A DNA stretch of 44,945 nucleotides from contig CALVCB010000012.1 in NCBI GenBank assembly GCA_944325965.1, positions 1 to 44,945 of the forward strand. The letters are read 5' to 3'. This DNA comes from an uncultured Bacteroidales bacterium (lineage in GTDB: Bacteria; Bacteroidota; Bacteroidia; Bacteroidales; UBA932). How positions within the stretch are numbered: the first letter of the stretch is position 1; each line of letters opens with the position of its first letter. The notes below the pieces were generated by a model. It was given only the letters and a program-made list of their open reading frames with translations. It ran no database searches and had not been told where the DNA came from. Of this stretch, positions 1-44,945 are shown one piece after another. The position numbers were made by a program, and so were the translations under genes.

Positions 1-101
1 AAGCCTGCATCGATGACTATCTTCTGCAGGCGTTCACCATAGGTCTTGCGGAAATATCCGACAAAGGAATTGTATCTTTTGCCTTCCGGGAAATCAAACA
101 T
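1..101 (-). CDS. YhcC/TIGR01212-type radical SAM protein, N-terminal fragment
   Basis: This is the first 33 codons of a gene that runs off the left edge of the window. The ATG is at 101-99, 23 bases after the galE stop, so the two genes are probably co-transcribed. The visible peptide begins MFDFPEGKRYNSFVGYF and continues with GERLQKIVIDAGF. This matches the start of the TIGR01212/YhcC radical SAM family, where a YN(S/D)-Y-(F/L) stretch and a G-x-(K/R)-(V/L)-QK-(I/L) stretch precede xAGFTCPNRDG. The radical SAM cysteines themselves would lie outside the window. The substrate of this family is not established. The assignment rests on a short match, but the pattern is distinctive. Confidence 0.7.
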   Translation of the reverse strand, partial: MFDFPEGKRYNSFVGYFRKTYGERLQKIVIDAG

Positions 102-124
102 TCTCGAAACAGGTTTACGGGAAA

Positions 125-1195
125 CTACGCGTTCTCCTTCAGGTGGCACTCCCATTTCCATGCGGATTCGAGAGTCTGGTCCAGAGACCTTTCGGCTTTC
201 CACCCGAGCTCCTTCTCTGCGAGGGCCGGATCCGCCCAGATTGCAGTCACGTCCCCGGCGCGGCGCGGCGCGAACTTGTAGTTGAGCTTCAGGTTGTTGA
301 CTTTCTCGAATGTGGTCACAAGCTCAAGCACTGAAACAGGACGTCCCGTACCTATATTGAAAATTTCGTAATCCTTCTTCATCTTGCCCTCGAGCATCCT
401 CGCCACAGCTGCCACATGGGCCTTGGCCAGGTCGACAACATCGATATAGTCCCTAAGGCATGTCCCGTCAGGGGTCGGATAGTCGTTGCCGAAGATGCTC
501 AGGCATTCGCGCTTCCCTGCAGCAGTCTGGGTAATGTAAGGCACCAGATTGTTAGGGACACCGCGCGGGAGCTCCCCGATAAGGGCGGACGGATGCGCCC
601 CGATAGGGTTGAAATACCTCAGCGCTATACCTTTGACAGGCCCCCGGCGCTCCAGCCCCGGCATCACTTCAGCACCGTATGCCGCCGTAGCCTTAACTGT
701 ATCACGCAGGATGTCCTCGCAGATCTGCTTCGTGTTCCCGTAAGGAGATGTAGCGCTCTGGCGCTCGGACTGCTCGGTCACAGGAAGTTTCTCCGTCTCC
801 CCATACACTGTCGCGGATGACGAGAACAATACATTGCACCCTCCGTGCTCCTTGGCAGCATCGAGGATGTTCAGGAACGACATGAGATTGTTCTTGTAAT
901 ATTTTACAGGCTCCGCAACCGACTCTCCTACAGCCTTATAGGCAGCGAAATGGATAACGGCGTCTATCCGGAAGTCTGAAAAGAGCTTCTTTACGGACTC
1001 ATAGTCGCAGCAGTCAATCTTCTCGAACGGGATGTCATTCCTCCCGGTGATTTTCTTCACCCCTTCGAAACAGGTCATGTCACAATTGGACAGGTTGTCG
1101 GCGACCACCACATCATATCCGGCCTGGAGAAGCTCTACAGTGACATGGCTGCCTATATAGCCCGCCCCTCCGGAAACCAAAACACGTTTTGCCAT
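125..1195 (-). CDS. galE: UDP-glucose 4-epimerase
   Basis: This enzyme interconverts UDP-glucose and UDP-galactose using tightly bound NAD+ in the cytoplasm, linking galactose use to envelope polysaccharide precursors. It is an extended short-chain dehydrogenase of 356 residues, slightly longer than the usual ~340. The N-terminal Rossmann motif GGAGYIGSH lies at residues 9-17, the serine-rich catalytic strand SSSATVYG at 125-132, and the catalytic YxxxK is Y152/K156 in SPYGNTK. The later ALRYFNPIGAHPS and LRDYIDVVDLA segments are typical of GalE. The ATG at 1195 lies about 46 bases downstream of a TAnnTTTG box. The gene is divergent from the PBP4-type gene and is followed by the radical SAM fragment after 23 bases. 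The family call is firm; specificity for UDP-Glc/Gal rather than the N-acetyl sugars cannot be read directly. Confidence 0.93.
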   Translation of the reverse strand: MAKRVLVSGGAGYIGSHVTVELLQAGYDVVVADNLSNCDMTCFEGVKKITGRNDIPFEKIDCCDYESVKKLFSDFRIDAVIHFAAYKAVGESVAEPVKYYKNNLMSFLNILDAAKEHGGCNVLFSSSATVYGETEKLPVTEQSERQSATSPYGNTKQICEDILRDTVKATAAYGAEVMPGLERRGPVKGIALRYFNPIGAHPSALIGELPRGVPNNLVPYITQTAAGKRECLSIFGNDYPTPDGTCLRDYIDVVDLAKAHVAAVARMLEGKMKKDYEIFNIGTGRPVSVLELVTTFEKVNNLKLNYKFAPRRAGDVTAIWADPALAEKELGWKAERSLDQTLESAWKWECHLKENA

Positions 1196-1240
1196 AATTC
1201 AAAAAATATTTAATATTGTAGAATTTGCACGAAAAACAGA

Positions 1241-1248
1241 CAAAGTTA
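1241..1248 (-). promoter_or_regulatory. Putative -7 box (TAACTTTG) for galE
   Basis: The minus strand reads TAACTTTG, which fits the Bacteroidota TAnnTTTG consensus, 45 bases before the galE ATG. No clear TTG is seen at the -33 position, which would lie inside the divergent peptidase gene. No equally good box was seen for the plus-strand gene in this 61-base AT-rich gap. Confidence 0.45.
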
Positions 1249-1256
1249 AAAAAAAT

Positions 1257-2780
1257 ATGGATAGGAAGAACGCCCTTGCAGCCATAGTACTCAATATGCT
1301 TGCCATCATTTTTCCAGCAAGCATCAAATCACAAGTATCCAATACTTTACAAACAGAATCCCCTCAAGATTATTTCGACAGGGAAACACAGTCCGAATGG
1401 CTGGGGCAGGCTACGGCAGGCATATTTGCCGTGACAGTCTCAGGAGACACGGTTGCCTGCTCGGGAAGCAGGAAAATGCTGCTTCCCGCATCCACCATGA
1501 AGGCCATCACCACCGGAGCCGCACTGCATCGCCTCGGTGCGGGCTACCGGTTTGAAACGAAGATCGGATACAGCGGCAGGATATCGGGAGGTACGCTCCA
1601 TGGGGACCTTTACATAATAGGGGGAGGGGATCCCGTGCTTGGATCAAGGAACCGTATAGCCGAGCCGGTAGAGAGGACATTCGGGAAATGGAGGGCAATG
1701 CTCTCTGAGGCCGGCATAAGCAGAATCGAAGGGAGGATCATCGGGGATGACCGGTTTTTCGGCAGGGCAGCAGAAGCAGATTCGTGGCAGTGGAATGACA
1801 TCGGGACATACTATGGCGCAGGGGTGAGCGGGCTGTCTTTCAACGAAAACATGCAGAACATCAACGTAACGCCAGGAGACACCCCTGGCAGCCCCCTGAA
1901 AATCAGCATCGGATATCCGCAACTCCCGTGGATGGAATACAGGTTCCCATGCACCACCGGGGAAGCCGGCACTGGCAATACGCTGTATCTGTTCACATCC
2001 CCTTTCGCTCCTGTGGGGGAAATGAGGGGGACATTAGCCCTCGACAGGAAGACAAAGACAGAGCAGGTGGCCAACAAATTCCCTGCATACACATGTGCGT
2101 GGCATTTCATGAAATATCTCGAAAGCTGCGGAATCACGTGCAGCGACGGGGCGGCCGACTTGGGCCATGTGTTCGGGATACCTGAAAACGAGACGGTTTC
2201 CCCGGACAGTCTGACTGTAATAGGCTCGACTTTTTCCCCAAGTCTTGCCGCGATAGTGTCAGAGACCAACCGTGAAAGCAACAATACCTACGCAGAGACC
2301 CTGATGAGGGTCCTCGGGAAGGAGTGCCGCGGGAATGACAGCCCGGATTCCTCGGCAGCTGCACTCAAAGAAATTCTGGCTGGACTCGGGACATATACCG
2401 GCAAAGGGCTGAACATAGCCGACGGAAGCGGACTGTCAAGGCAGGACAGCGCCTCCCCCGAATTCATGTGCGGTTTTCTTAAAGCCATGATGGACTCCCC
2501 GGAATCAGGGACATACATTGAAAGTTTCCCCCGGCCTGGAGAAACAGGGACGCTTCTATACAGCATGCGGGAATACCCATCCGGCATAAAGGCAAGGGTC
2601 CGTATGAAAAGCGGCTCAATGACGGGAGTACGGTGCTACTGCGGATATGTCGCCCCGACCGCGGGCGGCCGTGGCGACACAATCATATTCTCCATTATGA
2701 TAAACAACTACTTCGGGCAACAATCCCGCCTGCAGAGGTTCCTGGACAGGATGATATACCTAATGGCGACGGAAAACTAG
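1257..2780 (+). CDS. dacB: D-alanyl-D-alanine carboxypeptidase/endopeptidase, PBP4 (S13) family
   Basis: This periplasmic serine peptidase should trim D-Ala from, or cut cross-links in, peptidoglycan. The 507-residue protein has an N-terminal hydrophobic segment (about 6-22, signal peptide or anchor). All three penicillin-binding motifs are present: STMK with nucleophile S79 and K82, SNN at 341-343, and KSG at 451-453, followed by TG. The S13 signature DGSGLSR lies at 389-395, and the large insert between motifs one and two is typical of PBP4. The gene is transcribed away from galE. Its stop codon shares the palindrome CTAG at 2777-2780 with the stop of the convergent transporter gene. The family assignment is firm. 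Whether it acts mainly as carboxypeptidase or endopeptidase is not visible. Confidence 0.92.
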   Translation: MDRKNALAAIVLNMLAIIFPASIKSQVSNTLQTESPQDYFDRETQSEWLGQATAGIFAVTVSGDTVACSGSRKMLLPASTMKAITTGAALHRLGAGYRFETKIGYSGRISGGTLHGDLYIIGGGDPVLGSRNRIAEPVERTFGKWRAMLSEAGISRIEGRIIGDDRFFGRAAEADSWQWNDIGTYYGAGVSGLSFNENMQNINVTPGDTPGSPLKISIGYPQLPWMEYRFPCTTGEAGTGNTLYLFTSPFAPVGEMRGTLALDRKTKTEQVANKFPAYTCAWHFMKYLESCGITCSDGAADLGHVFGIPENETVSPDSLTVIGSTFSPSLAAIVSETNRESNNTYAETLMRVLGKECRGNDSPDSSAAALKEILAGLGTYTGKGLNIADGSGLSRQDSASPEFMCGFLKAMMDSPESGTYIESFPRPGETGTLLYSMREYPSGIKARVRMKSGSMTGVRCYCGYVAPTAGGRGDTIIFSIMINNYFGQQSRLQRFLDRMIYLMATEN

Positions 2781-4027
2781 ACAGGGATTCTCTTGTTGAC
2801 GTTCTTGTATCCCGCAGATGCATAATACAGGATGAACGCGAGACATGCGAATATCAGCCAAAGCGAATTGAGGAATCCGACAAGGTCGGCAAGCAGTCCC
2901 TGCAGGACAGGTATGACGCCGCCACCGCAGACCATCAGCATGAAGAATCCGGAAGCCTCCGCCGTATATTTTCCAAGGCCGTCTACAGCCAGGTTGAAGA
3001 TCGACCCCCACATGACCGAAGTAAAAAGTCCGCAAAGGATAAGGAACAGCACATTCACAGGAATATCGGTACCGTAACGTCCGAACACGAACATGATCTT
3101 GGACGGGGTGAATATTGCCATTACTATCAGCGCAAGTGCGCCGAATGCGGCGAAGGAAAGCATGTCATGGCTGGAGAAACGTGCGCCGTAATAACCGCCT
3201 ATCGCCCTGCCTATACACATGCACAGCCAGTATGAGCTCACGATAATCCCGGCTTTCAGGGGATGTATTCCCATGTCATGGATCAAGTATATGTTGGCCG
3301 AATTGGCTATGCTGATTTCCACTCCGACATAAAGGAATACGGCTACCGCCCCCAGGACGAAATGTCGGAAAGAAAGATAGCTTACAGAGCCCTTGGATGG
3401 AAGAAGCTGCAGCTTTGCGTGCGGATCCCGGTCCGGCTCAGGAATCGGGGTAAAGAAAATGATGGCAAAAGCAATGACGAAAATGCCCATAATGACCAGC
3501 AGCACCGGGTCTGCATCCTTGATGGTATGGCTTGTATGGTGTCCCATGAGCCAGCCTACGACAAAAGGTATCACAGTTGCAGCCAATGAGTTGAAAGATC
3601 CTCCGACCTGAATGAGCTGGTTTCCCCTGTTGCCTCCGCCTCCGATGGTGTTAAGCATAGGGTTTACGACCGCATTAAGCATGCACATGGAGAATCCCGC
3701 AACGAATGCTCCGAGAAGATAGACCCAGAAACTTGCCGTCACACCTGAAAGGAACAGGAGTCCCACACCGGCAAAACCTATACCGGAAGCAATGAGGGCG
3801 GATATCTTGTACCCGTATTTTTTCAGCAAAAACCCTGCAGGAAGCCCCATCAGGGCATATGCCATGAAATTCAGAAAGTTCCCGAGCTGTGAAGCCCAGT
3901 TGCTCAGGCCGAACTGGAACTTGACAATCACACCAAGCGGATTCTGGAGTCCGGTCACGAAAGCAATCATGAAAAACAGGACGAACATTATCAGAATCGC
4001 AGGTATATATTTTCTTCTGTTCATCAC
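2777..4027 (-). CDS. FucP/GluP-like sugar:H+ symporter (MFS, FHS family), copy 1
   Basis: This 416-residue inner-membrane protein of about 12 hydrophobic segments belongs to the fucose-galactose-glucose/H+ symporter branch of the MFS. Recognisable pieces are the first helix with FVTGLQNPLGVIVK, the loop MGLPAGFLLKKYGYK, and the glycine-rich GGGGNRGNQLIQ segment before helix five. It is closely similar along its whole length to the transporter at 5183-6457. It probably imports a hexose or N-acetylhexosamine that the neighbouring ROK kinase phosphorylates. The gene lies after the kinase but behind a terminator-like hairpin, so it may have its own promoter. The start MMNRRKY was taken because the first helix follows directly. 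The exact sugar cannot be inferred. Confidence 0.88.
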   Translation of the reverse strand: MMNRRKYIPAILIMFVLFFMIAFVTGLQNPLGVIVKFQFGLSNWASQLGNFLNFMAYALMGLPAGFLLKKYGYKISALIASGIGFAGVGLLFLSGVTASFWVYLLGAFVAGFSMCMLNAVVNPMLNTIGGGGNRGNQLIQVGGSFNSLAATVIPFVVGWLMGHHTSHTIKDADPVLLVIMGIFVIAFAIIFFTPIPEPDRDPHAKLQLLPSKGSVSYLSFRHFVLGAVAVFLYVGVEISIANSANIYLIHDMGIHPLKAGIIVSSYWLCMCIGRAIGGYYGARFSSHDMLSFAAFGALALIVMAIFTPSKIMFVFGRYGTDIPVNVLFLILCGLFTSVMWGSIFNLAVDGLGKYTAEASGFFMLMVCGGGVIPVLQGLLADLVGFLNSLWLIFACLAFILYYASAGYKNVNKRIPV

Positions 4028-4068
4028 GTTATGGATATAAGTTTATAATAGAAGTACACGATATGCTT

Positions 4069-4076
4069 CAAAGTTA
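4069..4076 (-). promoter_or_regulatory. Putative -7 box (TAACTTTG) for transporter copy 1
   Basis: The minus strand reads TAACTTTG 41 bases before the transporter ATG and immediately after the hairpin at 4080-4116. No well-placed TTG at -33 is visible, because the hairpin occupies that space. If it works, copy 1 is expressed separately from the kinase. Confidence 0.4.
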
Positions 4077-4079
4077 TAA

Positions 4080-4116
4080 AAAAACCTGCCAAAGTCATAT
4101 CCTTTGGCAGGTTTTT
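4080..4116. terminator. Bidirectional Rho-independent terminator after the ROK kinase
   Basis: A 15-bp perfect stem pairs 4080-4094 (AAAAACCTGCCAAAG) with 4102-4116 (CTTTGGCAGGTTTTT) around a 7-base loop. A-run and T-run flanks make it a possible terminator on both strands. On the minus strand, the direction of the surrounding genes, the stem is followed by a seven-T run. It lies between the kinase stop and the next transporter start. Confidence 0.8.
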
Positions 4117-4146
4117 CTTCAGTTTACTTTTTCCGGACCGTCTTCC

Positions 4147-4193
4147 GGCCTCCGGAAAGTCTGCAGGCCTCCGGAAAGTCTGCAGGCCTCCGG
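4147..4193. repeat. 19-bp tandem repeat, about 2.5 copies
   Basis: Unit GGCCTCCGGAAAGTCTGCA occurs perfectly at 4147-4165 and 4166-4184 and is followed by a partial GGCCTCCGG at 4185-4193. The array starts six bases downstream of the ROK kinase stop and precedes the terminator hairpin. The unit contains short palindromes (TCCGGA, CTGCAG, AGGCCT), so the transcript could fold. Nineteen is not a multiple of three and the repeat lies outside the reading frame. Confidence 0.9.
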
Positions 4194-4198
4194 CCGTA

Positions 4199-5167
4199 TC
4201 ACAACTCCCAGGCCAATGCAGATGCCCCGAGGATAGCCGCATCAGACTCTTTAAGCTGGGAGAACACAATCTTTATCTTGTCCCTCCACAATGGTAGAAG
4301 ATTCGCATTCATTGAGTCCATTATAGGCTGATAAAGGTATTCCTTGGCCCTTGCCAGTCCACCGAAGAGCACGATTGCCTCCGGAGCGCTGAAAGCCACG
4401 AAATCGGCAAAGGACTGCCCGAGTATCTTTCCAGTGAACTCAAATATTTTCAGGGCGAACTTGTCTCCCTCCTTGGCTGCATCATATACGTCCTTCGAGG
4501 ATATGTTGTCCAGGCTTCTGAGAGAAGACGGCTCGTCGCTCATTTCAAGCCATTCACGGGCAGTACGCGCCACTCCGATAGCAGAAGCATAAGTCTCGAG
4601 GCAGCCGGTCTTCCCACAGTTGCACAGACGGCCGTTATGCCGCACTGCACAAGTATGGCCGAGTTCTCCGGCAAACCCGTCATGTCCATAGACGACCTCG
4701 CCGTTGATGACTATCCCGCTCCCCACTCCGGTACCCAGGGTAATCATTATGAAATTCTTCATGCCCCTGGCTGCACCGTAAGTCATTTCTCCGACAGCCG
4801 CGGCATTGGCGTCATTGGTAAGGGCTACCGGCAGTCCTCCAGCCTTTTCACTGAGCAGCTTGGCGAACGGTATGGTTCTGTTCCCGCCCCATACGATATT
4901 CACGGCACTCTCAATGTTACCTGTATAATAGTTGGCATTCGGCGCACCGACCCCTATGCCCCTGATTTTCTCATCAGAATCCGACTCGGAGATAATCTTC
5001 TCCAGAGCGGCTGAAAGGTCGTCTATATAAAGGTTGACATCATCGTGGGTATCCGTACGGATGACAGTCTGGGCAAGGACCTGCCCACGCATGTCAACAA
5101 TTCCCATCTTCGTTGTCTGGCCTCCGATATCTATACCTACGACATACGGTTTTTCAAGTGTATTCAT
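4199..5167 (-). CDS. ROK-family sugar kinase (glucokinase-like)
   Basis: This 322-residue cytoplasmic kinase should phosphorylate glucose or a related hexose or amino sugar with ATP. Visible motifs are the N-terminal phosphate loop GIDIGGQTTKMG (11-22), the catalytic region TNDANAAAVGE with D119, the second phosphate motif TLGTGVGSG (143-151), ELGH (168-171), and the ROK zinc motif CNCGKTGCLE with C182, C184 and C189. All elements needed for activity are present. The gene follows transporter copy 2 after only 15 bases, so import and phosphorylation appear coupled. Substrate could be glucose, N-acetylglucosamine, mannose or fructose; the sequence alone does not decide. Confidence 0.88.
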   Translation of the reverse strand: MNTLEKPYVVGIDIGGQTTKMGIVDMRGQVLAQTVIRTDTHDDVNLYIDDLSAALEKIISESDSDEKIRGIGVGAPNANYYTGNIESAVNIVWGGNRTIPFAKLLSEKAGGLPVALTNDANAAAVGEMTYGAARGMKNFIMITLGTGVGSGIVINGEVVYGHDGFAGELGHTCAVRHNGRLCNCGKTGCLETYASAIGVARTAREWLEMSDEPSSLRSLDNISSKDVYDAAKEGDKFALKIFEFTGKILGQSFADFVAFSAPEAIVLFGGLARAKEYLYQPIMDSMNANLLPLWRDKIKIVFSQLKESDAAILGASALAWEL

Positions 5168-5182
5168 ATCAATTGAGAGTCT

Positions 5183-6457
5183 TTATTTTACAACCTTTGG
5201 TTTGGACAAGTAGAGAGCAAAGACAAGGATATAGGCCAACGCTGCCACAAGAACCCAGTAACTGTCCATGAACCCTACGTTATCTGCTATGGCACCCTGT
5301 ATCACAGGAAGCACACCTCCGCCGCATACCATGACCATGAACAGTCCGGAAGCGATGGAAGTATATTTGCCGAGCCCCTCGACCGCAAGGTTGAAGATGG
5401 CGCCCCACATGACTGAGGTGCACAGGCCGCAGAGTACGAAGAACACCACCCCGAGAGGGATATCCACCATGCTGAATGACAGGTCAGAACTGATTGCAGG
5501 GAACTTGACGAAAGTTTCCGGAAGGAACATCCCGATGAGGATGAAAACTATGGCTACTGAGCACACAACAGTCATCATCACCTTGCTGGACACCTTTCCT
5601 CCGATCACCCCGCCAAGGAGACGCCCGCAGAGCATAAGCAGCCAGTACATGCCGACCACAGTGCCTGCGACACCGGCAGAAATGCCGACTTCAGGAGAAG
5701 TCATATAAAGATTGGCTATATTAGGGATACCGACCTCGATCCCGACATAAAGGAATATCGCGATGACTCCGAACACAAGGTTCTTGTGTGAAAGGGCCTT
5801 GGAGACGCTCTCCATCGTGCTTTCCTGCGGCTGGCTGGAGGTCTTGGATGCCTCGAGCTCCGGCTCCGGTATCCTGGAGAAAAGGATGATCACGAAAGCA
5901 AGGGCAAACACTCCCATTGCAATGAACAGGGCCGGGTTCGCATCGCTGATGGCTGTCTCCGATGTCACTTCACCGATAAGGTAACCCACAAGTACCGGAC
6001 ATATTGTCGCTGAAAGCGAGTTGAGGGAGCCACCGAACTGGATGAGCTGGTTACCCTTGTTCCCGCCGCCGCCCAGGGTGTTGAGCATCGGGTTGACAAC
6101 AGTGTTGAGCATACACATCGAGAATCCTGAGACAAAAGCTCCCGTCAGATATACGGCAAAGCTTTCCGCCACACCGGAAAGGAAGGATATGCCGACACCG
6201 ATGAACCCTACCGCTACAGCTGCAAGTGAAGTCACCTTATAGCCGTATTTCTTGAGGATGAAACCTGCCGGAAGCCCCATGAAGGCATATGCGATGAAAT
6301 TTGCGAGATTTCCGAGCTGGGACATTGCGTTGGTGGCCCCGAACTGGGATTTTACGATTACCCCCATAGGGTTCTGGAGTCCTGTGACAAAGGAAATCAT
6401 CGCAAAGAGGAAGAACATGATTGCGATGGCCAGGACATTGCTGTTTTTCTGTGACAT
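5183..6457 (-). CDS. FucP/GluP-like sugar:H+ symporter (MFS, FHS family), copy 2
   Basis: This 424-residue inner-membrane transporter has about 12 hydrophobic segments and is a close paralogue of the protein at 2777-4027. Shared landmarks include FVTGLQNPMGVIVK near residue 24, GLPAGFILKKYGYK, GGGGNKGNQLIQFGG, and a late AIFNLAVEGLGKYTS. It is the first gene of an operon with the ROK kinase, downstream of a good promoter at 6507-6535. Two near-identical symporters around one kinase suggest either two related sugars feeding the same enzyme or an old duplication. Sugar specificity is not readable. Confidence 0.88.
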   Translation of the reverse strand: MSQKNSNVLAIAIMFFLFAMISFVTGLQNPMGVIVKSQFGATNAMSQLGNLANFIAYAFMGLPAGFILKKYGYKVTSLAAVAVGFIGVGISFLSGVAESFAVYLTGAFVSGFSMCMLNTVVNPMLNTLGGGGNKGNQLIQFGGSLNSLSATICPVLVGYLIGEVTSETAISDANPALFIAMGVFALAFVIILFSRIPEPELEASKTSSQPQESTMESVSKALSHKNLVFGVIAIFLYVGIEVGIPNIANLYMTSPEVGISAGVAGTVVGMYWLLMLCGRLLGGVIGGKVSSKVMMTVVCSVAIVFILIGMFLPETFVKFPAISSDLSFSMVDIPLGVVFFVLCGLCTSVMWGAIFNLAVEGLGKYTSIASGLFMVMVCGGGVLPVIQGAIADNVGFMDSYWVLVAALAYILVFALYLSKPKVVK

Positions 6458-6506
6458 TTCTGATTGATTTATGTTAATAATTATTATGGTCTGTCAAAAA
6501 ATCGAA

Positions 6507-6535
6507 CAAAGATAACAAAAAATAACTTCCGACAA
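6507..6535 (-). promoter_or_regulatory. Bacteroidota-type promoter for the transporter-kinase operon
   Basis: The minus strand carries a TTG (6535-6533), then 18 bases, then TATCTTTG (6514-6507), close to the TTTG/TAnnTTTG consensus used by the primary sigma factor of Bacteroides. The box ends 49 bases before the ATG at 6457. The surrounding ~240-base gap holds this promoter and the plus-strand one at 6643, with no gene. Confidence 0.65.
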
Positions 6536-6642
6536 CATTAATCGGCACAGAAACCCGGTACGGCATAAAATTATTCGTTCAATCCGGAGATATTGGTAAG
6601 CCAAAATGTAAAATATGTCCGTTCCGGAAAAATTTTTTATAG

Positions 6643-6650
6643 TAATTTTG
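6643..6650 (+). promoter_or_regulatory. Putative -7 box (TAATTTTG) for the ferredoxin-AKR operon
   Basis: TAATTTTG matches TAnnTTTG exactly and ends 47 bases before the ATG of the iron-sulfur protein. The -33 region reads GTTCC rather than TTG, so strength is uncertain. Confidence 0.55.
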
Positions 6651-6697
6651 CCGCAGTTACGGAATAATTACTCATTCAAACAAATGGATCTGGCTTT

Positions 6698-8272
6698 ATG
6701 CTGAAAAAACTGAGGGTGGCTATTGCCGCCATATTCTTCACGGCTCTCACGCTGCTCTTCCTTGACTTCACCGGCGCCCTTCACACCTGGCTGGGGTGGG
6801 TGGCGAAAATACAGTTCATACCGGCGCTCCTCGCGCTCAATGCCGGAGTGGTGCTCCTGCTGGTCCTGCTGACACTGGCGTTCGGAAGGGTGTACTGCTC
6901 GGTGATATGCCCGCTGGGCATATTCCAGGACATAGTCTCATGGATCAACGGCAAACGGGGGAAGAAACACAAGAACAGGTTTTCATATTCACCTGCAAAA
7001 TCCTGGCTCAGATATACATTCCTTGCGATATTCATTATAGCGCTGGCGGCTGGCATAGGGTCTCTGGCCGCGCTCCTGGACCCTTATGCCTCATACGGGC
7101 GTATAGCAGGGAACCTTCTCGCCCCGGTATGGCAGGCGGGGAACAATGTCCTGGCATGGATAGCGGAAAGGGTGGACAGCTATGCCTTCTACAGTACAGA
7201 AGTGTGGATAAAAAGCCTGCCGACATTCATCATCACCGTATTCACCTTTATAATAATAGCGGTGCTGGCATGGCGCGGGGGAAGGACCTACTGCAACACG
7301 GTATGCCCTGTGGGCACAGTACTGGGGTTCATCTCGCGCTTCGCGATGTTCCGCCCGGTCATAGACGCAGGGAAATGCCGCGGGTGCAGCCTGTGCTCGC
7401 GCGGGTGCAAGGCTTCATGCATAGACTACACAAACCACACTATAGACTACAGCCGCTGCGTGGACTGCATGGACTGCATAGGCACATGCCGGGACGGGGC
7501 GATAAGCTACCGGTTCGCCTACGGGAAAAGGCATAAGGCCGGCACAGGTCCGGACGGAGGGGACGGGGTGCAGGACGGGAAAGCCTCTGCAGACGGCGGC
7601 GCATCCCGCAGGGCGTTCCTCGCATCCGCAGTGATGGCGGCATCGGCAGCAACCATCAAGGCCCAGGAGATGAAGCTGGACGGCGGACTTGCGGAGATAC
7701 AGGACAAGAAAATACCTGAAAGGGCCACGCGGATAGTCCCGGCAGGAGCGCTCGGCATAAGCCATTTCGCCCAGCACTGCACAGCCTGCCAGCTCTGCGT
7801 GTCGGTATGTCCGGGCCAGGTGCTCAGGCCGTCCACATCGCTGCTGACGCTCATGCAGCCGGAGATGTCGTACGAAAGGGGTTACTGCAGGCCGGAGTGC
7901 ACAAAATGCTCGGACGTATGTCCTGCAGGGGCCATTTCACCAGTGACAAGAGAGGAGAAGTCATCCATCCAGATAGGACATGCGGTGGTCATCCGGGAAA
8001 ACTGCATAGTAAACACCGACGGGGTGAACTGCGGGAACTGCGCAAGGCACTGTCCGAGCGGAGCCATAACAATGGTTCCTGCCGGAGCGGACGGGCTGCA
8101 TGATGACATGGACAGCGGCAAAGGCCGGCAGCACAGGCACGGCCAGGATCTCCGGATCCCTGTAGTGGACGTAGAGAGATGCATAGGCTGCGGGGCCTGC
8201 GAAAACCTCTGCCCGGCACGTCCGTTCAGCGCAATCTATGTGGAAGGACACCAAGTACACAAAATGATATAG
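6698..8272 (+). CDS. NapH-NapG fusion: polytopic polyferredoxin with internal Tat-like motif
   Basis: This 524-residue protein appears to carry electrons from membrane quinol to extracytoplasmic iron-sulfur clusters. The first ~200 residues are NapH/NosR/RdxA-like, with about four hydrophobic helices and the paired motifs YCSVICP (66-72) and YCNTVCP (198-204). Two ferredoxin motifs follow: CRGCSLCSRGC (227-237) and CVDCMDCIGTC (254-264). A twin-arginine-like segment, SRRAFLAS at 303-310 plus a hydrophobic stretch to about 323, sits in mid-protein. The remainder is NapG-like with four more cysteine clusters at 361-372, 397-409, 436-453 and 495-506. In Nap systems NapH and NapG are separate proteins, and NapG starts with a Tat signal; here they are joined. 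The gene is followed after 47 bases by a Tat-lipoprotein AKR, the likely electron acceptor. Topology and partner are inferred. Confidence 0.85.
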   Translation: MLKKLRVAIAAIFFTALTLLFLDFTGALHTWLGWVAKIQFIPALLALNAGVVLLLVLLTLAFGRVYCSVICPLGIFQDIVSWINGKRGKKHKNRFSYSPAKSWLRYTFLAIFIIALAAGIGSLAALLDPYASYGRIAGNLLAPVWQAGNNVLAWIAERVDSYAFYSTEVWIKSLPTFIITVFTFIIIAVLAWRGGRTYCNTVCPVGTVLGFISRFAMFRPVIDAGKCRGCSLCSRGCKASCIDYTNHTIDYSRCVDCMDCIGTCRDGAISYRFAYGKRHKAGTGPDGGDGVQDGKASADGGASRRAFLASAVMAASAATIKAQEMKLDGGLAEIQDKKIPERATRIVPAGALGISHFAQHCTACQLCVSVCPGQVLRPSTSLLTLMQPEMSYERGYCRPECTKCSDVCPAGAISPVTREEKSSIQIGHAVVIRENCIVNTDGVNCGNCARHCPSGAITMVPAGADGLHDDMDSGKGRQHRHGQDLRIPVVDVERCIGCGACENLCPARPFSAIYVEGHQVHKMI

Positions 8273-8319
8273 GCTACCTCAGGTACCGCATATCCGTACA
8301 TTATAAAAGGGAAAGGCAT

Positions 8320-9687
8320 ATGGACAACAATAAGAAATACACCAGGAGGGATTTCCTGAAAATAGCCGGAGCCGGCTCTGCGGCTCTCAGCGCGGCGGCA
8401 ATGGGATGCTCCACTACCGGGAAGGGAAACGTTACGGCAGCGGAAACCCCGGAAGGAGAAATGACATACCGTACCAACCCGGGCAACGGGGACAGGGTCT
8501 CTCTGCTCGGCTACGGATGCATGAGATGGCCGATGAAAAAGGACGGAGACGGAAAGGACGTGATAGACCAGGAGACGGTTAACGGGCTGGTCGACTATGC
8601 GATGCAGCATGGCGTCAACTACTATGACACCTCTCCAGTATATGTCCAGGGACAGTCAGAGCGGGCTTCCGCAATAGCCCTGGGCAGGCATCCGCGCAAT
8701 TCCTACTATCTGGCCACCAAGCTCTCCAACTTCAGCAACTGGAGCAGGGAGAATTCCATGCTCATGTACCGGAAATCCTTCGAAAACATGGAAACGGACT
8801 ATTTTGACTACTACCTGCTCCATTCTATCGGGAACGGCGGCACGAAAATGTTCGAGGAAAGGTACTTTGACAACGGCATGGCGGACTTCCTCATGAAAGA
8901 GCGCGAAGCCGGCCGCATACGCAACCTTGGCTTCTCCTTCCACGGCACACAGGAGACGTTCGACTATGCCATAAGCCTGCATGACAAGATCCACTGGGAC
9001 TTCGTCCAGATCCAGCTCAACTACGTGGACTGGAAACATGCCTCTGGCCGGAATGTCAATGCCGACTACCTGTACGGGGAACTGGAAAAACGCGGCATCC
9101 CCGCCGTTATCATGGAGCCGCTGCTCGGTGGCCGTCTCTCCAAGGTGCCGCAGCACATTGCAGACAGGCTAATGGAACGCAACCCTGAGGGCAGCGTCGC
9201 CTCCTGGGCATTCAGGTTCGCAGGCACGCCGCCAGGGGTGCTGACAGTACTGAGCGGGATGACCTACATGGAACATCTGATAGACAACATCCGTACATAC
9301 TCCCCGCTCGTACCTCTGAACAAGGAGGAGCTCGGCTTTCTCGAGGAAACGGCACAGCTGATGATGGCCTACCCTACAGTCCCATGCAACGACTGCAAAT
9401 ACTGCATGCCTTGCCCGTACGGGATTGACATCCCGGCCATACTGCTGCACTACAATAAATGCGTGAACGAAGGCAACGTTTCCGGCGGACGCGAATCGGA
9501 GAACTACCGCAAGGCCCGCAGGGCGTACCTGGTCAGCTATGACCGTGCGGTACCTGCTCTCCGTCAGGCGGACCACTGCACAGGATGCGGCCAGTGCAAT
9601 GAGCATTGCCCGCAGAGCATAGACATCCCTCGCGAACTGCAGAAAATCGACCGGTACATAGAAAGCCTCAGGCAGGATACGCTGTAG
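8320..9687 (+). CDS. Tat-exported lipoprotein aldo/keto reductase with C-terminal 2x[4Fe-4S] domain
   Basis: The start at 8320 was chosen because it gives a twin-arginine signal, YTRRDFLKIAG (7-17), and a lipobox AAMGC with acceptor C30; the longer frame from 8179 would overlap the upstream gene. The 455-residue protein has an AKR barrel with the catalytic tetrad D103, Y108, K134 and H168, spaced as in the family. A C-terminal domain carries CNDCKYCMPCP (356-366) and CTGCGQCNEHCP (420-431). The usual C-terminal IPG NAD(P)-phosphate motif is replaced by LSGM (311-314). Known AKRs are mostly cytoplasmic and NAD(P)H-dependent; export and ferredoxin clusters suggest this one takes electrons from the preceding polyferredoxin instead. 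Its substrate is unknown. Confidence 0.87.
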   Translation: MDNNKKYTRRDFLKIAGAGSAALSAAAMGCSTTGKGNVTAAETPEGEMTYRTNPGNGDRVSLLGYGCMRWPMKKDGDGKDVIDQETVNGLVDYAMQHGVNYYDTSPVYVQGQSERASAIALGRHPRNSYYLATKLSNFSNWSRENSMLMYRKSFENMETDYFDYYLLHSIGNGGTKMFEERYFDNGMADFLMKEREAGRIRNLGFSFHGTQETFDYAISLHDKIHWDFVQIQLNYVDWKHASGRNVNADYLYGELEKRGIPAVIMEPLLGGRLSKVPQHIADRLMERNPEGSVASWAFRFAGTPPGVLTVLSGMTYMEHLIDNIRTYSPLVPLNKEELGFLEETAQLMMAYPTVPCNDCKYCMPCPYGIDIPAILLHYNKCVNEGNVSGGRESENYRKARRAYLVSYDRAVPALRQADHCTGCGQCNEHCPQSIDIPRELQKIDRYIESLRQDTL

Positions 9688-9754
9688 AGTACGTTTGCCC
9701 CCTTACAGACCGGGATCGGGCACAACAGGCGCCACGCACCCAATGCCATCAGAT

Positions 9755-10672
9755 TCACATCTTCCTGTACTGCAGCGGAGTGAGGCCGGTCTTTAGCTTG
9801 AAGAATTTGTGGAAGGTGGAAGGGTTCGGGAAGTTCAGGCGGGAGACGATCTCCTTGATGGGCATGCCGGAATACCGGAGCATGTTCTTGGCCTCGAGCA
9901 GGACATACGAGTCTATCCAGTCCGGGGCGGAATGGCCGGAAGCTGCCTTGACCAGCTTCGAGAGGTATTTCGGGGTGAGGCAGAGCTTGTCCGCATAGAA
10001 GGCCACTCCCCTCTCGACCGTATGATATTCAGAGATAGCTTCGATGAACTTGATGAACACCTCCTTGCTCCTGTCGGCCTTTGTTCCTCCGGAAGCCTTC
10101 GCCGCATTGTCAACAGTCCTTTCAATCACCCCTCCGGCCAGGTAGAAAAGGGAGGAGAACAGGAAAGAAATGCATTCGCGCTTGTACATGAGGTTCGACC
10201 TGAGTATGTCGGACGCCAGCTCAAGGTACTTCTTCGCAACATTCTTCTCCTCCCCGGTAAGGGTGAAGCACGGGTTGTTCAGCAGGGTTATGCCCCTGGA
10301 GAGCAGCTGCGGCATATTGACCTTCAGGCCCGACATGTATTCCCGAGTCATGGCCATTACAATGAAATGCAGGCTGTCCCTGGCCGACTCGTCGAACTCC
10401 GAGACCATAATGATATTCCCGGGAATCGTCACGAAAAGCGAATCCTCGACGACATCGAAATCCGTCAGGTTGATTGTCATTTTCAGCCTTCCTGATATAC
10501 AGAAGAACACAAGGAACCCGTCAAACCTGCACGGGTGCCTCAGTATCTCGAGGCTCTTTTCATATTTCATGTCAATGACACAAACCTCGTCACCGACATT
10601 TATGCAGTCCGTGACGGGGAACAGCTGGCGGAACTGTGCCATGCTGACAGTATGGGCGGCAGGTGTTGTCAT
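9755..10672 (-). CDS. AraC-family transcriptional regulator
   Basis: This is a 305-residue DNA-binding regulator. The C-terminal ~100 residues hold two helix-turn-helix units: the first around 222-244 (AFYADKLCLTPKYLSKLVK), the second around 270-293 (MPIKEIVSRLNFPNPSTFHK), with the typical ending TGLTPLQYRK. The N-terminal ~180 residues look like a cupin-type ligand-sensing domain. The ATG at 10672 is preferred over a TTG nine codons upstream. The gene is divergent from the TolC-HlyD-permease operon, an arrangement common for local regulators of efflux systems, so it probably controls that operon in response to an unknown compound. It is convergent with the AKR gene across a 67-base gap in which no structure was seen. 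Confidence 0.9.
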   Translation of the reverse strand: MTTPAAHTVSMAQFRQLFPVTDCINVGDEVCVIDMKYEKSLEILRHPCRFDGFLVFFCISGRLKMTINLTDFDVVEDSLFVTIPGNIIMVSEFDESARDSLHFIVMAMTREYMSGLKVNMPQLLSRGITLLNNPCFTLTGEEKNVAKKYLELASDILRSNLMYKRECISFLFSSLFYLAGGVIERTVDNAAKASGGTKADRSKEVFIKFIEAISEYHTVERGVAFYADKLCLTPKYLSKLVKAASGHSAPDWIDSYVLLEAKNMLRYSGMPIKEIVSRLNFPNPSTFHKFFKLKTGLTPLQYRKM

Positions 10673-10756
10673 AATGGATAAATTTTTCCCGGCTAACAAA
10701 ATTCTGATTTCAGTTTACATGCCATCCGGCATCCATGAATTCTGCCAAATGACGGA

Positions 10757-10786
10757 CAAAATTAATAAAATTCTACCTTTTGACAA
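10757..10786 (-). promoter_or_regulatory. Bacteroidota-type promoter for the AraC-family gene
   Basis: On the minus strand TTG (10786-10784) is followed after 19 bases by TAATTTTG (10764-10757), a near-ideal match to the TTG/TAnnTTTG promoter. The box ends 84 bases before the ATG at 10672, leaving room for a leader or operator. Confidence 0.7.
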
Positions 10787-10833
10787 TTTTAAGGCCTAAA
10801 CAGCTGATAAATTCAGCTTTCGGGGCATTTTTT

Positions 10834-10841
10834 TAGTATTG
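10834..10841 (+). promoter_or_regulatory. Weak -7-like box (TAGTATTG) for the exporter operon
   Basis: TAGTATTG differs from TAnnTTTG by one base and ends 28 bases before the tolC-like ATG. No clear TTG lies about 20 bases upstream. A weak promoter here would fit activation by the divergent AraC-type protein, but the match is modest. Confidence 0.3.
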
Positions 10842-10869
10842 TCCAGGCTTCGCGTTAAAAATATCGGGA

Positions 10870-12375
10870 ATGAAAACACGGACAATCATGATGGCGATAG
10901 GCCTGGCTCTCCTGCCGTGGACAGCCGGAGCCGCGGAAGTGATGACACTGCAGCAGTGCAGGGACTCGGCCATCGCAAACAACAAGGAACTCAAAATCGC
11001 TGCACAGCAAATCGAGATTGCAGGGCATGACAGGAAAATCGCTCTGGCGAATTACTTTCCGAACATCTCGGCATCCGCAGCCTATATGTACAACAGCAGG
11101 AACATCGACCTGCTCACCCGGGAACAGTCTGACATCCTGACAAACCTGGGCACTTCGCTGCAGGGCTCGGTACAGTCGGGCCTGGAGAACATGCTGTCCG
11201 ACCCCGGCCTGCTGCAGATAATCCAGAAGCACCCGGAAATCCTGCAGCTGCTCGGGAGCCTTTCAGACATAGACATCTCGGGACCGGTGAACGCCATCGG
11301 GGCGGAGATAGACAAGGCCTTCAACCTGGATATACAGAATATGTTCGTCGGGGCCGTTTCGCTCCAGCAGCCGGTTTTCATGGGAGGCAAGATAGTCAAC
11401 GCCAACAAGATGGCAAAACTTGCCGAAGAGCTGGCACAGACGCAGTACGACACACAGTACCGGGAGGTGGTCACGGAAGTTGACAACGCCTACTGGCAGA
11501 TAGTCTCCATTGCCAACAAGCTTAAACTCGCGCAGGAGTACTGCGGACTGCTGGAGATGATGCTCCACGACACAGAGGTGATGGTAAACGAGGGGGTGGC
11601 GACGCAGGCCGACCTGCTCTCCGTAAAAGTGAAGGCCAACGAAGCCGCCATGCTACGGACCAAGGCGACAAACGGGCTGGCACTGAGCAAGATGCTCCTG
11701 TGCAAGCTCTGCGGCCTGGAGCTGGACTCCGACATCGAACTGGCGGACGAGAAGCTGGACAGGATTCCTCTCCCGCAGACAGGGCCCCAGATGAGCGACA
11801 CGGAGATTTTCTCGGCAAGGCCGGAGATAAGGAGCCTGGACCTCGCCAGGCAGATATATGACAGGAAAGTGGCGATTGCACGCGCTGACATGATGCCCAA
11901 GGTGGCCCTGACAGCCAACTATTTCGTCACCAACCCGAACCTCTACCGCGGTTTCCAGAACAAGTTCGGGGGCATGTTCAACGTCGGGGTTGCCGTCAAC
12001 ATACCTATAATACACGGCTGCGAGGCCATGCAGAAGGTCCGCAAGGCCAAGGCCGAGTCGGTACTTACAGGCTACCGGCTGGCGGATGCCAAGGAGAAGG
12101 TCTCGCTCCAGGTAGCCCAGCTCCGCAAACAGGAAGAAGAAGTCCTGGATAAGCTGGACATGGCCGAAAGCAATCTGGCCAGCGCCGAGGAGAACCTGCG
12201 CACCGCCACAGTAGGCTATACCGAAGGGGTTGTCCCGGCCAATACGCTGATGGCTGCCCAGACGGCCTGGATACAGGCTCACTCGGAGTATATCGACGCC
12301 GGGGTGGAGCTGCAGATCACGGCAAGCAGCCTCGCCACTGCCGAAGGGCGGCAGGCAGGAGGCTCCGGAAACTGA
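10870..12375 (+). CDS. TolC-family outer-membrane efflux protein
   Basis: This 501-residue protein should form the trimeric outer-membrane channel of a tripartite exporter. It has a signal peptide (MKTRTIMMAIGLALLPW, cleavage near residue 21), then MTLQQCRDSAIANNKEL, the usual entry into the first OEP repeat. Long alanine/leucine/glutamate-rich helical stretches continue in two repeated halves (roughly 25-275 and 290-490). A connector of about 60 residues rich in L, S and D (near 75-150) is longer than in E. coli TolC. The gene is first in an operon with a HlyD-type adaptor and two ABC-2 permeases and is divergent from an AraC-family regulator. Confidence 0.9.
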   Translation: MKTRTIMMAIGLALLPWTAGAAEVMTLQQCRDSAIANNKELKIAAQQIEIAGHDRKIALANYFPNISASAAYMYNSRNIDLLTREQSDILTNLGTSLQGSVQSGLENMLSDPGLLQIIQKHPEILQLLGSLSDIDISGPVNAIGAEIDKAFNLDIQNMFVGAVSLQQPVFMGGKIVNANKMAKLAEELAQTQYDTQYREVVTEVDNAYWQIVSIANKLKLAQEYCGLLEMMLHDTEVMVNEGVATQADLLSVKVKANEAAMLRTKATNGLALSKMLLCKLCGLELDSDIELADEKLDRIPLPQTGPQMSDTEIFSARPEIRSLDLARQIYDRKVAIARADMMPKVALTANYFVTNPNLYRGFQNKFGGMFNVGVAVNIPIIHGCEAMQKVRKAKAESVLTGYRLADAKEKVSLQVAQLRKQEEEVLDKLDMAESNLASAEENLRTATVGYTEGVVPANTLMAAQTAWIQAHSEYIDAGVELQITASSLATAEGRQAGGSGN

Positions 12376-12409
12376 TTCTCGATATGACAATATTAAAAAA
12401 AAGATAAAA

Positions 12410-13417
12410 ATGGAAAAAGTGAAAAAGAGCTATAACCTGCTTATAGGAATCGCCGGCCTGCTCGCCGCAGTTGTCACCATCTCGCTGATCGGCTATGCCG
12501 TATCGAAACCAAAGCCCGTCGTGATACAGGGGCAGGCAGAAGCCACGGAATACAGGGTGTCAGGCAAGGTGCCCGGCAGGATCGAACAGTTTTTCGCATC
12601 GGAAGGGGACATGGTGCACAAGGGGGACACCCTTGTGGAGATAGACAGCCCGGAGGTGAGGTCGAAACTTGCCCAGGCCATGGCCATGAAATCCGCCGCC
12701 GAGGCACAGAAGGAAAAAGCCCTTACCGGGGCAAGGCAGGAACAGATAGCCGCTGCCTACGAGCTCTGGCAGCAGGCAATAGCGGGCGAGGACATAATGA
12801 AGAAATCCTTTGACCGCATACAACGGCTGTATGACCAGAAAGTGATAAGCGCCCAGAAATATGACGAGACCCTCGCACAGTACAAGGCCGCAAAGGCCAC
12901 CTGTGCCGCAGCGAAGTCCCAGTACGACATGGCTGTGAACGGGGCCAGGAAAGAAGACAAGGAAACCGCAGAAGCACTTGTAGACCAGGCTAATGCCGCC
13001 CTTGAAGAAGTGAAGTCATACCTCGGGGAGCTGTATCTGACGGCTCCTGCCGACGGGGTGGTATCGGCCAGGTTCCCCAAGGCCGGCGAACTCGTGGGAC
13101 AGGGCTCCCCGGTCATGGCCGTGACAGACCTGAACGATGTCTGGTTCACATTCAGCATCCGCGAGGACATGCTGCACGGGCTCAATACGGGGGATGAGCT
13201 CATAGTGACCATCCCGGCGCTCGGGGAGGAAACCTACAGGACCCGCGTAAACTATATCAGCGTAATGGAGTCTTACGCCACATGGAGAGCCACCAGGGAG
13301 ACAGGCAGCTACGACGCCAAGACCTTCGAGGTCAGGAGCATCCCTGACGGGCCGATCGAGGGGCTGAGGCCTGGAATGACGGCTATTGTGGTAAATGTAA
13401 ACAGACCGACGTTATAA
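12410..13417 (+). CDS. HlyD/EmrA-type periplasmic adaptor (membrane fusion protein)
   Basis: This 335-residue adaptor should join the inner-membrane permeases to the TolC-type channel. One N-terminal membrane helix covers about 9-31. Half of a biotinyl-lipoyl-like domain follows (VSGKVPGRIEQFFASEGD, near 50-67), then a long alpha-helical hairpin rich in A, Q, K and E (about 86-195), then the second lipoyl half (LTAPADGVVSARFPKAGE, near 207-224) and a beta-barrel region. Order and length match the family. It starts 34 bases after the tolC-like stop and ends two bases before the first permease ATG, indicating tight co-expression. Confidence 0.9.
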   Translation: MEKVKKSYNLLIGIAGLLAAVVTISLIGYAVSKPKPVVIQGQAEATEYRVSGKVPGRIEQFFASEGDMVHKGDTLVEIDSPEVRSKLAQAMAMKSAAEAQKEKALTGARQEQIAAAYELWQQAIAGEDIMKKSFDRIQRLYDQKVISAQKYDETLAQYKAAKATCAAAKSQYDMAVNGARKEDKETAEALVDQANAALEEVKSYLGELYLTAPADGVVSARFPKAGELVGQGSPVMAVTDLNDVWFTFSIREDMLHGLNTGDELIVTIPALGEETYRTRVNYISVMESYATWRATRETGSYDAKTFEVRSIPDGPIEGLRPGMTAIVVNVNRPTL

Positions 13418-13419
13418 CA

Positions 13420-14589
13420 ATGGGATTTTTTCACAATATGATGGCGGTGGTCCGCCGCGAGCTGCGCCTGATGCGCCGCAGGCCGATATACCTGCTGGCC
13501 TCGCTCGGGGTAATGGCCTTCTGCACAGTGTTCTTCCTCACATTCCTGAAGGAAGGAATGCCGCAGAAACTGCCTATAGGTGTGGTCGACAAGGACAATT
13601 CGTCCCTCTCAAGGAACCTCGTCAGGCAGCTGGACGCGACCCAGCTCGGGGAGGTGGTGAGCTTCGGCAGCTACCAGGAGGCAAGGGAGGCCCTGCAGAA
13701 AGGCCGGATAAACGCCTTCTGCATGATACCGGAGGGGACGTACAGCGATGTGCTCGCCGGCAGGCAGCCCACCTTCACATTCTATGTGAATTCATTGTAC
13801 TTCGTAGGCGGGGCTCTGGCATATAAAGACCTCCTGACAATGGTCAACCTGTTCTCCGGGGCCGTACAGAGGGAAGCGCTCCGGGCCACCGGGATGAATG
13901 ACGCGGCGATAATGGGGCAGATACAGCCGATCCTGATAGACGCGCACCAGATAGGCAACACGGCCACCGACTACGGGGTATACCTCACCAATGTCCTGCT
14001 GCCCGGGATACTGGAGATGATCATCATACTGGTGACCGTCTATACCATCGGGGCGGAGCTGAAGTACGGGACATCCAGGCATCTGATGGACAGGGCCGGA
14101 GGGTCGATGTCCGCCGCCATGCTCGGGAAGCTGATACCGTACACCATACTTTATACGGCAATAGGCATCATCTGCGACCTTATACTCTACCACTGGGCGG
14201 GGTTCCCTATGGCCGGGTCGATATGGAACATGTTCTTCGGGACATTCATCATGGTGCTCGCCTGCGAGGCCGTGGCGATATTCATCATCGGGGCACTGCC
14301 TGTACTGAGGCTGGCCATAAGCATATCCGCACTGTACAGCGTGCTGGGGTTCTCCCTGGCCGGGTTCACCTTCCCGGTGGAGTCCATGCCGGCATTCATA
14401 CAGGGGCTCGCGGCGGCATTCCCGCTCAGGCACTACTATATGTTCTATGTCCAGGAGGCCATTTTCGCAAGCGGGTTCAGCGGATGGTATCCGCAGATCG
14501 TGTACATGCTCCTGTTCCTCTTCCTGCCGGCCATAGTGTACAGGAGGCTGAAGAACGCCTACCTGCTGCAGAATTTCCCGAGAAAATGA
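13420..14589 (+). CDS. ABC-2 type transporter permease (YhhJ/YbhR-like), first of two
   Basis: This 389-residue inner-membrane protein has the layout of the ABC2_membrane_3 family: one helix near residues 22-44, a soluble periplasmic region of roughly 140 residues, then five or six helices in the C-terminal half. The sequence after the first helix, LPIGVVDKDNSSLSRNLVRQLD, is typical (given here as parts: LPIGVVDKDNSS and SRNLVRQLD). It begins two bases after the adaptor and is followed after 16 bases by a second, diverged permease, so the pair probably forms a heterodimer. No nucleotide-binding protein is encoded in the operon. The exported compound is unknown. Confidence 0.87.
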   Translation: MGFFHNMMAVVRRELRLMRRRPIYLLASLGVMAFCTVFFLTFLKEGMPQKLPIGVVDKDNSSLSRNLVRQLDATQLGEVVSFGSYQEAREALQKGRINAFCMIPEGTYSDVLAGRQPTFTFYVNSLYFVGGALAYKDLLTMVNLFSGAVQREALRATGMNDAAIMGQIQPILIDAHQIGNTATDYGVYLTNVLLPGILEMIIILVTVYTIGAELKYGTSRHLMDRAGGSMSAAMLGKLIPYTILYTAIGIICDLILYHWAGFPMAGSIWNMFFGTFIMVLACEAVAIFIIGALPVLRLAISISALYSVLGFSLAGFTFPVESMPAFIQGLAAAFPLRHYYMFYVQEAIFASGFSGWYPQIVYMLLFLFLPAIVYRRLKNAYLLQNFPRK

Positions 14590-14605
14590 AAAACGACACA
14601 GAGAG

Positions 14606-15808
14606 ATGAAAAGATTGACATACATAGGCCGGTGGCTGTCAGACTGGTACGCCATCTTCACCAATGAGCTGCGGCACATATTCAGCGACAGCGGGGTGAT
14701 GGTGATATTCTTCCTGGCAGGCCTCGCATACCCGGTCATCTACGGCCTGGTATACAGCAACGGGACCGTGGACGACATGCCCGTGGCCATAGTCGACAAT
14801 TCGGGCAGCAGCGCCAGCAGGGAATTCGTCAGGGGGCTGGACGCCACGAGAGAGCTGGCGGTGAGCCACACCTGCGCGAATATGGCCGAGGCCGAACAGC
14901 TCATGCAGCAGAGGGACGTCAAAGGCATAGTGATGATTCCAGAGGATTTCGACGACAGGCTCGCCAAGATGGAGCAGGCGACAGTCTCCACATACGCGGA
15001 CATGAGCAGCTTCCTCTATTACAAGAACATGACGATGGGGGCGAACCATGTAATGCTCAGCCAGATGCGGGAGATACAGAAAGAAAGGTTCTCCGCGGCC
15101 GGATACGGCGGGCAGCAGCTCTCGCAGCTTGTCCAGCCTATCAGGTACGAGGAGAACATGCCTTACAACAGGACATTCTCCTATTCCATATTCTTCCTTT
15201 CCGCCGTTCTCCTGATAGTGATACAGCAGACGATGTTCTACGGGGTCTCCATGATGGCCGGGACAATGCGGGAGGAGAACCGCAGCTTCGCCATCATGCC
15301 GGACAGGCTCAAGGGGCGAGGCATCTCCAGGACCGTGCTGGGGCGCGGAGCGGCCTACTGGCTGATATACATGGCTATCGGGGCGTATGTAGCCGGGCTC
15401 GTACCGAGGATTTTCGGGATGCCGCAGAACTGCCCGTTCGGGGAAATATTCGTGCTTCTGCTGTTCTATGTCACAGCCTGCGTAGGGTTCAGCTTCACGT
15501 TCAGCTCGTTTATCAGAAGGAGGGAGACTGTCTTCGTGCTTTTCCTGTTCCTTTCGCCTATATGCCTGTTCCTGACCGGATTCTCCTGGCCGGTGAGCAG
15601 TTTCCCGCTGTTCTGGAAGCTGTTCTCCTATATCTTCCCGTCGACTTTTGCCGCGCAGGCCTTCATCAACATGAATACAGCCGGCGCCGACCTGTCGATG
15701 GTAAGCGACCAGATGATTGGCCTTACAATACAGACCGTAGTCTACTACGTGCTGTCATGCGCCGCCGTCTTTGTGGAGAACCACATGCTCAAACGCAAGA
15801 CGGCGTAG
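14606..15808 (+). CDS. ABC-2 type transporter permease, second of two
   Basis: This 400-residue inner-membrane protein has the same architecture as its upstream neighbour: one N-terminal helix (about 32-50), a periplasmic region containing MPVAIVDNSGSSASREFV, and about five C-terminal helices. The two permeases are clearly related in layout but diverged in sequence, consistent with a heterodimer. It is the last gene of the exporter operon. The stop at 15808 is only 21 bases from the stop of the convergent small lipoprotein gene. No Walker motifs are present here or in the other three exporter genes. Confidence 0.87.
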   Translation: MKRLTYIGRWLSDWYAIFTNELRHIFSDSGVMVIFFLAGLAYPVIYGLVYSNGTVDDMPVAIVDNSGSSASREFVRGLDATRELAVSHTCANMAEAEQLMQQRDVKGIVMIPEDFDDRLAKMEQATVSTYADMSSFLYYKNMTMGANHVMLSQMREIQKERFSAAGYGGQQLSQLVQPIRYEENMPYNRTFSYSIFFLSAVLLIVIQQTMFYGVSMMAGTMREENRSFAIMPDRLKGRGISRTVLGRGAAYWLIYMAIGAYVAGLVPRIFGMPQNCPFGEIFVLLLFYVTACVGFSFTFSSFIRRRETVFVLFLFLSPICLFLTGFSWPVSSFPLFWKLFSYIFPSTFAAQAFINMNTAGADLSMVSDQMIGLTIQTVVYYVLSCAAVFVENHMLKRKTA

Positions 15809-15829
15809 GCGGATTGCCGATCAAGGAAT

Positions 15830-16015
15830 TCAGGAATATACAAAGGTGCCGTAGGCGTTATGCACCTCCCCGTCCGATGTAACGATTTCCTGAATTTCAA
15901 TCTTGAAATTTCCGTCTTGGACTCTGCCCAGGTCAGGATTCTGGCGGACATTCCTCGATGCCGCGCATGCCTGCAGAAGCAATATTGCGGACACTATGTA
16001 GAACAATCTTTTCAT
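15830..16015 (-). CDS. Small predicted lipoprotein, function unknown
   Basis: This is a 61-residue protein starting MKRLFYIVSAILLLQACAA, which has a positively charged N-terminus, a hydrophobic core and a lipobox-like LQAC with C17. The internal ATG at 16015 was chosen over one 14 codons upstream because it gives a proper lipoprotein signal. The mature part is about 44 residues (NFKIEIQEIVTSDGEV in the middle). It resembles the beginning of DUF4251-type Bacteroidota lipoproteins but stops early, so it may be a short relative or a truncated remnant. It lies downstream of the GH97 gene beyond a hairpin and is convergent with the exporter operon. Being a real gene is likely but not certain. Confidence 0.55.
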   Translation of the reverse strand: MKRLFYIVSAILLLQACAASRNVRQNPDLGRVQDGNFKIEIQEIVTSDGEVHNAYGTFVYS

Positions 16016-16033
16016 TGGATATAGTGGTGTAAT

Positions 16034-16073
16034 ATGGGGCTGCATCAAAACATTCATTTTGACACAGCCCCAT
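16034..16073. repeat. Interrupted hairpin (REP/MITE-like or terminator-like) after the Sus operon
   Basis: ATGGGGCTG (16034-16042) pairs perfectly with CAGCCCCAT (16065-16073), and inside it TCAAAA (16045-16050) pairs with TTTTGA (16057-16062) around a 6-base loop, with a 2x2 internal mismatch between the stems. It follows the GH97 stop by 25 bases on the minus strand. No T-run follows, so it is not a standard Rho-independent terminator. From memory, GGCTGTGTCAAAAT-like hairpins recur between genes in Bacteroidales genomes. Confidence 0.75.
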
Positions 16074-16098
16074 TGCAGTCTTCACCTGAAATATATGT

Positions 16099-18312
<2,214 letters not shown>

Positions 18313-18315
18313 TTA

Positions 18316-20244
18316 TTATTTCCTTTTGAATTCCACTACAAGCACCTGACGGGGGCCGATGACTGTGGAGCCGGAGACCGTGACAGGCTCGCCGGTGATG
18401 ACATTGCGGCCGTCATACAGGCCGTCGGCGATTTCTGCATAGTGCGACCACGGGATGTGCTTCTTGCCCCGGGAGTTGTTGATATAGACGAAGACGGCAT
18501 CGGTATCATTGTACCGGAAATATCCGTAGGTATTGTCCCTTGAAAGGAAGTGCATTGTCCTGCCGTTATGGATGACCTCCTTTCCCTTCCTCCACTGGAA
18601 GAGCTTCCGGGTAAAGTCGTGGAGGTCAGCGATCTGGCCTTCTGGCACAGGCTTGCCGTCGGTGTTCACCCCGGCTGCGGCACGGCCTTCGGCGGTGAAA
18701 AGGTCAAGCTCGTCTCCTTCCCAGCCGCCAGGGAAATCCACGCGGAGCCCGCCGTGCCCCTGGGAGCGGTCCCTGGAGACGAACATCATCTCGTCGCCGT
18801 AGAATATTTGCGGGATGCCGCGCATGGTGGCCATCATGGCCATGACGATCTTGTGGCGGTCAGGGTTGTGCTTCAGGACATCGCCGATACGGTCGGTATC
18901 ATGGTTGCCCGGGAAGATAAGCATCTTCGAAAGGTCGTGATACACAAAGTCATGCGAAAGGCAGTCATAGATCCGGGTCATGCCCTCTCCCCAGGCCTGT
19001 GAATCCGTTGGCACGGCCCGGCAGACGGCCTCCTGCAGAGGGAAGTCCATGATGGAAGGAAGATGGGAGTCGAAACCGTCCCTGTTGGCGTTTCCGCCCT
19101 GCCAGTAGGCAAGCTGAGGTATGGAGGAAGTCCAGCACTCCCCTACGATATTGAAATCCGGATATTCCTTCAGGACAGCGGCGCACCACCGGCTCATAGG
19201 CCCCTTTTCGTTGTAAGGATAGGTGTCGACGCGGAAGCCGTCCAGGCCGGCATACTCTGCCCACCATACGGCCCACTGCTGGAAATACTTCAGGACGAAC
19301 GGGTTGTCCAGGTTCATGTCCGGCATGGAAGGGACGAACCAGCCGCTTTCCTGGAGATTAAGGTCGTAGCTGGAGGCGTTCGGGTCCATGTTGGTGGAGA
19401 AGCAGACATTGGTGCCCGTGTACTCCGGAAAGACGTGGATCCAGTCCTTGAACGGGAGGTCATCCATCCACCAGTGCGCTGTCCCGCAATGGTTCGTCAC
19501 CACGTCCATGATGACCTTCAGTCCCTTCGCGTGCGCCCTGGAGACGAACTCGCGGTAAAGCCTGTTCGAGCCGAAACGAGGGTCGATATGGTAGTAGTCC
19601 GCGCAGGCGTACCCGTGGTATGAGCCCTCCGGCTCGTTGTCGAGCAGCAGAGGGGTGCACCATATAGCGGTCGCCCCGAGGTCGGAGATATAGTCCAGAT
19701 GGTCGATAATGCCCTGGATGTCACCCCCGTGCCGGCCGAAATACTCCTCCCGTGCGGGCTTCTCCGCAGTCTCGCGGGAGGCATCGTTCGACGGGTCCCC
19801 GTTGGCGAAGCGGTCTGGCATGATAAGATAGACCATGTCGGCCGTAGTGAAGCTCTTGCGCCCTGCGGAACCTTCCTCCCTCTGTGATATCCTGTACGGA
19901 TATTTGAAGATTTCAGTCCCGTCGGAGAACACGAGCCAGTAGTCCCCGGCCACCGCATCAGGAGCAACAATGACGTCTACGAAAAGGTAGTTGGGGCTGT
20001 CCCCCTTGTGTATCTGTTTGACCTTCACCCCACTGCCTCCCTCGACAGTGACATCGAAGGAAGATATTCCTTCTCCCTTGACCAGCAGCTGGAGCGGGGT
20101 CTTCATCCCCACCCACCAAGACAGCGGCTCCACGCGCTCTACCCTGTCCCCGGCGTCCGGGGTGGATGCGGGGTCGAAGATGACCGGGCCGCGGCAGGAA
20201 ACTATTCCGGCTATTGAAAGTGCCATTATGATTTTCTTTAGCAT
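18316..20244 (-). CDS. susA: GH13 neopullulanase/cyclomaltodextrinase, SusA-like, lipoprotein signal
   Basis: The ATG at 20244 is preferred because it gives a lipoprotein signal, MLKKIIMALSIAGIVSC with C17; an earlier in-frame ATG overlaps the stop of the preceding gene. The 642-residue protein has an N-terminal Ig-like domain (about 35-120, PLSWWVGMKTPLQLLVKG), characteristic of cyclomaltodextrinases and neopullulanases, then a GH13 barrel. Catalytic residues are D340 in DGFRVDTYPY, E369 in IVGECW, and D449 in FPGNHDTDR; region I is MDVVTNHCG. It should cut maltooligosaccharides or pullulan-type fragments in the periplasm. Bacteroides SusA is usually described as a soluble periplasmic enzyme, so the apparent lipobox is a small difference. 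Confidence 0.9.
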   Translation of the reverse strand: MLKKIIMALSIAGIVSCRGPVIFDPASTPDAGDRVERVEPLSWWVGMKTPLQLLVKGEGISSFDVTVEGGSGVKVKQIHKGDSPNYLFVDVIVAPDAVAGDYWLVFSDGTEIFKYPYRISQREEGSAGRKSFTTADMVYLIMPDRFANGDPSNDASRETAEKPAREEYFGRHGGDIQGIIDHLDYISDLGATAIWCTPLLLDNEPEGSYHGYACADYYHIDPRFGSNRLYREFVSRAHAKGLKVIMDVVTNHCGTAHWWMDDLPFKDWIHVFPEYTGTNVCFSTNMDPNASSYDLNLQESGWFVPSMPDMNLDNPFVLKYFQQWAVWWAEYAGLDGFRVDTYPYNEKGPMSRWCAAVLKEYPDFNIVGECWTSSIPQLAYWQGGNANRDGFDSHLPSIMDFPLQEAVCRAVPTDSQAWGEGMTRIYDCLSHDFVYHDLSKMLIFPGNHDTDRIGDVLKHNPDRHKIVMAMMATMRGIPQIFYGDEMMFVSRDRSQGHGGLRVDFPGGWEGDELDLFTAEGRAAAGVNTDGKPVPEGQIADLHDFTRKLFQWRKGKEVIHNGRTMHFLSRDNTYGYFRYNDTDAVFVYINNSRGKKHIPWSHYAEIADGLYDGRNVITGEPVTVSGSTVIGPRQVLVVEFKRK

Positions 20245-20273
20245 TACGGATATAAATTTAGTGTTATTGAACA

Positions 20274-22598
20274 TCATTGCAAATCAAAGACTACAGAGGA
20301 AAACCCCCCGAGCATCAGCTGCGAAGATACGCCACCGTCCTTGACTTTGGCCGTACCGAGAAGCGCTACAGGGGTGTCGAGGCTGTCGGTGAAGTCAAGG
20401 AGGACGGAACTGTCCCCGAAATTGTGCACCACCAGCATCTTCTGCCCTTCATAGACCATGTACCATGCGGCTATCTGGATGTAGTCGGCATTGCCGCTGC
20501 CATATACAGGATGCTTTTCCATAGTGCCCCGGGCCAGAGCCGGATAGGTATTGCGCAGACGTGTGAATGTCCTGTAGACATTGAGTATGGACCCCGCGTC
20601 CTCCTGCTGGGCCTCGACGGAGATGCCGGAAGTGAGCATATCCCTGTCCACCTTCCCGGAAAGGCTCCCGTCAGCGAGCGATGCCCCGCTCCTGTCCCAC
20701 ATTACAGGGGCGCGGACATACTCGTCACCTTCCGTCTTCGTACCCCAGTACCCGAGCTCCTCACCCTGGTATATATAAGGCGAGCCCTGGGCGGTGAGGA
20801 GGACGGCCGCGGCGAGCTTCATCTTCCCCTGATCGCAGCCGAGGTCGGAGCCGGTGCGGTCCTCGTCATGGTTTGACAGCTTGGTCGCCTCAATATAGTC
20901 CTGCCTGTACTGGCTATACAGAGACTGGTATCCCAGGATGTCATCCACGAAATAGCATCCGGTGCCGTTCTGGAGCGCCCATTTGAGCCTGTACCAGAAG
21001 GAGAATTCGAAAAACGCAGGAAGCCCGGCATAGTATGGAGCCACCTTGTCGGCTTCGTCAAGCATCTCTCCCACCATGTAGAAGTCGCCCTGTCCTCCGG
21101 CAGACTTGTAGGCCTGGTCCATCCTGTCGTAGAATTTCTTCAGAAAGACAGGGTTCTCGCTGCCCGACTGGTTGTGGTATATGTGCTTGACCGCATCGAG
21201 ACGGAAACCGTCTACGCCCATCTGTACCCATTTGTCGGCTGCCTCCGTCATGGCCTTGAATGCCGTGGACTGCTCCGCCCGGTCGGCCGCGCCGTAGTTC
21301 AGGTCAGCGAACGAGCCGGTCCAGAAATTAGAGTGATACATCAGCGGACGGGAGAAGCGTATGTCCTGCGGGTCGGAAGACGCATTAGACGTCAGGGTGA
21401 AAGGCTTGCCGAACTCAATTATGGAGTCACTGTCCTTTGCCCCGTACTTCGTTCCCGCAGCCCATGATGCAGACGAAGTGCGGACGAGGAAGCCCCAGTC
21501 AGACGAGAAGTCCAGCACTATCTCGTAAATACCGTTCCCTGCATCATTGAAGCGCCTTATCTCCTCCTCTCCGAAATAGAGGTATTTACCTCCGGGAGAG
21601 GTATCCCCGTTCAGTTCATCCGCAGCCTCGTCCGTCCTTGTCACCGTGACAGTAGGGGACGACGGGGAGCTCCAGTCCAGGACAAATTTCATGCGTCCCT
21701 CGGCACCGGCACCGGTCCCTGTAGCGAACCATTCGCTTGAGGAATAGCCGGACGGGCCCTCCGTGGCAATCTGCGGGATTTTCCCTGCTGCAATGTCCGC
21801 CTCCGGGTTTTCGGACAGGGCATAGAAGTCCCTATAGGGGCTTGATACCGAAGATACGGCGTCCAGGAACCACGGATGCTGCCGTGAAGTATGGTTCAGC
21901 ACATAGTCGAGATACACCTTTATACCATGCGAATGCGCATCGTCTATGAACCCCTTCAGGTCGCTCTCCGTACCGAAATCCGGGTTAACGGCACTGTAGT
22001 CCAGTACATCGTAACCGTGATACGAAGATGACGGGTGTATAGGAGAAAGCCAGACTGCTGAAACCCCCATTGCGTCCAGATAGTCTATCCTGTCCCTCAA
22101 CCCGGAAATATCGCCTATCCTGTCACCGTCCCCATCCGCAAAACTGTACACCAGGGCCTGATACGATATATCGGCCCTTTTCTGTCCGTCCCACGTGGAA
22201 GGCTCCGGCACTACAGTCTCGCCGTCGAAAGCAGCCATGGCCTCGTCGCCTTTCTGGCTCACGGTGAACTCCAGAGGGTCAGTACCTCCGGAAGTAAAAG
22301 TGAACACCGCAGACCTCTCATCACCCGTGTTCTTCTCTGCAGTGAATGTGATCACTGTTGAAGATATCCCGGAATACCTGTCCGCGCTGCACCACCCTCC
22401 GTTTTCTGGGGCGGTCAGGGTCCATGACCCGGCGGAGGTAGTCAGCGACACCTCGAGGGAACCGCCATCCATGCCGAACTCGATCGAGGCAGGAGAAACA
22501 TAGAACCTACTGGCGTCCAGATTTTCCTTTTCGCTGCAGGACAATGACAGGGCTATGCCCGAAAGCACTGCAAGAATATATAAGACAATACGTTTCAT
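20274..22598 (-). CDS. susG: Surface GH13 alpha-amylase, SusG-like, with N-terminal BACON domain
   Basis: This 774-residue lipoprotein (lipobox LSLSC, C21) should cut starch at the cell surface. Residues about 32-117 form a BACON-type domain (FYVSPASIEFGMDGGS to FTVSQKG). The GH13 barrel starts near 143. Catalytic residues D468 (DGFRLDAVKH), E511 (MVGEMLDEAD) and D578 (LSNHDEDRTG) each sit exactly 80 positions later than SusG D388, E431 and D498. A long insert in domain B at about 290-415 corresponds to the place of the CBM58 starch-binding module of SusG. The protein is therefore SusG with an extra N-terminal BACON module. It lies between the SusE/F-like gene, from which tandem hairpins separate it, and the SusA-like gene. 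Confidence 0.92.
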   Translation of the reverse strand: MKRIVLYILAVLSGIALSLSCSEKENLDASRFYVSPASIEFGMDGGSLEVSLTTSAGSWTLTAPENGGWCSADRYSGISSTVITFTAEKNTGDERSAVFTFTSGGTDPLEFTVSQKGDEAMAAFDGETVVPEPSTWDGQKRADISYQALVYSFADGDGDRIGDISGLRDRIDYLDAMGVSAVWLSPIHPSSSYHGYDVLDYSAVNPDFGTESDLKGFIDDAHSHGIKVYLDYVLNHTSRQHPWFLDAVSSVSSPYRDFYALSENPEADIAAGKIPQIATEGPSGYSSSEWFATGTGAGAEGRMKFVLDWSSPSSPTVTVTRTDEAADELNGDTSPGGKYLYFGEEEIRRFNDAGNGIYEIVLDFSSDWGFLVRTSSASWAAGTKYGAKDSDSIIEFGKPFTLTSNASSDPQDIRFSRPLMYHSNFWTGSFADLNYGAADRAEQSTAFKAMTEAADKWVQMGVDGFRLDAVKHIYHNQSGSENPVFLKKFYDRMDQAYKSAGGQGDFYMVGEMLDEADKVAPYYAGLPAFFEFSFWYRLKWALQNGTGCYFVDDILGYQSLYSQYRQDYIEATKLSNHDEDRTGSDLGCDQGKMKLAAAVLLTAQGSPYIYQGEELGYWGTKTEGDEYVRAPVMWDRSGASLADGSLSGKVDRDMLTSGISVEAQQEDAGSILNVYRTFTRLRNTYPALARGTMEKHPVYGSGNADYIQIAAWYMVYEGQKMLVVHNFGDSSVLLDFTDSLDTPVALLGTAKVKDGGVSSQLMLGGFSSVVFDLQ

Positions 22599-22623
22599 CC
22601 CGATATGTTTTTATTTTTCTGGC

Positions 22624-22678
22624 GGCATACGGACCGGCCAGGGTCCGTATGCCAATGTCGGTGTCCGCTCTGCGGACA
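22624..22678 (-). promoter_or_regulatory. Tandem RNA hairpins between the SusE/F-like and SusG-like genes
   Basis: On the minus-strand transcript, a 7-bp stem (TGTCCGC 22662-22668 with GCGGACA 22672-22678) is followed by a 12-bp perfect stem (GGCATACGGACC 22624-22635 with GGTCCGTATGCC 22642-22653, 6-base loop). They fill the 85-base gap after the SusE/F-like stop. The strand continues with an A-rich tract, not a T-run, so these look like 3'-end stabilisers or processing signals that could raise surface-binding proteins relative to the enzymes downstream. Confidence 0.75.
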
Positions 22679-22683
22679 TTCTG

Positions 22684-24498
22684 TTATTGCACATCAGCAG
22701 GGGTCTTCCCCTCTGTCATCACATACAATATGGAAGCTGCGAGATCGAAATATATGTCGTAGGTCCCGTCTTCGGTGACATTGACATTGTTCGATACGCT
22801 GGAAGTAATCACCGGAACGGCAGTATCGGGAGCGACGGTGCCTGCTGTCTCGAGACCGTAGTTCTTAGTGTCGTCCCAGGCATTGCCGAAACGGATCTTG
22901 AAGCCCTGTGACGAAGTGATTGAAACCCCTTTCCGCACCAGATATCCGCCTTCTTCCGTCATGGCATAGTCCCCGATGGTGCCCCAGTCGGTAATGTCGC
23001 CCACGACACCCCAGGTATCAGCCACATACTCAGGTTTCTGACCTGCAGGCATCACATAGGCAGTCAGGGTCGAAGGTATCACCCAGTAATCATAAGTGCC
23101 GGCTTCGGCGATAAGGGCATTCACGCAGTCGCTTGACGATATCCGGAAAGCCTGCCCGACGGTTACCGTGTACTTACTATCTGTCCCGGCAAGCGATGCT
23201 ACTGCCGAATGCCACTGACCGGTCTCGTCCTTGAAGCCGAACTCTGAACCCGCCGTGACTTCTGCAGCATACAGGACGTATGCGAAGGAATTGTTCCCTG
23301 TGCCTTCCATCAGATTATCACCCCAGTCCGGAGTAGCGGCAGTCTGCCCGTGCACCATCCATACCGGATCCGGTTCAGGTTCCTCCCCGCCGGAGGCACC
23401 TTCCTCAGTACCGTATGTATCGGCATTGAGGATTACGGACATGGCGTCAGCATTGTTCATGTCGAAATATATCCTGTAGTTCCCGGACACTCCGGCCGAA
23501 ATGGCCGCACCGTCCTTGACCACGGCGTTGAGTGCACCTCCGTATACGGTGTCGTCAGCCTTGAAGGTAATCTGGGATGACGCCATGAGTGTCGCATCGG
23601 CATAGAACCTCTGGGTACCGGTGTAGTATGTCATCGGGGTTTCTTGTCCATCCACTGTGAGAGTCATGGAGTCGAAGCTGAAATCCTTGGTCAGGACCAG
23701 AGTTTCAGTATTCAATGAGAAATGGTAATAACGGTAAACATTGTATCTCTTTATATTGGATGAAGTCCCGGCATTTACAAGCGTCACATTGTCCGTCTCG
23801 GCTCCAGGGGTGTCATCCGATCCCATTCCATAGTTGCCGTTCTGCCATTCAGTGTTGCCGGTTATCTTGAATTCGTTGGCATCATGGCTCTCCCCGAAAT
23901 CAATCAGTCCCTGGTAGACTCTACCGTCCTCGGCATAGTCATAGATGAACAGGGCGTTGTTGAAATTCCAGGATGGAGCAAAAGACCCTATCACATACAG
24001 CTTAGGATACTCCCTCTCCGCATAGTAAGGGACCACGGTAGCCGTAACCGCATTCGAGTACACGTCATAGGTCCCGTTGCTTCCTACAGGGCTGGACTCG
24101 CCCTTCCATGTGGCCATCACACGGAATTCCACAGAGGTCTCCACACCAGGGGTGCAGTCCATCCTTATAAGCAGCGGATTGACTGCGGAGGCGGCCACGG
24201 CCAGCTCCAGAGCCGGGGAGTCCACGCTCCCCACGCTCTGCTGGTTCTTGAAGTTGTTGCCTGCCAGATCCATATAGACGGTATAGCGGACAGGGACATC
24301 TATCCCGAATGAAGCCTCGCTGAACTTGAACGTGGCGAAACTGCCGCCCTCCGTCAGCGTATATGTCTCACTGCCCAGTGCCTCGAGCTCGGGGGCGGTG
24401 ACATTCTCCGGATCGTACTGGACAAAAGACTCCTCCACACACGACGAGAGGGTCAGAAGCGCCACTCCGGACATGATTGTTCCAAATATTCTTTTCAT
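22684..24498 (-). CDS. SusE/SusF-like starch-binding surface lipoprotein
   Basis: This 604-residue lipoprotein (MKRIFGTIMSGVALLTLSSC, C20) should bind starch on the outer face of the outer membrane. After the lipobox comes a SusE-type N-terminal Ig-like region (about 30-155, ending in VVPYYAEREYP). Next are repeated beta-rich modules of about 90-110 residues, each with a LYVIGSF or WGVVGDI type start and a YRIYFDM or YDIYFDL type end, as in the SusE and SusF binding modules. There are three or four modules, and a low-complexity EGASGGEEPEPDP linker near 370 divides them. One protein appears to stand in for separate SusE and SusF. It follows SusD closely in the operon. Binding residues (usually aromatic pairs) were not mapped. 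Confidence 0.85.
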   Translation of the reverse strand: MKRIFGTIMSGVALLTLSSCVEESFVQYDPENVTAPELEALGSETYTLTEGGSFATFKFSEASFGIDVPVRYTVYMDLAGNNFKNQQSVGSVDSPALELAVAASAVNPLLIRMDCTPGVETSVEFRVMATWKGESSPVGSNGTYDVYSNAVTATVVPYYAEREYPKLYVIGSFAPSWNFNNALFIYDYAEDGRVYQGLIDFGESHDANEFKITGNTEWQNGNYGMGSDDTPGAETDNVTLVNAGTSSNIKRYNVYRYYHFSLNTETLVLTKDFSFDSMTLTVDGQETPMTYYTGTQRFYADATLMASSQITFKADDTVYGGALNAVVKDGAAISAGVSGNYRIYFDMNNADAMSVILNADTYGTEEGASGGEEPEPDPVWMVHGQTAATPDWGDNLMEGTGNNSFAYVLYAAEVTAGSEFGFKDETGQWHSAVASLAGTDSKYTVTVGQAFRISSSDCVNALIAEAGTYDYWVIPSTLTAYVMPAGQKPEYVADTWGVVGDITDWGTIGDYAMTEEGGYLVRKGVSITSSQGFKIRFGNAWDDTKNYGLETAGTVAPDTAVPVITSSVSNNVNVTEDGTYDIYFDLAASILYVMTEGKTPADVQ

Positions 24499-24510
24499 AG
24501 CGATAATCTA

Positions 24511-26106
24511 TTAATATCCAGGATTTTGAGTAAGTTTACCATTGCTGTTTATCTCGTTTGACGGGATAGGCATGAGGTTGAACTTGGAATCCACGCCTGT
24601 TCCCATATAGACATTGCCTTTCCATCTCCACAGGTAGTCACCTGAGGTAAACTTCCCGAAACGGACCAGGTCGGAACGTCTCCAGCACTCCCAGTACAGC
24701 TCCCTGCCGCGCTCATCGAGCATCTCGTCAAGGGTGTATTCGGAATCCGTCAGGGCATCTATCCCGGACCTTTCACGGACTGCGTTCCATGCCTCCCTGG
24801 CCTCGGTCTCCGTGGCGGTAGTGGCGCCCCTGAGCACGGCCTCGGCAAGCATCAGGTATGCGTCGGCAGTACGGAACAGAGGGAAGTCTGTATCAGGAAA
24901 GGAAGGATCCTGCGCGGCCGTACCGTCGCTCCTGACATTGGTGAACTTGTATGAAGACCAGCCGGACTTGAAGTCGGCGATGTCCTCTATGTCGCGAGGA
25001 TAGTTCCCGCCAGGGCCGCCGCCCCAGAACAGGTTGCGCTCGTCGCCGCTCTCGAACAGGTCGAGGAATTCAGGGGTCACCATAGTGCCGCCCCAGCCGT
25101 CATTCACGCCCATATGGGTCCACCAGTCAGGGGACTGGCCTGCGATGGAGGCCTTGATGATGAAATTGGTGCCTCCGAAAGTGCGGATCTGCACACCGTC
25201 CTGCGGAATATTGAAAATAATCTCGTCGGTCCTGGTGTCATTGTCCGCCATGAAAAGATGGGTATATTCATCATGGAGGGCAGGATAGCTGTCCTTTATT
25301 TCCTTGCAGACGGTAGCGCAGGCGTCGAAATACGGTTTGGCCTGTGCGTCGTCTATCCCGAGATACACGGCGGCATTGAGGTTCAGCTTGGCCTGGAGCA
25401 TCATCACGAACCCTTCGTCGAGACGCCCGTAGACATTGCCACCGACAGGCTTGAGGTTACCCTCGTCCCTGAGGGCCTGGCACTCGCCGAACATCCACTC
25501 CAGCAGATCGGCACGGTTTATCTGCTCCGGCCCGACATCCCCTACAGGGTCGGTCTCGCGGGCGTTCGGCACATTACCGAACATATCTATCGCATGGTAG
25601 TAGCTGAGCATCCTGAGGGCCCTCGCCTCGGCGATATAGGTCTTCATGGTCCCGCTTTCAGCGAACTCCGAGGCCGTAGCCCTGCGGATGAACTCGTTGC
25701 ACAGTCCGATCTGGAAGTATATGCGGGAGAACATCGCTGTCACGAACACATCGGAAGATGTCCATGAGAGCCCGTGCAGGCTCCTGAGAGTCTGGTCGTT
25801 CCACGGGCACACCGCCTCATCGGTAGTATATTCGTTCAGATAGAAGAGGGCCCTCACGTACTGGCCGTAGCCGCCGTCTATACCTTCTATGTCAGGAGAG
25901 CCGTTCTCGCCGTCGGAAGAACTGACCGTAAGCCCGGCATAGCATTTGGCCAGCAGCTGGGCATAAGCATCCTCGCTGGTGAGCACATCGCCAGGGAGTG
26001 TCACCGTAGGGTCAATCGGCTCGACATTCAGGTCGCCCACACAGGAGGCCAGAGATCCGAGAATGAAGGCCGACACCGCCATAAGTATCAATTTGTATCT
26101 TGTCAT
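24511..26106 (-). CDS. susD: SusD-family starch-binding lipoprotein of the Sus-like operon
   Basis: This 531-residue outer-membrane lipoprotein should form the lid of the SusC channel and bind substrate. The ATG at 26106 gives a good signal, ending SLASC with C22; an ATG five codons earlier is less likely. Features of the family include NVEPIDPTV just after the cysteine, an alpha-helical TPR-like scaffold (AEARALRMLSYYHAIDMFG near residues 140-160), and the C-terminal RGRELYWECWRRSDLVRFG signature, ending in IPSNEINSNGKLTQNPGY. It sits 18 bases after SusC, as usual for the pair. The symbol reflects the operon context; direct starch specificity is inferred from neighbours. Confidence 0.92.
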   Translation of the reverse strand: MTRYKLILMAVSAFILGSLASCVGDLNVEPIDPTVTLPGDVLTSEDAYAQLLAKCYAGLTVSSSDGENGSPDIEGIDGGYGQYVRALFYLNEYTTDEAVCPWNDQTLRSLHGLSWTSSDVFVTAMFSRIYFQIGLCNEFIRRATASEFAESGTMKTYIAEARALRMLSYYHAIDMFGNVPNARETDPVGDVGPEQINRADLLEWMFGECQALRDEGNLKPVGGNVYGRLDEGFVMMLQAKLNLNAAVYLGIDDAQAKPYFDACATVCKEIKDSYPALHDEYTHLFMADNDTRTDEIIFNIPQDGVQIRTFGGTNFIIKASIAGQSPDWWTHMGVNDGWGGTMVTPEFLDLFESGDERNLFWGGGPGGNYPRDIEDIADFKSGWSSYKFTNVRSDGTAAQDPSFPDTDFPLFRTADAYLMLAEAVLRGATTATETEAREAWNAVRERSGIDALTDSEYTLDEMLDERGRELYWECWRRSDLVRFGKFTSGDYLWRWKGNVYMGTGVDSKFNLMPIPSNEINSNGKLTQNPGY

Positions 26107-26124
26107 AAACCTATCCTCCAATTT

Positions 26125-29091
26125 TTAGAAATTATATTTCAGACCGATTACGTATGTCCTCGGACGCGGCCAGAGGTTGTTGTCAATACCGCTGTAGATT
26201 TCAGGGTCGATACCATCGTACCCGGTGATGGTGCATACATTCTGTACAGTAGCGAACAGATTGAGGGTCATATCCTTCGGGAGCTTGAACAGATATCCGA
26301 GCGTGATATTGTCTATCTTCAGGAAAGAAGCGTTCTTCACCCAGTAGTCGCTGAAGTACTGTGCGGAAGTAAAGTTGATCTCCTTGGCGAGAGGTACGCG
26401 GTTGGAGACAAAGTTGTTGGTCCAGAGATCGGTCATGAGGGTCATGTTGGAAGAGTTGTTGTCATATACCCAGTTCCCGAGGTTGGCGTGTGCGGATACG
26501 GCCAGGGACCACTGTTTCCAGTTCAGTGTGGTATTGAATCCTATCGTGACATCCGGGGCTGCCTTCTTGTAGCAGTACATATCCTTCTCGTTCACCACGC
26601 CGTCGTCATTGCGGTCCACGTAGGCGCCCATTATAGGCTTGCCGGCCTCGTCATATATCTGCTGGTATACATAGAAGGAGTTCACAGGATAGCCCGTCAT
26701 GAAACGCTGGATTTTGTTGCCCGTACCTCCGGAGATGTCTCCTGTGGCGACACCGGTGTAGTCAGGGTTGTCGTCGTTCGTGGTGAGCCTGGTGATCTTG
26801 TTCTTGTTCCATGCACCGTTGAGGCCGATCTGCCAGAACCAGTCCTCGTTCTGGAGGGCTATGAAGTTCATGTCGAGCTCCACTCCGTAATTGTCAAGAG
26901 TACCGATATTGGCCACGAGCCAGTTCTTGAGGTTGGCCCCTGCGGCCACCGGGGTATTGTTCAGGAGGTCTGTAGTCTTCCTGTAGTATGCGTCGGCCGA
27001 GATGGTGATCCTGTCATTGAGGAAACCGAGGTCCACGCCGGCATTGTAGGTGGTGGTAGTCTCCCAGCGCAGGTTCTCATTGTAAGCCTGAGGTGTAAGA
27101 GGGGCGATCAGCCGGTCTCCGAAGTAGTACATGCTGCCCGTAAGGTTTTCCTTATAGGTGGCGAGGGACGGGTAGTTGGACGTATTGAGGTCCTGCTGGC
27201 CTGTCTGTCCCCAGCTGAGCCTGAACTTCAGGGCCGATACATTGGACGCGCTCTGCATGAAGCTTTCTTTCTTGATGTTCCATGCGAAGGCAACTGACGG
27301 GAAGAAGCCCCATTTGTTGTTCACGAAACGGGAGGTTCCGTCCCACCTTACCGTGGCTGTGATAAGGTACCTGTTGTCGAACGAGTAGTTGGCACGTCCG
27401 AAGAACGATACGAGGAAGTGCTCGAATGCAGGGGTGGTCTCTGAGTAGACGTAAGTAGGGTCGTTGGCCCTCACCTGCCTGTTGGTGCTTTCCTCATAGA
27501 AATGCTGCCAGGAGTATCCGGCCATCACCCCGAAGGTGTGCTTCTTTATGGTCTTGTCGTATGCGCCGTAGAACTCGAGGGTCTCATCACGCTTCATGTT
27601 GGTGTAGTCGGTATGCAGACCGTTTCCGGCCTGCGTCTGGTTACGGTATGACTGCTCACTGCCTGCAGGGACATCCACAGTGCCGTCCGCATAGAAGTAG
27701 TCAAGTCCAAGGTTCAGGTTGAGCCGCAGGTCTTCAAGACCGTGTATCTTATAGTCTATCTGCGCATTTCCGATGAAACGCTTTGCGGAAGCGAGATCTT
27801 TCTTCTCGTTCAGGGAAGCCACAGGGTTGCAGGTGCCCTGCACGCCGACGCTGTTGGGGTCTCCCCATATACGGTAGCCGTTGAGGCCGTTCTCGTCATA
27901 GACAGGCTGGGTCGGGTCGTACTGGACGGCCTGGGCTATGGCGTCCTGGTTGGCGAAGCGGTTGTCCATGAACATCCCTTTCCCGTTCAGCGAGATGGTC
28001 AGGTGGTCATCGAGGAAAGTAGGGTTCAGGTTCAGGGAGACCGTACCTCTTTCGAGGGAGGAGGTCTTCAGGGTACCTTTCTGGTTGTAGTACCCGCCTG
28101 ATACGCGGTAAGGGAGGTAGCCGGCGCGGCCCAGGCCGATATTGCCCGAAAGGCTCACATTGCCTTCATAAGTCTGGCCGATCTGCCATATCTGCTTCTG
28201 CCAGTCGGTATTCTCCTGGCCGAGAGCCTTGTATGCGTCGGAGTCCACTCCGTAGCGGTCCGCCATGAGCGAGCGCATCTCGTCGCCGGTCAGGACGTCG
28301 AGGTATTTCGAGTTCTGGCTGATGGATGCGGTGAAGTCCGCGGACACGTGAGGGATAGCGCTGTCGCTTTTCTTCCCTTTCTTGGTGGTGATGATGATCA
28401 CACCGTTGGACGCCCTGGAACCGTAGATGGCCGTAGCGGAAGCGTCCTTAAGGACAGTGAAGCTCTCGATGTCACTCGGGTTGATACTTGCGAGCTGGTC
28501 TGCCATCCCGCCGATGCCGGAGTCGCTGATAGGAAGCCCGTCGACCACTATCATAGGGTCATTGGACGCCATGAGGGAGGAACCTCCCCTGATGCGGATG
28601 GTGGATGCGGATCCAGGCTGCCCGCTGCCCTGCGTGACCACCACGCCGCCGGACTTGCCTGCCAGGAGCTGTGCAGGGGACGATATCATTCCTTTGTTGA
28701 TGTCGTCAGCCCTGACTGTAGAGACGGAACCTGTCATGTCCTCTTTCTTTACGGTACCGTAACCGATGACCACCACGTCCTCGAGATACATAGCATCAGT
28801 CTCGAGAGTGATGGTGGCCGGCACTGAAGAAGCCGGGAATGTGACAGTCCTATATCCGATACAACTGATTTCCACCACTGCATCCGGGCCGGAGACAGTG
28901 AGGGTGAAATCCCCGTCCAGGCCGGTGGAAGCTCCGTTCATTGTACCTTTCTCAAGGATCGTAGCGCCGATCACAGGCCCGACCTGGTCGACGACCACTC
29001 CTTTTACCTCATACCCGCCTTGTGCGGATACGGCAGGGGTGAAGATGCAGAACATCAGCAACCCCATACAGATAGATAAAATTCTGTTCAT
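26125..29091 (-). CDS. susC: SusC-family TonB-dependent transporter of the Sus-like operon
   Basis: This 988-residue outer-membrane transporter should import maltooligosaccharides with energy from TonB. It has a signal peptide (cleavage after VSA, residue 23), a carboxypeptidase-regulatory-like domain (about 27-100), a TonB-box region (EDVVVIGYGTVKKED, 104-118), and a plug with RIRGGSSLMASNDPMIVVDG and TAIYGSRASNGVIIITTKKG. The C-terminal barrel ends in PRTYVIGLKYNF. There is no STN domain before the regulatory-like domain, so unlike the SusC at 38071-41415 it is not expected to signal to an anti-sigma factor. The gene follows the MFS transporter after 18 bases. Confidence 0.93.
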   Translation of the reverse strand: MNRILSICMGLLMFCIFTPAVSAQGGYEVKGVVVDQVGPVIGATILEKGTMNGASTGLDGDFTLTVSGPDAVVEISCIGYRTVTFPASSVPATITLETDAMYLEDVVVIGYGTVKKEDMTGSVSTVRADDINKGMISSPAQLLAGKSGGVVVTQGSGQPGSASTIRIRGGSSLMASNDPMIVVDGLPISDSGIGGMADQLASINPSDIESFTVLKDASATAIYGSRASNGVIIITTKKGKKSDSAIPHVSADFTASISQNSKYLDVLTGDEMRSLMADRYGVDSDAYKALGQENTDWQKQIWQIGQTYEGNVSLSGNIGLGRAGYLPYRVSGGYYNQKGTLKTSSLERGTVSLNLNPTFLDDHLTISLNGKGMFMDNRFANQDAIAQAVQYDPTQPVYDENGLNGYRIWGDPNSVGVQGTCNPVASLNEKKDLASAKRFIGNAQIDYKIHGLEDLRLNLNLGLDYFYADGTVDVPAGSEQSYRNQTQAGNGLHTDYTNMKRDETLEFYGAYDKTIKKHTFGVMAGYSWQHFYEESTNRQVRANDPTYVYSETTPAFEHFLVSFFGRANYSFDNRYLITATVRWDGTSRFVNNKWGFFPSVAFAWNIKKESFMQSASNVSALKFRLSWGQTGQQDLNTSNYPSLATYKENLTGSMYYFGDRLIAPLTPQAYNENLRWETTTTYNAGVDLGFLNDRITISADAYYRKTTDLLNNTPVAAGANLKNWLVANIGTLDNYGVELDMNFIALQNEDWFWQIGLNGAWNKNKITRLTTNDDNPDYTGVATGDISGGTGNKIQRFMTGYPVNSFYVYQQIYDEAGKPIMGAYVDRNDDGVVNEKDMYCYKKAAPDVTIGFNTTLNWKQWSLAVSAHANLGNWVYDNNSSNMTLMTDLWTNNFVSNRVPLAKEINFTSAQYFSDYWVKNASFLKIDNITLGYLFKLPKDMTLNLFATVQNVCTITGYDGIDPEIYSGIDNNLWPRPRTYVIGLKYNF

Positions 29092-29109
29092 AGGATTTTT
29101 GAATATTAA

Positions 29110-30477
29110 TTATATGGTTTTCAGAGATTTCTCCTTTACAAACGCCACAGATACCGCGGCAAGCAGCATGAACACTCCGGCCAGGAGCAGCATCATTGAC
29201 GCGTCGGAGCCAAAACAGCGGGTCACTATCAGGCCGCCGGTCAGCCCCATGAAGATCTGCGGGATGGTGATGGTGAAGTTGAAGATGCCCATATAGGCCC
29301 CCATATTGGCCGCATCGGCGGCACGTGAAAGGATAGAATACGGCATGGCAAGGATACCGGCCCACGCTATGCCTATCCCCACCATAGGGATCATGAGGGC
29401 GTACTGGTTGTGCAGAAGGTACAGCCCGGCGAAACCGAGGGCGCCGAACAGCAGGCAGACCGCATATACCGTCCTGTTGCCGAACCTGGCGGCAATCCTC
29501 CCGAGGAAGATGGCGGCGATGCAGGCAGGGACAGGGTAGATGCCGTTGAGCACCCCGACCCAGGTCTGGGTAGCGCCGTCCGGGAGAATCTGTCCCGAAG
29601 CATCGGTCACCACCCCGGTGATGGCCGGCTTAAGGTAAGTCCACATCATGAAAAGGGCGGCCCATGAGAAGAACTGTGTCACGCCCAGGCGCAGCATGAC
29701 GGAAGGCATGGTCCTGATCAGCCGGACAAAGCTCTTGCGCTCCGGCTTTACATCAGTCTCCGGTGCCCTGCCGGAAACGGATTCCCCTCCCGAAGGACCG
29801 TCCGCATACGGTAGCCCGTTATACTCCGCAAACTCCTTCGGAGGATATTCTTTCGTCTTGAATACGGTCACAAGCACGGTCACCAGGAGGATGATCCCGC
29901 CCGCATAGTAGGAATATGCTATATGCCTGGACACCTGGCCGGGGACGGCCTCGTCAGACACGCCCAGCCACGTCATCACCAGAGGCAGGAAAGCCCCGAT
30001 GACGGCGCCGAGATTGATCAGAAACGTCTGGACTACATAGCCTCCAGTCTTCTGAGAGTCATCCAGCATGTCCGCGACAAGGGCGCGGAACGGCTGCATT
30101 GTCACATTGAACGAGAGATCCATGAAGAGCAGGAGGAACGCCCCCATGGCAAGAGGTGCGAACGCCAGGAGGACCGGGCAGTTCGGCATGAGGAGCAGCG
30201 CTATGGTAGATATGATTGCTCCCCCCAATATGTAAGGGATGCGCCTGCCGAGCCTGGTCCATGTCCCGTCGGAGAACATGCCGACAATAGGCTGTATCAC
30301 CATCCCCGCAAGAGGGGCTGCCAGCCAGAAGTAGCTCAGGTGGCTAACGTCAGCTCCAAGGGACTCGAATATACTCGATGTATTGGAATTCTGTAGGGAA
30401 TACCCTATCTGGACACCGAGAAAACCGAAGCTGAGATTCCATATCTGCCAAAAGGATAATTTCGGCTTTCTTCCCAT
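29110..30477 (-). CDS. MFS maltose/maltooligosaccharide transporter (GPH/SLC45-like)
   Basis: This 455-residue inner-membrane protein has about 12 hydrophobic segments and resembles the sucrose/maltose branch of the MFS/GPH transporters. Recognisable parts are FWQIWNLSFGFLGVQIGYSLQ near the start (split here as FWQIWNLSFGFLG and VQIGYSLQ), the loop DGTWTRLGRRIPYILGG (about 79-95), and LAMPYSILSRAADAANMG in the second half. A soluble loop of about 50 residues divides the halves. It is the first gene of the Sus-like operon, behind a strong promoter, and should carry glucose, maltose or short maltooligosaccharides across the inner membrane. The original Bacteroides sus cluster does not include such a gene, whereas related loci in other species do. 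Confidence 0.87.
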   Translation of the reverse strand: MGRKPKLSFWQIWNLSFGFLGVQIGYSLQNSNTSSIFESLGADVSHLSYFWLAAPLAGMVIQPIVGMFSDGTWTRLGRRIPYILGGAIISTIALLLMPNCPVLLAFAPLAMGAFLLLFMDLSFNVTMQPFRALVADMLDDSQKTGGYVVQTFLINLGAVIGAFLPLVMTWLGVSDEAVPGQVSRHIAYSYYAGGIILLVTVLVTVFKTKEYPPKEFAEYNGLPYADGPSGGESVSGRAPETDVKPERKSFVRLIRTMPSVMLRLGVTQFFSWAALFMMWTYLKPAITGVVTDASGQILPDGATQTWVGVLNGIYPVPACIAAIFLGRIAARFGNRTVYAVCLLFGALGFAGLYLLHNQYALMIPMVGIGIAWAGILAMPYSILSRAADAANMGAYMGIFNFTITIPQIFMGLTGGLIVTRCFGSDASMMLLLAGVFMLLAAVSVAFVKEKSLKTI

Positions 30478-30585
30478 ATCAGTTTTAATGTTATCAGTTT
30501 TTTCATTATCGCCCCCGGACTTACATTAATTAAAATAAAGGTCGTTTCTTCTCAAAATCCGGAGGTTTTCCGTCATGTGGTATTA

Positions 30586-30616
30586 CAAATATAAAGAGTC
30601 TCCGTTTTTTTTGCAA
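30586..30616 (-). promoter_or_regulatory. Bacteroidota-type promoter for the Sus-like operon
   Basis: The minus strand reads TTG (30616-30614), 20 bases, then TATATTTG (30593-30586), an excellent match to the TTG/TAnnTTTG consensus and spacing. The box ends 108 bases before the transporter ATG, leaving a leader of about 100 bases for possible regulation. It would drive all seven starch genes. Confidence 0.72.
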
Positions 30617-30715
30617 CATATCAGGTGACGAACGGTTGAACTTTAGGGACGGGATGCAAATATGTTCCGATGACCGGGAAAGGGCCCGCCCTATTCAGGA
30701 AGCGGGGCGGACATA

Positions 30716-30745
30716 TTGCAAATCCCGTAAAAAAAACTAAATTCG
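30716..30745 (+). promoter_or_regulatory. Candidate promoter for the LytS/LytTR-hut gene cluster
   Basis: TTG at 30716-30718 is followed after 19 bases by TAAATTCG (30738-30745), one mismatch from TAnnTTTG. It ends 50 bases before the kinase ATG. It is the best plus-strand candidate in the gap. Confidence 0.45.
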
Positions 30746-30795
30746 CATTGCTTAAAACAGGCGGCCACACCTGACACAGACTTGCCGTTTATCCG

Positions 30796-32172
30796 ATGAA
30801 ACAGCTGAAGACGTACGCCATAATCCATATTTTCGCTGTCATCCATGTGATAGCGACACTTCTGTGCAGACTTTCGGATGTGGATGATTCCCTCCTGCTC
30901 ACGCTTCTCACCATGGCCATGACCGTCATCGTATGCTTCCGGCGCGGGCTCAGCGTGGAGTTCACGGCCGCATTCATAGTGATAGTGAATATAGCCGGCT
31001 ACCTCATAGGGGTAAGCGGGGCCAGGCTGATAGGGCTCGTATCGGACTCTGTCCTGCTGGTGCATGCCCTGTCCACATTCCTCACCACTGAAATAATGGG
31101 CTGGAGCATCATAGGCATAACGAAACTTCTCCACATCGGCGATGAGACCAGGAAATTCCCCTGGGCCCTGCGTCTGAAGTGGCTCATCGTGGCTGTGGCC
31201 GTGATATTCGTCCTGCGGCTTGCATACACGGGGATATTCAACTCCAGGTACTTCTCCGCAGAAAGCACATACAGGATAATCCGGCTCCTTGCCAGCAACT
31301 CCGTCGCCCTGCTTCTGATGCTGTGCGCCGACATCATCTACATTCGCTACATGCGCAAAAGGCAGGCATCGGCCGGGGCTGTCACCAAAAACATGCTTTT
31401 CATAATATTCGTAGTGGCGGTGTCGGCCATCGCGTCCGTCATAGCGGGATACAACCTCCCGTTCAGGCTGAACCCCACATTCACCATGAGCGAGTTCCTG
31501 CTGCTCTTCATCATAACCCTCCTGGTGGAGCTGCTCCTGTACTGCATCCTGTACATGGTGGACTACGTGGCGGTGACCCGCAATGTCATGGTCAAGGAAA
31601 GGGAGAAGGCCCACCAGGCCCAGTTCCAGTACCTCAAGCTAAAGCAGCAGGTCAACCCGCACTTCCTTTTCAACTCCCTGAACATACTCGACTGCATGGT
31701 GCGCGAACAGAAGAACGCGGAGGCCAGCGAATACATCCACAAGCTCGCAGGCACATACAGGTACATGCTGCAGAACGAGACCAAGACCTTCGTCAGGCTC
31801 AAGGACGAGCTCACCTTCGTAAAGATGTATGAGGACCTCCTCACCGTAAGGTTTCCGGACGGGTTCAGGATAGACAACAGGATACCGGACGAGCTTCTGG
31901 ACCGGGAGGTCGTGCCCTGCTCCATACAGATGCTCGTGGAAAACGCCATAAAGCACAATGCGACCGATGCAGAGAGTCCCCTCACCATCACCATGACCTC
32001 CGACGGGAGCTCCATCACCGTAAGCAACAACATCAACCCGAAGATAACCGCAGCCCTCTCCACAAAAGTCGGGCTGAACTACATACGGCAGCAGTATCTG
32101 GACCTCACGGGACAGCATATCGGGGTATCGGACTCATCAGGGGTGTACAGCGTCACCCTGCCCCTGATATGA
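30796..32172 (+). CDS. LytS/YehU-type sensor histidine kinase
   Basis: This 458-residue membrane sensor has about seven or eight hydrophobic helices in residues 5-260, then a short coiled linker and a His_kinase (PF06580) catalytic region. The phosphoacceptor is H289 in QQVNPHFLFNSLN. The N-box is VENAIKHN (381-388). The final ATP-binding glycine box is degenerate: STKVGLNYIRQQY instead of the usual GxGLxNxRxRL. There is no separate periplasmic sensor domain, so the signal may be sensed within the membrane. The gene is followed after 42 bases by a LytTR response regulator, its evident partner, and then by histidine-degradation genes. The signal is unknown. Confidence 0.88.
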   Translation: MKQLKTYAIIHIFAVIHVIATLLCRLSDVDDSLLLTLLTMAMTVIVCFRRGLSVEFTAAFIVIVNIAGYLIGVSGARLIGLVSDSVLLVHALSTFLTTEIMGWSIIGITKLLHIGDETRKFPWALRLKWLIVAVAVIFVLRLAYTGIFNSRYFSAESTYRIIRLLASNSVALLLMLCADIIYIRYMRKRQASAGAVTKNMLFIIFVVAVSAIASVIAGYNLPFRLNPTFTMSEFLLLFIITLLVELLLYCILYMVDYVAVTRNVMVKEREKAHQAQFQYLKLKQQVNPHFLFNSLNILDCMVREQKNAEASEYIHKLAGTYRYMLQNETKTFVRLKDELTFVKMYEDLLTVRFPDGFRIDNRIPDELLDREVVPCSIQMLVENAIKHNATDAESPLTITMTSDGSSITVSNNINPKITAALSTKVGLNYIRQQYLDLTGQHIGVSDSSGVYSVTLPLI

Positions 32173-32214
32173 CGGGAGGAGAAAAAGTTTGAACAGAAAT
32201 AACCACATGATACA

Positions 32215-32970
32215 ATGACAAATGTTTTTATAGTAGAAGACGAAGCGCTGGCAAGGGACAACCTCTCGAAAGCCATCACATCAGCCTATCCTGACCTGAA
32301 GATAATCGGCACGGCCGGCTCTGTCCGCGATACCGTCAGCTGGCTCAAGGCCCATCCGGACGGGGCCGACATCATCTTCATGGACGTGGAGCTCTCGGAC
32401 GGGAACTGCTTCGAGATATTCAGGCAGGCAGACATAAAGGCCAAGGTGATAATGACCACAGCATACGACAATTACGCCATACAGGCGTTCGAGGTGAACA
32501 GCATCGACTACCTTCTGAAGCCTGTTGACCGTGACGCGCTGAAAAGGGCTGTCGGCCGGTGCCTATCCTCCCCGGGAGAGCCGGTCCGGGAAAAACTGGC
32601 ATCAATCACAATGCAGAAGCCCGAATACAGACAGAGATACATTGTCCGCATGAACGACAAGATCATGCCGGTGAAGGTCTCCGACATAGCCTATTTCTAC
32701 TCGGAGGAGAAAAACACCATACTCGTCACCTTCAATGGCATGAAATTCATAGTGGACTCCTCCCTCGATGTCCTCTCGGAGGAGGTCGACCCGGAGCAAT
32801 TCTTCCGTGTATCAAGGAACTGCATCCTGAACATGCAGGCTATAGAAAGCCTTGTCAAGCACCTCGGCAGCCGCCTGAAAGTAATTGCCAACCCTAAGCC
32901 CGACTTCGACATGACCGTCAGCCGCTCGCGCGTGGACGACTTCATGGACTGGCTTGAAGGGAGAAGATGA
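32215..32970 (+). CDS. LytTR-family response regulator
   Basis: This 251-residue transcription factor has a receiver domain (about 3-118) with E8/D9, phosphoacceptor D57 in IIFMDVELSDG, T82 and K102 in YLLKPVDRDALK, so phosphorylation should be intact. A LytTR DNA-binding domain occupies about 140-248 (VKVSDIAYFYSEEKNTIL, FRVSRNCILNMQAI, and SRSRVDDFMDWL). It is paired with the upstream LytS-type kinase and ends 25 bases before hutH, so the regulator and histidine ammonia-lyase genes are probably on one transcript. LytTR targets are typically spaced direct repeats; none was recognised by eye. Confidence 0.9.
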   Translation: MTNVFIVEDEALARDNLSKAITSAYPDLKIIGTAGSVRDTVSWLKAHPDGADIIFMDVELSDGNCFEIFRQADIKAKVIMTTAYDNYAIQAFEVNSIDYLLKPVDRDALKRAVGRCLSSPGEPVREKLASITMQKPEYRQRYIVRMNDKIMPVKVSDIAYFYSEEKNTILVTFNGMKFIVDSSLDVLSEEVDPEQFFRVSRNCILNMQAIESLVKHLGSRLKVIANPKPDFDMTVSRSRVDDFMDWLEGRR

Positions 32971-32995
32971 GTTTAAGTTATAATACAACACCAAT

Positions 32996-34477
32996 ATGGC
33001 AACATACTATATCTCCAGCAAAAAAATCACAATCACCAAGATCGACGAGATCATCTCCGGACACCACCATCTGGAGCTCAGCCCGGAATCGGAACATGCG
33101 GTGGCAAAATGCCGCCGGTATCTTGACTCCAAGATGGAGGACATCGGGCGCCCTGTATACGGGGTGACAACAGGTTTCGGCTCGCTGTGCAACATCACGA
33201 TTCCAGAGGAGGACCTGTCGGCCCTGCAGCACAACCTGGTAATGTCCCACGCCTGCGGGACCGGGGAGAAAGTCCGTCCTGAGATAGTTAAAATCATGCT
33301 CCTGCTGAAAATCCAGTCCCTTTCATACGGGTATTCGGGAGTGCAGACGGCAACGGTACGCAGGCTCATAGACATGTTCAACAACGATATCATCCCCGTA
33401 GTATACCAGCAGGGGTCGCTCGGGGCCTCGGGAGACCTTGCCCCTCTGGCGCACATGAGCCTGCCTCTCATCGGAATGGGGGAAGTGGAATACCAGGGGA
33501 AGATACTTCCGGCGGCACAGGTATGGGAATCCCTCGGGTGGAAGCCCCTGCGCCTACAGTCAAAAGAAGGCCTGGCCCTGCTTAACGGGACACAGTTCAT
33601 GAGCGCCCATGCCGTATGGTCGCTGATCCGGAGCAGGAAGCTCTCAGGCTGGGCTGACAGGATAGGGGCCATGTCGCTCGACGCCTTCGACGGCAGGATA
33701 GAGCCTTTCTGGCCGCAGACCCACAGGGTACGTCCACACAAAGGGCAGGCGGAGACAGCCGCAACGGTCATGGACCTGCTTGAAGGAAGCGAACTTATCC
33801 GCAGGAAAAAAGAACATGTCCAGGACCCGTACTCGTTCCGCTGCATACCGCAGGTACACGGCGCAAGCAAAGATACCATAGCATACGTGGAATCGGTAGT
33901 CGAGACGGAAATCAACAGCGCGACGGACAACCCTACCGTATTCCCGGACGAAGACCTCATCATCTCGGCAGGCAATTTCCACGGGCAGCCTCTCGCTATC
34001 GCAATGGACATGCTTGCTATTGCCCTTGCCGAGCTTGCGGACATCTCCGAAAGGCGTACATACAAACTCATCTCAGGGCAGAGGGGCCTGCCTAAATTCC
34101 TGGTTGCCAAGCCGGGACTGAACAGCGGTTTCATGATTCCGCAGTACACGGCCGCATCCATCGTCAGCCAGAACAAGGGCCTCTGCGCTCCGGCCAGCGT
34201 CGATTCCATACCTTCATCACAAGGCCAGGAAGACCATGTCAGCATGGGAGCGAACGCAGCCACAAAACTTGTCCGTGTAGTGGAAAATACCGAACGCGTA
34301 CTGGCAATCGAGCTTTTCAACGCCGCCCAGGCCCTCGATTTCCGCCGCCCGGCGCATTCTTCATGGGAGATAGAAAAAATACACGCTAAATACAGGAAAT
34401 CAGTCCCTTTCATCCAGGACGACACTTACATGCACCCGCTGATAGAAAAATCGGTGGAATTCATCAGAGGGGAATAG
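32996..34477 (+). CDS. hutH: Histidine ammonia-lyase
   Basis: This 493-residue cytoplasmic enzyme should convert L-histidine to trans-urocanate and ammonia, the first step of histidine degradation. The electrophilic MIO cofactor forms from A144-S145-G146 in GSLGASGDLAPLAH. Other family motifs are YGVTTGFGSL (55-64), with the catalytic tyrosine Y55, the later NPTVFPDED, and SSQGQEDHVSMGANAA. Length is slightly below the usual ~510. It is followed after 28 bases by hutI. Urocanate hydratase and the formiminoglutamate-processing genes are not in the window, so the pathway must be completed elsewhere. Related ammonia-lyases acting on tyrosine or phenylalanine are possible in principle, but the hutI neighbour supports histidine. 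Confidence 0.93.
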   Translation: MATYYISSKKITITKIDEIISGHHHLELSPESEHAVAKCRRYLDSKMEDIGRPVYGVTTGFGSLCNITIPEEDLSALQHNLVMSHACGTGEKVRPEIVKIMLLLKIQSLSYGYSGVQTATVRRLIDMFNNDIIPVVYQQGSLGASGDLAPLAHMSLPLIGMGEVEYQGKILPAAQVWESLGWKPLRLQSKEGLALLNGTQFMSAHAVWSLIRSRKLSGWADRIGAMSLDAFDGRIEPFWPQTHRVRPHKGQAETAATVMDLLEGSELIRRKKEHVQDPYSFRCIPQVHGASKDTIAYVESVVETEINSATDNPTVFPDEDLIISAGNFHGQPLAIAMDMLAIALAELADISERRTYKLISGQRGLPKFLVAKPGLNSGFMIPQYTAASIVSQNKGLCAPASVDSIPSSQGQEDHVSMGANAATKLVRVVENTERVLAIELFNAAQALDFRRPAHSSWEIEKIHAKYRKSVPFIQDDTYMHPLIEKSVEFIRGE

Positions 34478-34505
34478 TCCGCAGTCCAGCAAAAACCCCG
34501 GGAAC

Positions 34506-35759
34506 ATGAAAAAAACACTTATAAAGAACATAGGGAAAATCATCGGGATTGTCCCCGAAGGAAAGCTCAGGAAAGAAGGGGCTGAAATGGAGGAAGTCGA
34601 GACCCTTGAAGACGCCTGGCTGCTTATAGACGGGGAGAAGATACACTCTTTCGGCAGCGGGGAGCCTCCGGCAGGACTTTCATCCGGAGAACACACCGTA
34701 CGTACAATCGACGCAGGGGGCGGCTACGTAATGCCGGCATTCTGCGACTCCCACACGCACATAGTCTACGCCGGCTCACGCTACGGGGAATTCAGGGACA
34801 AGATCAACGGACTGTCCTACGAACAGATAGCGGAGCGCGGCGGAGGCATACTCAACTCCGCTGACCTGCTCCGTGAAACACCCGAGGAGGAGCTTTTCCG
34901 CCAGTCCCTGGAGCGTGCCGTAGAGGTCATGCACAAAGGCACAGGTGCCCTGGAAATCAAGAGCGGATACGGTCTTGACACTGAAAACGAGCTCAAGATG
35001 CTCCGTGTAATACGCCGTCTGAAAGCCGCCCTGCCTGTAGAGATACGCGCCACCTTCCTCGGTGCCCATGCCGTAGGCAGGGCATATACCGGAAGGCAGG
35101 GCGAATATGTGGACATGGTCTGCCATGAGATGCTGCCCGCCGTGGCCGCGGAGGGGCTTGCAGATTTCGTGGACGTGTTCTGCGACAGGGGGTTCTTCAC
35201 CCCGGAAGAAACATTGCAGATACTCGATGCCGCCCAGATGTACGGTCTGCGCGGGAAAATACATGCCAACGAGCTGGCCGTATCCGGAGGGGTCCAGGCG
35301 GGGGTAAGCCGCAACGCCCTGTCCGTTGACCATCTGGAGCAGACTGCACAGGCAGAGATTGACGCCCTGAAAGGCACGGAAACCATGCCGACCATGCTCC
35401 CTGGCGCATCATTCTTTTCAAGGCTGCCATACGGGCAGGCGAAAAATTTCATCCGCTCGGGCCTCGCAGTCGCACTGGCCTCGGACTACAACCCCGGCTC
35501 GTCGCCGAGCGGTGACATGCGTTTCGTAATGGCCCTGGGCTGCATACAGATGAGACTCACACCGGAAGAGGCATTCAACGCCTGCACACTCAACAGCGCA
35601 TACGCCATGGGCATCAGCCGCACCGTCGGATCCGTCACCGCCGGAAAGCTCGCCAACCTCATAGTCACCGTCCCGCTGCCGGACCTGGCCTTCATCCCCT
35701 ACAGCCACCACACCCCGTTCATAAGCAGGGTCATACTGAAAGGGGACATACAGTCATAA
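34506..35759 (+). CDS. hutI: Imidazolonepropionase
   Basis: This 417-residue metal-dependent amidohydrolase should open 4-imidazolone-5-propanoate to N-formimino-L-glutamate, the third step of histidine degradation. Metal and substrate residues are visible: H83 and H85 in DSHTHIVYAGSR, H188 in GAHAV, H253 and E256 in KIHANELA, H276, and D327 in LASDYNPGSSP. The EIKSGYGLDTENELKMLR stretch near 150 is typical for HutI. It lies directly after hutH in an apparent kinase-regulator-hutH-hutI transcript and is convergent with the AT-rich island across a hairpin. Confidence 0.93.
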   Translation: MKKTLIKNIGKIIGIVPEGKLRKEGAEMEEVETLEDAWLLIDGEKIHSFGSGEPPAGLSSGEHTVRTIDAGGGYVMPAFCDSHTHIVYAGSRYGEFRDKINGLSYEQIAERGGGILNSADLLRETPEEELFRQSLERAVEVMHKGTGALEIKSGYGLDTENELKMLRVIRRLKAALPVEIRATFLGAHAVGRAYTGRQGEYVDMVCHEMLPAVAAEGLADFVDVFCDRGFFTPEETLQILDAAQMYGLRGKIHANELAVSGGVQAGVSRNALSVDHLEQTAQAEIDALKGTETMPTMLPGASFFSRLPYGQAKNFIRSGLAVALASDYNPGSSPSGDMRFVMALGCIQMRLTPEEAFNACTLNSAYAMGISRTVGSVTAGKLANLIVTVPLPDLAFIPYSHHTPFISRVILKGDIQS

Positions 35760-35777
35760 ACTAGAAAATTTGTCATT

Positions 35778-35827
35778 CTGAGCATATGGCGGACTCTCCT
35801 AATCTGAAGAATCCGCCATATGCTCAG
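35778..35827. repeat. Perfect 16-bp inverted repeat in a TGTCATTCTGAG-type intergenic element
   Basis: CTGAGCATATGGCGGA (35778-35793) pairs exactly with TCCGCCATATGCTCAG (35812-35827) around an 18-base loop containing TCTGAAGAATC. The preceding bases complete TGTCATTCTGAG. From memory, TGTCATTCTGAG ... GAAGAATCT is a widespread Bacteroidota intergenic repeat. It lies between the convergent hutI and phosphoesterase genes and marks the GC change. No T-run follows on either strand, but it could still end transcription. Confidence 0.85.
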
Positions 35828-35846
35828 AAAACATTAACAAATTCAG

Positions 35847-36740
35847 TTAAAGAGGCAATGTAAAATCCATCATCAATGGAAGATGGTCCGATGCTTCCGA
35901 TGTAAAATCATCTAAGACCGTATCCGCATAATTGACATTCCGGAATACACACGGAGTACAGTAAATAAAATCTATCCTCGATTTACCGTTATTCATACTC
36001 GGTTCAAAACCGTCATGTGTATCACCAATTACATCGTTCTTATAATATTTCCTTATCATCCTGTGTACATCATAATTCCGGTCCGTATAAAACTTCATGT
36101 CCACAGGTGAAACAGAATTGAAATCCCCTGTCATTATCCAGTACTTCTCATCTTTGAAACGAGGATTACATATTGTTGAATCAAGGATAGTCCGCATCTC
36201 ATAGACACGAAAAGCATCGCCTCCGTTATCTTTTTTGGTTACATCATCCATTGAATACTTCTGAGGCCACAAATGAAGAATCACATAATTCACCCCGCAT
36301 ATCCTGACATGCATTGCCCCATGAGACAAACCTTTTCCTATTCTCTGAACCACCTCTATCGGGTATCTGGATGTCACTGCTACCGGATAATTGTCCTGAT
36401 AAGGCCCTACGGCACAATAACCATGTCCCCACCTTGCCGCCAGGGTTCCTAGACTATCCGGAAGATACCTTGGCACAATATCAGCACTTCTGCTCACCTT
36501 GTTCTCATCCCAATGCGTTGCGCCTTCACATAAAGTAAGCACATCGGGGGCCATTGAATTGACCCAGAATACGAACCGGTCATAATCATTATACTGGTCA
36601 TACCACATCCCGTTAAGTATATTGTAATCAATCAAACGGATTTTCCTGCCTCCATACTCTTTGCCGGCAGCAACCAATGCCGGCAAAGCAACCAAAAACA
36701 GCACTCCGATAAATATTCCCTTAAAAATCGATTTTTTCAT
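35847..36740 (-). CDS. Secreted endonuclease/exonuclease/phosphatase (EEP)-fold hydrolase
   Basis: This 297-residue protein has a signal peptide (MKKSIFKGIFIGVLFLVAL, cleavage near residue 25); the ATG at 36740 was chosen over one three codons earlier for this reason. All EEP-fold catalytic positions are present: N40 in DYNILNG, E72 in LCEGAT, H156 in ILHLWP, D206 and N208 in MTGDFNS, D257 in SRIDFIY, and D285/H286 in SDHLP. The fold covers DNases, sphingomyelinases, inositol phosphatases and other metal-dependent phosphoesterases. Being last in a sigma/FecR/SusC/SusD operon, 12 bases after SusD, it more likely removes phosphate or splits a phosphodiester in the imported substrate than degrades DNA. 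Exact substrate is unknown. Confidence 0.85.
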   Translation of the reverse strand: MKKSIFKGIFIGVLFLVALPALVAAGKEYGGRKIRLIDYNILNGMWYDQYNDYDRFVFWVNSMAPDVLTLCEGATHWDENKVSRSADIVPRYLPDSLGTLAARWGHGYCAVGPYQDNYPVAVTSRYPIEVVQRIGKGLSHGAMHVRICGVNYVILHLWPQKYSMDDVTKKDNGGDAFRVYEMRTILDSTICNPRFKDEKYWIMTGDFNSVSPVDMKFYTDRNYDVHRMIRKYYKNDVIGDTHDGFEPSMNNGKSRIDFIYCTPCVFRNVNYADTVLDDFTSEASDHLPLMMDFTLPL

Positions 36741-36752
36741 AACATACATTTA

Positions 36753-38051
36753 TCAATATCCTTCATTCTGATCAAGAAGATCATTCAATGTTCTCTGGGC
36801 ATCAGGGACAGGGAAAAGCAGCTGATAAGACTGCATCCCAGATATGGTCGACAGGGCTTTACCAGTCCGTACAAGATCATAGTACCTATGGTTTTCACCA
36901 AGAAATTCAAATCTGCGCTCATTCAGCACCGCATCAAGAAATGTATCTGCAGTCACATCAGCGTCTCCAAGTCCTCTTTCTTTTCTCAACTCATTAAGTC
37001 GAGCCAGTCCGTTTGGATACCCTTGTGCCTCTGCACTAACAAGGTACATCTCAGCAATCCTCGAAATTATTATCGGATCTGTAAATGATTGCCCTCCACG
37101 GTATTTATGGACACAATAATGATAAATTGTACTCGGATCTTCCGTTTCTATATAAATACCCTGTGTCTTCCTTATATCCCCATTTTCAAAAGCATTGTAC
37201 GTGTCGTCGCTCACGTAGAACCATCCACCGCCTTTATTTACGTAATTGTAGGTATAGAACTGGCTCCCCAAATAGATTCCATTTTCCGTAGACTGGTTCG
37301 AAAAGGCGAAAATAGTTTCGGTATTAGTATCTGCCCCGAAGATATTGTCAAAAGAATCAAGGGAGTATCTACCACATGTAATCAAAGATTCCGCCAGATC
37401 TGCTGCTTCCTTGTTCTTGCCTTCATAAAGGAAGACCCTTGCTTTCAATGCTTTCAGCGCATCATCAGACACATAATAGTAAGAAGAACTCGGTCCGAGC
37501 AGATTTTCTGCATTCTCAATATTTTCTTCGATGAATGCCCAAACATCTTCGACAGGATCCCTGGGCACCTTTTCCATTGTATTGGTCCTAAGAATAGGAA
37601 CTTTGCCCCATCGTGTCACTAGCTCTGTATAGATAAGTGCCCTGAAATAATAGGCTTCACCAAGGTATGTCCTTACTTCCTCCGAACTGCTCTGAAACCT
37701 TTCACACGTACTTATCAAATTGTTGACCTGATACAACGCCTCATAATATCCGTTCCATTGTCCTGATATGACACCGCTCAAAGCTGTCATCTGGTTGTTT
37801 ATATAGTTGATCGGCTCTGCCGACTGAGAATATAGGAAATCCCCTCCGAAAATATCGAATGCGATATAAGAATATGCTCCAGGTTTATGTTGTACCATAT
37901 TATACATTCCCGTCCTCATGGCAGCTAGGTCTGATTCAGATACGGCATCGGGAGAGGCGGATGTATGAGGATATTTATCAAGCAGTCCGGTACATGAATT
38001 AAACAAATACATCACTGCCGGCAATAACGTTAAAATATATCTTATTTTCAT
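36753..38051 (-). CDS. SusD/RagB-family lipoprotein of the island
   Basis: This 432-residue lipoprotein (MKIRYILTLLPAVMYLFNSC, C20) should be the substrate-binding lid of the adjacent SusC-type transporter. It has the family's opening (LLDKYPHTSASPDAVSESDL), helical scaffold (YLGEAYYFRALIYTELVTRWG split as YLGEAYYFRAL and TELVTRWG), and the C-terminal VLNERRFEFLGENHRYYDL signature with LFPVPDAQRTLNDLLDQNEGY-type ending (final DQNEGY). It is shorter than the starch-locus SusD and not closely similar to it, so a different ligand is expected. It starts 19 bases after SusC and is followed after 12 bases by the EEP-type hydrolase. Confidence 0.9.
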   Translation of the reverse strand: MKIRYILTLLPAVMYLFNSCTGLLDKYPHTSASPDAVSESDLAAMRTGMYNMVQHKPGAYSYIAFDIFGGDFLYSQSAEPINYINNQMTALSGVISGQWNGYYEALYQVNNLISTCERFQSSSEEVRTYLGEAYYFRALIYTELVTRWGKVPILRTNTMEKVPRDPVEDVWAFIEENIENAENLLGPSSSYYYVSDDALKALKARVFLYEGKNKEAADLAESLITCGRYSLDSFDNIFGADTNTETIFAFSNQSTENGIYLGSQFYTYNYVNKGGGWFYVSDDTYNAFENGDIRKTQGIYIETEDPSTIYHYCVHKYRGGQSFTDPIIISRIAEMYLVSAEAQGYPNGLARLNELRKERGLGDADVTADTFLDAVLNERRFEFLGENHRYYDLVRTGKALSTISGMQSYQLLFPVPDAQRTLNDLLDQNEGY

Positions 38052-38070
38052 ACCTGTCTCCTTTTTTTAA

Positions 38071-41000
38071 TTAAAGTGAAAGATTGACTCCGAATGAATA
38101 GATTCTCGGTTGCGGGATATTCAAATTGTCTACACCGATATATCTTGCGTCATTGTTTGTATTGACCTCTGGATCCCATCCCGGATATTTTGAAACTAGG
38201 AATACATTATCAACTGAAAAATAAACTCTCAATGATGAAATACGGGCCTTCGACAGAAGACTTGTCGGGAAATTGTATGCCAATGTAAGATTCCTCAGTC
38301 TCAGGAATGACCCGTCATGCAGGAAGAAATCCGAATTCAAAGTATTAAGAGTACTGTTATAATATGGTCTCGGATACCAGTTCTCTCCTGAACCAGGAGT
38401 CCAATAATGCGTAGCATGTTCTTTTGTAATGTTGGCCTTGTATGCCCGGCGTGAATAATTGAACTCCTGTCCGGAATACACATCATTGCCGTACATATAC
38501 GTAAAGAATAGATCCAGTGTCCAGTTCTTAAATGAGAAAGTATTACTCCAGCCTCCCTGAAAATCAGGAGTAGGAGATCCTATGACCATTCTGTCATCAG
38601 TATCCGTAAGATTACCATCTGAATTTATATCCCGGTATTTGATGTCTCCGGCTCTATAACCTTTTGCATATAATGTAGCTGGGACTTCACTGTCAGATTG
38701 GTAAATACCATCATGCTTATAGAGATAAAATGCACCGAGTTCTTCACCTACCCTGAGAATTCTCTGGGTACCATAAGTCGTGCTGTTATTCGCTCCTATA
38801 ATTATATCCTCATCTCCGACCAGACTCAGAATTCTGTTGGCATTAGTGGAAATATTGAAATTCGTACTCCAGTGCACAGGTCCGAAATCCACCTCACCTC
38901 CTATGGTCAGTTCCAGGCCTTTATTCTCCATAGACCCGACATTGCTTATAATAGATGACACGCCTGATGTAGTATAAATAGGCTTGGCATACAAAAGGTC
39001 CGTTGTCTTTTTGTAATATGCATCGAAAATCAATGTAAGCCTGTTGTCAAAGAAACCGAGATCAAATCCGGCATCCCACTGGCCAGCCTTCTCCCAGGTA
39101 AGTCCGGAATTTCCAAAATCCGTGACTGCGATTCCGCCAATTCCTTCATAGTTATAACCGCCATCCATCTTTGCCAAATATGCATAATAATCAATGCCTT
39201 CCTGATTTCCGGTCTTACCGTAGCTGACTCTTACTTTCATATCAATGCCTGAACCCTTCATGAATTCTTCATTAGATACATTCCATCCGAAAGACACGGA
39301 CGGGAACCATCCCCACCTATAATCTCGGGCAAACTTAGACGATCCATCTGTTCGCAGAGAACCAGTCAGAGTATACCTGTCTTTATAAGAAAAATTCACA
39401 CGTCCGAAGAATGATTCCATCGCATAACTCATAATCTGCCCATCATATCCGTCTATCGATGCTGCCGCCCCCATTGCATCGAATGCATCTGAAGGGAAAC
39501 CTTTACCAAGCATATACTTATAGTCGGAATCCAGCATCTGCAGTGAATGACCCAACATGGCACTGAATCCAAAAGAATCATTCAGGAAGGTATCGTTATA
39601 ACTCAGCACATTATCAATTACTATGTTTCTAATAAGCTTATTGGCATCTACAAGTCCAAAAGTCTTCACATACGGATGCTTGGAAGAATAATGTTTATAG
39701 TCCCGATTGTATGTAACGTCTGTACTGAGCGTATTCTTAAAAGTCAGCCTGTCATCAAGAAACTTCAGAGTAAAATAATAGCTTCCGAGAAACCTATATG
39801 ACTCAAGAAATGTATTGGCTTCGTTCAGGATAGCGGCAGGGTTATGGTATGTAAGTTCATTTGTACCGCCTACAGTATATTTACCATCATCATGATATGC
39901 CTTGTCAAACGGTCTCTGAAGGACGCATCTGCCAAGAATCATCGAACCAAGGCTCACACCCGGAACTTGATGGTTTTTCATATAATTGGCAGATGTATTT
40001 GCTCCGACTTCAAGCCAATTGTTGAATTTATGGTCTATCCTGGCCTTGAAGTTGAATTTATCCAATTTATTCGTCTTGATAATTCCTTTGTTATGGTTAT
40101 AACTTCCTCCGATATAGAAATTAGTTTTTTCATTTCCTCCGGAAAAAGAAAGATTCGCATTCCAGAAATTACCGAGCTGTACTGCATATGAAAGCCAGTC
40201 CGTAGTTTCCGTAGTACCTGGATCCAGATACTCAAGGGAAGAACCGGTCTGCGCATTATAGTTGTCTATACCGATATTGTACTGTTTCAGATATTCCTCT
40301 GTATTCGCCATCTGAAGCCTTCCGATATTAGGGAACTGGTTGATTCCTGCACTGAGATTCACATTCAGTATAGACTTTCCCTTCTTACCTGATTTTGTGG
40401 TAATTACCACCACTCCATTACTTGCGCGGGAACCGTAAATAGATGCAGAAGCTGCATCTTTAAGGACTTCAATGCTTTCTATATCGGCAACATTAAGCAC
40501 TGCCAGAGGGCTCATATTCTCTCCGAAATTATAAAGATTTGCGTTACTGTTATCGATAGGGATGCCGTCTATTACATAAAGAGGATCATTCCCGGCCTGA
40601 ATAGACGAGGCCCCTCGTATGCTGACCCTTTCTCCCGCACCGAGGGCTCCAGAAGAAGCAAACGAAGTCACACCTGCGATTCGTCCGTTCAAAAGGGCTG
40701 TAGGGCTACTTACTTCTCTCATATTGCTTTCATCTATCTCTACTCTACTTATGGCACTGGAAACAAGAGAACGTTTCATTGTACCATAGCCGACAACAAC
40801 TACTTCATCGAGAAATTCAGCAGACTCTCTCAAAATGAAGTTGACGGAACCCATTTTTTCAGTTATTGCCATTTCTTTGGGCTCATACCCAAGACAAGCA
40901 CACTCTAGTAATGTCGCTCCACCTTCAATCTCCAAAGACCAGTTGCCATCCAAATCAGTAGTAGTACCATTAGATGTGCCTTTCTCAAAAACGGATGCCC

Positions 41001-41415
41001 CGGGAACCCCCGTTCCAGTTCCATCCAAGACCTTTCCCGTTATACGGTAAGGTTCTAATTTGGATGAAGCGACACCCTGTTTACTGAGCCGAATCACATT
41101 ATCATTAATTTCAGACTTGATTCCTTGGGAAGAAAAAATCCTATCAAGAACAGATGAAAGTGGCTCATTCCTAACAGAAATTGAAACTTTCCTACTCAAA
41201 TCAATGCCATCAGTCCTTATCACAAACGACAATCCATATTTGGATTTCAATGAATTAAGGACTTTCTCAACAGATACGTCCTGCATATTCAGAGTAACAA
41301 GGCCGGAGTCTTGTGCATACGCAGTCTGACCTGAGAACAAAAAAGCCAGACTCAGCGGCAACAGCCATTTAAACAGCTGACGGACAAATTTTAAGTCAAA
41401 GGCAATACTCATCAT
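38071..41415 (-). CDS. SusC-family TonB-dependent transporter/transducer with N-terminal STN domain
   Basis: This 1114-residue outer-membrane protein should both import a ligand and signal its presence. The start at 41415 (MMSIAFDLKF) gives a signal peptide ending TAYA near residue 34 and avoids overlap with the FecR gene; 41412 is equally possible. An STN domain lies at about 38-110 (LNMQDVSVEKVLNSLKSKYG), then a carboxypeptidase-regulatory-like domain at about 125-198, a TonB-box-like FLDEVVVVGYGTMKRS (201-216), the plug, and a barrel ending RIYSFGVNLSL. STN domains contact FecR anti-sigma factors in the periplasm, and such a gene lies directly upstream, with a sigma factor before it. The ligand is unknown. 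Confidence 0.92.
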   Translation of the reverse strand: MMSIAFDLKFVRQLFKWLLPLSLAFLFSGQTAYAQDSGLVTLNMQDVSVEKVLNSLKSKYGLSFVIRTDGIDLSRKVSISVRNEPLSSVLDRIFSSQGIKSEINDNVIRLSKQGVASSKLEPYRITGKVLDGTGTGVPGASVFEKGTSNGTTTDLDGNWSLEIEGGATLLECACLGYEPKEMAITEKMGSVNFILRESAEFLDEVVVVGYGTMKRSLVSSAISRVEIDESNMREVSSPTALLNGRIAGVTSFASSGALGAGERVSIRGASSIQAGNDPLYVIDGIPIDNSNANLYNFGENMSPLAVLNVADIESIEVLKDAASASIYGSRASNGVVVITTKSGKKGKSILNVNLSAGINQFPNIGRLQMANTEEYLKQYNIGIDNYNAQTGSSLEYLDPGTTETTDWLSYAVQLGNFWNANLSFSGGNEKTNFYIGGSYNHNKGIIKTNKLDKFNFKARIDHKFNNWLEVGANTSANYMKNHQVPGVSLGSMILGRCVLQRPFDKAYHDDGKYTVGGTNELTYHNPAAILNEANTFLESYRFLGSYYFTLKFLDDRLTFKNTLSTDVTYNRDYKHYSSKHPYVKTFGLVDANKLIRNIVIDNVLSYNDTFLNDSFGFSAMLGHSLQMLDSDYKYMLGKGFPSDAFDAMGAAASIDGYDGQIMSYAMESFFGRVNFSYKDRYTLTGSLRTDGSSKFARDYRWGWFPSVSFGWNVSNEEFMKGSGIDMKVRVSYGKTGNQEGIDYYAYLAKMDGGYNYEGIGGIAVTDFGNSGLTWEKAGQWDAGFDLGFFDNRLTLIFDAYYKKTTDLLYAKPIYTTSGVSSIISNVGSMENKGLELTIGGEVDFGPVHWSTNFNISTNANRILSLVGDEDIIIGANNSTTYGTQRILRVGEELGAFYLYKHDGIYQSDSEVPATLYAKGYRAGDIKYRDINSDGNLTDTDDRMVIGSPTPDFQGGWSNTFSFKNWTLDLFFTYMYGNDVYSGQEFNYSRRAYKANITKEHATHYWTPGSGENWYPRPYYNSTLNTLNSDFFLHDGSFLRLRNLTLAYNFPTSLLSKARISSLRVYFSVDNVFLVSKYPGWDPEVNTNNDARYIGVDNLNIPQPRIYSFGVNLSL

Positions 41416-41443
41416 AAATGTTTGATTAAGGTTAGACTTATAG

Positions 41444-42421
41444 TCATTTATATATTTCAATGTAATTACCTTCTCTTTTTACATTATAATTACCATCAAT
41501 ATTCAGGGCCGACAATATCCTGTCTGCATCTTCTCCCCTTACAAAACTAGCATAGTATATTTCTTCGGCTATTTCAGGGTCCTTTATCACTATCTTTACC
41601 CCAAAGCGCCGTTCGAGATCTTTTGCTATCTGGGACAAAGTCATATGATAGGCATTGAATTCACCTTTGAACCATGCCGGATACGAATCCAGATTTACCT
41701 GGAACATGTCAAGTTCCTCTTTTATCCTATCATATAAGAGAGACTTTCCCGGCAATAATGCCACAGTATCACATCCTGGTATTCCTACTGTTACGCCCCC
41801 CTCCATCAGAGTGGTAGTCACAGTGCCGTCCTCCTGATATGCTTTTACATTGAACTTGGTGCCAGTAACACGGATCTCTGTTCCACCTGCATTGACGATA
41901 AACGGATGGAGGGGATCTTTCTCTACTTCAATATATATCTCCCCAGAAAGATAGATTTTCCTTTCATAACCTATAAATTCTTCAGGATAGAGAATTCTGG
42001 AACCAGAATTGATCCAGATTCTCGAACTGTCAGGCAGAATAAGCTCCGAAATCTCGCCATAATCCGTACATACCTCCGTCCAAGCAATGATTTTCACATT
42101 TTCCTCCTGATGCTTTGAGATATATGAAATACCAGCCAGAAAACCTATTATAGCGACGACTACAGCGACTAATCCGGAAAGGAGCAATCTGATTGTTGAT
42201 GAAGATATACTGTAGAAACATCCAGTTCTTAATCGGAATGACCGGAAAGCGGACTCTATTTCACAATCTTCAATTTTGTTTTCCGGATTTTCCCACAAAT
42301 CACGGCTAGCACGATCAAATTCCGAATCGGACATTTCTGACAATATTTTGCCTATACGGTCCGGATCCTGGGATTTTACAACATCTAAAAATTCTTTCTC
42401 TTTATTCTTGTTAAGGGACAT
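41444..42421 (-). CDS. FecR-family anti-sigma factor
   Basis: This protein of about 325 residues should hold the ECF sigma factor inactive until the STN domain of the neighbouring SusC signals ligand. The cytoplasmic N-terminal part (about 1-70, MSLNKNKEKEFLDVVK) has charged helices. One membrane helix follows near 75-98 (LLLSGLVAVVVAIIGFLAG), then the periplasmic FecR domain (about 115-235; ELILPDSSRIWINSGSRILY, FIVNAGGTEIRVTGTKFNV) and a C-terminal DUF4974-like region that likely contacts STN. Two earlier ATGs exist; 42421 was chosen because it starts at the usual distance before the first charged helix. The gene lies 58 bases after the sigma gene. Confidence 0.9.
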   Translation of the reverse strand: MSLNKNKEKEFLDVVKSQDPDRIGKILSEMSDSEFDRASRDLWENPENKIEDCEIESAFRSFRLRTGCFYSISSSTIRLLLSGLVAVVVAIIGFLAGISYISKHQEENVKIIAWTEVCTDYGEISELILPDSSRIWINSGSRILYPEEFIGYERKIYLSGEIYIEVEKDPLHPFIVNAGGTEIRVTGTKFNVKAYQEDGTVTTTLMEGGVTVGIPGCDTVALLPGKSLLYDRIKEELDMFQVNLDSYPAWFKGEFNAYHMTLSQIAKDLERRFGVKIVIKDPEIAEEIYYASFVRGEDADRILSALNIDGNYNVKREGNYIEIYK

Positions 42422-42479
42422 TATGAAGTATGCCATATTTATGTTTCCATAAATAATACGGAAAAACACTACGGCACAC

Positions 42480-43064
42480 TTAATCTGATTTCAAGAAAAG
42501 TGAAAGATCTACAGGGTTTATTTTTAAAGAAAAAGCCAACTCATTTCGTATCTGTCTAAGTGCTAGGTTAATATGTTTTTCTACAGTTCTTATGGAAATT
42601 CCGAATCTGTTAGCAGTATCCTTATTTGAGCGTCCGAAATACCTGCTTGATATAAATATTTCCCTTCTCGTTGACGGCATAGACGCGACAATCCTATCTA
42701 TTATTCCAGAGATAATCCGATAATCAACCATACTATTTTGTACGAATTCTTCCGAAAGTTCTTCTGCCAGTTCTTTTCTGAATTTCATGGCAACTGCACG
42801 GTGGCGATACCAGTCCATAATCTCATTTCGGGAAACCATGAATACGTAACCTGACAGTCCATCACCGTAACCTTTTTCGGGAACAATCCTGTTCCTGTTT
42901 AACCATACCTTCACAAAAACATTCTGCACTATCTCATCCACGGCCCACTGCTCAGGAACCATCTTGGAGACAAAACCGTATATTCTGGAATAATAAAGTC
43001 TGTAGAACCTATGCCAGGCCTTCATATTCCCATTCCGAATAAGTTCAATAAATATATAATCCAT
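42480..43064 (-). CDS. ECF (FecI/Bacteroidetes RpoE-type) RNA polymerase sigma factor
   Basis: This 194-residue sigma factor should activate the SusC/SusD operon when released by the FecR protein. Region 2 covers about 14-90 (FYRLYYSRIYGFVSKMV, WAVDEIVQNVFVKVWLNR, with the -10-binding part SGYVFMVSRNEIMDWYR). Region 4 covers about 125-180 (MPSTRREIFISSRYFGRSNK and the helix-turn-helix ANRFGISIRTVEKHINLALR). The length and layout are those of FecI-like Bacteroidota sigma factors. It is the first gene of the minus-strand island operon and is divergent from the phosphodiester glycosidase gene across a 169-base AT-rich gap. Confidence 0.93.
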   Translation of the reverse strand: MDYIFIELIRNGNMKAWHRFYRLYYSRIYGFVSKMVPEQWAVDEIVQNVFVKVWLNRNRIVPEKGYGDGLSGYVFMVSRNEIMDWYRHRAVAMKFRKELAEELSEEFVQNSMVDYRIISGIIDRIVASMPSTRREIFISSRYFGRSNKDTANRFGISIRTVEKHINLALRQIRNELAFSLKINPVDLSLFLKSD

Positions 43065-43096
43065 TTTTACTGTCTGTGTCTTTCCCTATATCATTA

Positions 43097-43104
43097 CAAA
43101 GATA
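43097..43104 (-). promoter_or_regulatory. Putative -7 box (TATCTTTG) for the sigma factor gene
   Basis: The minus strand reads TATCTTTG 32 bases before the sigma ATG, a full match to TAnnTTTG. No clear TTG occurs about 20 bases upstream. It may be housekeeping expression of sigma and anti-sigma. Confidence 0.5.
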
Positions 43105-43205
43105 TTGATTTACTTCTTTCACCATACAGTTCCGAGAATTTCTTAATAAATTATTAATTTTTTCAAATAATTATTAAACTAAATGTTCAATATGCTATTA
43201 ATTTA

Positions 43206-43213
43206 TATTTTTG
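43206..43213 (+). promoter_or_regulatory. Putative -7 box (TATTTTTG) for the phosphodiester glycosidase gene
   Basis: TATTTTTG fully matches TAnnTTTG and ends 20 bases before the ATG at 43234, giving a very short leader. The -33 region has GTTC instead of TTG. The gap is strongly AT-rich, which lowers the weight of the match. Confidence 0.45.
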
Positions 43214-43233
43214 CATCATAAATATTATAGAAT

Positions 43234-44088
43234 ATGGACAATAGATTTTTCCTCATCGCAGCTTTCTTTGCAATCATCTATCCATTACAACATGCTAAAG
43301 CCCAAGACTCTAATGATTCACTGGCTTTTGTATCCGCCAACTGGAACTGGCAGGAAATCGGCAATGGAGCTAAAGCAGGATATGCACAATTCAGAATATT
43401 CGGCAGCACACAGAGCATCTCCATCGTAAAATATCCTGCCCGAAAATTTAGGACACAAATAATCAATTCACCAGGAAATATTGCAAACACTACAGATTCT
43501 CTTGCCATGAAGTACGCCTCATTGGTAGCAATCAACGGCAGTTTCTTCAACACCAAGACATTATATCCTCACACTTTCTTAAGTATTAACCATAAGATAG
43601 AAGGCATATCTTCCGCCCACGAATACAGAAGATCGAACGGAATTCTAGCATTCAAGGACAGGAAAGGCAGAAAAATGGATATTTTTCTCTGCGACACAAG
43701 TTCATACGCGAAGTACAGCAAGAAATATTACTATGCAATAGCAGCCGGTCCTCTGCTTTTGCTAGACGGAAAGAATGCACATATCGATACCAACATGGAA
43801 TTCAATTCTACAAGACACCCTAGAAGCATAATAGGTTACGACAATAACGGATATTATTACATGATAGTCATAGACGGACGTTTTCCAGGACAGGGAGAAG
43901 GTATTTCAATCCCTGAAGCAGTAGCAGTTGCCCGTTATGCTGGACTGAAGGAAGCAATCAATCTTGACGGTGGTGGATCCTCGACCTTGTGGACAGAGCC
44001 CACTGGAGTCATCAACCACCCTTGTGACAATAAAAAATTCGACCATGCAGGTTGCCGTATTGTCCCTAACTTAATCATTGCAAGATGA
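43234..44088 (+). CDS. Secreted phosphodiester glycosidase (NAGPA/DUF2233 family)
   Basis: This 284-residue protein has a signal peptide (cleavage after HAKA, residue 23) and matches the NAGPA/DUF2233 fold. The members known in animals remove GlcNAc from a GlcNAc-phosphate-mannose diester. Family motifs are AINGSFF (99-105), TRHPRSIIGYD (193-203), IDGRFPGQGEGISIPEAV in the middle (213-230), and NLDGGGSSTLW (243-253). It is divergent from the island's sigma factor. With the EEP-type hydrolase it suggests processing of a glycan or lipid containing sugar-phosphate diesters. Bacterial members are poorly characterised, so substrate and even exact bond are inferred. Base composition matches the island rather than ferritin. 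Confidence 0.87.
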   Translation: MDNRFFLIAAFFAIIYPLQHAKAQDSNDSLAFVSANWNWQEIGNGAKAGYAQFRIFGSTQSISIVKYPARKFRTQIINSPGNIANTTDSLAMKYASLVAINGSFFNTKTLYPHTFLSINHKIEGISSAHEYRRSNGILAFKDRKGRKMDIFLCDTSSYAKYSKKYYYAIAAGPLLLLDGKNAHIDTNMEFNSTRHPRSIIGYDNNGYYYMIVIDGRFPGQGEGISIPEAVAVARYAGLKEAINLDGGGSSTLWTEPTGVINHPCDNKKFDHAGCRIVPNLIIAR

Positions 44089-44225
44089 CAGGCTTGCCTC
44101 ACCAAATTCCTTACGGATAAGTATTAAAAATTTCCGATAGCCAGATTAGCTCATGGCAAACCACTGAAAATCAACAAATTGTCGCTGAAAGAGCAGAATA
44201 AATTCGTTGGACCGACGTTATATAG

Positions 44226-44238
44226 TGACAAAGTGTCA
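44226..44238. promoter_or_regulatory. Small inverted repeat upstream of ferritin
   Basis: TGACA (44226-44230) and TGTCA (44234-44238) form a perfect inverted repeat with a 3-base centre, 75 bases before the ferritin ATG. It could be an operator for an iron or oxidative-stress regulator, but no match to a known box is claimed. The rest of the 225-base gap showed no gene, tRNA or clear TAnnTTTG box. Confidence 0.25.
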
Positions 44239-44313
44239 TATTTCTCCGGTTCGGCATCCATATTGTATCGGATTCACGTCAAAAAAAAAGGACATTATTA
44301 AAATAACAATATT

Positions 44314-44793
44314 ATGATTACAGAAAAACTTGAAAAAGCCTTCAATGATCAGATCACTGCTGAGCTTTGGTCATCAAACCTTTACCTTCAGATGGCCTTC
44401 TATCTTCAGAAAGAGGGTTGGGACGGTTTTGCACACTGGATGCTGAAACAGTCAGATGAAGAAAAAGAACATGCGGTAGAACTTGCCGGTTATCTTGCCA
44501 AGAGAGGCGGCACAGCCAAAGTAAGCATGATTGATGTAGTTCCTTGCGGCTGGGGCAGCGTAGAAGAGGTGTTCAAGCATGTATATGAGCATGAATGCCA
44601 TGTTTCAAAACTTATCGACGAACTTGTTGACGTCGCTTCCGCCGAGAAGGACAAGGCCACCCAGGATTTCCTCTGGGGCTTCGTAAGGGAGCAGGTCGAG
44701 GAAGAGGCCACGGCAGAGTCCATCCTTGAAAAAATCCGCAAAGTCGGCGGTGCAGGCCTGTTCTATATTGACGGCCAGCTGGCGAAGAGATAA
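44314..44793 (+). CDS. ftnA: Non-haem ferritin
   Basis: This 159-residue iron-storage protein should assemble into a 24-subunit cytoplasmic shell that oxidises Fe(II) and stores it as mineral. The ferroxidase-centre residues match E. coli FtnA numbering exactly: E17, Y24, E50, H53, E94, Q127 and E130 (TAELWSSNLYLQ, SDEEKEHA, EHECHV, REQVEEE). Length is typical. It is not a bacterioferritin, since the haem-ligand methionine region is absent and the family features are those of FtnA. It is monocistronic, with an AT-rich upstream gap and a strong terminator 19 bases after the stop. Base composition returns toward the window's average here. Confidence 0.95.
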   Translation: MITEKLEKAFNDQITAELWSSNLYLQMAFYLQKEGWDGFAHWMLKQSDEEKEHAVELAGYLAKRGGTAKVSMIDVVPCGWGSVEEVFKHVYEHECHVSKLIDELVDVASAEKDKATQDFLWGFVREQVEEEATAESILEKIRKVGGAGLFYIDGQLAKR

Positions 44794-44811
44794 TACTTTA
44801 AACAAATTAGC

Positions 44812-44856
44812 AAAAAAAAGATGTGCCGCCAATCTGGTGGGCACATCTTTTTTTTT
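44812..44856 (+). terminator. Rho-independent terminator after ferritin
   Basis: GATGTGCC (44820-44827) pairs with GGCACATC (44840-44847), and the stem is extended by an A-run (44812-44819) facing a nine-T run (44848-44856). This is a strong terminator for ferritin and could act on both strands. The remaining 89 bases to the window edge show no supported feature. Confidence 0.9.
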
Positions 44857-44945
44857 ATTTCTCCGCAAATATTTTCCATCCGCCACGTCAGCTCAGTGTG
44901 GCAGCTGCAAAAACCGCCTTGACTCAAAGCGGACTGACACTCGCG

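Follow-up and report, generated by a model that had tools for sequence, protein, structure and literature searches.

The presence of a complete SusC/SusD importer in an operon that encodes no recognised carbohydrate-active enzyme raises the question of what such an importer takes up. The operon spans positions 35,847 to 43,064 (minus strand) of the window, i.e., of the whole stretch of 44,945 nucleotides that we analysed. From first to last, its genes encode an ECF sigma factor of 194 aa (42,480..43,064; sigma70-ECF 81.4 bits for a cut-off of 42.9, and Sig70_bacteroi1 118.7 bits, slightly below the cut-off of 126.4), a FecR-type anti-sigma factor of 341 aa (41,444..42,469; FecR 59.6 bits, FecR_C 51.3 bits), a SusC-type TonB-dependent importer with an N-terminal STN domain (38,071..41,460; STN 46.8, Plug 64.7, and OMP_RagA_SusC 839 bits, with CarbopepD_reg_2), a SusD-type lipoprotein of 432 aa (36,753..38,051; SusD-like_3 70 bits, SusD_RagB 64 bits), and a predicted secreted EEP-family phosphoesterase of 300 aa (35,847..36,749; PF03372 31.1 bits, cut-off 24.5). 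The listed start of SusC is a TTG, so the true start may be further inward. Only 3 bp separate the stop of SusD from the start of the EEP gene. A sixth gene lies outside the operon in the divergent orientation (43,234..44,088, plus strand) and encodes a predicted secreted NAGPA/DUF2233 protein of 284 aa (PF09992 101.6 bits, cut-off 25). By the gene coordinates, 169 bp separate it from the sigma gene (43,065..43,233), presumably including both promoters. The original prediction had placed these six genes at or close to these coordinates, and each is recognised by profiles. It had also claimed that no recognisable glycoside hydrolase, lyase, or sulfatase is present, in agreement with the zero matches to such models among the six proteins in Pfam (E ≤ 0.01).

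The locus thus has the SusC/SusD pair of a Sus-like PUL and lacks the recognised CAZyme (GH, PL); we use PUL here in the wider sense of SusCD locus. It resembles the Sus-like PULs regulated by ECF sigma factors and FecR, in which a SusC/SusD pair, an STN-SusC, a FecR, an ECF sigma factor, and secreted enzymes are clustered, as in the window. It differs from Sus-like PULs in that the operon is without a CAZyme-type glycoside hydrolase or lyase, and that the constant partner in its relatives is NAGPA. One survey counts 14,713 SusCD loci without known CAZymes, sulfatases, or peptidases, 576 of which have phosphodiesterases of two other families (PMC6499787). This sugar-import operon of a gut Bacteroidales genome adjoins a relative of the uncovering enzyme, and such a pairing may point to a poorly known mode of nutrition based on phosphate-joined sugars.

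Profile score, predicted fold, and the DGGGS motif assign the window NAGPA to PF09992, and phosphodiester glycosidase activity is predicted for it. Its structural model (pLDDT 88.7) matches vertebrate NAGPA (TM 0.63–0.69) and 3OHG (TM 0.72), the DUF2233 protein BACOVA_00430 of Bacteroides ovatus, with identities in the fold alignments of 17–19% and 18%, respectively. Family and predicted fold are hence common to the window protein, to 3OHG, and to the human lysosomal uncovering enzyme, here in a bacterial setting. The DUF2233 structure was reportedly published in JBC in 2013. The NAGPA tree places the window protein in a clade of 52 members (support 1.0) that also takes in the NAGPA-b proteins of related operons from Bacteroides and others, “b” denoting the second NAGPA of such an operon, which is not a lipoprotein. 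It is the single NAGPA of the source assembly, which is 78% complete.

The original prediction was to be checked by whether NAGPA and EEP recur beside orthologous SusCD pairs, and for NAGPA this is what we found. We ranked named Bacteroidota loci by the similarity of their SusD to that of the window (41–54% identity) and analysed the 80 highest-ranking of the 481 confirmed relatives, a set that includes the window's own contig and three loci without a contiguous chain that are nevertheless counted in the denominators (L136, L168, and L195). NAGPA lies directly after SusD in 79 of these 80 loci, which are related and hence not independent. The sole exception is the window, in which the EEP gene occupies this slot. 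A second set of 55 loci from the genus overlaps with the named one (11 loci besides the window are apparently shared). In 12 genomes of the genus, picked for holding a SusD of the NAGPA-linked clade, NAGPA is within 7 kb of 13 of the 14 clade SusDs versus 6 of the 143 others, the SusDs being the best 150 of 323 matches. The window SusD belongs to this clade, whose definition rests on the relatives of the window SusD; the 11 SusDs aligned with it all come from NAGPA-bearing loci. The window therefore has the clade SusD and a NAGPA in the cluster, and departs from the SusC-SusD-NAGPA type in that NAGPA does not directly follow SusD.

The clade SusD was found in at least 42 of 300 genomes of the genus (with five SusD candidates scored per genome). 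NAGPA has been lost from ten loci of the genus clade that retain SusCD, and it is common in the genus beyond this locus (195/300 genomes); both observations weigh against the reading given below. A query with a Bacteroides NAGPA of the lipoprotein type (“a”) matched 2 of 296 genomes of the phylum at E ≤ 1e-25, so the locus type is broad in taxa but sparse at this threshold. Carriers among named isolates include Bacteroides xylanisolvens XB1A, B. acidifaciens, Pedobacter nyackensis, and Chitinophaga species. The root of the SusD tree lies near four distant loci that do not form a clade, which leaves the ancestral state uncertain. The pairing of SusC-SusD with NAGPA recurs in distantly related Bacteroidota. 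A description of this locus type was not found among the papers listed by searches of the open-licence PMC literature, which does not imply that it is absent from print.

The analysis shows which genes are present, their orthology and conserved neighbourhood, the folds predicted for their products, and the residues conserved in them; activities, localisation, induction, and substrate are inferred, as follows. The window would encode a SusCD locus under sigma/FecR control that imports sugar-1-phosphodiester oligosaccharides, to be cleaved by NAGPA and then dephosphorylated by the EEP protein, a reading whose probability we put at roughly 0.58. SusD and SusC would bind and import an oligosaccharide containing a sugar-1-phosphodiester bond. 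The bound ligand would signal to FecR via the SusC STN domain, thereby freeing the ECF sigma factor, which would switch on the operon and probably also the NAGPA gene divergent from it. Periplasmic NAGPA-b would hydrolyse the glycosyl-phosphodiester bond, yielding a free sugar and a phosphomonoester, and the EEP protein may then remove the phosphate or cleave a second phosphodiester. The sigma relay that had been proposed for the window turns out to be the norm for the locus type: a FecR gene is upstream in 73 of the 80 named loci and a sigma gene in 67.

As for the glycan, a phosphorylated mannan-type one, such as phosphomannan, is the leading guess because 11 of the 29 best NAGPA matches in the genus, after the window's own, are GH92-NAGPA fusions. 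The GH92 family includes a mannose-phosphate-mannose mannosidase (PMC9522356). The window locus is thus tied to the GH92 alpha-mannosidases of alpha-mannan and N-glycan loci through the NAGPA domains related to its own that are fused to them in these 11 proteins. It differs from an alpha-mannan PUL, in which a GH92 is expected: GH92 searches gave no match on the window contig, and the six GH92 genes of the assembly are all on other contigs.

The strongest rival is that the NAGPA domain acts on, or merely binds, a non-phosphorylated glycan, the phosphatases being incidental and the locus a PUL of the usual kind whose enzyme is unclassified. DGGGS is absent from 16 of the 79 NAGPAs in the slot of the named loci (one of them truncated where its contig stops), and some of these proteins may therefore be non-catalytic; some loci also hold GH20, GDSL/CE2 esterases, DUF4434, or an aldose epimerase. 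We searched the operons for a second phosphoesterase of four kinds (alkaline phosphatase, EEP, His_Phos_2, and type I phosphodiesterase): none of these was seen in 64 of 80, which also suits this rival, and one was present in at least 16 of 80 contiguous operons, a lower bound because the scan covered a subset of the unrecognised genes in the chains (10). The recurrence of these enzymes argues against it, as do the DGGGS motif of the window NAGPA and its match to the vertebrate fold, and we consider it unlikely. That an alkaline phosphatase, a His_Phos_2 protein, or a type I phosphodiesterase stands in place of EEP in some loci fits the import of phosphorylated glycans. In the Bacteroides loci, the alkaline phosphatase comes after NAGPA-b, and in one locus (L162) a NAGPA protein also matches His_Phos_2 marginally.

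It is less probable still that SusCD imports organophosphates from which the enzymes free phosphate, in the manner of the PUS loci of Flavobacterium. There, PusCD, a SusCD-like importer, adjoins phosphatases and phosphodiesterases without a classical CAZyme, like the window, and is induced by low phosphate (PMC8115612); in the present loci, an alkaline phosphatase is found in 9 of 80. The window locus differs in its predicted sigma/FecR control and in its NAGPA partner. Against this rival, the ECF sigma/FecR/STN wiring suggests sensing of a ligand rather than of phosphate, and the accessible part of the PUS description names no NAGPA (PMC8115612).

The EEP protein scores above the cut-off of PF03372 and retains the residues invariant in 22 aligned homologues (e.g., N43, E75, H159, D209, N211, D288, and H289), on which its assignment to this family rests. 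Its model (pLDDT 85.0) matches the fold of EEP enzymes, with DNA-acting AP endonucleases and exonuclease III relatives at the top of the ranking; these matches are 13–19% identical (among the 50 shown) and do not set the substrate. The original prediction had two phosphate-ester enzymes beside the Sus pair, of which the NAGPA part stood. The recurrence of EEP was not borne out, since it is within 10 kb in only 7 of the 80 named and 17 of the 55 genus loci, two overlapping sets. Pfam EEP matches are within 7 kb of 2/14 clade SusDs versus 7/143 others (p = 0.19) and within 10 kb of 4/14 versus 11/143 (p = 0.03), counts that use the 150 listed of 161 six-frame matches and are undercounts, not symmetric between the groups; the EEP of one locus (L071 in G118), at 36 bits as a protein, is outside these 150. 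We thus rejected EEP as a hallmark of the locus, given its low frequency in named loci, the weak excess near clade SusDs, and its common occurrence near other SusDs. An EEP this rare cannot define the ligand of the transporter, which makes it very improbable that it is a nuclease in a locus importing nucleic acids or nucleotides, even with DNA-acting enzymes heading its fold matches and nucleic acids suggested, in the survey cited above, for CAZyme-free SusCD loci with PF00149 or PF01663 phosphodiesterases (PMC6499787).

Taking the import of sugar-1-phosphodiester oligosaccharides as the preferred reading, the window locus is best explained as a derived form of the NAGPA-marked SusCD loci, a class that is spread widely but sparsely over the taxa of Bacteroidota. 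Related loci also encode NAGPA-a, which is a lipoprotein, and a protein of the BACON/beta-helix or NHL-propeller kind, and the window operon has neither; a BACON/beta-helix, BACON-LRR, or NHL-propeller gene, none of which follows the EEP gene here, is in 45, 7, and 19 of the 80 loci, respectively. With no such partners and a single NAGPA in an incomplete assembly, the organism probably uses fragments made by others. More tentatively, and at somewhat less than even odds, SusC-SusD-NAGPA would be an old, patchily retained module of Bacteroidota for phosphodiester-joined glycans, with interchangeable phosphatases, in which the lysosomal uncovering chemistry serves nutrition, and the window a pared-down version, a fragment scavenger that lost the lipoprotein enzyme. 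Candidate glycans for such a module are phosphomannan and teichoic-acid-like or capsular polymers. The recurring triad would offer testable chemistry for one group of CAZyme-free SusCD loci and a biological setting for the DUF2233 proteins of bacteria, among them the structural orphan 3OHG; if true, the reading would further suggest that bacteria have enzymes for trimming phosphorylated N-glycans. A related genome (G077) has a fuller arrangement at the same chromosomal position, flanked by hutI and ferritin: a divergent NAGPA-b, sigma, FecR, SusCD, NAGPA-a, a BACON/beta-helix protein, and a His_Phos_2 protein, its ECF sigma factor and FecR being 79% and 67% identical to those of the window.

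The six genes of the original prediction are real and lie where it placed them. Profile searches match an ECF sigma factor, FecR, an STN-SusC, SusD and an EEP-family protein (PF03372, 31.1 bits against a cut-off of 24.5) in the operon at 35847-43064 on the reverse strand, and a NAGPA/DUF2233 protein (PF09992, 101.6 bits) encoded divergently at 43234-44088 on the forward strand. Its statement that no glycoside hydrolase, lyase or sulfatase is present also holds, as none of these models matches any of the six proteins in the profile search. The window assembly (2.06 Mb in 109 contigs, 78% complete) contains a single NAGPA match. Elsewhere in the window, a separate starch-type PUL (16099-30477) encodes SusC, SusD, SusE, an MFS transporter, two proteins with GH13-type matches and one alpha-galactosidase-like protein (RetAlphGalac model). 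A pair of genes at 30796-32970, for a histidine kinase (PF06580) and a LytTR response regulator, adjoins the ORFs at 32996-35759, which we take to be hutH and hutI.

Searching one-per-species genomes with an alignment of SusDs yielded 481 confirmed relatives; we kept the best 80 as named loci (numbered L, the window's own being L125). These were ranked without the use of NAGPA, yet the 11 other aligned SusDs all came from NAGPA-bearing loci, and the position directly after SusD (the slot) holds a NAGPA gene in 79 of the 80, the lone exception being the window's own locus. The 79 include L136, cut by a contig end, and L126, whose NAGPA belongs to the b-type defined below. The hosts are Bacteroides, Alistipes, Dysgonomonas, Paludibacter, Proteiniphilum, Prevotella, Sphingobacterium, Pedobacter, Parapedobacter, Niabella, Chitinophaga, Rufibacter, Pontibacter, Myroides and others, with SusDs 41-54% identical to that of the window. 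FecR is found upstream in 73 of the named loci and the sigma factor in 67; the gene after NAGPA is of the BACON/beta-helix type in 45, the NHL type in 19 and the BACON-LRR type in 7. This type of locus is sparse, since a Bacteroides SusD-adjacent NAGPA used as query (E<=1e-25) matched in only 2 of 296 phylum genomes.

Within the window's genus, the SusD has matches in at least 42 of 300 genomes (E<=1e-40; five candidates scored per genome). Fifty-six places were listed, one being the window, and the slot holds a NAGPA gene in 40 of the other 55, which were fetched. In 12 genus genomes, picked for holding a relative of the window SusD (clade SusD), NAGPA lies within 7 kb of 13/14 clade SusDs versus 6/143 other SusDs, with 150 of 323 SusD matches listed and a Fisher p of about 1e-13, the loci being related to one another. 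NAGPA genes are common across the genus anyway (195/300 genomes). The SusCD-NAGPA gene linkage is strongly supported. We found no paper describing SusCD loci with NAGPA in the open-licence PMC literature searched.

The window locus is a derived member of this NAGPA-marked class. The genome with the closest NAGPA (G077) has its locus in the same place, between hutI and ferritin, with proteins 70% (divergent NAGPA), 79% (sigma), 67% (FecR), 60% (SusC) and 56% (SusD) identical to those of the window; its SusD is followed by another NAGPA and then by genes for a beta-helix/BACON and a His_Phos_2 protein (the latter 24.8 bits, cut-off 23.6). Another genus genome (G118) has the order SusC-SusD-NAGPA-EEP, and another NAGPA divergent upstream. 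In the midpoint-rooted NAGPA tree, a 52-member clade with support 1.0 unites the window protein with the second NAGPA from loci of Bacteroides, Mariniphaga, Olivibacter and others (NAGPA-b), separate from most SusD-adjacent NAGPAs (NAGPA-a). A lipoprotein pattern is present in 60 of 76 slot NAGPAs, 14 of the remaining 16 having a suitable cysteine by eye, and in 1 of 10 b-type NAGPAs. Because the window protein groups with this rarely lipoprotein type, the enzyme retained there is presumably periplasmic. NAGPA-a and the surface-type partner are missing from the window locus, and the slot is occupied by the EEP, whose closest relative found (50% identical) is encoded close to a locus of this type in an Alistipes MAG (L198).

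The expectation that DUF2233 and EEP genes both recur beside orthologous SusCD pairs was borne out for DUF2233. It failed for the EEP, found within 10 kb in 7 of the 80 named and 17 of the 55 genus loci, never in a locus devoid of NAGPA. Genomes commonly have many EEPs (from 5 to 26 each among the 150 of 161 matches listed), and the excess of EEPs near clade SusDs over other SusDs is weak. Among the matches listed, G239 and G176 have 26 and 24, some in open frames of more than 1,000 codons. A second phosphoesterase of the four kinds sought occurs in the contiguous operon after SusD in at least 16 of the 80 named loci, most operons showing none: PF00245-type alkaline phosphatase in 9, EEP in 5 (window included), type I phosphodiesterase (PF01663) in L137 and a marginal His_Phos_2 match in L162. 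In this last locus a 668-aa protein (18008-20014) joins a C-terminal NAGPA to an N-terminal His_Phos_2 match of 23.4 bits, just below the cut-off of 23.6. Phosphoester chemistry is therefore a recurring feature, supplied by families that are interchangeable. An AP_endonuc_2 (xylose-isomerase-like TIM barrel) is fused to NAGPA in L076 (1276-3003), and stand-alone relatives of this barrel occur in four named operons.

Some loci lack NAGPA or its DGGGS motif. In the SusD tree, whose root is uncertain, ten NAGPA-less genus loci and one that keeps NAGPA (L112) form a clade of eleven (support 0.966), several of the NAGPA-less ones with GDSL-esterase and GH3 genes; four more distant loci also lack NAGPA. 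L104-L109, L113, L114 and L123 are related SusCD loci without NAGPA, several adjoining GDSL-esterase and GH3 genes. The DGGGS motif is missing from 16 of 79 named slot NAGPAs (one of them truncated) and 11 of 40 in the genus, so that some members of the family may be non-catalytic and possibly bind instead; this slightly lowers the odds of the overall reading. In many of these loci another NAGPA lies some 6.5 kb further along. Slot NAGPAs without DGGGS are those of L073-L081, L155, L159, L162-L165, L168, L170, L172, L176, L180, L182, L183, L195 and L196.

The likeliest reading of the NAGPA-marked Sus loci is phosphodiester-glycan chemistry. The predicted window NAGPA-b (pLDDT 88.7) matches 3OHG (TM 0.72) and vertebrate NAGPA (TM 0.63-0.69), which removes GlcNAc from GlcNAc-1-P-6-Man. 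The EEP model (pLDDT 85.0) resembles many EEP enzymes at 13-19% identity among the matches listed, the top ones mostly DNA-acting, so its fold names no substrate. GH92-NAGPA fusions make up 11 of the 29 best genus NAGPA matches after the window's own, are 46-53% identical to the window domain, and lie in the same part of the NAGPA tree (25-member clade, support 0.928; tighter grouping, 0.104). Published work describes a mannose-phosphate-mannose mannosidase in GH92 (PMC9522356), phosphate utilisation systems of Flavobacterium that combine SusCD and phosphatases when phosphate is low (PMC8115612), and 576 CAZyme-free SusCD loci that carry other phosphodiesterases and for which nucleic acids were proposed (PMC6499787). 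Given the fusions, the GH92 activity and the vertebrate chemistry, phosphorylated mannan is the leading guess for the substrate. Teichoic-acid-like or capsular phosphoglycans are possible, and GH20 near one or two NAGPAs in one branch of loci hints at HexNAc. In the two GH92-NAGPA loci scanned (L215, L216), the fusions lie with a BACON/OB-fold protein and an outer-membrane barrel of another type, OMP_b-brl_4. The fusions are about 980-1010 aa long (L035-L040, L042, L043, L049, L053 and L056; wider context in L213-L219).
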